Made by a program: the position numbers and the translations under genes
Assembly: GCA_003116975.1 (NCBI GenBank)
Contig: BGKB01000161.1
Span: forward strand, 1 to 64,000
Direction: 5' to 3'
DNA: 64,000 nucleotides
From: Aurantiochytrium sp. KH105
Lineage: Eukaryota > Sar > Bigyra > Thraustochytrida > Thraustochytriidae
In this document: piece after piece, positions 1 to 64,000 of the stretch
Layout: every line of letters begins with the position of its first letter
Numbering within the stretch: the first letter of the stretch is position 1
The notes under the pieces: generated by a model
Database searches by the model: none
What the model saw: only the letters and a program-made list of their open reading frames with translations
Told to the model about the DNA's origin: nothing

Positions 1-171
1 CGTATAATTCCAGCGTTGGGGCGCTGAAGGAAAAAGCCGAGTGAAAAACAAAAACGCAATGCTTACAGACTCCAACTACCGCGCCCGGACCGAGGAAGGA
101 GAGGGGGCGGGGGTAAATGGGGCAAACGGGTGAAATAAAACGAAAAGGGGTGAAAAGCCGGCGTCTAAGAT

Positions 172-193
172 ACTCACTCACTCACTCACTCAA
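172..193. repeat. ACTC tetranucleotide microsatellite
   Basis: A short (ACTC)n run lies in the 3' flank of the NOP56 gene, about 20 bases beyond its stop codon. The rest of positions 1-210 is non-coding flank in which I see no gene. Confidence 0.85.
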
Positions 194-210
194 TGAACTG
201 ATTTGTTGAT

Positions 211-1833
211 TCACTCGCTCTTCTTCTTCTTCTTCTTGGGTTTGTCGTCCTTCTTCTTCTTTTCTTTCTTCTCCTTCTTCTCCTTCTTGGCCTTCTTGGC
301 GGACTTGGACGGGGTTTCGCCGTTGGCGTCATCTGCCTTTTTACTCTTCTTGGTTTTCTTCTCCTTCTTCAGTTTGGGAGCCTCTTCCTCCTCGTCGTCC
401 TCGTCCTCGCTGCTCTCGGGGGCGGCAGTGACCTCCTCGTCACTGTCCTCGTCATCGGCAGCGCGCTTGCGTTTCTTGGGGGTGGCGGCGCTTCCGTTGG
501 GGTTGGCGTCGTTGATGGCCTTGACAAGCGCGGCGGCCTCCTTGGCGGCCTCGCGCATGACGTCAAGGTTCTTCTTGGGCGTGGCGCCAGTGTCGTAAAA
601 GGCGAGGCGCTCCTCGACCTGCTCCTTGAGCTTCTCGCCGTAGGCCGGGTTGGGCACCTCTGCGAAGTAGTCGATGCGCGCGGCGATGGCACACTTGTTG
701 GCAAGGTAGCGGGAGATGCGGCCCTTGTTCTTGGCGCCGGCGCGGCCGATGAAGCTCGAGTGGAAGATGAGACCGTACTTGGGGGTGTTGCCCTTGGTCT
801 TGAGCGCGCGGAAGAGCGCCTTCTCGGCGCCGAGGATCTGGATGGTGGATGCGGGGTACTTGGCAAGGTTTACGAGGCTGCCGGCATGCGAGATTAACCT
901 GGCAGCCACCGGCTCGCCAATGAGCGCCGCCAGGTTGGGGGCGACAATGGACATCTTTTCGAGGAGGTAGGTGTGGAGCTCCTTGCGGTACTTGGCGAGC
1001 TCGACGACGCGGTCGGCGAACTGGCAGAGGTTGAGCATGTCGATGTCAGAGCAGTCAAAGCCCATCGAGGCACGCGCGGCGTCGAGGATCTGCTTGGAGA
1101 TCTCCTCGTCCATGGTGATTTCGGTGAGGCCGTCGAGCTTGGAGTCGTCGAGGGTGCTGCGGGCGGTGATGAACTGAACGAGGCGGGCAAAGATGAAAGA
1201 GTCCGAGACAATCTTTTGGAGCTCGGGAAAGTGCCACGAGTACCACTCCTTGACGCGCATGGCACAGGTGTTAATGTCCTTGTCCATTTGGTCGAGGAGG
1301 CAGATGCTCTGGATGATCATGTTGTCCTGGCGGTTGACGTTGAACTTGACCTTGGCGCGCGAGTAACTGTGTCCGAGACCGAGCTGGGCCTTTTCGGAGG
1401 CGCCGCCGTCGAGCTGCTTGACGTAGCGCGCCAGGTGGGTGCGAACGCCACGGAGGAGCTCCTGGACGGTCTCGTCGGCCTTGCAGGGGATGCCGGTTTC
1501 CTCGCGGATGGCCGAGGCCAGGTTGGGCGCGGTGACGCCGAGAACCATGCCCTCTTGCTTCATCTTTTTGGATTTGGGCATGTTGCTCGTGAGAAAGGTC
1601 GCGAGGTCCTCGGTCACGAGGTTCTCAGAGACCTTCATCATGTTCTCGAGGGCATTTTCGGCCGTGGTGAACGGCTGAAAGGCCTTGAGCTTGACGAGCT
1701 TGCTGAAGCGCTCGAGCTCGGTAACCGATGCCTGCACCTGCTCCTTTTGCAGGGCGACCTCGTCGGCCTCGACCACCTCGAAGAGTCCGTACCCGGACGC
1801 TGCCTCGAGCAGCAGATAGAGACCGGAGCTCAT
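211..1833 (-). CDS. NOP56: Nucleolar protein 56 (box C/D snoRNP core protein)
   Basis: A 540-residue protein, ATG at 1833 and TGA at 211. NOP56 pairs with NOP58 on box C/D snoRNAs and supports fibrillarin-driven 2'-O-methylation of pre-rRNA in the nucleolus. The NOP5 N-terminal domain covers about residues 5-75. The coiled-coil/NOSIC region contains the family block QLGLGHSYSRAKVKFNVNR near residues 155-173. The Nop RNP-binding domain contains LAKYPASTIQILGAEKALFR and RGNTPKYGLIFHS-like blocks around 325-370. The last ~80 residues are an acidic and lysine-rich tail ending in KKKKKKSE, typical of NOP56/NOP58. NOP56 is preferred over NOP58 because of the N-terminal 'YLLLEAASGYGLFEV' form and the tail. 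Codon use is strongly G/C-ending, as expected for a highly expressed gene. No intron is evident. Confidence 0.96.
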   Translation of the reverse strand: MSSGLYLLLEAASGYGLFEVVEADEVALQKEQVQASVTELERFSKLVKLKAFQPFTTAENALENMMKVSENLVTEDLATFLTSNMPKSKKMKQEGMVLGVTAPNLASAIREETGIPCKADETVQELLRGVRTHLARYVKQLDGGASEKAQLGLGHSYSRAKVKFNVNRQDNMIIQSICLLDQMDKDINTCAMRVKEWYSWHFPELQKIVSDSFIFARLVQFITARSTLDDSKLDGLTEITMDEEISKQILDAARASMGFDCSDIDMLNLCQFADRVVELAKYRKELHTYLLEKMSIVAPNLAALIGEPVAARLISHAGSLVNLAKYPASTIQILGAEKALFRALKTKGNTPKYGLIFHSSFIGRAGAKNKGRISRYLANKCAIAARIDYFAEVPNPAYGEKLKEQVEERLAFYDTGATPKKNLDVMREAAKEAAALVKAINDANPNGSAATPKKRKRAADDEDSDEEVTAAPESSEDEDDEEEEAPKLKKEKKTKKSKKADDANGETPSKSAKKAKKEKKEKKEKKKKDDKPKKKKKKSE

Positions 1834-2140
1834 CCTGCTGCCAACTTTGGTCGCCTGCGCTGCTGCGCTCCTGCGCTGCTCTCGCCGGTCTCGGCCTAGC
1901 CTTGCCTTGCCGCGAGCCTCCGCGACCTGGCTGGGTCCCGCGCGCGCGCCTGCCTGCCTGCCCGTCTGCCTGCCGGCCGGAAAGGAGTCTGCGCCGCGCA
2001 GCCACTGCTTTGCCGCGCTTGGGGCGCGGGTCCTTTTGGGGCCTCGGGGCCCTCAATCGCCCCCCCCCCCTTTTCCTGCCCTCTTTTGCCCGCGAGAATC
2101 GGTGGTCCTCGCTGGGACGAGCCCGGGAGCGAATGAATGA

Positions 2141-2142
<2 letters not shown>

Positions 2143-2172
<30 letters not shown>

Positions 2173-2173
2173 C
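2143..2173. repeat. (GCTT)n microsatellite
   Basis: About seven perfect GCTT units directly follow a short GAAT run. It lies about 310 bases upstream of the NOP56 start, on the promoter side. Confidence 0.9.
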
Positions 2174-2203
2174 TCGCTCGCTGGCTGGCTGGTTGCTGCT
2201 CTT

Positions 2204-2252
2204 CAACAAGTTCAAGTGCAAGTTCAAGTTCAAGCTCGAGCTCAGGCTCAAG
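2204..2252. repeat. AAGTTC hexamer repeat
   Basis: Imperfect copies of the hexamer CAAGTT/CAAGCT. A second, shorter patch of the same hexamer occurs around 3038-3062. Confidence 0.75.
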
Positions 2253-3378
2253 CCCTTCGAGTTGGCCCGGCGGAGGAGGAGGGGAAGAAGTAGCCATGGT
2301 AGAAGAAGAAGCACGGGCGGGCGCGCAGGGCGAATGAATGGACGACCACTCGTCGATCAGCGGCCCCGGAAATAGGGGCGGGAACGTGGGGAGAAAACCG
2401 CTGGACTTTGTTTGATTAAGGGGAAGGAGGGATGGATGGATATAGTAGAGCGAATCAATGGGGTGCACGGGCCCGCCGCCAGCGAGGTCCGGGTCTGGGT
2501 CCCTCTCGGCAAGGATGACCTCGAAGGTCGGCCTCGCAGGTGTGTGCCCGCCCGGTGGAGTGACTTGTGTGGCCCGCCGCGCTGTCGGGCACAAAGCGGA
2601 AGCCCTCTCTCTCTGCGTCGTCGCCTCCTTCTGACATCGAATCCTCACTGGACATTCGAGTCGGGCTGCTGGCGACGAACGGATCAGGCGGCTACGCCAC
2701 TGCCACTGCCACTGCCTGCCAGTCACATCTCAGCCACACTGTCGGTGTCACCACTGCATCATCATCATCATCATGGCATCATCATCATCGTTCTTAAGAA
2801 TGGCATCTCGAGTCATGTCATGCCATCACTGGCAGGGTCATCCAAGCAACAACAGCCTTCATCTTCTTTCTATATCTGACCGGCCTCGCTGCACTGCACG
2901 CAGTCGCTGTCGCGTGCGTGCTGGCTCACGACAAGCACGCACGCAGCACAGCCGGAGCCTCCACGCGCCCCAAGTCAACAAGCTCAAGCCCACGCCCAAG
3001 CCCAAGCGGCAGTGGCCGGCAGGTCCAACTTCATCACGTTCAAGTCCAAGTTCAAGTTCACGACCAAGAGCGGTGTGCTCCCTCCACAAGCGCAACTCTC
3101 TCCTCCTCCCCGACGGCCTCGGCCGTGCCCATGCCTTCATTCCCGCTCGTCGTCACCGCCCTCGCCCCTGCCGCTGCGCAGCCCCGGCGGCTCCTCGCGC
3201 GCCTCCCTTCCTCCCATCCCTCGCTCTCGCCATCTTCCTCCGCCCGCGCTGCGCAGTCCAGACGAGCCGCGCTCCCCGCACGCACGCGAGCGCGGCCGTC
3301 TGCGTCTCCAGCTCCCGGCCGTCCTCGCCCAAGACGTCGTCGACGGCGCCATGGACCGTTCGGTCGCTGGCCCCGTCC

Positions 3379-3410
<32 letters not shown>
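3379..3410. repeat. (CAG)n trinucleotide repeat
   Basis: About ten uninterrupted CAG units in non-coding DNA. All three plus-strand frames are open here, so the homopolymer tracts it would encode are not evidence for a gene. Confidence 0.9.
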
Positions 3411-3411
<1 letters not shown>

Positions 3412-3765
3412 CATTCGTCCCGCTGCCGCGGCGTGCTCTGCTCGCCTTGCTGCGTCGGCAGCGCAGTCGCACCGTTCGCAGCGCACCGCGGCTCCACTCC
3501 ACTTGCGCAGCTCCGCCGGGGCGCAAAAGCGGTTTTGTGCAGCGGCACAAGGAAAGGAGGCGGGAGGGGAGGGGGAGCGCCTTGGATTTGCGCGCGTCTA
3601 TCGCCGCGGATCTATCTTCCTGGCTGGCCTCGCCGGCGGACCTCGCGCCTGCGCCCGCGGCGGCGGCGCCCGCGGCCTCCGTGCCGAGCTGCGCGCGCCC
3701 CGTCGCGGGGACGGAGGCGTGGCCATGCGAGCGATGCCGCGCGAGGGCCTGCGAGGGATGCGCAG

Positions 3766-3800
3766 CGAGGCGAGGCGAGGCGAGGCGAGGCGAGGCGAGG
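3766..3800. repeat. (GGCGA)n pentanucleotide repeat
   Basis: About seven GGCGA units. The same pentamer recurs in the spacers near 47.91 kb and 52.36 kb, so it is a favoured microsatellite class in this genome. Confidence 0.9.
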
Positions 3801-3967
3801 CGGCGTGGAGAAGAGGGGCGGCGCAGGCTCCGGGCGCTCGCTCGCTCGCTCGCTCGCTCGCTCGGGCCGGCTCGGGCGTGCGCTGCGGCGCCGTGGCGGC
3901 GGCGGCAGCGTTCTTTGTGACGGCGGCGCCGGCGACGCGGCGTCGGTGTCTCCGCCGTCTTTGTTCA

Positions 3968-4058
3968 CGATTCTTTTCTTTTCTTTTCTTTTCTTTCCTT
4001 TTCTTTCCTCTTGTTTGTTTTGTTTTGTTTTCTTTTGCTTTTTTCTTTTCTTTTTGTC
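3968..4058. repeat. Polypyrimidine TTTTC tract
   Basis: About 90 bases of almost pure T/C (purine-rich on the other strand), built from TTTTC and TTTTG units inside the NOP56/PDH spacer. Confidence 0.85.
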
Positions 4059-4254
4059 TGCATTCATTGTCTCGCCTGGATTTGCTTGCCTCCTGGCACG
4101 CATGGCTTGGTGAACGCAGCTGAGTCGCTCCTTTCTGCAGAGCAGCTCATCTCTTTGATCCTCTCTCTCGGCCGCAGCTCTACATTCTTTGTCTCGCTCG
4201 CTCCTCCGCGTGGCGCGGCTGGCAGCCAGGCAGGCGGCCAGGCAGGCACCGCCT

Positions 4255-4283
4255 CTCCCTCCCTCCCTCCCTCCCTCCCTCCC
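4255..4283. repeat. (CCCT)n repeat
   Basis: About seven CCCT units. The minus strand is (GGGA)n, which has the base pattern of a potential G-quadruplex. Confidence 0.9.
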
Positions 4284-4318
4284 GGCCGCCTACGCCGCCA
4301 CTGCCCCCGGCGCGCATT

Positions 4319-4376
4319 CTGCACTTGCGCGGCGCGACCCCGCACTTGCGCGGCGCGCATTCCGCACTTGCGCGCC
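4319..4376. repeat. Three tandem copies of a GCACTTGCGCGGCGCG unit
   Basis: Three near-identical copies of a 16-base core are spaced about 20-25 bases apart. The third differs at two or three positions. Confidence 0.75.
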
Positions 4377-4739
4377 GCCCCGCCTCGCCGCCTGCGCCGC
4401 GGCGCAGATACAAGTCCAAGCAGCGCGCCGCGGCGCCCGCCCGAGTCCAAAAACGCGCAGACCCGGCCGGGCCCGAGCAGACAGACCGCCAAGGCAGCGA
4501 GAGCGAGCGAGCGACTCGACGCAGGCAGGCAGGTGAGTGGCGGAGCAGAGCCGCGCGGAGGACGCGCGCGGAGCCGCGGCGGCGCGGCGCGCGGAGACGG
4601 CGGCGGCGCGGCGAGGAGGTCGAGGCGCGGGAGACTGACGTGATCGATGGGGGGATTTGTTTTCTTTGGATGCATGCATGCATGCATGCTTGCTTGCGTC
4701 TTGCGTGCGGTGATTGATTGATATTTGTTGCCGTGGATG

Positions 4740-4768
4740 GACGAACGAACGAACGAACGAACGAACGG
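4740..4768. repeat. (ACGA)n microsatellite
   Basis: Seven ACGA units end about 100 bases upstream of the PDH E1-alpha start codon, probably in its promoter or 5' UTR. Confidence 0.9.
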
Positions 4769-4865
4769 ACGATTGAACGGAAAGCAGGCAGAGCGAGGAT
4801 TGGATTGGATATCCAGGCCGACCAGCTAGCTTTGTAGGAGTCTCGGTTGCGAGCGAGCGAGGAAA

Positions 4866-6062
4866 ATGCAGGCCGCCATGAAGATCGCCACCCGCGCCGG
4901 CGTGCCCCACAAGGCCGCCCGGGGATTCAGCACGAGCGCCACCTTCGACCTGCCCGTCGACTTCAAGGGACACCTCTGCGAGCCGCCCCCGCAACAGGCC
5001 GAGGCCACCAAGGAGGAGCTCCTCGAGTACCACAAGAACATGTTCCTCATCCGCCGCATGGAGATCGCCGCCGATGGCGAGTACAAGGCCCGCAACATCC
5101 GCGGCTTTTGCCATCTCTACGACGGACAGGAGGCCATCGCCCAGGGTATCGAGGCCGCCTTTACGCGCGAGGACGACGTCATCACCACCTACCGCTGCCA
5201 CGGTATGGCCCTCGTGCGCGGCTCCTCGGTCCAGGCCATCTTTGAGGAGCTCCTCGGCTTCCGCAACGGTGTCTCCCGCGGCAAGGGTGGCTCCATGCAC
5301 ATGTACAACAAGTCCTCCAACTTTTACGGTGGTGCTGCCATCGTCGGTGCCCAGGTCCCCATCGGCGCCGGCCTCGGCTTCAGCCACAAGTACCGCCGCG
5401 AGAACGAGAGCGACAAGATGAACGTCTCCATCGCCATGTACGGTGATGGCTCCGCCAACCAGGGCCAGGTCTGGGAGGCCGCCAACATGGCCGCTCTCTG
5501 GAAGCTCCCCGTCATCTTCGCCTGCGAGAACAACGAGTACGGCATGGGTACCAGCGTCAACCGCTCGTCCTACATTACCGAATACTACAAGCAGGGTAAC
5601 ACCATCCCGGGTCTCTTCATTGATGGTATGGACGTTCTCGCCGTCCGCGAGGGCATGAAGTTCGTCAAGGACTACTGCGGATCCGGAAACGGTCCCATGT
5701 ACGTCGAGCTCAAGACCTACCGTTACCACGGTCACTCCATGTCTGACCCCGGTATCTCTTACCGTACCCGTGACGAGGTCACCAACGTGCGCCAGAGCCG
5801 CGACCCCATCGAGCTCGTCAAGAAGCGCCTTGTCGAGGCCGGCTTCTCGACCGAGGATGAGCTCAAGGAGATCGAGAAGGCGCTCCGCAAGGAGGTTCAG
5901 GATGCCCTCAAGGCTGCCAAGGAGTCCTCCGTCCCGGATGACTCCGAGCTTGCCACTGACATTTACACCACTGGCAAGAAGATGGGCGACGGCCCGCGCC
6001 TCGAGTCCGAGATGCCCTCGGTCGTTCGCATGCCGGACATTACCAACAACCTCCACTACTAA
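4866..6062 (+). CDS. PDHA1: Pyruvate dehydrogenase E1 component alpha subunit, mitochondrial
   Basis: 398 residues, ATG at 4866 and TAA at 6060-6062. It is the thiamine-diphosphate-binding alpha chain of the PDH complex, which decarboxylates pyruvate in the mitochondrial matrix. The first ~25 residues are basic and Ser/Ala-rich, ending near RGFSTS, and fit a mitochondrial presequence. The TPP/Mg site is GDGSANQGQ followed by NN (about residues 196-226). The regulatory phosphorylation loop YRYHGHSMSDPGISYRTRDE (about 285-304) keeps both serines that PDH kinases modify in animals. Length matches the family (about 390). Codon use is extremely C-ending, suggesting high expression. Plant plastid E1-alpha is less likely because this is the mitochondrial/eukaryotic form. 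Confidence 0.97.
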   Translation: MQAAMKIATRAGVPHKAARGFSTSATFDLPVDFKGHLCEPPPQQAEATKEELLEYHKNMFLIRRMEIAADGEYKARNIRGFCHLYDGQEAIAQGIEAAFTREDDVITTYRCHGMALVRGSSVQAIFEELLGFRNGVSRGKGGSMHMYNKSSNFYGGAAIVGAQVPIGAGLGFSHKYRRENESDKMNVSIAMYGDGSANQGQVWEAANMAALWKLPVIFACENNEYGMGTSVNRSSYITEYYKQGNTIPGLFIDGMDVLAVREGMKFVKDYCGSGNGPMYVELKTYRYHGHSMSDPGISYRTRDEVTNVRQSRDPIELVKKRLVEAGFSTEDELKEIEKALRKEVQDALKAAKESSVPDDSELATDIYTTGKKMGDGPRLESEMPSVVRMPDITNNLHY

Positions 6063-6969
6063 AGAAGCAATCCTCCTCCCCAACCAAGTCAACCCCAAAT
6101 ACTCGCTCCTTTAAACCTTCTTCCCTCCGTCCTTCCCTCTCCTCATTTTAAACCTCGTCTTCTCCTTCCTCCATTCTAAACTCTGGATCCACGCCACCGC
6201 GCTTCGAAAGGGACTCGAGCGTGCGATCCGTCTTTCCCCCCTTTCAACGAAACGAGTCTCGGTCGTCTCCCGTCCCGCGCATGCGATGCTTCTCAGCATC
6301 AGCGGAACAGAAAGCAGTGGTAGGTGTTTCTTTCTTTGCTTTCTCCCGAGTCTCTGCAGCACAGCCGAGGGTTCACTTCTTCGCAATCGACCCGACACGT
6401 TTTGCGTGCCGACGTGCCAAACTTGCGTCGGCCGATCATTCAATAGCAAGGTGTCTAACGTAAAGTAATGAGCGAAGAAGTGTCTTCTTCGTGCAATGTT
6501 GTCTGGCTTTTTCCTTTTTTGGTCTCGTGAGCGGGCGAAGTGAAGCAAGATTTTGCCTTTGAATTCTGTGAAAAAGAGAAAAGAAAGGGATATGCGCTGC
6601 GAATGTGAAAAGCTGTCATCGTAGCTTTTTCCTCGCATTCTTTCGGGAGCGCTCGACTTTTTTGACACAAGAAAAAATGCTACTTGTTTCTAAATCATTC
6701 CTTCTCTCCCTTGTTCTGGCACAAGGCTTGCGGATTTTCCAAGAAAAGGTTCTCCGCTGCAAATAGCTTTCCCACTACGCTCAGACGACACAATCGTTTG
6801 CTTCTCCAGCTTTCGCCCCGCCTCAAATGACTCAAAGCATTGACACTCTTCTTTATATTTTACTGATGGGTAGGTTTTTTTTTAACCTTAAAAACGACCA
6901 ACCGCGCCTTGCAGCATCCGAAGTTGCCAACATGTTGCTTTATATATTTCGTTTCTGGACTCGCACTTG
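6063..6969. other. Convergent intergenic region, no supported gene
   Basis: About 900 bases between the stops of PDH E1-alpha (+) and the SH3-like gene (-). It has lower GC than its neighbours and T-rich tracts. The longest frames lack ATG starts or domains. It probably holds two 3' UTRs. Confidence 0.7.
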
Positions 6970-8001
6970 TCAATAGCCAGTTGCCGCGGACGGTGCATCG
7001 AGGCTCCACGAACGCATCATGAGCCGCAAGGCGCGCATGTCAGCCTCGAGTTGTTTGACGCGAAAGCGGAGCTGATTGTGCTCTTCCAGTGATACAGGTC
7101 GAGAGAGGTCCTCATTTGCAGCCAAAGGCGTCATAGCACCTGCGTCTCGAGGCATGTACTGATTCACGAGCGGCTGTCCGCGCAAAGGCGTTGAAGGTGC
7201 CCGTGACGGCGGCACGGCTTGCTGCTGAGGTTGAGGCTGATACTGCGATTGTGGTGCCTGGGCTTGCGGCGCTGGCGGTGCCTGTGGCTGCGACTTCAGC
7301 GCCGTTGACGTGGCTTGCGATTGCAAGTTGCCCGTGTAGTTCTCATTGCCCGCAACTACAAGAAGAGCACGATCGCCCATACGTGTCATGGCCCATGCTT
7401 GAGTGCCCTTGAAGTCTACACATGCCCAATCGCCCTCCATGCGAATCAGCGGAATGGCTTCATGCTCGCCAATTGTACCGACCACCTCGCCCTCCGTGCT
7501 CGGCGACGCGCGCACATTGATGCGCGCGCCTTCAGGAAGGTCTCCCGCAAGCTGAATGTAGTCTTGCTGTTGCTGCTGCTGCTGCTGCTGCGGTGGCATG
7601 GGCGCCGAAGACGGCATGGGCTGAGATTGTTGCGCATCCTGAGATCCTGCAGCGGGCTCATCACCGGCTGGTGACGCCGGAAGCTCGCCGCTCTCGCAAA
7701 TGGCCGTGAGCGCATCTTTGATGACTGCAATCAGTTTGTGCGATCGTACGCTGATGTTTCGCGTGGCTCCCGGCGCAAAAATCTTGCGCACAGCCTCGTC
7801 GCCCTCCATGGGCGGCAAGTTGTCCACCTTATCCTGCATATCCGCAATCTTGTCCACGTCAAACTTGAGCAGCTTGCCTTCGATTACTTCCAGCACCGAG
7901 AACTTATCGAAGAATCGCAACGCAGCATCCGTTTTGCACGCAGCGTCCACTGCTCCGGGCGGAGCGCCCTCCCAGAACTTTTGCACGTCCTCGAACTCCA
8001 T
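6970..8001 (-). CDS. Uncharacterised protein with a bacterial-type SH3-like domain and a C-terminal coiled coil
   Basis: I do not recognise a named family. The frame is open to 8163, but the first ATG in good context is at 8001 (MEFEDVQKFWEG). The upstream codons only translate a GCTT microsatellite, so I start there (343 aa). Residues 1-105 form a charged helical region. A poly-Q run occurs at 138-146. Residues ~159-216 look like an SH3b domain (INVRASPSTEGEVVGTIGEH, then a conserved GDWACV strand). A long Q/P/A-rich linker follows. Residues ~305-330 form a short heptad-like coiled coil (NQLRFRVKQLEADMRAL). There is no signal peptide or membrane segment, so it is probably cytosolic. SH3b domains often bind peptides or cell-wall glycans in bacteria; the role here is unknown. 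Confidence 0.85.
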   Translation of the reverse strand: MEFEDVQKFWEGAPPGAVDAACKTDAALRFFDKFSVLEVIEGKLLKFDVDKIADMQDKVDNLPPMEGDEAVRKIFAPGATRNISVRSHKLIAVIKDALTAICESGELPASPAGDEPAAGSQDAQQSQPMPSSAPMPPQQQQQQQQQDYIQLAGDLPEGARINVRASPSTEGEVVGTIGEHEAIPLIRMEGDWACVDFKGTQAWAMTRMGDRALLVVAGNENYTGNLQSQATSTALKSQPQAPPAPQAQAPQSQYQPQPQQQAVPPSRAPSTPLRGQPLVNQYMPRDAGAMTPLAANEDLSRPVSLEEHNQLRFRVKQLEADMRALRLMMRSWSLDAPSAATGY

Positions 8002-8541
8002 CTTTTCCAAGCTTGCTTGCTCGCTTGCTTGCTTGCTTGCTCGCTTGCTAGCTTGCTTGCTTGCTTGCCGACAGAAGACCGAAAGCCTTTGCACCCTTGT
8101 TCTTCGCGCCACGCGGAGTCGAGCTTCGCTTTCTCTTTTGCGAATTAGTCTCGTCGACGTCAAGCCTGCGCGCTCCTGCGTTATCGCTCCCTGCGAGAAT
8201 GAATGTGCGACGGATAACTGCCGACTTCGGCAAGAGGCCCAACAATCAGCGTTCCCGGTATTCTACAAGTTCTAATCGATACACAAGTTCTGCGAGATCT
8301 GTCGGCCTTCTTACCGTCTCTCCCTCTCTCTCTCCCACTCTGTCTCGTCTTCGGAGCAAATCGAAATCGACGAGATCCTGAGGGAGGAGCGACACGAGGG
8401 AGAGCGCGCGCGCAGGCGTGCAGACTCGCAAACCCGAAGGAGTCGCTCGGGCGCCGGCGACGGACCTGCGCCGAGGAAGAGGCGCGGCGGCGAGAAGACG
8501 CGGTGGTAGGAAAACTGGGCAAAGCCTTCCCGGCCCTCACA
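8002..8541. other. Divergent promoter region, SH3-like gene / hydroxylase-VHL gene 1
   Basis: 540 bases between two divergent starts. A GCTT/GCTC microsatellite at 8011-8069 sits directly upstream of the 8001 ATG and is likely 5' UTR. I see no other gene. Confidence 0.65.
8011..8069. repeat. (GCTT)n / GCTC microsatellite in 5' leader
   Basis: About 14 units of GCTT with interspersed GCTC begin 10 bases upstream of the start codon of the SH3-like gene. Confidence 0.9.
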
Positions 8542-10509
8542 ATGACGGAGACGCCGCAGAAGCAGTTGACCCCCGCACGAGGCGCGGCGCCGCAGAGCAG
8601 GCGACCGCGAGCGCTGGCGCTGGCGCTGGTGCTGGTGCTAGCGCTAACGCTGTCCTCGACCGCAGAGGGCTCTTGGCTCTCCGATGTGAAGGAATTCTTC
8701 TTTGGCTCCGAAAGTGGAAGCGAGCTCGCCGGAACGAAGAAGAGCGAACGACCCAGGCCGCAACCCCCGCATGCCGAAGGGCTCGTGATCGCGGACTACA
8801 GCGACATGAGCCTCAACAAGGTGATGCAAGGTGGGCGCGTCGTGGATCTTGTCTCGGGCCTTCACTTTGACTCTATCCTGCAAGACTCCCCCGACGAAAT
8901 CCGACCCGCTTCGGTGGTGGCATTCTTCGATTCCAATGATGAAAAGTGCTTGAAAGAGTACAAGGCTCTTAACTGGATGAACCTTGTAGAGACTAAACTT
9001 CCTGCTCGGGAGCTTCTCTTTGCCAGCCGCTACGACATGCACGCAGCCCCTCGGCGTGCCTGGTACAAGTTCACACCTGAGATGGACCTTGCCAAGCGCT
9101 TTGGTGTTACGCAGTGCCCTGAAATTGTATTTGTGCCTCGCTCATGCAACGGCTGGACCGAGTGGTGCAGCCGCGGCGCCGACCCGGAAGACACTGACGT
9201 GGAACTTATTGGTTGCGCTGATTTCAAGGAACAGTGCACAAACACCATCAAGTGGAACGGTAAAGGTGACCTGACGTCCTGGATCAAGGATCACATTCAG
9301 TCTGAGGGCCGCCCGAAGCTTTCCAAGTATCTCGGCACCTACAAGGATCAGAACTTGTGGCTCCGTAGGCGCGAGGAAACGACCACCTCTACGATGCTGC
9401 GCAACCTTTATCTGGCACAGGCCTTTCCCGCGTTCACCCCTCGTGGCTTCAAGGCCATGCCGGTTCCCCAAGAGTTTATGAAGTTTCTCACTGATTTTGT
9501 CGACCGTCACAAGAACGCCAAGCGCACAGAGCACTGGGAAGCAGCGTCGACGCAAATGTCCTTTCACGAAACGCCGACTGATTTCACTGATCTTGACCGC
9601 GAGCGGGCTTACGCGAACCGCATGGCCAATCAGTACATCAAGCCTCTGGTTGAGGAGTGGTCCCAAATGGGTGATCTGGAGCTGACTGCTTTCTACGGTG
9701 TGCGCCACTACAAGCATGGCAACTGGCTTCGCTCGCACATTGACCGAATCGACTCGCACGTGCTGTCAGTGACAATCACGGTGGCCAAGGGTCCTTCCGA
9801 GGGGAACGCCGCCTGGCCTCTTGAGGTGGTCGACTGGAATGGCGACCACGTGCGCTATGAGCACCCCGCTGGTAGCATGGTGCTCTACGAGTCATCCAAG
9901 CTGCCGCACGGTCGCCCGTATCCGAACGAAGGCGGGGAGCATCTCGGTGCCTTTATTCATTTCAAGCCTCGGTCCGCTGGCGCCGACATGAACCGTCGCT
10001 GGGACGATATCGCGAGAGTAGCGCGCGCGCACCAAGCCGGATTCACCTCGTACAAGAACTACAAGCAGACCTCAATCATTGATCCGGATCCGGCAACCAT
10101 TGAGTATGCGAGCAAGCGCTTCGGCGAGGGCACGAATTGGAAGCCTGTGGGCAAGCGTAGCGCCAGCAACGATGACGATGATGACGACGAAAAAGTCTCG
10201 AATGGTTCGTTTGCTGTCGATTTTAAAAATGGCGCGGATCGCCCGCTCGATTTGCACTGGGTGCGTCCTGATGGCGGCAAGGTGCTTCAGGGTACACTTG
10301 GACGTGGCACGCAAATGACAGTGACGACCTTTCGCGGTCATCGCTTTGCCTTTACCGAAAAGGGTGGCGACAAGGCTCTTCCGGATGGCGTCTTTACGAT
10401 GGAGGCCGGACGCTCCATCGTTAAGTACTCTCTCACTCAGGCCGGCACCCCGCGGAACCCCGAGACGAAGTTTGCGGACAAGGTCCGAGAACGTATCAAG
10501 CTGGAGTAA
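8542..10509 (+). CDS. Secreted/ER 2-oxoglutarate-Fe(II) prolyl-hydroxylase-like protein with thioredoxin-like and pVHL-like domains (paralog 1)
   Basis: 655 residues, ATG at 8542 (A at -3), TAA at 10507. The frame extends to a GTG at 8503, but that is unlikely as a start. A hydrophobic segment (~23-40) after a basic stretch is a signal peptide or anchor. Residues ~122-257 resemble a thioredoxin fold (FGVTQCPEIVFVP has the cis-Pro loop) without a CXXC. The 2OG-Fe(II) oxygenase core has HID at 399-401 and the distal His in LPHGRP at 456. After an acidic linker, residues ~556-620 match the pVHL beta domain: Trp573, Thr596 and His600 align without gaps to human VHL Trp88, Ser111 and His115. The neighbouring gene at 10767-12653 is a full-length paralog, tail to tail. 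Substrate unknown; collagen-like or other Pro-rich secretory proteins are possible. Confidence 0.88.
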   Translation: MTETPQKQLTPARGAAPQSRRPRALALALVLVLALTLSSTAEGSWLSDVKEFFFGSESGSELAGTKKSERPRPQPPHAEGLVIADYSDMSLNKVMQGGRVVDLVSGLHFDSILQDSPDEIRPASVVAFFDSNDEKCLKEYKALNWMNLVETKLPARELLFASRYDMHAAPRRAWYKFTPEMDLAKRFGVTQCPEIVFVPRSCNGWTEWCSRGADPEDTDVELIGCADFKEQCTNTIKWNGKGDLTSWIKDHIQSEGRPKLSKYLGTYKDQNLWLRRREETTTSTMLRNLYLAQAFPAFTPRGFKAMPVPQEFMKFLTDFVDRHKNAKRTEHWEAASTQMSFHETPTDFTDLDRERAYANRMANQYIKPLVEEWSQMGDLELTAFYGVRHYKHGNWLRSHIDRIDSHVLSVTITVAKGPSEGNAAWPLEVVDWNGDHVRYEHPAGSMVLYESSKLPHGRPYPNEGGEHLGAFIHFKPRSAGADMNRRWDDIARVARAHQAGFTSYKNYKQTSIIDPDPATIEYASKRFGEGTNWKPVGKRSASNDDDDDDEKVSNGSFAVDFKNGADRPLDLHWVRPDGGKVLQGTLGRGTQMTVTTFRGHRFAFTEKGGDKALPDGVFTMEAGRSIVKYSLTQAGTPRNPETKFADKVRERIKLE

Positions 10510-10766
10510 TCCATCATAGAATAAATCACGCGATATGATTTGTGTGTGTTCGAATCCTGAAACAGAAGTGGGGGGCAACATGGCGATCTTGGCTGAGGTC
10601 ATTGTCAAGTACTAGTTTCACTTTCTTTGTGCAGACTTTTTGAGCCCATTCTGAGGAAACCCAAACAAGGAAGATGATGTATACAGTCACAAATTGATCA
10701 TTCAAAGAATGTGAAACAAACATCGCAACGTGTATTGCGCGTGAGTGCGTAATCAGAGCCTTGCGG
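10510..10766. other. Convergent spacer between the hydroxylase-VHL paralogs
   Basis: 257 bases of AT-richer 3' flank between the two stop codons. It contains a candidate plus-strand polyadenylation signal (10520) and no ORF of interest. Confidence 0.7.
10520..10525 (+). terminator. Candidate poly(A) signal AATAAA
   Basis: AATAAA starts 11 bases after the stop of hydroxylase-VHL paralog 1. Such a short distance is plausible for compact protist 3' UTRs; cleavage is not shown. Confidence 0.4.
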
Positions 10767-12653
10767 TCAGTTGGTCGAGTACACGTATGTCTTGCGACCC
10801 TTTTCGACGGTCATGGTGCCTCCAGGAAGAGGCTTGGGCGTCTCTTTGCCCTTGCCTGGAAGCGTAGACGACCAAAAGAACTTGTGGCCACGGTACGAGC
10901 CAATATCAAAGGACGCGCCCGGTGCAACGGTGCCTTGGTGAACAGGAGTATCGTCGTGGGCCTGCCAGTATACAGCGAGGGTCTTTGAATGCTTGTTTTT
11001 GAAAGTGACGGGAATTTGATCGTTGCGCAGATTGGACTCAGCATCCTTCTTATGTCTCCATCGCGTGCCCTTGCCATATTCTACGCTGGAAAAGTGAGGC
11101 GCCTGGGGCTCCTCGGAGGGCGTGCTACGATATCCGGCATATTGTGAATTACGTCGCTGGTGCGCACGTGCGGTGGCCACGATATCATCCCATTTGCCAG
11201 CCTCTTCAGTGTGCATAGACTTGGGCTTGAAATGCGCAAAGCAGCCCACGTGCGTGCCGCCTTCATTCTTGAAGGGCCGGCCATGAAGCAGCTTGGAAGA
11301 CTCGTAGAGAACCATGGTCCCGCCCGGGTGCTCGTAGCGCACGTGATCTCCGTTCCAGTCCACGACTTCCAGAGGCCAAGGGTGCGCCTTGGACTTTTCC
11401 TCGTCCAACTTTTTCACGGAAATCGTCACTGAAAGCACGTGCGTATCGATGCGGTCCACGTGATTCTTCAAGATCGAGCCATCTGGGTACTCGCGCATGC
11501 CATAAAACGAGGTGAGCTCGAGCGAGCCGGGCGGGAGATTGGCCCATTCTTCGACTAGAGGCTTGAGGTACTTGTTTGCCATGCGGTTCTTTTCGTGACT
11601 TTCGCGATCCATGTCCAGAAAGCTCGTCGGCGTCTCGTGAAAGCCCATTTGCGTGGATTCAGCGTCCCAGTACTCGGTGCGACGATGTTTCTCGTTACGT
11701 GTAAAGAAAGAGTCGAGCCATTTACGAAAACCATCTGGAATCGGCATTGCCTTGAATCCGCGCGGCGTAAAAGCGGGAAAAGCCTGCGAAAGGTAAATGT
11801 TGCGCATGTGGTTGTCGGTGGTCGTGCTGTCGCGACCCTTGATCCACACTCCTTGATCCTCGAGGGTCTCGAGGAAGCCGCTAATGGCCGGTTCACCTTG
11901 AGCATCTACAAGTTGGGTAATCCAGGCTTGGAGGTTTTCCTCTCCCTGGGCATCCCACTTCTGGGTTCCATTGCAGGACTCAACAAAGCCCTCGCAGCCC
12001 ATGTATTGAATGCCTTCTGCATCAGTGTCACGAACGCACCATTCTGTGAGGCCGTTGCAGGTGCGCGGGGCAAAGACAACTTCTGGGCATTGCGTGACGC
12101 CGAAGCGCTTGGCAAGGTCCATTTCGGGCGTAAACTTGTACCATGCACGGCGCGGGGCCGCATACATGTCGTAACGAGCGGTCATGAGACGCTCGCGGGC
12201 GGGGAGCTCGCGCTCAGCAAGCTGATCCCAATTCAGCTCGCTGTACTTTGCCATGCATGAATCGTCGTTACTGTCGTAGAATACGACCACGCTCGGAGGG
12301 CGCATCTCGTCGGGAGTGTCCTGCATGAGGTCATCGAAGTGAATCGCGTTCACGAGGTCGATGACGCGAGACTGAAGTCGAACTTTGGGGAGGCTTCCTT
12401 GCGGCGCGCTGTGATCGAAAACCTCGACGTGCGCCGCGTGCTCGACTTGAGCCGTCTCCGTCGGCGCGTATGCGGTGCGTCCGAGCGCGCCGGCTACGGT
12501 CTCGCTCACAGCATCCATGACCTGCTCCAGCAGGCCTTCTCCGGGGGTAACGCTCACACACATGGCCAGAAGCGCCAATGCAAGCGCGGCCAGCTTGGCG
12601 AAGCCGCTCTCGCGGCGGCCGCTGCGCGTCGTAGCCGGTCGCGTCGCGGTCAT
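10767..12653 (-). CDS. Secreted/ER 2-oxoglutarate-Fe(II) prolyl-hydroxylase-like protein with thioredoxin-like and pVHL-like domains (paralog 2)
   Basis: 628 residues, ATG at 12653, TGA at 10767. It has the same layout as the facing gene. A hydrophobic N-terminal segment (~18-36) is followed by a thioredoxin-like region (~115-250, FGVTQCPEVVFAP, no CXXC). The oxygenase core has HVD at 398-400 and the distal His in LLHGRP at 457. A C-terminal pVHL-like beta domain spans ~545-600. Its GSYRGH (585-590) closely resembles the VHL SYRGH segment. Trp563, Ser586 and His590 align without gaps to VHL Trp88, Ser111 and His115, while the position of VHL Tyr98 is Gln573. Several blocks are near-identical to paralog 1 (RRAWYKFTPEMDLAKRFGV, AFPAFTPRGFKAMP), showing a local inverted duplication. 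Catalysis is inferred from the iron ligands. Confidence 0.88.
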   Translation of the reverse strand: MTATRPATTRSGRRESGFAKLAALALALLAMCVSVTPGEGLLEQVMDAVSETVAGALGRTAYAPTETAQVEHAAHVEVFDHSAPQGSLPKVRLQSRVIDLVNAIHFDDLMQDTPDEMRPPSVVVFYDSNDDSCMAKYSELNWDQLAERELPARERLMTARYDMYAAPRRAWYKFTPEMDLAKRFGVTQCPEVVFAPRTCNGLTEWCVRDTDAEGIQYMGCEGFVESCNGTQKWDAQGEENLQAWITQLVDAQGEPAISGFLETLEDQGVWIKGRDSTTTDNHMRNIYLSQAFPAFTPRGFKAMPIPDGFRKWLDSFFTRNEKHRRTEYWDAESTQMGFHETPTSFLDMDRESHEKNRMANKYLKPLVEEWANLPPGSLELTSFYGMREYPDGSILKNHVDRIDTHVLSVTISVKKLDEEKSKAHPWPLEVVDWNGDHVRYEHPGGTMVLYESSKLLHGRPFKNEGGTHVGCFAHFKPKSMHTEEAGKWDDIVATARAHQRRNSQYAGYRSTPSEEPQAPHFSSVEYGKGTRWRHKKDAESNLRNDQIPVTFKNKHSKTLAVYWQAHDDTPVHQGTVAPGASFDIGSYRGHKFFWSSTLPGKGKETPKPLPGGTMTVEKGRKTYVYSTN

Positions 12654-12889
12654 CCTGGCTCGCTCTTCCCACCGCCTCCGGGCTCTTCTCGCGCGTGCAA
12701 AGCGCAGACAGTCGCGGTCGCGGTCGCGTGCGCGACTTCCTCGTCAGCGGCCGCCAGCCGCAGCCAGAGCAGCTCTCCCTGCGCTCGCGTTCGGGCTTTG
12801 CCCTCGCCGACCGCCGAGCCAGGTCTGGCCAGGGTGTTCGTCTTCTCTGCCCAACCCCGATCTCGCCTTCTCCTGGCTGTAGTAGCCTA

Positions 12890-12921
12890 GCTATTATTAT
12901 CGATTATTATGATTATTATGT
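12890..12921. repeat. ATTATT/ATTATG microsatellite
   Basis: An AT-rich trinucleotide run in an otherwise GC-rich spacer, about 240 bases upstream of the paralog 2 start. Confidence 0.8.
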
Positions 12922-13044
12922 GCGAGGGCTCTTTCCTGGCCTTATCCTTGTGCCTTTCCTTTCCTTTACTTTTCTGCGCCAATGCGGCCGGCCGGCGGGG
13001 GCGCGGACGAGGACGAGGACGGGACGAGGACGGCGCGGCAAGGC

Positions 13045-13085
13045 GGTCTGGTGTGGTCTGGTAGGGTCCGATGTGGTCTGGTCTG
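13045..13085. repeat. TGGTCTGG short tandem repeat
   Basis: Four or five imperfect copies of TGGTCTGGT within 40 bases. Confidence 0.7.
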
Positions 13086-13399
13086 TCCCCCCGGCCGTGC
13101 CAGTGGCCACCGGCCACCGGCCGCGAGTGACCGGGGCCTCGCCGAAGCGTCCCGGCCGCTTGCTTGCGCTGCGCGCACCCTGGTGTGTACCCTGCGCGTA
13201 CCGTTTTAGACGGACAGTGGCGGCGGCGGCGGAGGCTTGGAAGCCGCCAACGCGCCGGCGCGGGGACGTATAACGGCACCCTGGAGAAGGGACGTCCGCG
13301 TGCGCGAGCGGAAGCGCGGCCGGACGGAAAGCAACCAATGATCTGGCTGCCACAGGTGGCCTAGTTCGTGTTTTCGTAATTTGTCTAACGTAGGCCTAT

Positions 13400-14827
13400 T
13401 CACGCGGCGCGTGAGGTTAGGACGCTCCTGTTGCCCTGGCCGCCGCTGGTGGACGCAGGCACTACGGTGGCGGTAGATGTGGGGGTAAAGAGCGAGACGA
13501 TGGCGAAGAGGAGGACGCCGGTAAGGAAAACGAGCACCTTGGATCTTGAGGATGAGTAGTAGAACGCGAGAACGAGCCCGAGCATCAGGAAAATCCACCA
13601 CCATGCCTCCCCGTCCGCCTTGATTGTGGCGGCAGTGGAGTCTCTACTGGCATCGCTGTGCAGGGACGAAGTGCCTTTTGCATCGGGAAGCACGAGACCT
13701 GAAGGTTTTGCATTGGCACGGAGTGCATGTAGCCACGCGTCCTTTTCCGAATTATCTTGGGCCAAGCAGACAAGATTCCGGTCAGGCGTGACAATGAGAA
13801 GTGCGTGTGACGCCCCGTCCGCTAGCGGCGATCCATCGGGCAGATCCTGTGCGCCAATGACCTCACACTTTGCCCGAAAGTACCATTTGCGGCGATGACG
13901 ACCCATCAACGCCTTGCTGCCCGGCCGCGCGTACACGAGACAGTCATTGAAGAGAAAGAACTTGCGACGCTTCTTCGTCTTGCGATGCGTGCATAGCTTG
14001 GTAAGCTCGCCTTCCTTGACAAAGATGCGGTGCGTCTGAAAAAGTACAGCGCCGCCGTCCTGTTGCGAGCGATCTCCGGCGGCCGTGACATTGGTGCCGG
14101 CGCTTGCAACGGACTCGTCGTCGGCGATCGTGGAAACACAGTCGGGGCTCGCGGTGCTCTCCCCCGCCGCCACGCTTGCACCTTCGCTTGCTGTAGTGAT
14201 GGCACTCTGGACTTCCCAGACCTTGACCGCATTTTCCCGCTGACGAACGGTTTCGTTTATTTCGGAAGCCACCTGCTCCATGTGCGCAAGGGCTTCCTTA
14301 CACGCAGCAAGGTCTTTGTGGTCCTTGGGAAGTCGCTTGATGAGCTCTTGCAAAAGAAGAATGTGTCTTGGCACTCGCTGAATCGGCATGACGAGAAGCG
14401 ACAAGAAGGTTTGACCGCGCCCGGCGGTCTCTTCGCAATCCTTCACGACCTTGGCAAATCGCTTGCTCGTGGCGCAGAGCCGCGACAGGAGCGCCAAAGC
14501 ATCATTGTGATTCGAGCAATAGTCTCTGTAGAGGCGAAAGTACGGCGCAATGTGCCGATACAAGTCACCGACTGTGTGTTTCGATCGTGCTGCCTTGAGA
14601 GCGACCTGAAATTCCAGAGACAAAGTGTACAGTTGCGAAACGTTGCCGAAAATGGTTCGTACAACGTGGTGTTCGCTGCCGCAATCTGACTGCGCTACGA
14701 CTTCGCGCACCGCGGGCACAAAGTCTTCGATGAGGATTTTTAGAAAGTCGGCATAACGCCGTTCCGTCTCGCAGATCTCCTCGCACACGCGCTCCCAGGC
14801 AGCGGGCTCGCATGACGAGGACGGCAT
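13400..14827 (-). CDS. Rho guanine-nucleotide exchange factor (DH-PH) with C-terminal membrane segments
   Basis: 475 residues. The frame is open to a TTG at 14866, but the first ATG is at 14827; TGA at 13400. The Dbl-homology domain (~10-197) has the typical start with acidic helices (ETERRYADFL) and the CR3 block LVMPIQRVPRHILLLQELIK (145-164). A PH domain follows at ~270-371 (FFLFNDCLVYARP and the closing Trp of KDAWLHAL). Two hydrophobic stretches at ~409-425 and ~431-447 near the C-terminus suggest membrane anchoring. DH-PH proteins load Rho-family GTPases with GTP to control actin and traffic. Membrane tethering through the tail is inferred from hydrophobicity only. The neighbouring genes give no functional context. 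Confidence 0.93.
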   Translation of the reverse strand: MPSSSCEPAAWERVCEEICETERRYADFLKILIEDFVPAVREVVAQSDCGSEHHVVRTIFGNVSQLYTLSLEFQVALKAARSKHTVGDLYRHIAPYFRLYRDYCSNHNDALALLSRLCATSKRFAKVVKDCEETAGRGQTFLSLLVMPIQRVPRHILLLQELIKRLPKDHKDLAACKEALAHMEQVASEINETVRQRENAVKVWEVQSAITTASEGASVAAGESTASPDCVSTIADDESVASAGTNVTAAGDRSQQDGGAVLFQTHRIFVKEGELTKLCTHRKTKKRRKFFLFNDCLVYARPGSKALMGRHRRKWYFRAKCEVIGAQDLPDGSPLADGASHALLIVTPDRNLVCLAQDNSEKDAWLHALRANAKPSGLVLPDAKGTSSLHSDASRDSTAATIKADGEAWWWIFLMLGLVLAFYYSSSRSKVLVFLTGVLLFAIVSLFTPTSTATVVPASTSGGQGNRSVLTSRAA

Positions 14828-15738
14828 TTCGGCAGACCAAGAATTTGTCGTTGCTTGTTTTGGCAAGCCGAGAAGAACGCTTTTCCTGTTTTGGAATTGG
14901 AAATGGTCTTTGGGTCAAAGGTAAAACATTTTTTTTTCTCCATTGTTTGATGATGCGTTTGGAAAAGAAGCCAGCGAACTGTCCGCCTGCTGGGACAGTG
15001 TCGATTTATGCGGCTCACGTTGAAATAGCCAGAGAGAAAGCTTCCTTTCAGGGGTGGTGTACCATATGCGAACTTGTATAAGGGAGAAGGAACGACAACA
15101 AGGCTGGACAGGGATAGATTGTTTCCGGCGGTCAGGCAAAGGCAAGATCTTGCCAGCCATTGCCGGTGGGGACGGGGAAACCTTTTGCCGGACGCCAGCT
15201 GTTTTCCGGCTGCAAGAGAGAGCGCGAGAGCCGCACGACGCACAATGCTGAGAAGTCTGCTGGAGAAAAGAGCTGGAATGCATGAGGACCAATAATTTTC
15301 TTGATGTGTGTTTGTTCTCAGAGATTTGATTGGAGGGAAAGCGCTGCCAGACTATTCATCTCGCACAAGACACGTTGATAGCATGCTTTTCTTCGGAACA
15401 CGAACACAAATGTGTTCAGCAGGGAAATGCTTGGTGAAGAGGGCTTCGCTCCACCTTTTGGCATTGCACAAGAGTTAGGGGGCTGGTTGGAAAAAAAAAA
15501 CATCTTTTCAAAGGCGATGCAGACGTTGTCCTTCCAGCATTTCGAAACATGGCGCGGGAGGACAAAAAACGCAACGGTTTCATTAAAGATAGCGAGCAGG
15601 ATTTATAAAAAAAGCACGAAGACGCACGTCGAAAGAAAAGGTGCTTGGAGACGCTCGCACCTTTTCTAGATATGCTGCTGAGACGGGGGTTTACAATTCT
15701 ATGCATTCTTTTACTTGGATCATCAATATTTTCTTCGA
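14828..15738. other. Intergenic region, no supported gene
   Basis: About 910 bases, moderately AT-rich, between the RhoGEF start and the TIR-Roco stop (both minus strand). Small ORFs on both strands lack ATG starts or recognisable domains. Confidence 0.65.
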
Positions 15739-18700
15739 TCAGCAGGCGCCGATCCGCGTAATAAGCTCATTGTAAAAGCCTTCGGCCAAGTACAAACGAC
15801 GCTGAAATGGCATGGACTCCCTATCATCGAAGATGTGTCTCGCTGACTCGGGAACTGTGTCGATGTAGGTGGAAAATTCAGTGAAGCCGACGCGTTTGGG
15901 ATCGCTCTCATGCACGAGCAAGATGGGCTTTCCGGCTTGCAAGGCCGTGTCGAGCTCCATGCAAACTGCCTTGGAATCAAAAACAGTCTTACTCAAAAAG
16001 AGCAAATAGCACTTCGACGCCCGGATTCCAGCTTGCATCTCCTCCTTGGAAAGATTGCCCTCCGTACGCTGGTCGACCCAGACCTTGAGTCCACGATTGG
16101 CGATCTTTTCAGCCATGAGATTGCATGCATCGCCTGCCTCGAGCTGCTTGTGGCTCAAAAAGACGTGATACTTCAAGTCAGAGGCCAATGGTAAATCTGC
16201 AGCGTCGACCATACCCGTGTCCTTTTCATCCTCTTTCAACGAGCCGTCTTGGAAAAACGGTGCAAAGTCTTCCACTTTGGCGTTTTTAGTGCCCACAGAC
16301 TCGACCAAGGCTGCGCCGGATTGGCGTGCGTCCACTACGTCGTCGTACGCGACCAAGACAGACGCGTTTCTTGGCGACTGAAGGAGAAGCCCCCACGGCA
16401 GGTCTCGAAAGACCGCGTCGCGCGCGCCTCGAAACATGCTCAGCAGCGTCTTAAGAGTGCTCAATGGCTTGTCAGAGTCACGTTCGACGCGGATCCAGAT
16501 CTTGTCCTTGGTCTGCTCAAGAGCAAAGACGGAAAAGCCGAAGCGAATGATAGCCTGATCCCCTGCAAGCTGAGGCGAACGTCTTCGAGGCCCCGTGTCG
16601 CCACTGTACTGAACACACAGCGAGAGCAAGCGCGCAAAGACGCCGTCCGGAAGAAAGAACTTGGAAAAGTCCAAAACGCATGTCAGACCGATGTCCATGT
16701 CAGCCATGGCTTCGTCAAGACTAGCGTCTGCCGAATTCTTGAGCAGACTGCTCACGAAATAAAGAGGTTCGCTTTGGCGACCCCTTGTCAGCGCCTCCTC
16801 TGGAAACGCCCAGTCTGAAATCAGCATCGTCTCCTGCATAAACTCCCGCAGATACTCGACTTCTTCGCCATTCCAGAGAAACTCGAGAAGACTGAGCGAG
16901 GCAACGCCACGTTTACGGAGAATCGCAAAGTCTTTCTTGAGACCAGCCTTTTGAAGCTCGCGATTGTGTCGCATCTGCTTGACATGGATCTCGTCTGCGA
17001 TCACGCGCGAAAGCTTGTCGAGAAGCCATTGCGGGTTCAGCACAACCTTGTCGTGCAGACTGTCGGTGACACGCAGATGAACGAGCATGCCGAGCTCGTG
17101 GAAAAACTCGAGCAACTCATCTGTTTGGTCGCCAGCGTGATACTGGTTCGCGAGCTCCTGCACCGTTGCAAAGGGCACATGGTCGCAGTCAAGGTTCAGC
17201 AGGTCCTCCAACACCTTGAGCCACCGCAGCGAGATCTTTCGCGTGACGGCCTCGAGCGACGACGCGCTTGCTTCGACAGCAGCGCGCAATGCCGAGGCAC
17301 GATCTGACTCACGACTCATGTTATCGATGGGGAAAAAACTCAGCTCAACTGCAGGGTTCGTGACAATGTTTTCGTTTTCGTCAACAGAGAGAGTCTCGAC
17401 GAGGATCTCCTCCACGACGTTGACGTCAACTGACGCCTGGTCATAGTGCGTACCCACTAAAATGATGGGCGCAGTTGGCGCATGCAGCTTGACCGAGTTG
17501 AGCCAAATGGAAAGGTACTCTACGGCTTTCTCTTGCTCAAGGAGGAGTTCTTGCATATCGAAGACGACCATGAAGACGCCGCCCTCGTGCGTGAGAAAAA
17601 GGTGATGCAGTGCGTAAAAGACGTCCTGGCCCGCATAGTCCCAGATCGTAAAGAAGATCTTCTGGCCTGTCTGCGTCTCACCGGCCATTTCCTCGATCTC
17701 CGCGAATCGGAATCGCTGCGCCATTTCGGCCTCAGGAACGAGCTCCACTACCTCCTCTGCAACGAAAGGCCGCCGCGCAGAAGAAGTTCGGCGTCCAAAG
17801 ACAAGATCCGAAGCCTTTCGGCTGATGCGCTTGGGGAGCGATAGTCGCTTCCTGCTCGCAGCTTGCTTCTCCCGCGCGGCCATGCGCAGCGCCGCCGCGC
17901 GTAACGCCTGGCGTTCAAATCCGCTGTCAACGTCTTTGATCTCATTCCAAGACTCTGCATCGGTGCGCTTAAGCTCGACGCCCACCGTCGAGACGTGCTC
18001 TGCCACGGGCTTCATGTCCAGCAGCGAGCGCACCGTGGACGTCTTTCCGGCGGCGCCTTGGCCGACAACCATGAGCTTGCAGCGGCCCAGTTCCGCGAGG
18101 TCCCCGTTCGCGAGCGCCGCCTTGAGCGCCTCCGCCGACGCCGTCGAAGAAGGCGTGCGCCCCGACGCGGTGCCGAGTGCTTCCCCGATGGGTCGCGCGG
18201 CCTCCGTGCCGTCTAGCACGCGCGTCGAGGCGCCCGTCTCTGCGTCCCAGACACGCACGCTGTAGTCCCTGGACCCAAAGGAATTGCCGGATCCGCTCAC
18301 GATCTCGGATCCGAAGAGAGACACCGAGCGAACGTAGTCCGTGTGCCCGTGCAAGACGTGGAGCGTGGCTCCGCTGCGCGCGTCCCAGACCCTGACCATG
18401 TTGTCGAAGGACCCGCTCACGATGCGGTCTCCCTCGAGCGCGACGGAGAGCACCAAGTCGGTGTGTCCTTGGAGCTCGAGGACCGGCTCGAAGGAGGGCA
18501 CGGCGTAGACCCTGACCTTGTTGTCCTCGGAGCCGCTCACCAGGTGGTGCGCGTCGATCGCGACGGCGCGGACCTCGCCTCTCGCCTCCGTGAGGACGTG
18601 GCGCGTGCCGCCACTGGCCCGGTCGAAGACGCGCACGGTGTTGTCGCTCAAGGCGGCCACGAGCAGGTCCTCGTGCGCGGCGACGCCCAGGACGAGCGCC

Positions 18701-19074
18701 TTAGCGTCGATCCTCAAAGTCTCTCGGCCGCTCGTCTTGTCCCAGACGCGGAGGGTCTTGTCGCTGGACCCAGAGATGATCTCGTCGCCGTCGAAGACGA
18801 CGCTCTTGACAGTTCCGGTGTGGCCCCTGAGGGCGTGCAGGACGGAGGCGGTGGCCACGTCGATGACGAAGAGGCCGCCGCGGTCGGTTCCTACGGCGGC
18901 CAGCATGCCCTGCACGGTCACGGTGTTGGCCTCCTGGTTGTTGGGCACCTTGATCTCCATCACGAGGGCGCCGTCCTTCTTGCTCCACGCACGGAGGTAG
19001 CGGTCCTCGCTGGCGGCCAGCACGAGGTCGGCGGACTGCGCGACGCCGTACACGGTGCCTTCGATGCGGCCCAT
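15739..19074 (-). CDS. WD40 - ROC GTPase - COR - TIR domain protein (Roco family)
   Basis: 1111 residues. The frame extends to a GTG at 19179, but the first ATG (19074, MGRIEGTVYG) is directly before the WD40 domain; TGA at 15739. WD40 repeats occupy ~1-287, with repeated SGSxDxxVRVWD strands. The ROC GTPase (~330-600) has P-loop GQGAAGKTS (338-346), the switch II motif WDYAGQ (478-483) and a degenerate G4 GTHYD (541-545). A COR region (~610-880) follows. The C-terminal TIR domain (~967-1085) begins YHVFLSHKQ and includes LKVWVDQ. CMELDTAL places Glu1040 at the position of the catalytic glutamate of NAD-cleaving TIRs. Roco proteins usually carry LRRs and a kinase. Role inferred: stress or immune-type signalling, possibly NAD hydrolysis. 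Confidence 0.93.
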   Translation of the reverse strand: MGRIEGTVYGVAQSADLVLAASEDRYLRAWSKKDGALVMEIKVPNNQEANTVTVQGMLAAVGTDRGGLFVIDVATASVLHALRGHTGTVKSVVFDGDEIISGSSDKTLRVWDKTSGRETLRIDAKALVLGVAAHEDLLVAALSDNTVRVFDRASGGTRHVLTEARGEVRAVAIDAHHLVSGSEDNKVRVYAVPSFEPVLELQGHTDLVLSVALEGDRIVSGSFDNMVRVWDARSGATLHVLHGHTDYVRSVSLFGSEIVSGSGNSFGSRDYSVRVWDAETGASTRVLDGTEAARPIGEALGTASGRTPSSTASAEALKAALANGDLAELGRCKLMVVGQGAAGKTSTVRSLLDMKPVAEHVSTVGVELKRTDAESWNEIKDVDSGFERQALRAAALRMAAREKQAASRKRLSLPKRISRKASDLVFGRRTSSARRPFVAEEVVELVPEAEMAQRFRFAEIEEMAGETQTGQKIFFTIWDYAGQDVFYALHHLFLTHEGGVFMVVFDMQELLLEQEKAVEYLSIWLNSVKLHAPTAPIILVGTHYDQASVDVNVVEEILVETLSVDENENIVTNPAVELSFFPIDNMSRESDRASALRAAVEASASSLEAVTRKISLRWLKVLEDLLNLDCDHVPFATVQELANQYHAGDQTDELLEFFHELGMLVHLRVTDSLHDKVVLNPQWLLDKLSRVIADEIHVKQMRHNRELQKAGLKKDFAILRKRGVASLSLLEFLWNGEEVEYLREFMQETMLISDWAFPEEALTRGRQSEPLYFVSSLLKNSADASLDEAMADMDIGLTCVLDFSKFFLPDGVFARLLSLCVQYSGDTGPRRRSPQLAGDQAIIRFGFSVFALEQTKDKIWIRVERDSDKPLSTLKTLLSMFRGARDAVFRDLPWGLLLQSPRNASVLVAYDDVVDARQSGAALVESVGTKNAKVEDFAPFFQDGSLKEDEKDTGMVDAADLPLASDLKYHVFLSHKQLEAGDACNLMAEKIANRGLKVWVDQRTEGNLSKEEMQAGIRASKCYLLFLSKTVFDSKAVCMELDTALQAGKPILLVHESDPKRVGFTEFSTYIDTVPESARHIFDDRESMPFQRRLYLAEGFYNELITRIGAC

Positions 19075-19837
19075 GGCGGCGGCGGCGGCGACGAGGAGAA
19101 GACGCGAAGAGAGCTTGAGCTGGTTGCTGATGCGGTGCGGACTTGGTACGTCACGCCCTTCGTGGGGGCGCGCGCGCACAGGGCGTGCGTGTCGCGGCGC
19201 CGCCCGCCCGCGCGCGCAAGGAAAGAGGGTCGAGTGCGCAGCTGCCTGCGGCTTGCGGGCCTACCGGTCTGCCTGCCACGTGGTCGCGCCGCGCCACGGC
19301 GCGAGGGCGAGCGAAGGGGAGATTAGGTGTTTGGGCGAAGAATACCAGCGCGTGCACACCTTGCGAGCTTTAGAATGGAAGCTGCGGGCGCTGGCCCGAA
19401 AAACCTTTGCCTTTTAGTAGCAGGCCTAGGTGTTGTGCTCCCAGTATACTTTAACAATCATGTACACCAACAAACAACTGACATCCCATCCGAGGCTTGC
19501 GTGAAAGGAGGACAGAGACAGGTGTGTATGTATGGTCAGAAGAAGACCAAAGGCGATCGAAACTTTCGCGTGCAACGTAGCGAGAGAGTTTCGTGCAGCG
19601 TGATGATGTTGACTGTGTATGCTCGAGCTTTTTCCCCAGACGCAGAAGGTTGTTGGTTCATTCGAACCCTCCCTTCGCTCGACTTTGTTGGACTCTGTAT
19701 ACTTCACTCGGCCTCAGATGCTTTCGCTCTTCATTGCATTTCTGACGCCGGAGCAAGGCGAGGAAGCGGTGACAAAGTGAGGCAAAAGTGCGTGTCATGA
19801 GAACACGCAAAATATAATAGACAAACTCGTTAAAGGT
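19075..19837. other. Intergenic region, no supported gene
   Basis: About 760 bases between the TIR-Roco start and the C1-senescence gene stop. It is GC-rich near 19.1-19.3 kb (probable promoter or 5' UTR) and AT-richer beyond. Open frames there start at GTG and have no domains. Confidence 0.65.
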
Positions 19838-21601
19838 TCAAAGAATGGCCCGCACGCTGCGTTTCTTAATCGCAAGCACATCAAAGACGGCTTGATACAT
19901 GTTGCCGTCAAAGACAACGGGCTCACGAAGCGCCCAGCGGTCAGCCGTTCGAAACGGGGCTTGTATAATATGAGATCCACTAATGAGTCCACCACCCGCC
20001 ATAATGGTGTTGTAGCCACCGCCAACAATGTTGGTTGAGGCTTGTGCTAATCTACCAGCATCAGGGCCATAATTGTCCGTCGCGGCGGTAACGATGGATC
20101 TGCCGGCAGCAGAACCGATTTCGCTGACGCTGTCCCAAACCTGATTCGTGATCAGGCTGAGCCCCGCGAGGCCGTCCGCCAAGGCTCGGCGCATGTCAGG
20201 ATCTGTCTCTTCAGCAAATGCACGTGCAAGTTCCGTTTTGGAGAGCTGGGTCATGCCTTCTCCGACCCTGTCACGAACCATGCCAAGCGCTCGCGCGCTG
20301 GCGTTGCCGACCTTGAGCGCACCGTTACCCATGAATTCTGCAGCCTCGAGTGTGGCGGGATCCACAATCAAAGGTACCGACTCGTTCGTCTTTTCCGTTT
20401 GTGTGCGATGCGATAGACTTTCTATGCTTGTCGCGGTGCGCTTTGTCTGGGCGCGCAGGCCATTGGCAATCGAAGTGGCCACACCCTCGCGCTCGATGGC
20501 TTCAAGGCGGGTCTGCATTTTTGCGTTAGCTTCTGCAAAGGCCCCCTCAATCGTTGAGTCAAGAGCTCCAAGTTGACTTGTGATACGTTCAGCGACTGCC
20601 TTCAAATCTGCCTCGGTCGCACCCATGCGCGCGCGCAGCTCATCCACGTGACGGTCGAGGACAAAAGCTGGAAGTGGCGAGTTGGGTGGAGCAGCAAGTT
20701 GAGGACCTCTTCCCACGATTTGGTCCGTTCGCTCGATGGAACCTGGAACATCGGGTTCGTTTTGAGCATCAGGAATTGGCGCGTGAATGTCCAACAAAGG
20801 AGTCCGCGCGGTCACCGCATTTTCTCTTGCAATGGATGGATTCTGTCCGAGAGTAGGTGGTTTCCGCCCCGGAGTTGGTGGTTTCCGCTCGGGAGTTGGT
20901 GGCTTTGTGGTCGCGTTTATATCAAGTGGAGGCATTGTGAGCCCATTGTACGGCGTCACAGAGGATGCAGGCGAGGCTGCCGAGCATACAGAGGAGCTGA
21001 GGCGAACTGCGCACTTGCGATGGACCGCGGACTTGCAGGCACGGCACTCGAGACCCTGCTTAAAGAGACCGAGGAGAAGTTCATTGCAGACCTTGCATGT
21101 TGTCGGCTTGGAAAATGTCTTGACGACGAGAGCATGATCTTGCGGCCCAAGCATCCACGTTTGCACGGGGGACTCGCGTACATGGCGCGTGGGGCCGGGG
21201 AGGTCGCCTGCGACCCCAGGTTGGCATGGGCTCTTCGCTTCAAGGATCGCGGCGCATTTGCGATGCGTAGCAAGGCCGCATTTCGCGCAGGCGAGTCCTT
21301 GTTTTCGCACGCCGAGCAAGAGCTTCCCGCATGCCGCGCATTTCGTGGGTTTTGTGAAGGTCTTGACGTCGAGATCGTGCGCAAGAAGCGAGGCCGGCTC
21401 CCCGTCCCCGTCGTCCCCGAGCAGGAGAAGCTCTGGGGAGGACACGAAGGATCCTTGGGCGCTCTTCCCTCGTGTCCTCGGCGTTGCGGGGGGCGTGATG
21501 GCAGTCTGCATGGGCGAGACTTCCTCGGGCATGTCTTGCTCGCCCCGGACGCTGAGCGCGGGTTGCTGCGTCCCCGCGGCCTTCGACCTTTTCATCATCA
21601 T
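19838..21601 (-). CDS. Two C1 (diacylglycerol/phorbol-ester type) zinc fingers plus C-terminal senescence/spartin-like domain
   Basis: 587 residues. Three ATGs in a row end at 21601; the upstream open frame starts at TTG and is Arg-rich leader. Two C1 domains at ~75-126 and ~156-206 keep the full HX12CX2C...CX2C...HX2C...C pattern and the FxKPTxCxxCxxLLxGxxKQGLxC signature. A PPTPxRK repeat occurs at ~234-256. A helical region with an amphipathic stretch follows. The last ~140 residues (about 415-560) resemble the senescence domain of spartin and plant ERD7-like proteins: Ala/Gly-rich, with ATDNYGPDAGRLAQASTNIVGG. C1 domains recruit proteins to DAG-containing membranes, and senescence domains bind lipid droplets or membranes. 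A lipid-droplet or endomembrane role is inference. C1 calls are strong; the senescence call is moderate. Confidence 0.85.
   Translation of the reverse strand: MMMKRSKAAGTQQPALSVRGEQDMPEEVSPMQTAITPPATPRTRGKSAQGSFVSSPELLLLGDDGDGEPASLLAHDLDVKTFTKPTKCAACGKLLLGVRKQGLACAKCGLATHRKCAAILEAKSPCQPGVAGDLPGPTRHVRESPVQTWMLGPQDHALVVKTFSKPTTCKVCNELLLGLFKQGLECRACKSAVHRKCAVRLSSSVCSAASPASSVTPYNGLTMPPLDINATTKPPTPERKPPTPGRKPPTLGQNPSIARENAVTARTPLLDIHAPIPDAQNEPDVPGSIERTDQIVGRGPQLAAPPNSPLPAFVLDRHVDELRARMGATEADLKAVAERITSQLGALDSTIEGAFAEANAKMQTRLEAIEREGVATSIANGLRAQTKRTATSIESLSHRTQTEKTNESVPLIVDPATLEAAEFMGNGALKVGNASARALGMVRDRVGEGMTQLSKTELARAFAEETDPDMRRALADGLAGLSLITNQVWDSVSEIGSAAGRSIVTAATDNYGPDAGRLAQASTNIVGGGYNTIMAGGGLISGSHIIQAPFRTADRWALREPVVFDGNMYQAVFDVLAIKKRSVRAIL
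21593..21601 (-). other. Triple ATG at start codon
   Basis: Three consecutive in-frame ATG codons (CAT run on the plus strand) form the start of the C1-senescence gene. Initiation at any of them gives the same protein within two residues. Confidence 0.8.
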
Positions 21602-22197
21602 CACCAAATCAAATCGTCCGTCCACCCGCGGACGCCTCGATCCTCTTCTCCTTCTTCTGACGCGTCTCCGTCGCAGTGGCGGGGGCGCGGGCGCGCGAGC
21701 GCGTAGATCGCCGCGCGGCCTGTCTGTCTGCCGTGCGTGCAGCGCGAGCGAGTCCTGGCTGCCGCCGCTCTTCGCGACGAAGCGAAGGCTGCTTGTTTGC
21801 AGGACCAGACCAGCCTCGCGGACTCTTTCGCCGCGCCAAGCTCGACGAAGCCGGTCCTGGCAAAGCAAAGAGAGAATCAGAAAGCGCGCTGTTTAGCCCT
21901 CGCAGCCCGGCCCAGCACGGCCCAGTCCAGCCAGGTTTTGCAGGCAGCAGATGGCAAGCGCAGAAGAGGTTCTGTGGACGCCCTGCCAGCGGAAGAGGCC
22001 GGTCTCGACGAAGCGAGGGCGCGGTTCGGCGGCCGTCTCTCGTTCAGCCTTCGGAGCCTAGTCAGGTGGGACGAGCGCGTTGTGTTTGCTGCCTGCGCTG
22101 GAAGGGCTATCTTTACTGGGCTGGGCTGCGCTGCGTTGCGTTGCGATAAAGGCAAGCTCGCGGTCGCGGTCGGAGAGGGCGGATGGATTGCATGGCG
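21602..22197. other. Intergenic region between C1-senescence gene and FANCL
   Basis: About 600 bases, GC-rich, with CTGCG/TTGCG-type short repeats near 22.12 kb. No supported gene. It should carry the promoter of the C1-senescence gene. Confidence 0.6.
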
Positions 22198-23490
22198 TCA
22201 TGCCGTGAGCACGCTCATGGGGCCCGCACAATACGGACAAGACCCGAACATCGTGTCAAAGGTGTGGCGCGTGGACGGGAGCGACTGGAACCAGTCGCGT
22301 AGACACACGGGGTGAAAGCCTCGCGAGCACTTTGGGTTGGGGCAAACGCAGTCTGGGAGCACGGAGTCAACCGCGTGGGTCTGAGCACCATTGGCGCGAG
22401 TAGGCAAGGCCTCCAGAGGAAGCCTCACGCAGTAACAAACGCCGCACTCTTGCTGGTCGCCCAAAACCTTGGCGTCTTTTTGCGGAAAAGCCTCGAGCTC
22501 GAGAACGCGGAGGAGATTGGCACGCACGGATTTGGCTCGATCCCAAGTGCGCAAGTTGCGGTTGAAACGTTTGCGAAAAGGCATGAGAGCGCTCTCGGAA
22601 CCCATGAACTGGCACTCACAAACGGAGCGTGGGGCCTGAATCGAAAGACGGATCTGTACCGAGCAGTGTTTTGCGAGGGCGATCCGGCGATACAAAATGC
22701 TATAGTCTGGATCCACAGGGTCAAGCACCCATGCGTGGGCGTCGAGATCGTCAAGCTCGGCCCACACGCCCTGAAAAGACTCGAGTCGATCTTGGAATTG
22801 CAGAACGAGACCGCGTAGCCCGGAGACACGCCTCACAGACCCCAGGGGCGCAGTGCCAGGGACGGGGCCGGCAAGATCATCCACATTCAAAGCCTCCGGG
22901 ACGGCAGCCTTGAGGGATGCAGCGGTTTGGGGATATGTGGCCGGCAATTGTACGTGTAAGGTGTGTTCGCGGCCAGCAGCGTCGTGTACAAGGACATCAA
23001 GAGCGCGCATGTCGCTCGAGACCTTGGCAATGTGACGCCAGCCAAGCTCCTCGATCTCTTTCACGACGCGGCTACAAAAACGCAGCGGGGCAGCGATATT
23101 GTGCGCTGCCGCTTGGGTTTGACCATGAGATTCAAGCGTCTGGTCTTGAAGAGCGTGCTCGAGTACCTCGAGAAGGTCTTTTTCGAGATCGTTGGGGTCC
23201 GCAATCATTTCGTCATGCTGTTGGAGACGTAGATCAACAAGATCGCGGTGTGGCCGCAAGAGCTTGGTGAGTTCTGCGTCCCCGAGGAGCTGACGGGGCC
23301 GCGCGGCGCGCATCCTCTTGTGCTGTCTTTTCGCCGCGTCATCCTTGCTTTCGTTCCTGACTCCGTTGCCGGTGCCATAGCTTTCGCGTCCGCCATTCGC
23401 GGCAGTCACGCACACGAGGAACTCGCGCCCGTCTCGCGCACGCAGCGTGCCGCGAAGGCTCCCATCTGCAGCTCCCGCGACGAGCACCAT
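22198..23490 (-). CDS. FANCL: E3 ubiquitin-protein ligase FANCL (Fanconi anemia core complex)
   Basis: 430 residues, ATG at 23490, TGA at 22198. FANCL monoubiquitinates FANCD2/FANCI during interstrand-crosslink repair in the nucleus. The central UBC-RWD (DRWD) part contains WAELDDLDAHAWVLDP and YRRIALAKHCSVQIRL (about 243-282), which match FANCL specifically. The C-terminal RING has ligands Cys349, Cys352, Cys383, Cys388, His393, Cys396, Cys418 and Cys421, within the FANCL pattern CGxCY...VCxNxxC...FHxxCLxxW...FGxCPYC. It is longer than human FANCL (375 aa), mainly from a Lys/Arg-rich N-terminal stretch (~45-70) and an insertion in the RING first loop (~355-380). No other FA gene lies in this window. 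Confidence 0.93.
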   Translation of the reverse strand: MVLVAGAADGSLRGTLRARDGREFLVCVTAANGGRESYGTGNGVRNESKDDAAKRQHKRMRAARPRQLLGDAELTKLLRPHRDLVDLRLQQHDEMIADPNDLEKDLLEVLEHALQDQTLESHGQTQAAAHNIAAPLRFCSRVVKEIEELGWRHIAKVSSDMRALDVLVHDAAGREHTLHVQLPATYPQTAASLKAAVPEALNVDDLAGPVPGTAPLGSVRRVSGLRGLVLQFQDRLESFQGVWAELDDLDAHAWVLDPVDPDYSILYRRIALAKHCSVQIRLSIQAPRSVCECQFMGSESALMPFRKRFNRNLRTWDRAKSVRANLLRVLELEAFPQKDAKVLGDQQECGVCYCVRLPLEALPTRANGAQTHAVDSVLPDCVCPNPKCSRGFHPVCLRDWFQSLPSTRHTFDTMFGSCPYCAGPMSVLTA

Positions 23491-24151
23491 GAGCTCAAAG
23501 TTTATGTCTGGTCGTTAATTTTTATTTGCTAGAACCGACTAGAACTAAAAAAAAAGGAATGTCATCTGGCTGGCGGCGTGGTGTTCAATCATCAAGTCTA
23601 CCCAGCATGACTTTGGTATCGATCGTATTCCAATCCAATGAACTTGATAACTTTTAGAGGTTAATTTCTGTGCTGTAAGATGAAGTCGTTGTCTTTGTCA
23701 ATCAAGGAATTAATTTGCAAACTTGCCGTGGTCGATACAGCTTGAATCTTTAAAATCAAAGTCAACGGAATCTGGCGCCAAGGATATTTTGCGTATGTTC
23801 GCTCCTGGGACAGCCGCGATCGACGATTTTATAGTGAACAAAAAAAGGGAATGATTGTGTTTTTGATTGATGTAGTAGTACGTCGCGGCACGCACAAAGT
23901 GTTCTCTAGCTACAATACGGAGCCCAAGGTGACGTTTGCCCATCTTCTTTGAGAAAAGACAGTTGATCCACGTTTCCCAAGGCTCCTCGGTGCTGTTCGC
24001 ATGTGGGCGTACGTTTTTTTTTTATTAAATGATGCCTGGCCGACCTCGAGCGGCCATTCTTGTCCTCTTGCAAGAAGAAGAAGAAAAAGAAGAGCCCGAT
24101 TGAAGGGGAAAAAGAGATGCAGAATTGGTATGCGAGCGAGAGCGCCGGCCA
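23491..24151. other. Intergenic region FANCL / GTP cyclohydrolase I
   Basis: About 660 bases with lower GC, between the FANCL start and the GCH1 stop (both minus). No ORF with support. Confidence 0.65.
24021..24026 (-). terminator. Candidate poly(A) signal AATAAA (minus strand)
   Basis: TTTATT on the plus strand reads AATAAA on the minus strand, about 126 bases downstream of the GTP cyclohydrolase stop. Confidence 0.35.
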
Positions 24152-24934
24152 CTACCTGCGATGGACGTGGGCAAAGAACTCCTGGCGCGTGCGCTGGTCG
24201 CTTTGGAATACGCCGCGAACGGAGCTGGTGACGGTTGAGGCGCCAGTTTTTTGGACGCCACGACCGACCATGCACATGTGCTCAGCCTCGATGATGACGG
24301 CAACGCCCTGGGGGTCGAGGATCTCCATGATGGCCTCGGCAATCTGTGTGGTGAGACGCTCCTGGACCTGAAGACGCCGGGCAAACATTTCGGTAACGCG
24401 GGCGAGTTTGGAGAGGCCGAGGATGCGGCGCTTGGGGATGTAGCCAATGTGGCACTTTCCCTTGAAGGGCACGAGATGGTGCTCGCACATGGAGAAGAGG
24501 TCAATGTCCTTGACAATGACCATCTCGTGGTGGTCCTCTTCGAAGATGGCCTCGTTGACGAGGGTTTGCAGGTTCTGTTCGTAGCCCTGGGTAAAGTACA
24601 AGAGGGCCTTTGTCATGCGGAGCGGGGTGCGTTTGAGGCCCTCGCGGTCGGGGTCCTCGCCCATCTCGGTGAGCAGGGTGCGCACGGCGGCGACCATGCG
24701 ATCCTCGCGCGCCTGCTTCTCCTCCTCGGTCATTTTGACGCGCTCCGGCAGGCACTCGGACAGCTCGAGGAGCCTGTCCTGCGAGACGTTCGCCCGCATG
24801 ACGCTTCCGCTCGAGTTGGACCGCATGCGCTTCGAGGTCGGGCACGATTCCCCGCGCTCGCTCAGGTCCATGTCGCTCAAGTTGTCGTTGTTCGACCCCG
24901 CGCGCTCGCCGCCGTCCTCGTTCTGCCCGGCCAT
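24152..24934 (-). CDS. GCH1: GTP cyclohydrolase I
   Basis: 260 residues. The frame is open to a GTG at 24967; the first ATG is 24934 (MAGQNEDGG); TAG at 24152. It converts GTP to 7,8-dihydroneopterin triphosphate, the first step of tetrahydrobiopterin and folate synthesis. The catalytic core (~75-260) has zinc ligands Cys150 and His153 in MCEHHLVPF, and Cys221 in EHMCMVGRG. The family blocks [25 protein letters not shown] and GASTVTSS are intact, and [11 protein letters not shown] marks the start of the core. The N-terminal ~65 residues are Ser/Asp/Asn-rich and poorly conserved, like the regulatory extension of animal GCH1. No organellar targeting signal is obvious. Confidence 0.97.
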
Positions 24935-25044
24935 CCTTCCTGCCTCGCTCGCAGACAGACTCAGCACTCCCTCCTCGCCCGGCCACCACCCGCCTGTCCT
25001 CTAGCGCCCGCCGCCTGCGCAACCCTTTTTCCGCCGGGTCCCGG

Positions 25045-25066
25045 TCTTTCTTTCTTTCTTTCTTTC
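25045..25066. repeat. (CTTT)n microsatellite upstream of GTP cyclohydrolase I
   Basis: About five CTTT units, roughly 110 bases upstream of the GCH1 start. Confidence 0.85.
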
Positions 25067-25639
25067 CCTCCTTGCCTCGCCGCTGCCGTCCTCGGAGTTC
25101 TTCTTTCCCGCCGGCCTCGCTCGCTCGGGCTCTCGTGCTGGGCTGGGTCAGATCGGGGTCTGCCTGCTCGCTGCAGCCGGTTCTCCTCCTCGCGCAGGTT
25201 GCGGAACTGCCGCGGCGGTCTGCCGGGGCCCGTCGCGTGGTCTTTGCGGCGGGCGAAGTCGCTTCTGGCATGCAGGGCATGGCTACGCGCTGCTGCCTGC
25301 GCTGGTTGCGGTTGACTGCACGCCGCGGCCGCGCACGCGCTGCAGTGAAGTGAAGTGGCGGAGCAGGGCGCGGCGCGGCGGGCGAGGCGCGGCGGCGTTG
25401 ACTTCAGACCGCGCGGAGAGAGAGGGCCCGGGGGGAGACCGGCCGGAGTCCGCGGGGGAAGGAAAGTATGGCGTGGCAGGGCATGGCATCGCATCGCATC
25501 GCATGCGGAGGCAGAACTTCACGCGAGAGGAGAGGAGGGAAGAAGAGGAGGACGTCTTCCCGCCGCCTCAAAGAGGCGCGGAGGGAGGGAGCGAAGGCGT
25601 GAGATGATTGCGCGCGCGAGGGAGGGAGCGAAGGCCATG

Positions 25640-25689
25640 GGAGGGAGGGAGGGAGGGAGGGAGGGAGGGAGGGAAAGAGGGAGGGAGGA
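25640..25689. repeat. (GGGA)n array, potential G-quadruplex
   Basis: Ten or more GGGA units with one GAAA interruption. Repeated GGG runs spaced by one base fit the simple G-quadruplex pattern on the plus strand. Confidence 0.9.
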
Positions 25690-26357
25690 GCGCTTGCATC
25701 GATCAGTCAGCCTGCGCGCGTGCGTGCGTATACGGGGCGGGAGAGCAGAGGAGAGGAAGAGAGGAGAGGGAAAAATGGGGTGTGCGCTCGAGGGGGTTGC
25801 GGGAACGAGAACGGTGGGACGATTTTGTGACTTCTACAGACAAGACATAGCCGCACGACGGCGAGAGCGGGCGAGACGTTTTTCCAAAGTATCGGCAGCG
25901 TCGCGAGGAGCGCAAGGACGCGCGAGAAATGAGCAGTCGGGGAGCGGGAAGATTGCATCTCAAGGTCGTGATGCTGGTTCTTGAGTGCGAAAGTGATGAG
26001 GAAATGACAGCAGTAAAGCATTCCTGAGTTGTCCAGTTGATGCGAAGATGGGTCACACGTTTACTCAAGACCGGACTCGCGCGATAGGTGGCCCCCTTGA
26101 TCAATAACGGTGAATTTACCGTCGGTGTGACTCCGTTGATCTTGCGATCCCTGACTTTCGGAACACGGCAAACAGTATCTTAGAACATGAACTAGAGAGA
26201 CCGTCCTGGTGATTTGGCAATGGGAGGCGCTTTCTTGTCTTCTTTGTGCCCTTGTCTCTGTCTCTACCTTGGCATAGCGAGCGAGGCGCGCGACCGTGAC
26301 TCTATTCTTGCCCCACCTTTGTCACGGCGTCAAGATGAATCTTGGTCCAGACATTGC

Positions 26358-26903
26358 TTTTGTGCCAGAGAAATTCGTTTATACATTGCAAAAACGAAGG
26401 CATCCAGATCATCTTTTGTGGCTTCGCGTCAAAGAGCTAGGACTGGATCATCTTAGCAGCATTGAGCATTTTGAAGCGCTTCGCATTTTGTGGCGCTGTA
26501 TGTTGATCGAGGCATTTCACGTGGCAAGTAGGGCGAGATTTGCTTCAGTATCCTGGGGCACTTGCCTTTTTGTGGCAGAGCGTGCAGTACCAAAGTTTGC
26601 AAGCAGGGCTACCTTGAGCTTTGGGAACGCTTTCAATTTTGTGGCTCTGCTTGTGCATTGCCGAGGTGATTCTTCATGTTGCAAAAGGCAAGCAAGGAAA
26701 CCTTGTCAGCATCTTGGGACGCTTGACTTTTTTGTGGCGCTGTAAGCCACGTGGCGCGGAACGCTCCTAGACGAGACAATTCCGGCATTCGAGTGCATTT
26801 TTTGGCGACAGGCACTCGGCTTGGATCTGAATGCCCCCCCTCGGCAACAGTCGTGAAGAGCAACACTGCCAGAAGTCAAACACTATTTCTTCAATTTTGT
26901 GGC
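26358..26903. repeat. Degenerate tandem repeat with a TTTTGTGGC core
   Basis: The exact 9-mer TTTTGTGGC occurs at 26414, 26486, 26568, 26637, 26730 and 26895. Near-copies start at 26358 (TTTTGTGCC) and about 26798 (TTTTTTGGC). Spacing is 56-98 bases. Flanks also repeat loosely: a TTGCAAG-type block and a CATCTTGGGACGCTT-type block precede several cores. Reading frame is not kept between copies, so the repeat is at the DNA or RNA level. A further copy is at 27231. Confidence 0.7.
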
Positions 26904-27400
26904 ACGATCCGCTGCAGCTGCAGCTGCAGGCATTTACTGCACCGTCTGAAATCTTTCGTGCGCTCTAGCGTCCGGAAATGAGCGTAGTACGGCAGGAATT
27001 CTGACGAATGTAAATTCCGCTCATTTGCTGCGTATTTGTATCACCTGTGCATGCAACGTAAAACGAACTGTCCCTGCGTAAGCGCCAAACCGTTGTGAAG
27101 CCAAAATCAGCATCAAGCACACCTATTATCCCGAGGTTAGGTCCTCCCAGACTTGCATGAACGTTGAATGCTCGAGAGTCTTGGCTGCAGCGATCGTGAT
27201 TAGAGGGACTGTAAGATGTTATTCCTCTGATTTTGTGGCAAAGGTAGACGTTCACCGCACCATCTCGAACCTATTATGGGCTCTTGTATTCAATTTGCGT
27301 CCGAAATACGGCAGGGACGACGGATGTAAACTCCGTTCCTTTGCAATGTTGCTGTATCTCTCCTGTGCCTGGCAAATAGAGAACGCAACCACTTTGAAAT
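26884..27400. repeat. Two diverged copies of a ~335-base unit
   Basis: Copies start near 26890 and 27226. Shared blocks in the same order are TTTTGTGGCA, CACC..TCT, GCGTCCGAAAT, TACGGCAGG, ATGTAAA(T/C)TCCG, a T-rich block and CACCTGTGC/CTCCTGTGC. Small insertions separate some of the blocks. The second copy may continue to about 27400. Confidence 0.65.
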
Positions 27401-27870
27401 AGATCTGCCTTGTCGCTTCAAAGGGCGTCAGATTTGCAGACTTGCAAGAATTGTTAGAAGACTGAAGGGCTTCTTGAACTGTCGCAAACGCGCATTGCAG
27501 AAGTTGCGAGAACCGGTATCATGTTTTGCTCTCTTTCCCCGACCCAAGCTCACAGCAGCGGAGCATCGTGCGAGTATCGTTCGATCGCCGTCGCGCCCTT
27601 GCTGCTGCTCGTGACGTGCGTGCCGCAAATCATCACCTGCGGCAAGTAGACGGTGGACGCCCGAATCCTCGTGTGAAGCGCAGCTGCACGTGCGTGTTTG
27701 GCTTGAGAAGTTTATGTTGCTCACGCCAAGAAGCAGGCACGCGCAATGTTCTGTGCTCGCTCGCTCGCCGGCCAGGCGAGCTGAGCGATAGGTGGCACAT
27801 GCGCACGTGGTACGGTCATTGCAGAGAGAGAAATCGAGTCACCGTCATTGCGTAGACAGGTCAGTTGCCA

Positions 27871-28020
27871 GCGAGGGAAGTGCAATGCTCAAGAGGCACG
27901 CGCAGCGACCGACCAACCGGCCGGGAGCTGTGGCTGGCTCGCTGGGTGGTCGAGCGAGGGAAGTGTAGTGCTCAAAATGCACACGCTGCGTACAAGCAAC
28001 TGCCCAGCTGGCTCGCGGCC
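27871..28020. repeat. ~83-base tandem duplication
   Basis: GCGAGGGAAGTG begins at 27871 and again at 27954. The following blocks AGTGCTCAA, GCAC(A/G)CGC and AGCTGGCTCGC-like are in register, with substitutions. Confidence 0.65.
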
Positions 28021-29133
28021 TTGCGCGGAACGCAACTACACACCATCACCGAGAATGTATGGGCCTTCTTTTGTAGAAGCGAGAAGGGTAGCGCTCGTGC
28101 GTCCAAGTTGCGCGTGCGCACGCATCTGCACGCGCGGTGCAAGCAAATGGGTAGCTCTGTCTGTCACGGCTGACTGCTTACTATACATAGCCTATACACA
28201 ATCTATCGCCCTTTTTCCCTCTTCTTTTTCTACAAATGCCTTGCACGTCCGTCCCAGGGGTGTCGTGATCCAAGTCCGCACGCTGCTGCAGCTGCTGCTG
28301 CTACAGCTTTGTTCCCTCGCCGTCTTCGGCTCAGTCTGTCTCGTTTCAGCGCGTCGACTGCTTCTTGCACAGCTCCGTAGTAGGTATAGTATTGGAACCA
28401 TACACACCCAAGCTCATTGCATTTATACACGCAGCTGGTTGCATTGATTGATACTACTACCTGCTGCACCCACTGCCCACAACATGGATGAAGATTTTCC
28501 TTTGCTCCCTTCCTCTTCGACTGTGAGTCCGCGGCCGGACCCTCTCACTATTTTAACGGCGTCGGGCCACTCTATCGCCACGACGCACTCACTTTCTCCT
28601 CCTCCTCCTCCTCCTTCTCCATTGCCTTCTCCATCTTCTCCAGCTCCACGTCCTCCATGTCCTCCTCCTTCACCGCTGCTTTTCCCCCTGCCATAGAACC
28701 GCGGCGAACGCCCGTCACCGTCGCCTCCTCGCGCGGAGGTGCCTAGGACCCCCTAGGCCGCGGCCAGCGCGGGAAAGCGCGGGGGCGCGAGGCCTAGGCG
28801 GCGGCTAGCGCAAACGGTAGCGCTGGGGCTTCGGCGAGGCGGCCAAACCCCATTCCGAAGACGCTCGCACGTCTGAGCCCGCTCGCGCGACGCGGCCGCC
28901 GGCAGCACGCGCGCGACGGCAGGCGGCAGCGAGCAGGCGCGGGCCTCCTCCGCGTCGCTCCCTCGCTCCCTCCCCCCCTTCCCCCGCGGCCTCCCTGCGC
29001 GCGGCGCGAGAGGCGGCGCTCGCTCCGGTCATCGAGCAGCGCGAAGGCGGAGGCGTCAGAGGGCGACGCCGTCGACGCCGCACCCAGAAAGAGCGCGCGG
29101 CGAGGCGGGAGGGCGCAGCGGAGGCCGTCGCCG

Positions 29134-29145
29134 GTGTCTGTCTGA

Positions 29146-29176
<31 letters not shown>
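29134..29176. repeat. (TCTG)n microsatellite
   Basis: About ten TCTG units with two interruptions, about 230 bases upstream of the PP2C start. Confidence 0.9.
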
Positions 29177-29334
29177 GGCGCGAGACGAGCCGCACCGTGT
29201 CGTGTCGTGTCGTTCGCGTGTTCATCATCAAAGCCTCGCGCACGTGCACATACATACAAAAATACGTACATACAAACAACCGTGTACATTCCTTTCCTTC
29301 CACGCGTAGTACGTCAGCAACATCAGCAGTAGCA

Positions 29335-29363
29335 GAGAAAGGAAAGGAAAGGAAAGGAAAGGG
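29335..29363. repeat. (GGAAA)n repeat in probable 5' UTR of PP2C
   Basis: Five GGAAA units ending about 40 bases before the ATG at 29403. Confidence 0.9.
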
Positions 29364-29402
29364 AACAAGGAGAGCTGAAGAGAAGGCTGCCCAGGCGTGA
29401 AA

Positions 29403-30716
29403 ATGGGCGCGTACCTGGACAAACCGGTGACCACCAAAGAGTCCTTTGATGGACTTTATGTGAACATCGAAGGCGATGCCGAGCACGCCTTTGCCGTCTC
29501 CGAAATGCAAGGATGGCGCAAGACCATGGAAGACGCACACATTACCAAACACGGGATCGCCGAGGTCGATGGCGAGCCTGTATCCGTTTTTGGTGTCTTT
29601 GACGGCCACGGCGGAAAAGAAGTAGCCGCCTTTTGCGCACAGCATCTCACCGAAGAGCTCGTTGAGCTCGAGTCATTCCGAAAGGGCGACTTCGAGCGCG
29701 CACTCCCCGAGGTCTTTCACCAAATGGACAACATGCTCCGCAGCGAGGCGTATGCCTCGGAGCTTTCGAAACTCCGCGATCAAGACGACGCTGTCTCCAG
29801 CTCTGCCGAAAACCATGCGAGCGACCAGGACGACGAAGACGAAGCCAATGACGAGGGCGCCTCCGGGGCTAGCGCGAAGGACCCGCCCTCCAGGGAAAGC
29901 ATTCAGGCCGACGTCAAGGAGAAGATGGACGCCGCCGAACAAAAGGGCAGCCTCACCAAGGCCGAGGCCCTCGAGCTCGTCATGAAAATGATGAAGCTCA
30001 AGTCCATGGATGAAGAGCAAGCCAGCGAGGGAAACGCCGCGCAAGACGGCGCTGCTGTCGGCGCCCGCTACACGGACGCTGGCTGCACGGCGGTAGTTTG
30101 TCTGCTGCACGGCCCTCGCATTTTCGTCGCCAACGCTGGCGACTCGCGGGCCATTCTGTCCACGAACGGCACAGCACGCGCGCTTTCCCAAGATCACAAA
30201 CCCTCGCAGGACCGAGAACTTAAGCGCATTCGTGCCGCTGGTGGCTTTGTGAACGAAGCCGGTCGCGTCAATGGCAACCTCAACTTATCACGTAGCATCG
30301 GCGACCTCAAGTACAAGGTCAACGAAGATCTTGATCCGGCTGATCAGATCATTACCGCTGAGCCGGACGTTCGCGTATTCGAGCTCACCGACGAAGACGA
30401 GTTCTTTTTTATCGCTTGCGATGGCGTCTACGATGTCATGACCAATCAACGCGCCGTCGACTTTGTCTTTGAACGTCTGGCCAAGGGCGTTCAGCCCGTA
30501 TCAACCATTCTTGAGGAGGTCTTTGAAGAGTGCATTTGTGATTCCCCCCAGGCTGCACAGGGCCTTGGCGCCGACAACATGACGGCCTGCCTCGTCCTCC
30601 TCAAGCCTCTCTCTTACTTTCCGGCACATGCCGCTAGCCAGCAGAAAAAGTCTGCAACGGGTTCACGATCCAAGTCCTCCAGACTCTTTCGCACAAAGTC
30701 AAGACACAAGACTTAG
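29403..30716 (+). CDS. PPM/PP2C-type protein serine/threonine phosphatase
   Basis: 437 residues, ATG at 29403 (a GTG two codons upstream is also in frame), TAG at 30714. It is a metal-dependent Ser/Thr phosphatase. Motifs in order: GWRKTMEDAH (Glu43/Asp44), VFDGHGG (Asp67/Gly68), GCTAVVCLL, VANAGDSRA, LSQDHKP, LSRSIGD, IACDGVYDV and the final ADNMTA. All metal-binding acidic positions are present, so it should be active. Between DGHGG and GCTAV sits a ~90-residue acidic insertion (~115-205) rich in Asp, Glu and Ser. The N-terminus MGAYLDKP has Gly2 and could be N-myristoylated, as in related plant and protist PP2Cs (inference). The C-terminus is basic (SRSKSSRLFRTKSRHKT). Substrate unknown. 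Confidence 0.96.
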   Translation: MGAYLDKPVTTKESFDGLYVNIEGDAEHAFAVSEMQGWRKTMEDAHITKHGIAEVDGEPVSVFGVFDGHGGKEVAAFCAQHLTEELVELESFRKGDFERALPEVFHQMDNMLRSEAYASELSKLRDQDDAVSSSAENHASDQDDEDEANDEGASGASAKDPPSRESIQADVKEKMDAAEQKGSLTKAEALELVMKMMKLKSMDEEQASEGNAAQDGAAVGARYTDAGCTAVVCLLHGPRIFVANAGDSRAILSTNGTARALSQDHKPSQDRELKRIRAAGGFVNEAGRVNGNLNLSRSIGDLKYKVNEDLDPADQIITAEPDVRVFELTDEDEFFFIACDGVYDVMTNQRAVDFVFERLAKGVQPVSTILEEVFEECICDSPQAAQGLGADNMTACLVLLKPLSYFPAHAASQQKKSATGSRSKSSRLFRTKSRHKT

Positions 30717-32056
30717 AATACGTCGCCACAATGCTTTGAGTCCCAGTCATTGCCCTTTGTTCGCTCGCCTTCTCCACCCATCTGCTCTGCTTTGTTCAGA
30801 AATTGATGGACTGCTCTGCCTTCTTTTGTCTCCTCTTCTTCAATTTCTAGTTTTCTGTCGTCACGGTATTTTGCGCTTGGCTCCTTTCTGGCTGCGTGTG
30901 GCGCCAAGACCAAGCCGCCTGCCTACCTCGTTCGACCTTTTCACAATGAGCATGAAGATGGAGACAAACCTGGAAAGGACCTTCTTTTCAAAAGCAGACT
31001 GTCCGCCTTTTTTCGAGTAATGTCTTCATTCGGATGTCACTTACCCCCGCTCCTTTGCAGTCCTTTTTCCTCTCTTTTTTTTATCCACCTTCTTCTTTTT
31101 TCTCCCTTTTCCCTGTTTCTCTGTTGCCCCCTTGCGTCGTCGCCCAACCAAACTTGTGACTCGTCCGCCAAAGAAAATAAAATCTGCACGCATACTGCAT
31201 TAGGGCTTTGTACGCCCATCGTTCGTGTGTCGTCCTTGCGCCTCATGTATTCGTTCAAGAGCTCTCAAGATTTTTGCGCTAACAGTAAGCGCGAGTCTCT
31301 TCCTCCCGAGTTCTAGAGGCTTCATTCATCCATGGAGAGTCCAACATGAGTGCAGCCAGAAAGTATAGAGGTATGACGGCCCTCTCTGATATCTATACAC
31401 TACAAGCAAGTTCAACTCTTTTCTCTACTTTGACATGTTAGTCATCGTCCATGGCAAAGCCTCGTCTCGAGGCCTCCCCACACGTCGCATGCATCTGCGG
31501 GAAAGAAAGTTCTCCGTATTTAACTCTGTATTTTATACCGGCGCGGCGTCCGAAAGGGGGAGGGCGAGTCCGAGTCCGAGTCCTCGAGTCCAGGACGGCA
31601 GAACCGCGAAGCGCAGGAGCGCGCGTGCCACACGCGCGAGCCGCAGCGGTACCGCGCGGCGTTGGACGCTAGGCACGCTCGCGCCCGACCGCGCGCCCCC
31701 GCTGTGGACAGCGTGCGTGACTCGTGCATCGCAGCCGAGAAAAAGAGAAGCGGGCGAGGCCTTTACCGACCAACCGGCCGGCCCGCCGGCCGACTTGCCG
31801 ATTTGCGTCTTGCGCTTGCTCGCTCTCGCATCTCGCTCTCGCATCTCGCTCTCGCATCTCGCTCTCGCATCTCGCTCTCGAGCCCGCGGCGCAAAACATA
31901 CTAGCTACGAACTCCAATCCGTCCCTCACCTTCATCCTGCTGCTTTCGTTTCGTGCTCGTGTGCAGAAGTTGCTCCGCTCTGCTTGTGCTGCTGCCTGCT
32001 GCTTCTGACAATACGACCCTTTATCTATCCCCTCGCGAGCACCCAGGGCACTCACG
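30717..32056. other. Intergenic region PP2C / EcsC-like gene
   Basis: About 1.3 kb. The first 600 bases are pyrimidine-rich 3' flank. The last 500 are GC-rich, with a 13-base tandem repeat at 31818-31878. Open frames running into the next gene are in other frames and have no domain. Confidence 0.65.
31818..31878. repeat. 13-base tandem repeat TCTCGCTCTCGCA
   Basis: Between four and five near-perfect copies, about 180 bases upstream of the next start codon. Confidence 0.85.
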
Positions 32057-35000
32057 ATGGAGAGCCAAATTGAGCGCCTCCTCACGGTGCTCATGAACAA
32101 GGTCGTGGATGGCATTCCAGACGGCAAAGGCGGTTATTTGGAACGACCCCTCGAGACCGAAGCGAAGCGGTTTGTGAATGATTGCGGTGGGGAGCTCGAT
32201 GCCGCCGTGGCCGCAGCCGCGCACTTCATCTTCGTGCGTAAGCCCAGCTGGTCGGAAAGCATGTGGCGTAGTGCGCTCATTGTTGTCGTAGGCCAAGTTC
32301 CCTTGGTCGGGTCTACCGCCGCTATATTTTATAACCAGTTCGAGTCCGTCTGGCGCCAATTACGTTTTGTGGCCCTAGCGGCGACCATCTATGGCCACGA
32401 CGTTCGCGACGATGCGACGCAATGCCAAGTCATTCTTTGCCTTTTGGATGACAATATCCGAAAGCGCCAAGGCCCAGGGGCAATGGACAAAATCTACAAA
32501 AAGCTCGGCAAAAACGGCGTCCAAGTCGCCGCAACTGTTATCGCCCGCCAAGTTGTGGCGCGCGGCGGTACCAGCTTCCTCATGAAAAAAGTCCTCGGCG
32601 GCCTGCTCATTGGCGTGGTCCCCGAGGCAGTAGGACTGCTCTACACTGCCTTCTTCACGGACACCTTCATGTCAAATGATGCCGAAAAGGCTGTGCGCGC
32701 AAAGCAGCTCAAAGAACGCGCACGATCGCACTTCAAAAAGGACGCCCAGCCCACGCTCGTCGTTGCTTGGGTGTCTTTCCTGGTCTGGTTCGTGCCCATT
32801 CTCACCATTAACGTGAGTAAGGTTTGGGTCGTCTTTGACCGAATATTGATGCGTCTTCTCACCACGGGGCCCGTGCAACCAGCTCTCCTCTCTCACCCAA
32901 TCGTCGATTCCTACATTTTTGGCACTTTTGATGCCTCGCGCGAGTCGTGGCCAGCTTGGCTCACGCGAACTGTCTGCTTTTCCCTCTTTGTTTCGTTCAA
33001 AGCTGCACTACTTTGCTTCGTTGCCCTCATGGCTGTATACTTTGCACATCAAATTGGCCGCCGCCAGACGTGGATGGTGTCCACTGCCGCGCTAGGTATT
33101 CGCGCGGCTCTCAACTTTCTTTCGGCGCGTAACACTGCCCTTTCGCTCGCACTCGCAATCGAGCACGTTGTAGCTTCCACGCCTCACGACGGCCTCTACC
33201 ACGGCCACCGCGCTTTTGTCGGTTTCTTTGCTATAATTAGTCGATCGCGCACGGAGCTCAAGCCGTACAATCCGTGGGTCGTTGGATCGCTGCTGCTCTG
33301 GATCGGCTATCATTGTCTCATCGTCGCATACACGTATGGCTCGGCCATTATCTACGCACTCGCGCCTCTTCTGTTCGTTGGCGAGGACTACGACTGGCAG
33401 ATTGCATTTGCTGACAGCACTAGCGTCTTCAAGAACGTTTCCAGTTCCGCTTTCGCCATGGCACGTCTCGGCGACGCGCTCAATGCTCTCACAACCATTG
33501 CTCTTCACGTCCTCATTGAGGAAATTCGCAAGCCTGACATTGTCATGACGCTGGTTGGGCCCAAAAAAGTGGTCGAGGGTATTCTCTACGCTGCCAAGTC
33601 GCTCGGCAACGTTGTCTCGTCGCCAGATTCGGTTCTCTTTTGGCTTGATAAGACCACCCCGCCCGTTGATGTTTCGTGGGCACTACTTTCCCTCCAGTTT
33701 GGCGCTACTGGCCTCGGACTCTTTTGGGGCGTTGTCACCCACTTCCACTGGCTTTCCCCCTTTGAGGCCTTTCTCGTCACGGCAAATGTGCTGCAATTTA
33801 TCCCCAAGCTTCTCTGGCGAAAGTCACTTCCGCCTCCGCACGAGACGCAGGTATGGAATCAAGCTCTTGAAAGCCGCCACCGTCTCCTTTACCTCATTCC
33901 TGACATCAACTCAGGGCTACGTTCCAAAGTGTACGATGCTGTCACCTTTTTCGAGCACTACGAATTTGCCGTCAATCGCTCGCAAGAATATGCGTCGTCC
34001 TCCTTTGTTCGCGTCAAAGATTGGGTCCAGTCCAGCTTCACCAAGCGCGAGCAACAAGAGTTCGAACGCCTCGGTTCTTCCTCGGACCTTCTCGAGGACT
34101 CTGCGGGCCAACCGTTGGAGTTTGACGTCGGCGTTTACTACGATGAAAATGATACTTGGTTTGCTAGAATCAAAGGCGCGCTTTCGTTTCGAGGCCGTGG
34201 CGCCGACGGTAGCCAAGATTCGAAAGAGACCTTGCCACTCGACACTGTCGTGGAATCGGACGGCCTTGGTCATCTTCGACTTTTGGACGGTCAATCTGTC
34301 GATGAAGCCGACGCTAACGCTCTCGTTCCACATCACTCATGGAAAGAATGGTTTCATGTCAAGTTTACAGCGGTCCTGCCATGGAAGAAAGCAGATCCTG
34401 ATGCAAGCAATTCGAACGTAGAGATTACCGAGCTTGACAGCGACTCAATGCCCGAGATGGATGGGACTGCCTTATCAAGCGGCACATCAAGTGATGGGAC
34501 CAAGGAGGACGATATTTCCGCAGAGAGTCGCCCTGAAGAAGTGCTGAAGACCGACAAAGACGACAATGGTCGTGGAGATGATGACGACGACGAGGAGGAG
34601 GACAAGGTTTCGTCGCAAGAACAGGAGAAATCGACCTCGGAGGACGCACCGGCTAAAGTAGCGATGAAAAAAGGTGCAAGCGATGAGTCGCCACCAGACG
34701 ATTCGACAACTTACGACACAGTGCCAAATGAAGCCTCGGACGCGGCCACACTGCACGCGAATGATAGCCATGACCGAACTTCCTCTGATACCAGTGCAAT
34801 CGACACCTCGCAGCCAATTGCAGAGGAGAACGAACCTCTCGAACCTGTCTCAAGCCAAGAGGAAACTTCGAATGCTGTCGCAGATGGAACGTCAGTCACT
34901 TCGACGCAAGATGAGGATCCTTTTAGCCCACAGGAAAATCAAAAAGTAGAAGAAGCAGAGGAGTCCAAGTCGCCTCCGACTGAGGCTGCCGAGGTCCCAT

Positions 35001-35320
35001 CTTCATCTTGGAGACCATGGCGCTGGCGTAACACTACAGAGGACAACAATAGCGCCAAAGCAGAAGTCGTATCCGAAGACGCGAGTAAGAGCGATAGCGG
35101 TGCGACTGACACCAGCGATAATGCGGCTGACAAGGATGCCATCGCGGAAGAAGACAAGACCGAGGCTCAGGTTGACGCTGATGAGGAAGCGAAGAAACCT
35201 CCTGCCAAAGACGACATGAATAACATCAAGGAAGACCAAGGTCCCGGAAGCGTCCCAGAAGAAGAAAAATCATGGATCAAGCGATGGTGGCAAGGGAAGC
35301 CGACCGCGCAAGATGTGTAG
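32057..35320 (+). CDS. Large multi-pass membrane protein with possible N-terminal EcsC-like domain and acidic C-terminal tail
   Basis: 1087 residues, ATG at 32057 and TAG at 35318. I do not recognise a named orthologue. Residues ~60-215 resemble the EcsC fold: a hydrophobic pair (VVGQVPLVGSTAAIFY, 77-92), an IYGHDVRDD segment at 111-119, then a Gly-rich hydrophobic stretch (~180-200). This match is only moderate. Further membrane segments are seen at about 232-262, 308-332, 405-441 and 540-600. From ~780 to 1060 the protein is low-complexity and acidic (Asp/Glu/Ser/Thr), closing with a basic, Trp-rich KSWIKRWWQGK. The topology suggests an endomembrane protein with a long disordered cytosolic tail. 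Its stop lies only 37 bases from the convergent UBR ligase stop. Confidence 0.85.
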   Translation: MESQIERLLTVLMNKVVDGIPDGKGGYLERPLETEAKRFVNDCGGELDAAVAAAAHFIFVRKPSWSESMWRSALIVVVGQVPLVGSTAAIFYNQFESVWRQLRFVALAATIYGHDVRDDATQCQVILCLLDDNIRKRQGPGAMDKIYKKLGKNGVQVAATVIARQVVARGGTSFLMKKVLGGLLIGVVPEAVGLLYTAFFTDTFMSNDAEKAVRAKQLKERARSHFKKDAQPTLVVAWVSFLVWFVPILTINVSKVWVVFDRILMRLLTTGPVQPALLSHPIVDSYIFGTFDASRESWPAWLTRTVCFSLFVSFKAALLCFVALMAVYFAHQIGRRQTWMVSTAALGIRAALNFLSARNTALSLALAIEHVVASTPHDGLYHGHRAFVGFFAIISRSRTELKPYNPWVVGSLLLWIGYHCLIVAYTYGSAIIYALAPLLFVGEDYDWQIAFADSTSVFKNVSSSAFAMARLGDALNALTTIALHVLIEEIRKPDIVMTLVGPKKVVEGILYAAKSLGNVVSSPDSVLFWLDKTTPPVDVSWALLSLQFGATGLGLFWGVVTHFHWLSPFEAFLVTANVLQFIPKLLWRKSLPPPHETQVWNQALESRHRLLYLIPDINSGLRSKVYDAVTFFEHYEFAVNRSQEYASSSFVRVKDWVQSSFTKREQQEFERLGSSSDLLEDSAGQPLEFDVGVYYDENDTWFARIKGALSFRGRGADGSQDSKETLPLDTVVESDGLGHLRLLDGQSVDEADANALVPHHSWKEWFHVKFTAVLPWKKADPDASNSNVEITELDSDSMPEMDGTALSSGTSSDGTKEDDISAESRPEEVLKTDKDDNGRGDDDDDEEEDKVSSQEQEKSTSEDAPAKVAMKKGASDESPPDDSTTYDTVPNEASDAATLHANDSHDRTSSDTSAIDTSQPIAEENEPLEPVSSQEETSNAVADGTSVTSTQDEDPFSPQENQKVEEAEESKSPPTEAAEVPSSSWRPWRWRNTTEDNNSAKAEVVSEDASKSDSGATDTSDNAADKDAIAEEDKTEAQVDADEEAKKPPAKDDMNNIKEDQGPGSVPEEEKSWIKRWWQGKPTAQDV

Positions 35321-35356
35321 ATATAAGAAGAAGAAAAAAAGAGAGTTTGCTAAAGC

Positions 35357-35362
35357 TTTATT
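35357..35362 (-). terminator. Candidate poly(A) signal AATAAA overlapping the UBR stop codon
   Basis: TTTATT on the plus strand gives AATAAA on the minus strand. The TAA stop at 35358-35360 is inside this hexamer, so the 3' UTR could be extremely short and would run into the facing gene. Confidence 0.4.
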
Positions 35363-38300
35363 GAAAGTTCTCTCCTGCCTCCACCACTTCGTGCACCTGA
35401 TGTCTCGTCTCCACAATGAAGTGCGAGATGCGACGCATCCCTGCCATTTCCGTTGTGAAGCCAAGGCCGCACACAAGGCGACGGAGCTGCCGCAAGCGAG
35501 CATCCGAGGCGTAGAGGGGCTTGCCTCGACGCAGCAGCGGGTCCGCCTCGCCATGAGCGTCGAGAAAGATTGAACCAAAGTCCATCATGCGCGTGTCATT
35601 AACAACAATGTAAGCAGAGCTCGTATATGCCGGAAGGAAAGCGCAGACCGACCTTGAGACCACTCCTGGACAGGACCTGATGTGCGAAATCAGCCGCTGG
35701 GGGACCCCTTCCAGCCGGCACTTGTAACTTAGACATAACGTATGTCCGCAGTGCAGGCAAATCATCGCCGTTTCCGTGCTCAGCGACGTTGAACACAGTT
35801 CACAGGTCTCGAGACCCTTGCTGGTTGCACCTTCGCAAAACTGCAAATAGAGGTTTGTATACAATTGAGGCAGCTGCAAAAGCCCAGGTAGTTCTAGGCG
35901 AGGTGCGCATGCTAGCGCAGGCGCAGACAAAACACATTCCACCTCCTTTCGAAGAACGTCCTTGCACACATGCTCGTTGGCCAGCACCTCCGCTAGACCA
36001 TTCAAGATCTGATCGACCTTGATGCGAATCATATGATTTGTCACGCAAAGTCCCAGACTTGCAAGGTCCACAGAGCCGGACTCAACCGCGCGTAGCGTCT
36101 CACGCACGCTGGCCCACTGCTGCCGGCCGATCGCACCATAGTCACGAAGCTTTAATGCCTCTCGCGCAATAATGAAAACCTGGACAAAGGAAACACAAAG
36201 CTTGGACGCGGCGTCAGATGGGGTCGCGCTACTCACGTACTTTACACGTGCTGCAAGAGAAGCAAGACCATACTTCACGGCCTCCCCTGCCTCGATCTTG
36301 CGCGATCCGGCGCTGGCATTCATAGCGCATAAACGTCGGCAAGCATCTTGCACAAAATGCTCAAGCGACAGATGCCCTCGTGTGTCAGATATATCATTGG
36401 CGCCAGTCGGTGCAGCAGCCAAAGCCTCGCGGTCCTTGATCGCTGCATCGAGTGTCTCCTCGTTGCGAGACGCGCCTTCAAGACCGAGCGCGACGATCAT
36501 CTGGGCAAGACTTGCCGCCAGAGCCTGCGACCCGGCCTCAGAAGGATCTTGATCCGCATACAAGAGCATCAAGCTGCACAACAGGTCCATGGGGCACTGT
36601 GCAAAGTCCTGGGGCGACGAGAGACGCAGTTTTTTCTGGATCCGCTCCGCAGAACTTTGCAGATGCTCTACATCCGCCATGATATGACGCATACCATGCG
36701 AGAGAGACTGCGACAGGTATGCAAGCGTTTCGAAGGCCTGAAACATGCTCGTGCTCGTGTCCTCGTTGGCCGTGCAAATGGTCATGAGACTGTTCTCATG
36801 AAAGAGGCGTCCGATATCCCACAAGTCCACCGTCGGGGCAAAGGACCGAAAGTTGCCTGTGATGCTGCGAAGGTAATTACGAACATTTCGCTGCCAGGCT
36901 TTTTGCTCTTGGTCGTCTCCCGCCTGGAGCGCACTGCTCGACGACATCTCGTCCGCAGGAAAGAGCAAGAGCGCAGTGTTGGCAAGACCTCGACAGATGG
37001 GGCATCGGTACTCTGCCAGGTTTGCGTCGAGGATGTCGTTGGCTGCTGTCGGGAGCGAGTTCCGGTATGTCCCGAGGCAGTCAAGGTGGACATGATGACC
37101 GCAGGCGCGAACCAGCGTCGTCTCGAGCTTCGAGCGCCCTTTCGGTGGCAAAGAAGCTTGCAAGACGGGACTTCCGTGGCAGAACTGGCGTGATAATTCC
37201 CCGGCGAGTGAACCACGTCCGGCGTAAGCGACCACTCCCATGGGTCGCTTCAGCGTTGCAGTCTCGCGACACAACGCACATTCGGGTGCATTGGGTGCCT
37301 GTAGACCTAATCCGGGAACGCCCCGAGACCCAGCTGCAAAATCGCGCGTTAGAGGTGTTGTGGTCTGATGTTTTTCACCGGACAGAGCATCGTTGCCTGA
37401 ACTAGAATTCCCAACGTCAACGTCGTCGAGTTCGAGACCTTGAGTCTTTGCGCTCGACAGAAATGTGGCCTGTCGTTTCGCAAATTTTGCCATGATTCGC
37501 GCTTGGCGGGCCGCAATGGATCCCGGATCCGCGTCGTCAGCCTTCTGGCTTGCGCCGCCGCTCCCCACACTGCTGGCGCTCCCGCAGCTTGCGCGCGAGT
37601 CCTCGGTCCCGGTCTTCTTCTTCTTCTTCTTTTTCCGCTTCTTCGTGGTAAGTGTCGACGTCGGCGTCAGGGCTTCAGTGATACTGCTGTCCTCGGCCGC
37701 AACGCTTCCAGCATCTGACACATCGGGGGAAGAGAGCTTGCCTGCATCGCTGGACTGCGCTCCCGAGGGGCTCGTGGACGAAGCTGTCCGCATAGCCCCG
37801 AGCTTCGAGCCGCGGCCCGAAGGAAACGGGGACCGAGGGGAGCTTGTGAAGTGCTCGCCCAGCACGCGCAGTCCTGGTGCAAGCTGCTGCATGTGCTCCG
37901 TGATGTCATTAACAAGAGCTGTTGCAAGATCCTGAACGTCACGGCCCCAGCGATCCTGGGTGTGCACCAGTTGCAACAGTAAAAGGTAAATCGAGACTCC
38001 AACGCTCCAGTCTTCTCTGGCGCGAGGGGCAAGCGTGCGGAGAGGCTCGGGAAGGCGACCCAGGGTCGACTTTTCGTAGAATCTCTCCATTCGGCTCGCT
38101 TCAGGCGAGCCCGGAGGGAGGCGCCCCGCGCGATCGTGAGTAGAGCGCTCCAAGTTCTCGCGCACTGTGGAAGAAGCCTCCCCAAAGCTGCTTCCGAGTC
38201 GCGGGGTTTGTACAGGTGCAGGCCAGGACCAATCCGCTGCAGACCCAGACGCCGCGTGCGCTCGGCCGTAGGCACGCGCAGATCTCGCACCACTCATGTG

Positions 38301-41300
38301 GTCGTCATCATGATTGTTGTTGCCGTCGTCATCGTCGAGGTCGCATCCGTCAATGCCACTGTCTGCAAGAGGCACGAGTTCGCAGGCGTTAAGAACAGGA
38401 TTACTAAAGGGCAGGCGCACACGATGCTGTACATGGTCGATGCGGTGATTGATGGACATCGACATGGCACGTAAATCCACTGGCGCGGACATGCAGCGCT
38501 GAAGCTCGGCACTGGCCCAGGACCATGCGATGGTTCCATCACAGCTTCGCGAGCGCGGCTTGTTGCCCACCAAGGGCGAAGTCGAACCGCTCGCGCCACC
38601 ACGCATGGAAGTCGCACCAGAGGCACCTTGCATTTGACTAGCAAGTTCGCGCTCGTAGATGCTGACAATATCCAAATGCGCACTCAGGCGCACACCCTGA
38701 TGAAGCAGGCTTAGAGCTTCGAGCAAAACCCCGGGGCGGGCGAGAATCGCGTCGGCACTCTCGTCTCGTACGCATGCGTGCAGAATGCGGAAAATTGCAC
38801 CATGAAGCTCCGCGTTAAAGAGGATATTGAACGGTAAGCTGGAGAAGGACTTGAAGATGGGAGCGTCAAGAGACGGCGTCATGAGACGCGCCACATTCAT
38901 GGGTCCCGGGGCCGGAGCATTGGCCGAGGTAAAGCTCGACGTCACCCGAAGGTGTGACGAGGAAGCGTGTGCCGTGCCTGCCGCATCCGCAGATGGAGAC
39001 GACGCCGCTTCGCGAAGAGCGAGCGCCTCGCCTTCGGGAAGACTGTCGAGACTAGAACTGATATCCCTTCGCTTGCGCTTGCGCTTATGAAAGAGGTCAA
39101 AATTCTCCTCCATGATTTGACGCTCCTCCGCCGAGCTATGCGAAAAGTAAAGGTCCAGGTCAGCGCTCCAATACGGCTCCTTGAGCGAGAAGGTGCCCTC
39201 CACATCTTTGGCGCTGGGAGGATTGAAGTCTGCAATTTCAGCGAGAACGTCCTCGAGACGTCCACCCTCCTCAAGAACTCGAGGTGGAATGCATGCCTCG
39301 ATCGAACTAAAGGTTCTCTTGCCGCCGCGACTCGACGCAAGGGCGTGAACAACCTGTTTGCGCAGAGTCTCGGTTGGACGTTCGCCGAGACGCGTTCGAT
39401 CATGCGCAAGCACACTCATCAAGTTGAGCATGGCCTCGCATACACTCGCAAGCTGATCGTCGTCGAGTTTCTCGGACTCTGCGCGGCGCTGGCGACGACT
39501 CTTGCGCCTGCCTGAACCGCTACCGTCGTCTTCAAGAGAGAAGCGGGCTGCCGAAGCGTAGCTAAGCACTTCGTCCACTTCAAAACGTTTGGCAACCCAG
39601 CGGAAAAAGGAGTCACCGTCCATGACAGAGGCTGCGTATTGAAGCGTGAAGAGATCGAGGTCATAACCGTACCACACCCAGCTTCGCGAAAGATACTGCT
39701 GCGGTTCAAGCTCGACGAGAACACCATTGCGTACCCATGCCCGAGCGCGAATCTGCGCGACCTTTGACAACACACGAAGTGGATGTTCTGCAACGAGACA
39801 TGCAAAGCCAGGTGGCGTTAGATCCTCTTCGTCGGTTGAGGCGTCTTCCGCCTGAGCAATGAGGCGGTCCAATACATCGGAGATACCCATGTAACCCGAG
39901 GGCGGCGACGGAGGCCGTCCATTTCCCGTTTCGAGAACTTGGCGCAGTGTAACCCGTTCTTCAGAGTCTTCGACGGCAGCGTGGAAGACACCTGCCCAGA
40001 AACGATGCAAGGGAATATGGATTGAAGTCGCGTAGCTCCCTGACGAAACGATGTGAGTCAGGCTGGCGACAACACCAGCAAAGGGATCGCCCCCTTTGGC
40101 CTGCGAGGTACTCAACGTGACGAAGCGTCGGGCCACAAGACCTTGCCCCTGCAACCAGTTCGCAAGCGCACGTGTGGAGGATCGAAGAGCATTGAGTGCT
40201 CTGGGTCGCGGTGCATTTTTGTCCTGAAGAACCCGTCTGAAGCCATCAACGAGGCGAAAGAAGGCGCAAATCATCTCCATCTCGAGTAAAAAGGCAGACT
40301 CCCAAATGCCCCGTTGCTCGTATTCGGTGTGTACATCGACCTTGCGCGTTTGCGGGTTGATCTCTTGGAGCAACGAGAAGATGCCTAGCGCTTGATCGAG
40401 AATGCCGGGGCGGTTCAAGACAGCGTGCTGCACGACAGAATCATGAACGAGAAGAAGGCGGAGGTCCATGATGGGTCGGTAAAAGAGGCGCGCCTCGACG
40501 GCCTTTGAAGACACGTCGACAATGGAGTTGTTTGATCCTGGCGCGGCACTACTCACGGGAGGAAAACCACCATCTGGACCGAGCGTGCGCAAACGTCGCG
40601 GAGTGTCTGGTGATGCCGAGGACGACGACAACGCAGCAGAAGGGAAGGGGTGCCGGTGCCCAGCGCCGAGCAACGGACTGCTTGGCGTCTGCATGCCAGC
40701 AGGTAGCTCGATGACATCGAACCTTCTTGGCGATGCGGACCTTTGGCCAAGCTCATAAATTGCCTCCACCGTCACACCGAGCATGTCCGTGTCGCAACCC
40801 GTAACGAGGTGGCGCACTTGTTCGGCGCTATTACAAAGTTGACAAAGAATGCGATCGAGGTACTCGTTGATACTCTCGCGCACAGACTTTTCGCCGTGGA
40901 GGTAGTTGACGATCAAATAGCCATAATTTTGCACAAAGGCATTCGTGTAGCGCGCCTTGAAATCATCGTCAATGAGCAGACGCAATACGAGGATTCCTAG
41001 GGACTGCTGCGCCGGCGCCTGCAAGTAGACACCGAATCGAATAAATGACGCAATGCAGATGTCGTCCCTTGGTGGATCGCGCGAGGCATGAGCACTGGCA
41101 CCCGAGGAATTCCTCCGTTGATCAGCGGCGCTTGAACCCACGAGTTCCTCTGCGATCAGTCGACGCAGCGGAGGACCAAGCTCACAAAGCTCGGTAAGAA
41201 AGCGAATCATCTCACTAAAGAGTCGTTCACGCTTTTCTACGTACATGTCGCGGCAAACGCCAAAATGTTGAACGCCATGGGTATTCAAACTTTCGAGAAT

Positions 41301-42422
41301 GTCGAGATGCGCAAGACTTGCATCCATCAAATTTGGCTGCGAGCGCCACGAAGCGTTGTGATCGACATGGCTGGACAAACGTCCCCTTGGTGGCGCTACA
41401 AAGGATGGCCAATCCTGAGACTGTCCACTCGAGTCTGAATCGGCAACATCTGTCCCGTCAGGAGGTGGCGAGGGCGAAGAGGGCGGAAGCGCCTGTAAAC
41501 TGACGACGGGATTCTGCGAAGAGATGGCGCGCAGCACATCGCAGATACAGAGCAAGAGTTCGCGGACAAAAACACTCGCAACGAGCTCAGCTCCGCGGCG
41601 CACCGCGGAACCGAGATCTGCATTTGTCTCGTCAACAGCTGAGCTCGTGGCCCTGTGCGCTTTGCAGTTGCCTTCTGGACGCCATGCATTGGGATCGCCG
41701 CAATCGCAGCACCCACCACTGTTTGATTTGTAGATACGAAAGTCGTGGCCTTCGTGTTCGGCAGGATCGAAACATTCGACACAAATGCACGAACTCTCTG
41801 TGGTGCCGCAGTCCTTGCAGCGATAGGCGACGTGGTTGCTAAGCCAGACGCGATTGCAGCGTGGCCAGGAAGATCCGAACTTTTCCTGAAGCTGCTGTCC
41901 TGCCACTTCGGGGTCTTGGGCACCGGTTGCAATCCACTTGCACAGTACCATTGCACGCTCCATGGCAACCAGACTAAAGGAGAGTCGATTGTCACACCAC
42001 GACTGCTCTAACGCGTTTAAAAGGGCGTCTTGCGCGACGGTTTTCTCGACATTTTCGTCCAGGATAGCCTTGGCTAGGCTTTGCAGACTGTCGCCATCTC
42101 TGCCCTGCGCTGCGGCATCTTTAACAAAGTCTTCAACACGTGCGCGGAGCGATCTTGACGTCGACGGTGGTGGAGGATTGCTGAGGCCTGGGGATCCAGC
42201 TCCCGAAGCAGAGTCTGAGTCCTCCTCCGACAGCTGCTGCTGGTGTTGCTGCTGGTTTTGCTGCTGGTGTTGCTGCTGGTTTTGCTGCTGGTGTTGCTGC
42301 TGGTTTTGCTGCTGGTTTTGCTGCTGGTTTTGCTGCTGTTGCAGCTGCTGCTGCGCCTGCGCGGAGAGTCGCAGCCCCGAGGCCATGCCGGCCAGAGCGT
42401 TGCCGAGGCCGCCGGCCCACAT
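35358..42422 (-). CDS. UBR-box E3 ubiquitin ligase (UBR1/UBR2-like N-recognin)
   Basis: 2354 residues. The frame reaches a GTG at 42656; the first ATG is 42422 (MWAGGLGNAL). TAA at 35358. UBR1-type ligases bind destabilising N-terminal residues (N-degrons). The UBR zinc box is at ~189-256 (CNRVW...YRCKDCGTTESSCICVECF...GGCCDCGDPNAW...CKAHR). A RING-H2 spans ~1715-1810 (CALC...CGHHVHLDC...CPICRG) with a long internal insertion. The C-terminal UBR autoinhibitory/zinc region (~2170-2340) has CELC (2207), CLHCGH, and DAHGEADPLLRRGKPL. The N-terminus (~25-65) is a QQQN/QQQH repeat, and disordered Ser/Gly-rich segments interrupt the middle. Length exceeds human UBR1 (1749). The gene diverges from UFSP2. 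UBR1 versus UBR2 or UBR3 cannot be decided. Confidence 0.94.
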   Translation of the reverse strand: MWAGGLGNALAGMASGLRLSAQAQQQLQQQQNQQQNQQQNQQQHQQQNQQQHQQQNQQQHQQQLSEEDSDSASGAGSPGLSNPPPPSTSRSLRARVEDFVKDAAAQGRDGDSLQSLAKAILDENVEKTVAQDALLNALEQSWCDNRLSFSLVAMERAMVLCKWIATGAQDPEVAGQQLQEKFGSSWPRCNRVWLSNHVAYRCKDCGTTESSCICVECFDPAEHEGHDFRIYKSNSGGCCDCGDPNAWRPEGNCKAHRATSSAVDETNADLGSAVRRGAELVASVFVRELLLCICDVLRAISSQNPVVSLQALPPSSPSPPPDGTDVADSDSSGQSQDWPSFVAPPRGRLSSHVDHNASWRSQPNLMDASLAHLDILESLNTHGVQHFGVCRDMYVEKRERLFSEMIRFLTELCELGPPLRRLIAEELVGSSAADQRRNSSGASAHASRDPPRDDICIASFIRFGVYLQAPAQQSLGILVLRLLIDDDFKARYTNAFVQNYGYLIVNYLHGEKSVRESINEYLDRILCQLCNSAEQVRHLVTGCDTDMLGVTVEAIYELGQRSASPRRFDVIELPAGMQTPSSPLLGAGHRHPFPSAALSSSSASPDTPRRLRTLGPDGGFPPVSSAAPGSNNSIVDVSSKAVEARLFYRPIMDLRLLLVHDSVVQHAVLNRPGILDQALGIFSLLQEINPQTRKVDVHTEYEQRGIWESAFLLEMEMICAFFRLVDGFRRVLQDKNAPRPRALNALRSSTRALANWLQGQGLVARRFVTLSTSQAKGGDPFAGVVASLTHIVSSGSYATSIHIPLHRFWAGVFHAAVEDSEERVTLRQVLETGNGRPPSPPSGYMGISDVLDRLIAQAEDASTDEEDLTPPGFACLVAEHPLRVLSKVAQIRARAWVRNGVLVELEPQQYLSRSWVWYGYDLDLFTLQYAASVMDGDSFFRWVAKRFEVDEVLSYASAARFSLEDDGSGSGRRKSRRQRRAESEKLDDDQLASVCEAMLNLMSVLAHDRTRLGERPTETLRKQVVHALASSRGGKRTFSSIEACIPPRVLEEGGRLEDVLAEIADFNPPSAKDVEGTFSLKEPYWSADLDLYFSHSSAEERQIMEENFDLFHKRKRKRRDISSSLDSLPEGEALALREAASSPSADAAGTAHASSSHLRVTSSFTSANAPAPGPMNVARLMTPSLDAPIFKSFSSLPFNILFNAELHGAIFRILHACVRDESADAILARPGVLLEALSLLHQGVRLSAHLDIVSIYERELASQMQGASGATSMRGGASGSTSPLVGNKPRSRSCDGTIAWSWASAELQRCMSAPVDLRAMSMSINHRIDHVQHRVRLPFSNPVLNACELVPLADSGIDGCDLDDDDGNNNHDDDHMSGARSARAYGRAHAASGSAADWSWPAPVQTPRLGSSFGEASSTVRENLERSTHDRAGRLPPGSPEASRMERFYEKSTLGRLPEPLRTLAPRAREDWSVGVSIYLLLLQLVHTQDRWGRDVQDLATALVNDITEHMQQLAPGLRVLGEHFTSSPRSPFPSGRGSKLGAMRTASSTSPSGAQSSDAGKLSSPDVSDAGSVAAEDSSITEALTPTSTLTTKKRKKKKKKKTGTEDSRASCGSASSVGSGGASQKADDADPGSIAARQARIMAKFAKRQATFLSSAKTQGLELDDVDVGNSSSGNDALSGEKHQTTTPLTRDFAAGSRGVPGLGLQAPNAPECALCRETATLKRPMGVVAYAGRGSLAGELSRQFCHGSPVLQASLPPKGRSKLETTLVRACGHHVHLDCLGTYRNSLPTAANDILDANLAEYRCPICRGLANTALLLFPADEMSSSSALQAGDDQEQKAWQRNVRNYLRSITGNFRSFAPTVDLWDIGRLFHENSLMTICTANEDTSTSMFQAFETLAYLSQSLSHGMRHIMADVEHLQSSAERIQKKLRLSSPQDFAQCPMDLLCSLMLLYADQDPSEAGSQALAASLAQMIVALGLEGASRNEETLDAAIKDREALAAAPTGANDISDTRGHLSLEHFVQDACRRLCAMNASAGSRKIEAGEAVKYGLASLAARVKYVSSATPSDAASKLCVSFVQVFIIAREALKLRDYGAIGRQQWASVRETLRAVESGSVDLASLGLCVTNHMIRIKVDQILNGLAEVLANEHVCKDVLRKEVECVLSAPALACAPRLELPGLLQLPQLYTNLYLQFCEGATSKGLETCELCSTSLSTETAMICLHCGHTLCLSYKCRLEGVPQRLISHIRSCPGVVSRSVCAFLPAYTSSAYIVVNDTRMMDFGSIFLDAHGEADPLLRRGKPLYASDARLRQLRRLVCGLGFTTEMAGMRRISHFIVETRHQVHEVVEAGENFQ
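42230..42355. repeat. Coding minisatellite (poly-Q with periodic Asn/His) in the UBR gene
   Basis: The minus strand encodes alternating QQQN and QQQH units from a 12-base CTGCTGGTTTTG/CTGCTGGTGTTG repeat. It is near the N-terminus of the E3. Confidence 0.9.
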
Positions 42423-42999
42423 GTCGGCCTGCGAGAGCTCCTCCTCTTCAGGCCCAGCGTCGCACGCGAGGCCGGCGCCGCCGGCAAGACTGCTCCGGTC
42501 CCGCGCGTCGAAGACCTCGCCTGCCCTCCCGCCCGCACGCCCGCACGTTCGCCTGCTCGCGGCGGCGTCTCGCGCGGAGAGCGAGCTGGATGGACCTCGC
42601 CCGGAGTTTGGAATCTGCTTTGCTCTGTTTGAAATCTGCTCTGCTCTGCTCTGCACTGCTCTGCTCTACAAGCCGCCGAGCTCGAGCTCGCGCGGCTCCT
42701 CCTGCCGGGGCCGCGCCTTCGACGGCCGTGGCTGGCGCGGGCTCCGCGCGCTCGCGCTCTCGCTCCGCGCGGGCGTCGCGCGAGGGCCTGCTGGCTGCCT
42801 GGATAGATGGATGGATGGGAGGATGGATGGATGTGGCAAATAGGGAACTGCTCGCCCGCGCGCTGCACCTCGCGAGGCCTGCCGCGCCCGACCTTCGCGG
42901 CGAGCGCCTGCGCGGCGCGCGCGGCCGTCTCCTCGTCGCCGCGGCGTTTCCTCCTCCCCTCTCTCCGCGCGGGGCCCGAGCCAGCGAGGCTCGCCGCGC
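42423..42999. other. Divergent promoter region UBR ligase / UFSP2
   Basis: 577 bases, GC-rich, with a GGAT/GATG run at 42800-42833. It separates two divergent genes of the ubiquitin and ubiquitin-like systems. No gene inside is supported. Confidence 0.65.
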
Positions 43000-44595
43000 A
43001 TGGCGACGGTCTCGGTGGATGCCCACGTGCTCGCGCGCCTGCACAGAGTGCCGCCGACGAAGCGGCCGCGGCTGCTGGCGCTGCCGCGGCCGCCGCCGCG
43101 AGGAGGAGAGGCGGCGGCGGCGACCGTCGTCGTCGCCGCCGCCTTCGAGACGGACGATGCCGCGCAGACGATGCCGTGCGCGGGCCTCGAGCCGCTGAGT
43201 CAGACGGAGAGCTCGAGGCGAGAACCCGGGGGAGGGGATCTTGTGGGACGCCTCTTTGCACCCTTTGAGCATGAGTGCGAGCCCATGGTCGTGCTTGTGT
43301 GCATGTTCAAGCTCGACAAGGCGGCTGGACTGGAGGAAAATAAGAAGATCTTACGTCGCACAAGCGTGTTCCGGTTCGGAGACGAAACTCTGGTCCAGGT
43401 GAAGCCTCTCGACGAGGGACGCGCTGCAGCAAACGTCTCCGATCCAGAGGCGACGCTGGCAGAAGCGCTTCATGCGCGGAATGCTAAAGAGTACGAACAA
43501 AGCGTGCGTCAAGGAATGTTTGTTGCCCGTGTCACTCCGTTTCAGGCTCGATCTAGCAAGCGTGCAGACAATGTAGGATCCGTCCGTGTCGGAGCGTCTC
43601 AAAGTCAAGATGAATTCCATGAAATCGAGGTTTGTGCCCTGGTGCCGCTGCACTTGACGTGCAGTGAGGCCAGTGCGTGCCTTGTGCAGCTTGTTGAGGC
43701 GGAACTCGAAGTGTCGCAGGCTCAAGGTCGCGCTGCGCGACTTCATGTCCATTTGATTGACGCAGGACTCCCGGTGCACGTGCGCAGCTGCGGAGATCAA
43801 GCACGATTGGAACTTGGTCTTGCGCGGAGTGCACGCCTCCCAAGTGATGCGTCGCGGATCGATCGTGTGTTGACGCCTGCGCGCTCTGCGCTGTTACGCG
43901 GAGCCCATCATGCGGCACCAATGCCCGAAAAAATGGCGCGAGCAGGTGGGCGAGTCCACATTGCGTCGGGCAAGTTCGACTATTTTCATTACGAATGCGA
44001 GGGCACGAATGACCGCGGATGGGGCTGCGCGTACAGAAGTTTGCAGATGATGCTGAGCTACTTTTACTTTCGAGGATTCATCACATTGTCCGAAATCAAG
44101 GAGGTGCCAGATGTGGTACAGATTCAGGTTATATTGCAAGAAATGAAAGTCATGGACGCGCAATTCAAGGCAGGTTGCAATCAGTGGATTGGGTCGCAGG
44201 AGATTGCATGGGTTTTGAGTGCGCTCGTGGACGTGGACTGTCGATTTGTCAAAGTAGAAACGCGGGGGGCTGCGTCGCTGCAAGAGGCCTTTGCGCAGAT
44301 TGAAGAACACCTCGCCGAAGCAGACACTCCCATTGTGGCATGCGGAGCGAATCTAGCACTCGTTATTGCCGGAACTGCGCGTGGTGGACCAGGGCGGCCA
44401 TTCAGTGAGAGCAAGCTCTTGGTTGTGGACCCGCACTACTCTGGTCCTGATGACGTGAAGATGATCGTACACGAGCAGGCGCGCATGGAGGGATACGCTG
44501 CGGTCCCGGTGAGCTGGCGGGACGTCTCCTCGGTCTTTGCACCGGGCAAACGCGTTGCACCAGCAACATGGACCCTGGTGCTGCCAATGGTATAG
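43000..44595 (+). CDS. UFSP2: UFM1-specific protease (UfSP2-like cysteine peptidase)
   Basis: 531 residues, ATG at 43000, TAG at 44593. It removes UFM1 from targets, mainly at the ER and ribosome. The catalytic domain (~325-531) begins FDYFHYECEGTNDRGWGCAYRSLQ-like, with the nucleophile Cys343 in GWGCAYRS. The Asp-Pro-His motif VVDPHYSG provides Asp477 and His479. SQEIAWVL at 399-406 corresponds to the family GAIELSFVL block. Residues ~90-300 are the less conserved N-terminal domain typical of UFSP2 (about 470 aa in animals) rather than the short UFSP1. The first ~85 residues are Ala/Arg/Pro-rich and may be partly untranslated. UFMylation in this organism follows from the gene if UFM1 itself is present elsewhere. 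Confidence 0.93.
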   Translation: MATVSVDAHVLARLHRVPPTKRPRLLALPRPPPRGGEAAAATVVVAAAFETDDAAQTMPCAGLEPLSQTESSRREPGGGDLVGRLFAPFEHECEPMVVLVCMFKLDKAAGLEENKKILRRTSVFRFGDETLVQVKPLDEGRAAANVSDPEATLAEALHARNAKEYEQSVRQGMFVARVTPFQARSSKRADNVGSVRVGASQSQDEFHEIEVCALVPLHLTCSEASACLVQLVEAELEVSQAQGRAARLHVHLIDAGLPVHVRSCGDQARLELGLARSARLPSDASRIDRVLTPARSALLRGAHHAAPMPEKMARAGGRVHIASGKFDYFHYECEGTNDRGWGCAYRSLQMMLSYFYFRGFITLSEIKEVPDVVQIQVILQEMKVMDAQFKAGCNQWIGSQEIAWVLSALVDVDCRFVKVETRGAASLQEAFAQIEEHLAEADTPIVACGANLALVIAGTARGGPGRPFSESKLLVVDPHYSGPDDVKMIVHEQARMEGYAAVPVSWRDVSSVFAPGKRVAPATWTLVLPMV

Positions 44596-44937
44596 ACCGA
44601 AATGAAAAACAACAAACAGTACTTGTGTGTGTGTGTGCGCATGTAGTCTTGCGGCCCATCCCACAGAGGAGAGGTGTGTTGTGCTGGGGAGAAGAGAAAT
44701 AGAGAGAAAGAATTGGAAGAGAAGAGAAGGAAGAGAAAGAGAGTGGATCGTATTGGCCCATTCCTGCCGCGACACGCCTTCGGCGCCCAAGGTCATTCGT
44801 TCATTGTGCACAGTTTGCCGGTGGCTCCGCTTGGGGCCGCTTCATTCACTAAAAGAGGTCCTCGCGGCTGCTCAATCATCAATGACGCCCAGTCATTGCG
44901 CGCCAGTTGTACCTTGATTGTTGCGAAAGGATCCCGA
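44596..44937. other. Convergent spacer UFSP2 / nucleotide-sugar transporter
   Basis: 342 bases containing a short GTGT run (44622-44640) and purine-rich DNA. It probably holds only 3' UTRs. Confidence 0.7.
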
Positions 44938-46281
44938 TCACACGCGGATCATCGCGACAATATTAGAAGAATTTGTGGGCAAAATGTGTCGATGAAAGAC
45001 CGAGGCGGAAGCAGAGTATTCCGCGTCTTCATGATTTGACTCGCGGCGCTTGCTTCGCGGCTTTACGCCAAAGAGAAAGACGGCGGCAATGACGATGGAA
45101 GTGCCCACGACAAATTGAAATGTAAGCTCGAAATCAAAAAGTAAGGACGAAAGCACAGAGGAAAGCACGATAGAGATCGAAGTCGCAAATCCTTTGAGAA
45201 TATTGTCCGCGTACTTCATGACGACAGCAATCATGAGCCCGCCACCCGCTTGCACGAGGACCACGAGCCAAACAATCATCGTGTAGCCACTAAAGAAACC
45301 ATCTTCGTACACGGCAGCTGCATCGTTGACAAGTACCCCGAAAAGCCCGAGGATCGTCCCAAAAATAGCCAGCTGCATATTGCGAGCAAAGAGAGAGACA
45401 ACTCTGCCGTGCTTGAGGATCTTTTCCGTGTATACGCCGGCAAAGCCCGAGGAAACGCAGGCGAGAAGGACACAGGTGACGCCGACAACGCGGCTGCCAT
45501 CGGCATCTTGTTGATGACTTTTTGCAGGAGCGGGTGAAGATGCAAGCTGGACTAGGGCTACTCCCATCATGAGCAGCACGAGAGCAGTGAGTTGGTACAT
45601 GGACAGCGAACGTCCCAGCATGGATACGCTAAACATTGCAGTCGTGAGGATCTTGAGCTGATAGGTGACCTGATAGACGGCGGCCTCGAGGTTTGAGAGT
45701 GCGATGAAGAGCAAATTGTTCTGGATCGTGTAGAGAATTCCGGGGACTGCCAGCTTGAAGATATCCGGGTTAGTAAGCTCGCTGCGTGTGAATTCCCAAA
45801 AGTCCCCCTTGGACTCTCGTTCTTGGTAGACTCCATAGGTCGATATCGCCAACTTTAGGAGCTCTGCCATGACGACGGCCGTGGACGACTTGTAGAGCTT
45901 GCCATTGGAGGCGGCGTTTGTTCGCGAGAAGCGCATCGCGAGAACGAGAACTGTATTCTGCACAATGAGGAGGATGAGACTGAGCCATTTGAGCTCGATG
46001 GTGACGCCTCCAAGTTTAATGACGCCCGTTTTTTCGCTGGTTGTTGACTTTGCGGGCCGCGTCGTTCTGCTTCTCGGTGGCAGCGGGGCGTCAAAGCCTT
46101 CTGCGGCCCTGGTCGGCTTGACGCCGCCGCTAGTCGCGGTAGAGTCGAGGTGCTGCAGGCCGATCACGCTGTGATTGTTGCGCAGGACATTCGCGCCGTA
46201 AGGCCGCTGCTGCGCCTGGCGCGCAGGGTAAAAGTCCGCGTCGAGGCTCGAGCTCTCGCTGGTGGACCGCTTCATGGCCAT
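44938..46281 (-). CDS. UDP-sugar transporter, SLC35A (NST) family
   Basis: 447 residues, ATG at 46281 and TGA at 44938. It is a Golgi/ER nucleotide-sugar antiporter with about ten membrane segments from residue ~95 to ~415. Family blocks are AMRFSR (about 115-120), AVVMAELLKL (135-144), VPGILYTIQNNLLFIALSNLEA (about 180-201), VTYQLKILTTAMFS, SGFAGVYTEKILK and YADNILKGFATSISIVLS. These fit UDP-galactose/UDP-GlcNAc carriers; the exact sugar is not determinable. The cytosolic N-terminus (~1-90) is Ser/Arg-rich. The C-terminus after the last helix is basic (KPRSKRRE), which might act in ER/Golgi retention (inference). Confidence 0.95.
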   Translation of the reverse strand: MAMKRSTSESSSLDADFYPARQAQQRPYGANVLRNNHSVIGLQHLDSTATSGGVKPTRAAEGFDAPLPPRSRTTRPAKSTTSEKTGVIKLGGVTIELKWLSLILLIVQNTVLVLAMRFSRTNAASNGKLYKSSTAVVMAELLKLAISTYGVYQERESKGDFWEFTRSELTNPDIFKLAVPGILYTIQNNLLFIALSNLEAAVYQVTYQLKILTTAMFSVSMLGRSLSMYQLTALVLLMMGVALVQLASSPAPAKSHQQDADGSRVVGVTCVLLACVSSGFAGVYTEKILKHGRVVSLFARNMQLAIFGTILGLFGVLVNDAAAVYEDGFFSGYTMIVWLVVLVQAGGGLMIAVVMKYADNILKGFATSISIVLSSVLSSLLFDFELTFQFVVGTSIVIAAVFLFGVKPRSKRRESNHEDAEYSASASVFHRHILPTNSSNIVAMIRV

Positions 46282-47480
46282 GTCCCCGAGGTTCGACTTT
46301 TTGCCTGCGGAAACGCGCGCGAGAGCGGCGCCGCTCGAGGCCTCGCGCGCGACGGGCCTCGCCTCGCCTCGCCTCGCCCCGCCTCGCCTGACTCGCCGTC
46401 GTTGCCGCCCTGCGCCGCTCCGCCGCGCGGTCGGTCACCACGTACGCCGCGCGTAAAGCCGGAACCGTTGCCGCGTTGCTGGCAGCGGCGACGGCGGCTC
46501 CAGGACCGTGCCTCGAGGCCCGTCCGTGTCTCTCGGCTCTCCGAGCGAGCGGGCGAGGTCGGGCCGTGGCACTTGTTCGCGGCTGGCTGCCCGTGCTCGG
46601 GCGATTGCCACGTTTGCAGCGGAGGCGTCTTGGTGCGCGGTCGGCTGCGGCTGCAGCTCGCGAGTCCCAGGCCAGCAGAAGAGAAGATCTTGTCTTGCTT
46701 CATCCCAAAGCTTGCTTCATTGACCGACTTTATAATAATAACGAGGTCGTCGATGCACCAACCATGGCAAGTGGTGACTGAGAGTCTCGGCCAATGCGGA
46801 GCAAGGATAAAAGGAGGGGAAGAAGGAAGGGAGGAAGTCGCTTTGCGTGTTGGTAGTGAAGTAGGCCACATCACCATTGTGTTCCTCATTGTGTTCCTCA
46901 TTGATCGAGCAGCCATGGCAGACACGGCACTGGACCTAGGCCTAGGCCTAGATTTGTTGTGCATCTGCATGCTGCTCTTATTATGATACGGTGGTAAGCA
47001 AGGAAGATGGCCGCGCTTTTACCAGCCTGAAGAGGCAGACAGCTGCTGCTACTGCTGCCCCTGCAGGCGTGTGTGTATATTTGTATGTGATGCAGGCATG
47101 CACAAGCAAGCAAGTTTCTACTTCTTTGTTTGACTCGCCATTCATCAGATCGCCCACTCCACTCCAGTGCACCAAGCAAAAGCAAGCAACCAAGTCCTCT
47201 TCAATGGTTCTTGCACAAGCATGCATCGCCGAGGACCGTGACTGTGAGTCGTCTTTACCGCGCTCGTCGGTCGCGCGCGAGCGAGCCTTCTGTAAAGGGG
47301 CACGCGGCCGCGACTTTCCGGGCCGCCCCCCGGGGCGGAGAGTCGCCGCGCTTATCGCCGTCTCTCTGGGGGTTACGCTGTATGTTTTTGCAGGATCTCC
47401 CTCCTGCCGCGTGTGCACGCGGCGGCCACCGAGAAGCGCGCAATCTCCTTTCTCTCTCGCGCCCGCCGGCTTTCCGCTTG

Positions 47481-47533
47481 GGCAGGCAGGCAGGCACGCA
47501 GGCAGGCAGGCAGGCACGCAGGCGGGCAGGCAG
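47481..47533. repeat. GGCA array with 20-base higher-order unit
   Basis: GGCAGGCAGGCAGGCACGCA is present twice in a row, then a degraded third copy. Confidence 0.85.
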
Positions 47534-48115
47534 ACCCGCGCGCGCGCGCGAGCGAGCGAGCGCAGCGTCGTCGCGGCGGCAGCGGCTGCAGCGGCGGCTT
47601 GCTGCGACAGCGACGCGCGAAAAGAGGCGCGTGCGGCACGTGCGTGCACCAGCCCAGCCCAGTCCATTCCAGCGCAGCCCTCCCTCTCTCTCCCTCCCTC
47701 TCCCTCTCCCTCCCTGCGACTGCAACGGCGCCGGGCCCTGCCCGCGCAGCGCAGCGCAGCGGTCGCGGCGAGTCGCGGCGGCGCAGCCCGAGCGACGCGC
47801 GAGGCGAGGCGAGGCGGACGGGCGAGCGAGCGAGCGAGCGGGGGACCTACCTCACTCACTCCCTTCACCTTCTTTCTCCCAGTCTAGGCGCAGAGCGAGC
47901 TAGAGAGGCGAGGCGAGGCGAGGCGAGGCGAGCGAGACGAGACGAGACCAGCGCGTGCACGCGCGTGCAGAGCCGAGCGGAGCAAGCACAGCAGAGCAGA
48001 GCAAGCTCGGCAGAGCAGGAGCAGGCGGGGTGTAGGTACACTTCGCGCGAGCTCGGGCGAGCGCGAGCGCGAGCGCGTGCAGACCAGAGTCGCGCCGGCG
48101 GGAGCTGCCGCGGCG

Positions 48116-48146
48116 AGGGAAGGAAGGAAGGAAGGAAGGAAGGAAG
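48116..48146. repeat. (GGAA)n microsatellite
   Basis: About seven GGAA units, about 145 bases upstream of the PP2C-like start. Confidence 0.9.
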
Positions 48147-48290
48147 CCGGCAAGGCGGAGACCAGCGGCGCACGGTGCGCCGCCAGGAGCGACGAGGGCC
48201 CTCGCGCGAACGCTTGGCCGGAGGGCGAAGAAGCCCGACGGCGACCGCGAGTCCGGAGGCCCCAAGTCCGCGGGCAACCAGGAAGGCAGC

Positions 48291-50111
48291 ATGAGGTCGA
48301 TGCTGCGCAAGAGCATGGGCCGGCGGTCGGGCGACCGCAAGACCGCGCAGTTCAAGCCGGCCTTTGAGAAGCTGCTCATCTGCGACAACGGCAAGGACAA
48401 CGTGCCCGAGCTCTTTGTGGACAACGAAGGCCAGGCCAACGAGGCCGTCGCGTGCATCTCGCAGTCGCGCTCGCCCGGACACAAGAACGTGGGCCAGGAC
48501 GCGATCGGCCTCGCCCGTCACGATAACTGGGACATCAAGGTCCTCTGCGACGGCCACGACCGCGACGGCCATGATGTCTCCCGCGCTGTCTGCAAGGCCA
48601 TGCCTCGCGTTGTTCTCCGCATGCTGACCGAGCGCGACGACCCAGACGAGGCTCCCTCGGAGGAACTCCTGGTCGAGGCCTTTAGAGAGGTCTCGGACGA
48701 GGTCTGCTGGACCGACGAGGACGTGCACCCGGGCATGTTTGTCAAGTGCTTTGCAGGCAAGTGGGAGGGCCGCGTGGGTTTTCTTGCCGAGGGCCGCGAT
48801 AGCTCCACGGCCGTGCTGGTCGTCGTCGACGAAGACGGCTACCACCGCCCCCTCGTCGAGCGCAAGCACCTCAAGCGCCCCAAGTTCACCGGTGGTACCA
48901 CCTGTGTCCTGACTGTGATGAATACCGCGAACGGCCTCTGCCGCATCGCGCAGACGGGTGACTCTCGGGCGATGATTTTCAACATGAACATGTTCGAAGA
49001 CAAGTTTATGCAGCCCGTGTTTGGCGTCGTCGACTTCTCGAGCGATGCTGTACCCCCGATGGGGATTTGCTCCCCGGCGCACAGCGTTTTCAACCCAGCT
49101 GAGCTCCTGCGTCTCAACACGGACTACGCTGGCGCCTTCGAGATTGATGGCGCCTTTCTCGTCAACCCCTTGACGAAGTTCTCCATCCAGCCCACGCGCG
49201 GCATCGGTGACTTTGATGTCTACGGCACGGGTTACATTTCCGTACCGGAAGTCACGTCCGTTTTTACGCTCAAGCCAGGCTCTATCCTGCTCATGGCGAG
49301 CGACGGCATCTTTGACGATCACGTCATCAAGACCGATGAACTCGTCACCTTTTTTGCTGACAACATTGAAGACGACATGCCGCTCACCAAGATCGCCAAC
49401 ATGCTCTACGACGAAACCCTCCAGCGCAGTTTGGCCGGTGGCTATGTCGATGACATCTCTCTCATCGTCTACAGGGGCCACGATGTTGACTCGGCGGGCG
49501 AGGTTCCCGTGGAAGACCTCGATGGCGACGCCCTTGACATGGACGCTGCCGAAGAAGAGGAGGCCCTCGAGCTTGAACTCGACGAGGCGACCGCGGAGGA
49601 GCTGAGCAAGACCACCAACCTGCGTCGTTCGCTGCTCGGCGGTCTCATGAAGAAGACGCGCGGCGCCATGATGGGCAGCAGGCGCGAGCTCATTTCCCTC
49701 GATGACGAGCGTATCGCGACGAAACCTGACATCGACGAGCCCAATCCCGAAGATCGCCGCAAGACGATCGACAGGACCGAGCGCGCCGCATATTCGGACT
49801 TTCTCCAGGAGGCGCTTCGCCAGAAGGAGGCTGAAGATGCCGACGACGCCGTCGAAGGAGACGAGGACGCGGAGACGGCCGAGATGGCCTCGGCCATTCT
49901 TGGTCGCTTTGCCCAGCGTTATGGCCACACGCCCGAGGAGGTTCGCTCTGGTATCAACGTTTCCAAGGACGCTGCGAATGTCGGACGCCGTGTCTCGGCC
50001 TCAATGGCGCGCCAAGCCATGTTCGAAGAGGACGAGCTGCTGGAAGAGGACGAGGAGGAGGCTGCTTCTAGCTCGAAAAAGGGCAAGAAGAAGAGGTCGA
50101 GCAGGAAGTAA
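48291..50111 (+). CDS. Divergent PP2C-family phosphatase with an inserted SH3/KOW-like module
   Basis: 606 residues, ATG at 48291, TAA at 50109. The PP2C core is spread over ~60-425: VGQDAIGL (68-75), VLCDGHDRDGHD (84-95, replacing the usual DGHGG), GGTTCVLTVM (201-210), IAQTGDSRAMIF, RGIGDFD, MASDGIFDD and YVDDISLIVY. The acidic positions of the metal site look kept, so activity is likely but unproven. Residues ~143-199 interrupt the core with a small beta-type module (FVKCFAGKWEGRVGFLAE, then DEDGYHRPLVE) resembling KOW/SH3-like folds. The C-terminal ~170 residues are acidic/helical and end in a Lys/Arg cluster (KKGKKKRSSRK), a possible nuclear signal. Similar proteins are common in protists but poorly characterised. 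Confidence 0.9.
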   Translation: MRSMLRKSMGRRSGDRKTAQFKPAFEKLLICDNGKDNVPELFVDNEGQANEAVACISQSRSPGHKNVGQDAIGLARHDNWDIKVLCDGHDRDGHDVSRAVCKAMPRVVLRMLTERDDPDEAPSEELLVEAFREVSDEVCWTDEDVHPGMFVKCFAGKWEGRVGFLAEGRDSSTAVLVVVDEDGYHRPLVERKHLKRPKFTGGTTCVLTVMNTANGLCRIAQTGDSRAMIFNMNMFEDKFMQPVFGVVDFSSDAVPPMGICSPAHSVFNPAELLRLNTDYAGAFEIDGAFLVNPLTKFSIQPTRGIGDFDVYGTGYISVPEVTSVFTLKPGSILLMASDGIFDDHVIKTDELVTFFADNIEDDMPLTKIANMLYDETLQRSLAGGYVDDISLIVYRGHDVDSAGEVPVEDLDGDALDMDAAEEEEALELELDEATAEELSKTTNLRRSLLGGLMKKTRGAMMGSRRELISLDDERIATKPDIDEPNPEDRRKTIDRTERAAYSDFLQEALRQKEAEDADDAVEGDEDAETAEMASAILGRFAQRYGHTPEEVRSGINVSKDAANVGRRVSASMARQAMFEEDELLEEDEEEAASSSKKGKKKRSSRK

Positions 50112-50808
50112 AGCGGTGGTCGATTGAGAATAGTGTCTGCGCGCGCCTCCCTCATCTCTCTTCAGGTTTTATTTTTGCCTCCACGTATCTGTGTCTGCTG
50201 TGTGAATGTGAGAAAGACACGCCTGAATGCTTTTGTTCCTTTCTGTCCAAGTCCACTATCAAGCGCACAAGGCCGTCAGAATAGATTGGCCAACCTACAG
50301 CTTCCTCGGCCTCGAGCCATCACTCGTCCACGAATGCGCCGCTCGCTCGGTGCATCGGAAGTGTTGATGTTGATGTTGTTGATGGATGATGATGATGATC
50401 ATGTTGTTTCTTCTTTTTTTTTCTTTTCCTTGTTTCTCTCTTTCAATCTGCAACTCGTGAGCATCGCGAAAATCGCGAATGCGTGTATGGGTATGATGAG
50501 GCGACATCATAACCATCATTTGACCCCAGGTATGGATTTGGGCAGCTCGCCGCTTTTGGGGGGGGGAGTATATGAGAGATGAAATAAACGTTATTATCTT
50601 TGACTTCAGTGACTTGTCCATGTCTTCTAGATTCCACCGACACAAGACGAAAATAAAAGAGCGTTGTGAGGTGGAGAGACTGATCACTTGGCAGGCTGGC
50701 TGGCTGGCTAGCAGACTAAATGTATGCAAGCTCGATCGCCGCGTGTGTCACAACGAACGGTTGTTTCTTTGCTTGCTTTTGCTTTTGCTTTCTTGCTTCG
50801 TTGCTTTT
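50112..50808. other. Convergent intergenic region PP2C-like / glutaryl-CoA dehydrogenase
   Basis: About 700 bases with a GTT/GAT trinucleotide run (50363-50405) and T-rich tracts. No gene. Confidence 0.7.
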
Positions 50809-52104
50809 TTACTTTTTGGCAGGCTTGGGCACAAAGGCCGGAATGCCAGTAATGGCACGGCCGAGAATGAGCGCATGAACATCGTGCGTGCCCTCGTATG
50901 TGTTGACAGCCTCAAGATTCATCACATGGCGAATCACGTGATACTCGTCAGCGATACCGTTGCCGCCAAGCATATCGCGAGCGGTGCGAGCAATGTTAAG
51001 AGCCTTGCCGCAGTTGTTGCGTTTGATGAGGGAAATCATTTCGGGGGCAACCTTGCGGTTCTCTTTGAGACGACCCACTTGGAGTGCAGCCTGCGTGCCG
51101 AGTGCGATTTCGGTCGCCATGTCAGCCAACTTGAGCTGCGGAATCTGGTTCGCGGCCAGCGGAGAGCCGAATTGCTTGCGATCGAGAGTGTACTCGCGCG
51201 CGACCTCGTAACAAGCGTGCGCAGCGCCCATTGAGCCCCAAGCAATGCCAAAACGAGCGTTGTTGAGGCAGCTAAAGGGCCCCGTCAGACCACGGACCTC
51301 GGGAAGCATGTTTTCGGCGGGAACAACAACGTCCTCGAGAAAGATCTGACCCGTTGTGGAAGCACGGAGGCTGAACTTGCCCTCGATCTTGGGCGTCTCA
51401 ATGCCCGGCATGTCACGCTCGAGGATGAAGCCGCGAATGTCGCCTTCGTCGTCCTTTGCCCAAATAATAAAGAGATCCGCAATGGGCGAGTTGGTGATCC
51501 AGTTCTTGGCTCCGTTAAGAATGTAAGAGCCATCGGCCTGCTTGCGCGCACGCGTTTCCATCCCACTGGGGTCCGATCCGTGGTTGGGCTCGGTGAGCCC
51601 GAAGCAGCCGATCAGATTGGCCGAGGCCAGTTCGGGAAGGTACTTCTTCTTTTGCTCTTCGGAGCCCCAGTCGTAAATGGGGCCCATGACCAGCGAGCTC
51701 TGCACCGACATGGCTGATCTGTATCCGCTGTCGATGGCCTCCACCTCACGCGCCACGAGACCGTACGCCACGTAGCCCACGCCCGCGCCGCCATATTCCT
51801 CGCTCACGGTGGGACCAAGAAAGCCGAGCTCGCCAAGCTCCGTCATGATTTTCTTGTCAAAGTGCTCCTTGCGGGTGGCCTCGATGACGCGCGGCTTGAG
51901 CTCCTGCTGCGCGTATTTCCGCGCGGCGTCCCGAATTTGGATCTCGTCCTCGGTCAGACCGCTCTCGACGTTGAGCGGGTCCTCCCAGTCAAAGTCCACA
52001 TATCCCTTGGACGCCATCTGCGAGGAGAACGCGCGCCGCCCCGTCGCGGCGAGCACGGCCTGCGACGCTTTCGCGCCCGGCGCCTGCCTCATCATCATCA
52101 TCAT
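50809..52104 (-). CDS. GCDH: Glutaryl-CoA dehydrogenase, mitochondrial
   Basis: 431 residues. Five ATG codons in a row end at 52104; TAA at 50809. It is an FAD enzyme of lysine and tryptophan degradation that oxidises and decarboxylates glutaryl-CoA to crotonyl-CoA. The N-terminus ([20 protein letters not shown]) is a plausible mitochondrial presequence. Acyl-CoA dehydrogenase signatures include [15 protein letters not shown], the [19 protein letters not shown] block and [18 protein letters not shown]. The catalytic Glu404 is in [20 protein letters not shown], the form specific to GCDH. Length fits (human 438). It diverges from the TrpRS gene, with no metabolic link. Confidence 0.97.
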
Positions 52105-52294
52105 CCTCGTCCTCGGCTACCTCTCTCCTTCCCGTCCCACTCCGTGTTCCGCTTTTTCCGCGAGTTTCCGCTCTGCCTGCCTGGGTCACAAGGCGCCCCG
52201 CGACCTGCGAAGAAAGACTCCGCGCTTCCCGCGAGCGAGCCAGCAGCGGACCGCAGCCCGGCACGGAGAGCCCAGCGCAGCGACCGCGGCGCAG

Positions 52295-52380
52295 CTCCTC
52301 TCCTCTCCTCTCCTCTCCTCTCCCCGCGGCGTGGCGTGGCGTGGCGTGGCGCGGCGCGGCGAGGCGCGGCGAGGCGAGGC
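52295..52380. repeat. CTCCT then GGCGT/GGCGA pentanucleotide arrays
   Basis: Two adjacent pentamer arrays lie about 190-275 bases upstream of the GCDH start. Confidence 0.9.
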
Positions 52381-52846
52381 GTATCGTCGCGGCGAGCGCA
52401 AGTTTCGGGTTTGCTTTTTGCTTTTTGCTTTTGCTTTTGCTTTTGCTTCTGCTTTTGCTCGCTCTGCTTTCGCCCTTTGCGTTGCGATGCGAAAATGCGA
52501 TGCGATGCGATGCAAGCGCGGGCCTCGCGCCCCTCGCCGTTAGTGAGGACGCGGGAGCTCCGCTACGATGCAAAAAGCCATCCCCGCCGGAACGGCCTCG
52601 CGAGCGCGCCGGCGTCGGCGTCGGCGTCGCGGCGCGGCGCGGCCGGGCAGGCGAGGACCTGGCGCCGGCGCCGCGGCGGCCGCGGGTCGAGCGAGGCGCG
52701 CCTAGGTCCGCTCCTCGCGCGGGGTCCTGCCGCTCCTGCCGCCGCGGCACGCTGAATGGCGCGGCCTCCGAGCGAGCCCTGCCCGTCTGCCAGCCAGCCG
52801 CCGCCGCCGAAGCTGACCTGCGGCCGCGAGAGCGAGCGAGGGGACC

Positions 52847-52878
52847 TCCCTCCTCCCTCCCTCCCTCCCTCCCTCCCC
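52847..52878. repeat. (CCCT)n array
   Basis: Seven or eight CCCT units; the minus strand is GGGA-rich like 25640-25689. Confidence 0.9.
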
Positions 52879-53378
52879 CGCGCGGGACGCCCGGCGCGAG
52901 CGATGCCAGCGTCGGTCGATCCAATCACTCGACCTTGCATCGATCGTCTCGCGCGGCATCGCGTGCTTCTCTATCGATTTCGACCCTTTCGACGATTCTC
53001 GACCCGCGGCCCGCGGCCCGCAGCCTGCCGCTGTGCCCGCGACGGCGAGTTCCGGCGCCTCGCGAGTTCGCGGCGAGCCATCGTCGCCTCGCCTCGCCCA
53101 CCCGCGACAGCGACAGCGACTGCGGCTTGCAACCGGCCTCGCGGCTGATGCGAGGATCCCTCCACAACGCGGAGGTGGTAGAAGCTGCACGTGTACGGGC
53201 AAGTTGTGCCGTGGACGGTTGGTACCGGTACCGATGAGCGGTACAGACGTCGGAGGGCGCGGGTATGGGTAAAGGGACCCAAAACAGTGGAGGTTGGGCC
53301 TGTTTTAGGCCGGCCCCGGCAGCGGCCGGAGTTTAGAGGGTCCTCAGGCAGGCTGTGGAGAGGAGCAAGAGCTCGTCG

Positions 53379-53380
<2 letters not shown>

Positions 53381-53413
<33 letters not shown>
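53381..53413. repeat. (CTG)11 trinucleotide repeat
   Basis: Eleven uninterrupted CTG units about 150 bases upstream of the TrpRS ATG. They are in frame with TrpRS but preceded by no ATG. Confidence 0.9.
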
Positions 53414-53417
<4 letters not shown>

Positions 53418-53563
53418 CGGCGCAGCAAGCAAATTGGGGACGAGGGGAGAGCAGGAGAGAAGCGGAGAGGGCTGGCTGTGGCAGCCGCGCAAGACCTGGG
53501 ACGGGACCGGGTCCGGGTCGCGAACGAGGCAGGCAGGGAGGGTCTGAGGCCGTCGGCGGCGAC

Positions 53564-54760
53564 ATGGCATCGACAGCGGTGGTGCGGCAAGTGCTCTCGG
53601 GCATCACACCGAGCGGCGTGCCCACGCTCGGCAACTATCTGGGCGCTCTGCGCAGCTGGATCTGGCTGCAAAAGGCGGTCTCCAACTCGGCCCGGGAAAA
53701 TGGCGTCTTGTCCCTCGACGCGAGCCCCTTGAGCGAAGAGGACGCCCGCAGGGCGCTGGAGTCCTACGATCAAGACATCGCCGAGGTCGCCGCGAATCAA
53801 GGTGACCTCTCCTTTGCAGCACGTGCGCAAAAGACCGATGGTCACTCGCTCTTCATGATTGCAGACTTGCATGCCATGACTGTGCCTAAAAACATGGAGA
53901 ACCTGCGGCAAAAGTCCTTCGAGCTCGTCGCCTCTTACCTGGCGTGCGGTCTCGACCCCAAACAAGCCGTGCTCTTCCAGCAGTCGCGCGTCGCGGCGCA
54001 CTCCGAGTTTGCCTGGATCATGCAGTGTTACACTTCCGTAGGCCGCCTCAATCGCATGACGCAGTTCAAGGAAAAGGCCGGCAAGCGGAGCGAAAACGCC
54101 ACCGCCGGCCTGTACACCTACCCCTCGCTCATGGCGGCTGATATTCTCTTGTACAACCCCACCCACGTGCCTGTTGGCGATGACCAGATGCAGCATCTTG
54201 AGTTCACGCGTGACATGGCTGACCGATTCAACGACCGAGCCAACCTTGAACTTTTCAGACCACCTGATGCCATCTATCAGGAAAGCGGCGCCGCGCGCAT
54301 TATGAGCTTGCGCGATGGCAACAAGAAAATGAGCAAGTCAGATCCTAACGAGGGATCGCGTATCCTTCTCACCGACTCTGCCGATGCTATTGCGCGCAAG
54401 ATCAAAAAGGCTGTCACTGACACAGCCGGAGCCATCTCGCGCGCAGACCGCAAGAATGACCGCCCTGCTGTTTTCAACTTGCTCACAATCTCCGCAGCTC
54501 TTCGTGGCACAGACCTTCGGGATGAACTCATCGCTTACGATGGTCGAATGTGCTCTGAACTCAAGAATGATCTTACAGAGCTTCTCGTTGATGTCATCTG
54601 CCCTATTGGTGACGAGGTCCATCGTCTTCTCGACGATCGTGACGTCATCTACAAGGTGTTGGATGACGGCGCTGACCGCGCGGCTGAGATTGCCAGCATC
54701 ACAATGAAGGACGTGCACCAAGTTATGGGTCTTACGCCTTTTTCCAAGGCCAACCCTTGA
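53564..54760 (+). CDS. WARS2: Tryptophanyl-tRNA synthetase, bacterial/organellar type
   Basis: 398 residues from ATG 53564 to TGA 54758. The frame is open back to a GTG at 53378 through a poly-Leu (CTG) tract and an Arg/Gly-rich stretch, which I exclude. It is a class I synthetase: the HIGH-equivalent TLGN is at 21-24, MAADILLYNPTHVPVGDDQ binds tryptophan/ATP, and KKMSKSDPN carries the KMSKS loop near residue 255. This form matches bacterial TrpS and mitochondrial WARS2, not cytosolic WARS1. A ~45-residue insertion (~40-85) follows the first block. The ATG lies directly before the catalytic domain, so no targeting sequence is visible; a presequence may come from an upstream exon or the open leader. 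Confidence 0.93.
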   Translation: MASTAVVRQVLSGITPSGVPTLGNYLGALRSWIWLQKAVSNSARENGVLSLDASPLSEEDARRALESYDQDIAEVAANQGDLSFAARAQKTDGHSLFMIADLHAMTVPKNMENLRQKSFELVASYLACGLDPKQAVLFQQSRVAAHSEFAWIMQCYTSVGRLNRMTQFKEKAGKRSENATAGLYTYPSLMAADILLYNPTHVPVGDDQMQHLEFTRDMADRFNDRANLELFRPPDAIYQESGAARIMSLRDGNKKMSKSDPNEGSRILLTDSADAIARKIKKAVTDTAGAISRADRKNDRPAVFNLLTISAALRGTDLRDELIAYDGRMCSELKNDLTELLVDVICPIGDEVHRLLDDRDVIYKVLDDGADRAAEIASITMKDVHQVMGLTPFSKANP

Positions 54761-55676
54761 TGCTAGAAACCACCCCTTTAAAAAAATATATTTCCTGTCA
54801 ACAACGCACGCAATCTTGAAGTTGCACGGAAGGTCTGTTATTTCTCTTCACCACAATTTCCCTTCTTACTCTACGCTTGCATCCCTCAGATTCTTGCCTG
54901 GACTGCCTACATATCTTTCGATCAGCTGGGACATGAACCGAGTGCTTTGGTGCTGTATTTCGCGAACGACTCAGATCCACCGCCAGTTTGCCTTGTTGCG
55001 TCGCTTTCCGGTCGTCCAAAGAACTCGTGGTCAATCCAGCCGTCCTTTATCGACTGCAAGCTGTGGTCAGCAGTGACACTCCTCTAAAGGGTGTCGAAGC
55101 TATGTGATCACGAGCAAAATCATATGGTACAATCATGGAGTTCGTGTGTGAATGAGTTTTCAATTCTGGCCAGCGGCAGAACTATTTTATGCAGATCATT
55201 TTTTAAGCACACTTTGGAGGCCCGAATTTGGTCATTTCACAAGGGCAAAGCGATGCCTAAGCAAAGAAAAAGGCGCTATGTGATTTCGATTTACAAGGAC
55301 GATAAACTGTGCAATCTGTGGGGTTTCTTTGCATGCAATTTTTTTATTTTTGCAAAAAAAGGCACACAAGCTGCTTCGTGGATTTGCATACATACACACG
55401 CGCAGCTCCGGGTCAACTCATCAAAAAAGAGGCCGGCACTCCAAGTTCGATCAACAGCAGCTCAAAATTCAGCTCTAGCCCGACCTCTATCAGGTCCCTC
55501 AAGCTCAAGCTCTCGGCCTTTGCAAAACGAAGATTAGGCGAGCGCCGCAGGTCGCAACGCCGTTAGTAACATTTCAACTTGGCAGAGACAGAAGGTCGAT
55601 CCTAACCACGCAGCGCCAAAGCTGCGTGGGCGAGGCAGGCAGGCTGGCAGGCAGGCAGGCTGGCAGCGACGCAGTT
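54761..55676. other. Intergenic region TrpRS / p115
   Basis: About 900 bases, AT-richer, with an A-rich run after TrpRS and GGCA/GGCT repeats at 55629-55665 just before the p115 start. No supported gene. Confidence 0.65.
55629..55665. repeat. GGCAGGCAGGCT-type repeat upstream of p115
   Basis: Two copies of a GCAGGCAGGCTG unit, 12 bases upstream of the start codon. Confidence 0.75.
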
Positions 55677-58600
55677 ATGGACTTCCTGAGCGGGCTCGGC
55701 AGCGGCGGCGCCGGCGGCGCTGGCAATGGTGACGCAAACCGCGTAGCAGAGGCTGTACGTGCTGTACAAACGGCGGCCATGGATGCCGAGCGGCTCGACG
55801 CAGCAGCAGCACTCAAGCGACTCGCCTTCGGGGAAGCCTCCGCGGCGGGCCGCGAACAAAAGAGCGGCGCCGTGAGCAAGCAGGCGGTTGGCGATAACTT
55901 CCCCGCGCTTTTTGAGCTTGTGGCTCGCAAAGATCTGGACGAGGAGATCAAGCAAACCGTGCTCGATGTCCTCAACCGGGCCTGCGAGGCCGAAGAGCCC
56001 CCAGAAGATGACGCCTCGCTCATCCCAAATGCTGCTCCTAGCACGCTCAGCGGTACGGGCGCCGTGAGTTTTGCGTGGCTTCAGGCACCGCTCGCGAACA
56101 CAGACCGTATCCTCGAAGACAAGACTTGGTTTGAGAGCCTGCTCGAGGCCCTCGTGAGCCCCGAGCAGTGGACACGACTTGCCACTATCCAGCTGCTCAC
56201 GACGCTTCGCAACAACCGGCCAAGTCAAATGGAAAAGTCAGTCGAGACAACTCCCGCGGGCATGCAGCGATTGGTCGACGTCCTTGACGCCAATGAGGAA
56301 GTCGTCCGAAATGAAATGCTGCTCCTGCTTCGCTCACTCACAGAAAATAACGAGCAACTCCAAAATTTTGTCGCCTTCAGGGATGGCTTTGCAAAGCTGT
56401 TTCAGATCATAGAAATTGAACAGCAATACGACAATGACATGATCGTTGTAGACTGCCTCACAATCATGAACTGGGTCCTTCGCGGCAATCCTCTTACCCA
56501 AAAACTCTTTGCGCAGAGCGGTCTGGTGTCGCGTCTCGAAGGCGTCTTGGCATTGCCAAGGGTTAAGCCACCAGCTACGCACGATGACAGTGGAATGGAA
56601 AGTGGCTTTGGTCGCCGCGAGGATCAAAATGACGAACCAGGCTCCCCGCTCAGCGCCGCTGCCTTTGACGTAGATTGCAGCCCCGTCCGGCTGCACTACA
56701 TGCGACAGGCCTTGGAACTTTTATCCAACCTCGTCTCTGGCCTTTGCCCCGGCCCTATTCTTGACCAACCGTGGTTTGATCCCGACGGTGCCTACGTTTT
56801 CCCCACTTCGCGCCCCGATGAAGTTGTAGCCGCCGTACTCGAGCGACATCGTCGCCATCGCCTGCAGCAACAATCGCAGGATCAGAATCATATCAACAAA
56901 AACAAGCAAGTCGCTGGCGCACAAGACCTGCAAGAGAATGGTAAAGCCGGGGGGCAGGACAGAAAATCTAGCAGCAGCAAAAGGAACATGGTCATGTCTG
57001 CAGACGAGGAGACAGAAATTCGACGGCGACATGTCGCACAACTTCGCGAAATGCAGGCCACCGTAGGAGGCTGCATTCCTGTCGTTGAGGCTATCGCCCA
57101 AATTGCCGTGGGCCTTCCCTCGGACGCCTTGGACCGATCCCGTTTCAACAGTATCGGCAGTGGATCCCTCGATGATATGGACTCGCTCGTGTCGTGGGGA
57201 GAGCTTCGCCAGCAGGCCTTTTACCTTCTTGGAGACATTGTCTGTGACAATGAGATGGTGGCGCAGCAAATTCTCCATATGCAAGTGGTTGCGCCGGCAA
57301 ACAGCGCCCTTTCCTCCGCGGCGGGCGTCGCCCTGCGTCTCAACGATGCCGCGCGCAAGAAAGATCTACATCATGGTCTCTCGATGCCTCGCGCAGAGCA
57401 GCGCATCTCCACGCGCTCTACCGTCGCGTCGGGGGCCACGCTGCTCGCCCTACATGCCGCCACAGTCGAGGAAAAGGCAGCTGCAAGCTACTTTATCGAA
57501 TGTCTCTTGTACAATAACCCGACCGTGCAGATCAGCGTCGTTGGTCACGCACTCACGCCTCCTCCAGAATCCGTTTCCGATGTTGCCGTCAGGTCCCTCG
57601 TTGCGCCACCTGCCGGTCGCCTGCTCGCAGAGACGCTTTCAGACGCATCTGTGGTTTGCATCACCTCTGCAAAAGCTGCCGCTCACGCATCGACGGCGGG
57701 GGAGCTTGATCCTTTGGCGGCGCAAGACAAGGAAGAGCAAGAAGCTGAGGCGAGCGTTGTTCACAGTCGCGCTGGACGGCTCATGGAAACTCTCATACGA
57801 GACAATGCGACATGCCAAGAGCTTGCCCTCCGCATCCCGGCAGGCGCCCCTCGCGCGGGTTTCAAAAATTCGCAGCTCCAAGCATCGCTCTCTGCTGTTG
57901 CTGCCTCTGCCATTTCCTCTCGATCAAACATCAACGGTGGCGATCTCAATGGCGGCGGGGCAGGTCGAGATGCAAGCGAGGACGGTGTAGAGCTTGCAGA
58001 GGGCGAGTTCTTTGACATCTTTGTCAAGGACCTGGCGCAAGCAATGCGAGCCTACGCTTCCGCGCCCCGCGCGCGTCTCAAGACCTGCGCTCTGGCTCTC
58101 TTTCGCCTCTTCGCGCTCTGGATTGATGGTTGTGCAATCGTCGCAGAGAAATTGCTTGCCTCGTCCGCTAGTCTTGTTCTCTTTGATGCCGCTGCTGGCG
58201 TTGTGCAGGCCAACGCTCAGGGCTCTTCACATGAAGACGTTGACATTGCGGGTCTCGCGGCACTTTGCGTGGGCTTGAGCTTGCGCGCCGTCAAGAGTTC
58301 CAAAGCTCGCGACGACATCCTTGCCCTTATTTCGGGGCGAATCGGCTTTGAAGTCTTTTCGGATCGCATCACGCGCCTCGAGCGACTGCCTGAACTAAAG
58401 ATGGCTGGTCTTTCCAAACGCGCGCGCAAGCAGCAGGCGAACGCTCTGGGCAAACCAACGCACACTGAGCTTGACTTGCTCCAGATCCCGCGCTATGACA
58501 AACGCTTTTTTGAGCGTGTGCAACGGAGCGCAAAAGCCATCCAAGAGGCAATTATTGCCATGTACACGGGAAGTGAAGATCAAGCCGTGGATGGGGACGA

Positions 58601-59597
58601 TCCTAATGGCCTCCCCGAGGATCCTTCTCAGCTTCAGGAAAAGTACAGAAACCTCGTCCGCGTCGGCGAGCAGTACAAGGACATCATTCGAATGCAGGAC
58701 AAAGAAATTGGGCAGTTACGTAAGGTCATCAAAGCAAACAACATTGACGAGGCTGCTGGAGATACCGTCGCTGACGCCCAAGAGCTCAAAGTCCTTCAAC
58801 GCACCATTGATAACCTGCAGCAAGACAAGGACAACCTCGCGGCTGAATTTGAGAATGCAAAACGCGAACTTGAGCAGCAGACGCGTGAGCTCGAACAGGC
58901 ACAGGCACAGGCACAACTTGCCCAGTCACGCTCCGCCAAGGTAGATCAGGAAACCGTCGGCGAGGAGGTTGAGTCCCTCCGCGCCCAACTCGACGCCGCG
59001 CGCACGGAGCTCGAAACGCTGCGCGGTGATGGAGCATCGGATGTCAAGGCTGTTGCCGTATTGCAGCGTGTACTTGACGTCTTTCGAGACGAGGCGTCCT
59101 CGAGCGCAGTCGAGCACCTTCCTCTTTTAGCGCGGGCTGCTCGCGACGCAAATGTACGTGGCGATGCGCTCGAGACCTGGCTTCTGGCTGCTTCTGATTT
59201 AGCTGCTGCATTTACAGAATATGGTGCCGCCGTTGAGATTCTTGAGGCAAGCGTCGATCCATCCTCTGACATGCAAGCCAAGATGGATCTCATGGCACAG
59301 CGAAGGTCAGACGCTGGAGCTGCGCCAGCTGTGCAAACGCAAGGTCTTGATGACTTTTCGTCACGAGCTCTTCAAAGCGATAATGCTCGTCTTTTGCTCT
59401 TGCTCGCCAATCAAGAGATGGACCGGTTTCTTTTGCTGCAAAAGTTGCGCGAACTCGGGGGCGAGGACGCAGAGAGGACGTTTTTGCGCAATAGCGCCGC
59501 CAATCTCCATCAGGCGCTGTTTTCTGCCACTGCAACTCCAGAATTTCCAATGTCGAGTCCGCGAAGAGAAGAAGATCCTGTCAGTCCGTCATCATAA
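55677..59597 (+). CDS. USO1: General vesicular transport factor p115 / Uso1
   Basis: 1306 residues, ATG 55677 (MDFLSGLGS, compare the animal MNFLRG start); TAA at 59595. A GTG-initiated extension upstream is just repeat sequence. p115 tethers COPII vesicles to the Golgi with Rab1, golgins and SNAREs. The globular head is an armadillo-like array (about 5-960) with the family blocks PEQWTRLATIQLLTTLRNNRP, EVVRNEMLLLLRSLTENN, FVAFRDGFAKLFQII and VVDCLTIMNWVLRGN. Several Gln/Asn/Asp-rich loops make it longer than the human head. A coiled coil follows (about 985-1110: LQEKYRNLVRVGEQYKDIIR, then Glu/Gln heptads). A short helical and acidic tail replaces the longer animal coiled coil. No membrane segment. 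Confidence 0.94.
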   Translation: MDFLSGLGSGGAGGAGNGDANRVAEAVRAVQTAAMDAERLDAAAALKRLAFGEASAAGREQKSGAVSKQAVGDNFPALFELVARKDLDEEIKQTVLDVLNRACEAEEPPEDDASLIPNAAPSTLSGTGAVSFAWLQAPLANTDRILEDKTWFESLLEALVSPEQWTRLATIQLLTTLRNNRPSQMEKSVETTPAGMQRLVDVLDANEEVVRNEMLLLLRSLTENNEQLQNFVAFRDGFAKLFQIIEIEQQYDNDMIVVDCLTIMNWVLRGNPLTQKLFAQSGLVSRLEGVLALPRVKPPATHDDSGMESGFGRREDQNDEPGSPLSAAAFDVDCSPVRLHYMRQALELLSNLVSGLCPGPILDQPWFDPDGAYVFPTSRPDEVVAAVLERHRRHRLQQQSQDQNHINKNKQVAGAQDLQENGKAGGQDRKSSSSKRNMVMSADEETEIRRRHVAQLREMQATVGGCIPVVEAIAQIAVGLPSDALDRSRFNSIGSGSLDDMDSLVSWGELRQQAFYLLGDIVCDNEMVAQQILHMQVVAPANSALSSAAGVALRLNDAARKKDLHHGLSMPRAEQRISTRSTVASGATLLALHAATVEEKAAASYFIECLLYNNPTVQISVVGHALTPPPESVSDVAVRSLVAPPAGRLLAETLSDASVVCITSAKAAAHASTAGELDPLAAQDKEEQEAEASVVHSRAGRLMETLIRDNATCQELALRIPAGAPRAGFKNSQLQASLSAVAASAISSRSNINGGDLNGGGAGRDASEDGVELAEGEFFDIFVKDLAQAMRAYASAPRARLKTCALALFRLFALWIDGCAIVAEKLLASSASLVLFDAAAGVVQANAQGSSHEDVDIAGLAALCVGLSLRAVKSSKARDDILALISGRIGFEVFSDRITRLERLPELKMAGLSKRARKQQANALGKPTHTELDLLQIPRYDKRFFERVQRSAKAIQEAIIAMYTGSEDQAVDGDDPNGLPEDPSQLQEKYRNLVRVGEQYKDIIRMQDKEIGQLRKVIKANNIDEAAGDTVADAQELKVLQRTIDNLQQDKDNLAAEFENAKRELEQQTRELEQAQAQAQLAQSRSAKVDQETVGEEVESLRAQLDAARTELETLRGDGASDVKAVAVLQRVLDVFRDEASSSAVEHLPLLARAARDANVRGDALETWLLAASDLAAAFTEYGAAVEILEASVDPSSDMQAKMDLMAQRRSDAGAAPAVQTQGLDDFSSRALQSDNARLLLLLANQEMDRFLLLQKLRELGGEDAERTFLRNSAANLHQALFSATATPEFPMSSPRREEDPVSPSS

Positions 59598-60142
59598 GTA
59601 AGACGGAAGCTTCACGCACGCACGGACGCACGGATGCGCACCCACACGCGCACGTGAGAAGGAAGGAAGGCATGTTAATGAGTATTCCATCGGAAAGAAG
59701 AACAACTTCGATTTGAGCCCGCCGACAGCACTTACTGCCTTTTGCGAGCCGATTGAGTGTTCAGAGGGAGGACGATGAGTCCACAGATTCTACTGTTTAG
59801 ATCGAGCCCTATAAGTCGAGATAGTTTGCACCCGATATCTCATCGGAGCAGCTTTGTTCAATCATTACAACTGCTTGCAATCGCAAATTTCTGTGCACAG
59901 CAAATCTGGGCCTTGAGAATCTCCGAAAACTTGTTATTACGAAAGAGATGTTTCCAATGACCAAGAAGAGAAGTGAAAGCGAGCATACTGAAAGTATTCC
60001 TGACGCACTTTTGCAAAGGAGATACACAAACACGACCCAACCCTGCCTCTGATTGCGGTATACACGGAGAAAAACGATCAAAGAAAGATAGCTTTATTTC
60101 GTGGTGATGGGCGCCCCTCCTCCCCCCCGGCGGTGGACAGGC
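59598..60142. other. Convergent intergenic region p115 / MCTP-like gene
   Basis: 545 bases, AT-rich toward the right side, holding both 3' UTRs. No gene. Confidence 0.7.
60093..60098 (-). terminator. Candidate poly(A) signal AATAAA (minus strand)
   Basis: AATAAA on the minus strand about 45 bases downstream of the MCTP-like stop codon. Confidence 0.45.
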
Positions 60143-63100
60143 CTAGAGCATGCCGACAATCTTAGACTTTGTCAAATTTGTGTTTTGAAGGCAATGCGTC
60201 CGCAGATTCTGAATCCAAAAGTCCCGTTTGTCAATATTGTTGGCCACAAGATAGGTCCGAACGCGCTTTCCGAGCTGGTTCTGCTTCATATCAGCGAGCG
60301 ATTTGCTCGTCTGAGACAAGATATCATCTTCACCGTTGTCCAAAGACCCTGTATCTCCTCGCGCGTCCTCTGAACGCAACTTGTAGCGCTCAGGATGCTC
60401 GATGACAAATGTGCAGTCAAGCGTTCCGCCAGAGACGCCCTTTTTTCGCAAGTACTGGGCATCCGCTGAATCAGGCAGCACCGGGGACACCTCAACGAGT
60501 TCACCAAAGCCCCCCTGCGCCACGCGCGCAAGCATATCGCCCTTCTCTAACCAGTAAAGAAGCTGGTGGTGCGCGATCGCAAAATAAAAGCGACGCCATT
60601 GCTTGCTTCGGGCCCGCTGAAGAATGCGCAGGTGACCAAACGCCTTACAGTCCGACTCGGAGATGATGTACTTGCTTTCCTGGGCTTCTCGAGCGCGGTT
60701 CTGGAGTACTTGATTTCTTATTCCCCCAAAGTTCATGTACTTTTCACGAACATTCTGCAAAAAGACATTTCCCGGCTTCTTCTGACCTTCGGCGCTTTCC
60801 ACGCGGTTGTTGTCTGACATATAGTCGTTTGCCGACCCGCCCTTGGAGTAACCCAGGGCGCCGAGCAACGGCCCATTCGTGTACAGCTCCACGAGATCAT
60901 CGTTTGTTGGCACGAGGGCCATAATGTGCTTGAATTTCACAACCATCACGCCGAGCGGTCGAAACCTCTCTGTAAAGAGAAAGATGCCGACAAAGAGAAC
61001 AATGTAACGCGATGGCACAAGGACGAAGAGCACCAGCAGCGCAGCCGTCACCTTCATCATAAAGTGCGTTTTACGAGGGTGAGTCCAATTGAAGAGATTC
61101 TTGAGCTGCTCCATCGTATTGTTGATTGCAAAGAGATTATCCTGGAAGATTTGCAGGTTCTTAAAGACCACACGCGACTGCTCGATCAGGCCTCCTTTGT
61201 CTGCCTTCTTGGCTTCCTGTGTCGCTCTGTAGGCCTCCTCGGCGCCGGGATCAGGAAGCATCAGCTGAGCACGCACCAAGATTTCTCCAAAGGGGGGGCC
61301 TTCTTGCTGCCAGTGGAAACCGAGATCCGTGTTGGCCCTTGTCATTTGACGTGGTTCCTCGTCTTCGACTACAGACGTTCCGCTGTCAAATTCCGATTTG
61401 GCGTCCGAGTCCGTTCGCTGCAGCACAGAGTCGAGAGATGCGTACGACTCAATGTGCATTGGCGACTCGCTTCCCTCAGAAGGAAACCTGCGCGACCCCT
61501 CTTCGCCGATACGCGAGGCAGTTTCAAGGCCATCAGCGCCATCTTCTTCCGCCGCATATGATGCTTCGTCTTCCGCATCTGCGGTTTTCGATTTGCCGGC
61601 TTGAGCTCTGAGAAGCTTTGATAGCGGCGTTTTGAAGATGGAGCTCGAGAGCGAAGTTCGCGGTCCACGAGACACGCGCGCGACAGTCTTGGAGCTGCGC
61701 GCTCGCGACGTAGTCGAATAACGACGACCCTGCGCGCAAGACCAAAGCTGGCGGTCCGCTTTGCTACTGTCGAAACGCAGACCGAGTGGGATCCACTTTT
61801 CCACGATGGGTTGTTCGTTGGCACTGTCATCAGCAATAATTAAGGACAGTGGAATGCTTGCGCGTCCAATAAAGTCACGATGCGTGTAGTTGTCCTCATC
61901 AAAGACATCGAACACAAGGGTCGTCTCCATGTTGCTCCACGGTTCGGAAGATGTGACGTGCTCTTGAGCTGTCGTCACTTCCATTGCGTCCTCATCGGAA
62001 TCAAAATCGTAGTCATCGCTATTACCCCCAGTCCCTGCGCCCGAAGAGAACCGGCCGCTTCTCACTCGTCCCGAAGACGAGCGCGTCGGAGTTCTTGCCT
62101 CCGCGAGAGAAGTCGCTTGCAAACCGCTTGCGGAGGGACCCTCGGTCGTAATTTTTGGATCTCGGAAGCTTTCCTGAATGCCGCGCAAGGTGATAGAGAG
62201 CAAGATGTCGCCGGCCTTACTCCAGCGCGTGAGGCCGCCGTCACCCTCTTTTGTGTTGTCGTCACCAAGCTCCTCTGCCTGGGTGCCGCTGCTAGGAGGC
62301 ACCGCTTGGGGCGAAGGGCTTTGTTCGTCCGCGAAGACTTCGAGTGGAAACCACTGATTGACGCTCACGTCGCTTCCCGCGTCTGCAAGAAGCTTGAGCG
62401 GAATAAAAGCATACGAGACATCTTTCATGCTCCCAGATTTCGAGCGCTCAGGATTGGAAGACGATCGAAAGGTAAGAACGAGAGCATCGCCCGGGTCCAC
62501 ACGGACGTCATGTCCGATGCGGAGCTGCTCGTTCCACATTGGGTTCAAGAACGCACGGGCGACCCGCGTCGAGATGGCAGCAGGCAGCTGTGACTCTTGT
62601 TGCAAGATAATGTCATGCAAAAGCTTCTTGTCAAGGGGCGAGTAAGCCGTCTCCTCCTTTAGCAGCTCCTGTCTGGCAATTGCGCCCTCCGAATCAAGCT
62701 GATGCGCGCCTGGGAGCCAGCTGAGCTCCGCGGCGAGGCGCTTTTGCTCCTTATTCATGGTCTCGCTAATGGACATGCCGCGGTAGAGGTCGTGTGGCAC
62801 ACCCATGCTCGATGCAATCGAGCTTGTCATTGATATTGCTTCGCTGCTCAGGCTATGCATCCTTGTTCTGTCTATAGATTCTGCATCTGAATTTTCAGCT
62901 GCCTCGATGCAATCTTGAAACGAATCAATCTCGTCGATCGTTGATGTGTCGGAAGATCTACGGCGCGCGGCCGTCCGGCGGTATCGTAGCGCCGAGGACT
63001 TGCGCCGAGACCTGCCGGACCCGGATGCGCCAAGAGCGTCGCTCTTGCTGCGCGCCGACTGAAGCGCGTGCCGTTGTGCATGCAAGAGTGCAAATGGGAC

Positions 63101-64000
63101 AACCCGCGCAGTCACCTGGAAGCCTGTGTCCAGCTTGTGAAGAGAGTTGGGCAGTTTGTCGCGCGTGACGTTGCGCGTCCCCACAATGTGAAGTTGCAAT
63201 TCTGGTTTGGAAAGAGTCTCGCGGCTGACAAAGGTCTCGATGGCAGGCACACGAGTTCCGTCGCGCGAACTCCGCCATTGAATGAGCGAGGATCCTTGGT
63301 TCGCCTTGAATCCAATGATCGAACCGCTCCAATCCGGCTTGAGCGTCTTGTATACGGTGCGGGTTCGACCCAACTTCTTCTCCACGGGTTTGCTTCTCGG
63401 CACGGTGACGAGGGACACGTGAACCATGGGGTCAGATGTTCCCGTGCTATCCATGGCGATAAGGTTGCGACCGGCAATTACGGTGACCAAGAGTCGGGCC
63501 TTTGTATCTTCCTCGCCCACGCCAGATTTCTGTAAAAGCTTCGATGCGAAGCGGCCGTAGGTTCTGTCCGAGTGTTGTTTGATAATGTAGATGAGCATCA
63601 CCAGCGGAAAGACCGCCAGGACACGAGACGTCCAGAACTCCAGAACACAAGAGAGAACGAGGATCGCGAGACTAAGAGCGCTGGTGGGTGGATTTTTCCA
63701 GTTGAGCACATAGTTCATTGCGCCGAAGACACTCATGACACCTTTGAAGATGGTCTCGGAGCGCTGCATTTCATGTCGCATGTTCGCGACAGAGAATGCT
63801 TTGGTGCTATGCTTGCTTGGATTAGCGTGCGTGGAGAGACTTCCGTTGAGTAGATTCTCCTGAAAGTGCATTGCCAGACGCAAACTGCCTTGCTTCTTGT
63901 CTTTGCTATCCTTGATGACGAGCTTGATGGGCTCGAGGCGAGCCGGCTCGGCCAGATGCGGGTGATTGAACACCGCGCTGGCTTCGAGCTCGATGAGATC
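60143..64000 (-). CDS. Multi-C2-domain membrane protein, MCTP-like, with C-terminal PH domain (5' end beyond window)
   Basis: TAG at 60143. The frame stays open to the right edge (visible part about 1285 residues), so the N-terminus is missing. The visible part starts in what looks like the end of a C2 domain. A hydrophobic hairpin lies near visible residues 90-140 (ALSLAILVLSCVLEFWTSRV, VLAVFPLVMLIYII). A C2 domain follows (LLVTVIAGRNLIAMDSTGTSDP). Further C2 pieces include NPMWNEQLRIG and TLVFDVFDEDNYTHRDFIG. A second membrane hairpin (about 970-1010) follows NWTHPRKTHF. Near the C-terminus a PH-like fold begins KQWRRFYFAIAHHQLLYWLEKGD. C2 plus paired hairpins recall MCTP/extended-synaptotagmin proteins of ER contact sites. 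Lipid or calcium binding is inferred. Long acidic/Ser-rich linkers separate the domains. Confidence 0.88.
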   Translation of the reverse strand, partial: DLIELEASAVFNHPHLAEPARLEPIKLVIKDSKDKKQGSLRLAMHFQENLLNGSLSTHANPSKHSTKAFSVANMRHEMQRSETIFKGVMSVFGAMNYVLNWKNPPTSALSLAILVLSCVLEFWTSRVLAVFPLVMLIYIIKQHSDRTYGRFASKLLQKSGVGEEDTKARLLVTVIAGRNLIAMDSTGTSDPMVHVSLVTVPRSKPVEKKLGRTRTVYKTLKPDWSGSIIGFKANQGSSLIQWRSSRDGTRVPAIETFVSRETLSKPELQLHIVGTRNVTRDKLPNSLHKLDTGFQVTARVVPFALLHAQRHALQSARSKSDALGASGSGRSRRKSSALRYRRTAARRRSSDTSTIDEIDSFQDCIEAAENSDAESIDRTRMHSLSSEAISMTSSIASSMGVPHDLYRGMSISETMNKEQKRLAAELSWLPGAHQLDSEGAIARQELLKEETAYSPLDKKLLHDIILQQESQLPAAISTRVARAFLNPMWNEQLRIGHDVRVDPGDALVLTFRSSSNPERSKSGSMKDVSYAFIPLKLLADAGSDVSVNQWFPLEVFADEQSPSPQAVPPSSGTQAEELGDDNTKEGDGGLTRWSKAGDILLSITLRGIQESFRDPKITTEGPSASGLQATSLAEARTPTRSSSGRVRSGRFSSGAGTGGNSDDYDFDSDEDAMEVTTAQEHVTSSEPWSNMETTLVFDVFDEDNYTHRDFIGRASIPLSLIIADDSANEQPIVEKWIPLGLRFDSSKADRQLWSCAQGRRYSTTSRARSSKTVARVSRGPRTSLSSSIFKTPLSKLLRAQAGKSKTADAEDEASYAAEEDGADGLETASRIGEEGSRRFPSEGSESPMHIESYASLDSVLQRTDSDAKSEFDSGTSVVEDEEPRQMTRANTDLGFHWQQEGPPFGEILVRAQLMLPDPGAEEAYRATQEAKKADKGGLIEQSRVVFKNLQIFQDNLFAINNTMEQLKNLFNWTHPRKTHFMMKVTAALLVLFVLVPSRYIVLFVGIFLFTERFRPLGVMVVKFKHIMALVPTNDDLVELYTNGPLLGALGYSKGGSANDYMSDNNRVESAEGQKKPGNVFLQNVREKYMNFGGIRNQVLQNRAREAQESKYIISESDCKAFGHLRILQRARSKQWRRFYFAIAHHQLLYWLEKGDMLARVAQGGFGELVEVSPVLPDSADAQYLRKKGVSGGTLDCTFVIEHPERYKLRSEDARGDTGSLDNGEDDILSQTSKSLADMKQNQLGKRVRTYLVANNIDKRDFWIQNLRTHCLQNTNLTKSKIVGML

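Follow-up and report, generated by a model that had tools for sequence, protein, structure and literature searches.

A paralogous gene pair of Aurantiochytrium sp. KH105 predicted to encode 2OG-Fe(II) hydroxylases with an attached VHL-like, hydroxyproline-reading domain

In animals, the hydroxylase (PHD, or EGLN) and the reader (pVHL) of the HIF oxygen-sensing pair are separate cytosolic proteins, with degradation as the outcome. Two genes in the window analysed here (64,000 nt of Aurantiochytrium sp. KH105, contig BGKB01000161.1) raise the question of whether a hydroxylase and a reader of its product can lie on one chain, as the initial annotation had proposed. The reading preferred here, at a probability of roughly 0.55, is that their products, P1 and P2, are secretory-pathway 2OG-Fe(II) hydroxylases, most likely prolyl, with a predicted product-reading domain in cis.

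The gene pair

Both open reading frames are intact and uninterrupted, and the two proteins are 51% identical (features in Table 1). Each gene has an allele on C35 (P1 at 13400-15379, 99% identical; P2 at 11279-13138), and the codon differences between haplotypes are mostly synonymous, with 35 synonymous and 6 non-synonymous in P1 and 45 and 8 in P2. The architecture described in the initial annotation stands: a 2OG-Fe(II) core (HxD plus distal His) and a C-terminal VHL-like domain, with their residues located in both P1 and P2, are carried with an N-terminal hydrophobic segment on a single polypeptide. The signal or anchor was called from Kyte-Doolittle hydropathy alone; the enzymes are probably secreted or resident in the secretory pathway.

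Table 1. Features of the P1 and P2 genes, in positions of the window
Feature	Position	Strand	Remarks
Gene 1 (P1, 655 aa)	8542..10509	+	ATG at 8542; hydrophobic N-terminus, thioredoxin-like domain, 2OG-Fe(II) oxygenase core, VHL-beta-like domain
P1 hydrophobic segment, aa 24-38	8611..8655	+	Signal peptide or anchor; Kyte-Doolittle mean 2.7, 15 residues
P1 thioredoxin-like domain, aa 95-200	8824..9141	+	Pfam Thioredoxin_2 weak, 12.5 bits (cut-off 27)
P1 2OG-Fe(II) oxygenase core, aa 285-477	9394..9972	+	PF13640 19.3 bits (below cut-off of 27); phrog_2954 E 5.5e-11
P1 iron ligands H399-x-D401, H456	9736-9744; 9907-9909	+	HID; distal His of LPHGR
P1 VHL-beta-like domain, aa 554-633	10201..10440	+	Trp88 equivalent W573 at 10258-10260; TTFRGHRF pocket strand at 10324-10347
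Gene 2 (P2, 628 aa)	10767..12653	-	Paralogue of gene 1, architecture shared, convergent orientation
P2 hydrophobic segment, aa 21-35	12549..12593	-	Kyte-Doolittle mean 2.7, 15 residues
P2 thioredoxin-like domain, aa 90-197	12063..12386	-	Pfam Thioredoxin_2 weak, 17.9 bits (cut-off 27)
P2 2OG-Fe(II) oxygenase core, aa 282-479	11217..11810	-	67% identical to P1 core; phrog_2954 E 4.3e-6
P2 iron ligands H398-x-D400, H457	11454-11462; 11283-11285	-	HVD; distal His of LLHGR
P2 VHL-beta-like domain, aa 544-628	10770..11024	-	W563, S586, Y587, H590, F592; ends at C-terminus

The catalytic core

Both P1 and P2 have the iron triad within a matching profile and were classed as 2OG-Fe(II) oxygenases on that basis; a Pfam search of the P2 core gave no 2OG family. 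The family phrog_2954 is labelled ferrochelatase, yet some of its members are annotated as 2OG-Fe(II) oxygenases. In an alignment of P1, P2, the fusion protein L005 and two cyanophage proteins (n=5), the HxD...H triad is invariant, as is an Arg at +2 of the distal His (5/5), and none of the five has a Lys or Arg for the 2OG carboxylate at about +9/+10 of that His. The P1/P2 core belongs to a divergent HxD...HGRP branch that also has members in cyanophages.

Support from sequence for prolyl 4-hydroxylase activity is found in two other fusions of this assembly, L007 and L015, and not directly in P1/P2; the L015 core matches that of Chlamydomonas P4H with an E of 7.6e-26 and human P4H-TM with 5.2e-11. 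This core, together with a signal anchor seen by eye, gives the likeness to secretory P4Hs (Chlamydomonas P4H-1, plant type 1/2 P4H, animal P4H-TM), from which the present proteins differ in that the accessory domain is VHL-like and the P1/P2 core more distant, resembling the cyanophage oxygenases. The putative action of P1 and P2 on proline is quite probable.

The C-terminal domain

As had been claimed, the domains of P1 and P2 align without gaps to the VHL beta domain, and the pocket positions agree: Trp88 corresponds to W573 in P1 and W563 in P2, His115 to H600 and H590, and Ser111 to T596 and S586, with Trp117 replaced by Phe (F602 and F592) and Tyr98 by Gln. None of 5,000 shuffles reached the score of the P1-VHL or P2-VHL alignment. 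When an HMM built from just these two domains was run against 1,993 entries (1,992 real frames and human VHL) plus 1,993 shuffled ones, human VHL scored 19.5 bits (E 2e-4), with the first decoy at E 1.5. The anticipated VHL profile match was borne out in part: PF01847 is the sole Pfam family reported for each isolated domain, but at 14.0 bits (P1) and 15.2 bits (P2) against a curated cut-off of 21, which the related L007 module exceeds (23.9 bits in the protein search, 27.5 in the genome search). The match emerges solely when the isolated domain or a profile is the query; whole-protein searches of Pfam (P1 and P2), PDB (P1) and NCBIfam (six proteins) gave no VHL domain, and a PDB search with the P1 domain alone gave no VHL chain. 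A profile of the two full-length sequences matched VHL chains in 23 of 23 cases, but with an E of 0.66 or worse.

Full-length structure prediction was informative at the C-terminus alone. For the isolated domain, the predicted fold is the VHL beta sandwich over the whole length, as the initial annotation had supposed; the 50 entries listed after VIA-align re-examination of Foldseek's best 1,000 chains are all VHL. Judged by alignment and model together, the C-terminal domain of P1 and P2 almost certainly has the VHL beta fold and is a homologous module. In the alignment it retains the residues central to the hydroxyproline pocket; in VHL the side chains of Ser111 and His115 hold the 4-hydroxyl.

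With the beta domain (PF01847) of pVHL, which in animals acts as substrate receptor of the CRL2-VHL ubiquitin ligase, it shares the predicted sandwich and Trp88, Ser/Thr111, Tyr/Phe112 and His115; it differs in being fused to a hydroxylase with an N-terminal hydrophobic segment, in its protist host, in the changes at Tyr98 and Trp117, and in having no alpha domain. A Pfam search of P1 and P2 at E up to 10 gave no match to an alpha domain with elongin-C BC-box; P2 stops at the last residue of the VHL-like domain and P1 continues for 22 residues. Since the alpha domain is missing, no link to a ubiquitin ligase is expected, and a HIF-like or ubiquitin role was rejected.

Other genes with the module

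A like module, missed in the initial annotation, is found in five more genes of the assembly, four clear and one tentative; besides P1 and P2, at least four hydroxylase genes of this genome bear a VHL-like domain. All seven modules have Trp88, His115, Ser or Thr at 111 and Phe at 117 (7/7 each), and all have lost Tyr98, which is Gln in 4/7. The module precedes the catalytic core in some proteins and follows it in others, and the L037/L038 fusion also bears a ShK-like segment. L009/L010, which scores 21.1 bits (genome) and 18.5 bits (protein) against VHL and is equalled by 4 of 5,000 shuffles, was left out of the seven, its likeness to the other modules being weak and a 2OG family absent.

The best 10 of 14 plasmid records matching L007 align between its residues 236 and 484, N-terminal to the module, whereas the best 15 of 21 phage records matching L005 each span 22-38% of that protein and lie C-terminal to its module. 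No relatives were found in viral_contigs (queries A2, A3, A6 and A5) or genome_contigs (A6); the collections are of viruses, bacteria and archaea, so this absence says little about other protists.

Possible function of the module

The C-terminal domain is predicted to be a hydroxyproline binder, which we consider rather likely. It would bind hydroxyproline freshly made by its own or the sister enzyme and so might keep a Pro-rich chain close to the active site, with processive or self-reinforcing hydroxylation along repetitive secreted proteins as the result; that retention or processivity is the benefit of the module is suggested only tentatively. The initial annotation had named Pro-rich wall or scale proteins as candidate substrates; GPP repeats occur in the collagen-like protein of L068. 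If the preferred reading is true, P1 and P2 are hydroxyproline writer-reader enzymes, and such small domains could serve as hydroxyproline-binding reagents.

The module might instead dock substrate, taking unhydroxylated Pro-rich or other peptides, or glycans, in the manner of the peptide-substrate-binding (PSB) domain of collagen P4H. According to PMC12433258, that domain, a helical TPR domain, takes proline-rich peptides, its affinity for (Gly-Pro-4Hyp)5 being far below that for (PPG)5. The alteration of Tyr98 and Trp117 fits docking as well, but His115 and Ser/Thr at 111, kept in all seven modules, would be superfluous for a reader of plain proline, and we consider docking unlikely. Nor do we find it probable that the sandwich serves enzyme localisation, oligomerisation or stability and reads no hydroxyproline; an accessory domain as location signal has a precedent among P4Hs in the C-terminal Tox1 domain, which directs type 2 P4H of plants to the Golgi (PMC11275109), and the ShK-like segment of L037/L038 is in keeping with it, but in a mere scaffold the preservation of precisely the W88, S/T111, H115 and F117 columns in seven divergent modules would be unexpected, as would its occurrence on both sides of the core. 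Convergence or chance among beta sandwiches, the domain being an ordinary immunoglobulin- or prealbumin-like appendage, is highly improbable because invariance is confined to the pocket columns and the confident domain model is VHL throughout the matches listed, to which are added the gapless register and the L007 score, although two designed Ig-like proteins outscore VHL with a four-domain profile (E 1.4e-5 and 7.8e-5, from summed weak repeats), the poor full-length model puts VHL level with designed Igs and MSP domains, and human VHL does not stand out with the L007/L015 profile.

Relation to other hydroxylase systems

As in the PHD and pVHL pair, a proline hydroxylase would be coupled with a VHL-fold reader, but here within a single polypeptide that is probably located in the secretory pathway, and with an oxygenase from a different branch. 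One paper cites the HIF/PHD/VHL pathway as missing from protists, yet itself describes VHL homologues in a choanoflagellate and assigns VHL to Ascomycota (PMC9618697); another describes a bacterial secreted protein that has a VHL beta domain (PMC9002001). A VHL-fold module that preserves the pocket and is fused repeatedly to hydroxylases, in a protist remote from animals, would extend the history of the oxygen-sensing reader further back and would explain simply why it adjoins a hydroxylase. One possibility, which we regard as doubtful, is that the hydroxyproline-reading fold predates animals and was first used as an in-cis reader on secretory prolyl hydroxylases, where it let hydroxyproline spread in a self-reinforcing way along secreted proteins of repetitive sequence; the beta domain of animal pVHL would then be a detached and re-used copy.

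Collagen prolyl 4-hydroxylase (alpha2beta2, with PSB domain and PDI) likewise joins a catalytic core to an accessory domain, which there binds peptide; in P1/P2 the accessory domain has a product-reading fold. A thioredoxin-like domain is present here too, but in the same chain. This weak N-terminal domain had been overlooked in the initial annotation; in both proteins it falls short of the Pfam cut-off and lacks, by eye, the CxxC motif, with one Cys at the motif site. In P2 this lone residue is Cys133, and a Cys-Pro pair, also read by eye, lies at 189-190.

The paired oxygenase genes

P1 and P2, the two neighbouring putative hydroxylase paralogs, are convergent in orientation, with a mutual identity of 51%, and share a common domain order: a hydrophobic N-terminal run, a weakly matched thioredoxin-like domain, the oxygenase core and, beyond a linker, a C-terminal domain some 80 residues long. 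The 2OG-Fe(II) oxygenase core of the initial annotation is present in both, with its HxD and a distal His that lies inside an HGRP motif, and the hydrophobic run is a candidate for the N-terminal signal or anchor proposed there. A second haplotype of the pair is found on contig C35, with 649 of 655 residues identical for P1 and 620 of 628 for P2; since the codon differences between haplotypes are mostly synonymous (35 against 6 non-synonymous in P1, 45 against 8 in P2), both look like functional genes.

The cores of P1 (E 5.5e-11), P2 (E 4.3e-6) and L005, a further gene of the assembly (E 1.5e-16), match the PHROG family phrog_2954; L005 matches cyanophage proteins labelled "2OG-Fe(II) oxygenase", "ferrochelatase" or hypothetical. 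The iron triad and an Arg at +2 from the distal His are invariant in all five aligned sequences. Prolyl specificity of the P1/P2 core we infer from the company that the C-terminal module keeps. Two cyanophage members of phrog_2954, one of them labelled "ferrochelatase", show the HxD...H pattern expected of a 2OG-Fe(II) oxygenase, and that label looks wrong. In cyanophage S-SCSM1, the phrog_2954 gene sits after a GDP-fucose protein O-fucosyltransferase gene.

Recurrence of the module with probable prolyl hydroxylases

Whole-protein searches, of Pfam with P1 and P2 and of PDB with P1, found no VHL domain. With the isolated C-terminal domains, PF01847 (VHL beta domain) was the sole Pfam family reported for each, and the predicted gapless alignment was confirmed, though the scores (P1 14.0 bits, E 0.054; P2 15.2 bits, E 0.021) lie below the cut-off of 21 bits. 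The P2 domain alone brought up VHL chains in PDB at E 0.12, and the P1 domain alone did not find them. None of 5,000 shuffles equalled the pairwise score of either domain with human VHL.

The whole assembly (76 Mb, 367 contigs, with most matches occurring as two haplotypes) gave four PF01847 matches, on C44/C116 (27.5 and 25.8 bits) and C104/C113 (21.1 bits); the window domains were absent from these four. The C44 gene is L007, whose ORF has a prolyl 4-hydroxylase (P4H) core. The P4H core of its paralog L015 resembles Chlamydomonas P4H-1 (E 7.6e-26), and a Pfam search of L015 did not report the module as VHL. The L022/L023 ORF ends shortly past the distal His of the P4H core, probably at an intron. 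Thirty loci (L028-L057) were examined from the 33 matches to the oxygenase family PF13640, and 8 of them, or 4 haplotype pairs, carry the module; three of these pairs contributed to the seed profile, while L037/L038 did not. L005 is a tentative carrier, with shuffle counts of 0/2,000 against P1 and 29/2,000 against P2. Including it as such, and with alleles counted once, the putative module carriers total seven genes in about five arrangements. L009/L010 were left out of this count because no 2OG family was found in their ORFs; the VHL-like match of L009 scores 21.1 bits in the genome search and 18.5 in the protein, and by eye its Trp88 equivalent is missing. N-terminal hydrophobic segments were seen by eye in the module carriers, and the 2OG genes judged by eye to be likely cytosolic are without the module. 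Among the open-access papers listed, a fusion of prolyl hydroxylase and VHL domain is described in no title and in none of the opening lines of an abstract. Thraustochytrid proteins may already have been annotated automatically with 2OG and VHL domains side by side.

Features of the window, of other loci in the assembly (G000) and of cyanophages
Feature	Location	Strand	Description
P1	window 8542-10509	+	655-aa ORF, introns not visible
P2	window 12653-10767	-	628-aa ORF, introns not visible
Roco protein with TIR	window 15739-19179	-	1146-aa ORF; WD40 repeats, Roc, COR-A, C-terminal TIR domain
C1/Senescence ORF	window 19838-21868	-	C1 (diacylglycerol-binding) domains and Senescence domain
FANCL-like gene	window 22198-23490	-	d2, d3 and C-terminal domains in a single ORF
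ORF	window 32057-35320	+	1087 aa, without Pfam match at E 1e-4
ORF	window 47865-49928	-	687 aa, without Pfam match at E 1e-4
L007	C44		569-aa ORF; P4H core (PF13640, E 6.9e-11), C-terminal VHL domain (23.9 bits, above Pfam cut-off)
L015	C24/C112		P4H core, same C-terminal module as L007 (by alignment)
L022/L023	C60/C1		module upstream of P4H core (single-domain searches)
L037/L038			module, ShK-like segment, P4H (E 4e-8 in the set of 30 loci)
L005	C235/C259		weaker module N-terminal to HGRP-type core resembling that of P1/P2
L009	C104 (allele C113), L009:1330-2328	-	332-aa ORF, VHL-like match
Collagen-like ORF	C56, L068:1117-2838 (match 18108-18281)	+	573 aa, long GPP/GPK/GPH repeats
PF23452 homologs	C176/C3 (L069, L070); C227/C26		scores near 66 and 29 bits (cut-off 23.9)
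Cyanophage phrog_2954 proteins	L071:646-1341; L072:665-1255

Relationship of the modules to VHL

A profile of the P1 and P2 domains was run against 1,993 entries, made up of 1,992 frames and human VHL, together with 1,993 shuffled decoys, as a ranking test rather than a genome-wide one because the loci of the frames had been fetched by similarity. Below the window genes and their alleles came L015 (24.4 bits), L007 (20.8 bits) and, third, human VHL (19.5 bits, E 2e-4), followed by L037 and L038 (entered as L058/L059; 16.4), L022 and its allele (L060/L061; 10.3) and L005 (9.1 bits, E 0.35); the best decoy had E 1.5. The reverse profile, from the L007 and L015 modules, matched the window domains at E 1e-4 to 1e-3 and human VHL only at E 0.7, ranked under a window frame of no relation (E 0.13). 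With all four domains in the profile, VHL was the top natural family (E 0.0039), outranked by two designed Ig-like proteins via sums of weak repeats.

When the seven modules are aligned with human VHL, three gap-free columns do not vary among them: W88, H115 and W117 (as Phe); the S111 column is Thr or Ser in all seven, and F76, N78, G104 and G114 are kept in six. Tyr98 is not kept, being Gln in P1, P2, L007 and L015. This bears out, for P1 and P2, the residues named in the initial annotation: Trp88 and His115 retained, Ser or Thr at 111, Phe for Trp117 and Gln for Tyr98. In VHL itself, W88, S111, H115 and W117 belong to the hydroxyproline pocket. The modules are mostly only about 20-35% identical to one another, and conservation of the pocket columns among such divergent sequences is the main argument for a putative hydroxyproline-reading role.

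Possible role, clients and partners

The favoured reading is that the module of P1 and P2 would serve as an in-cis product reader, retaining what the enzyme has hydroxylated. Collagen P4H likewise has an accessory peptide-binding domain, described in PMC12433258 as helical and as having an affinity for (Gly-Pro-4Hyp)5 much below that for (PPG)5; the VHL-like domain, in contrast, would act in reverse, gripping the hydroxylated product. A ubiquitin-ligase role is not expected, since P1 and P2 are without the alpha domain.

One collagen-like (GPP)n ORF was found in the assembly (29.2 bits, cut-off 27.2), in a search that also matches in 3 of the 14 control genomes; its product is a possible substrate of secretory prolyl hydroxylases. 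Two hydrophobic segments were noted in it by eye. Homologs of hydroxyproline O-arabinosyltransferase (PF23452) gave four matches in the assembly and none in the 14 control genomes, and their presence hints at a possible glycosylation of hydroxyproline in this organism. The collagen-like ORF and these homologs are plausible clients and partners of the hydroxylases.

Elsewhere in the assembly, an origin in a thraustochytrid or another labyrinthulomycete is suggested by large matches to the PfaA PUFA-synthase model (930 bits, under its cut-off of 1010); the model gives weaker ones in 10 of the 14 control genomes.
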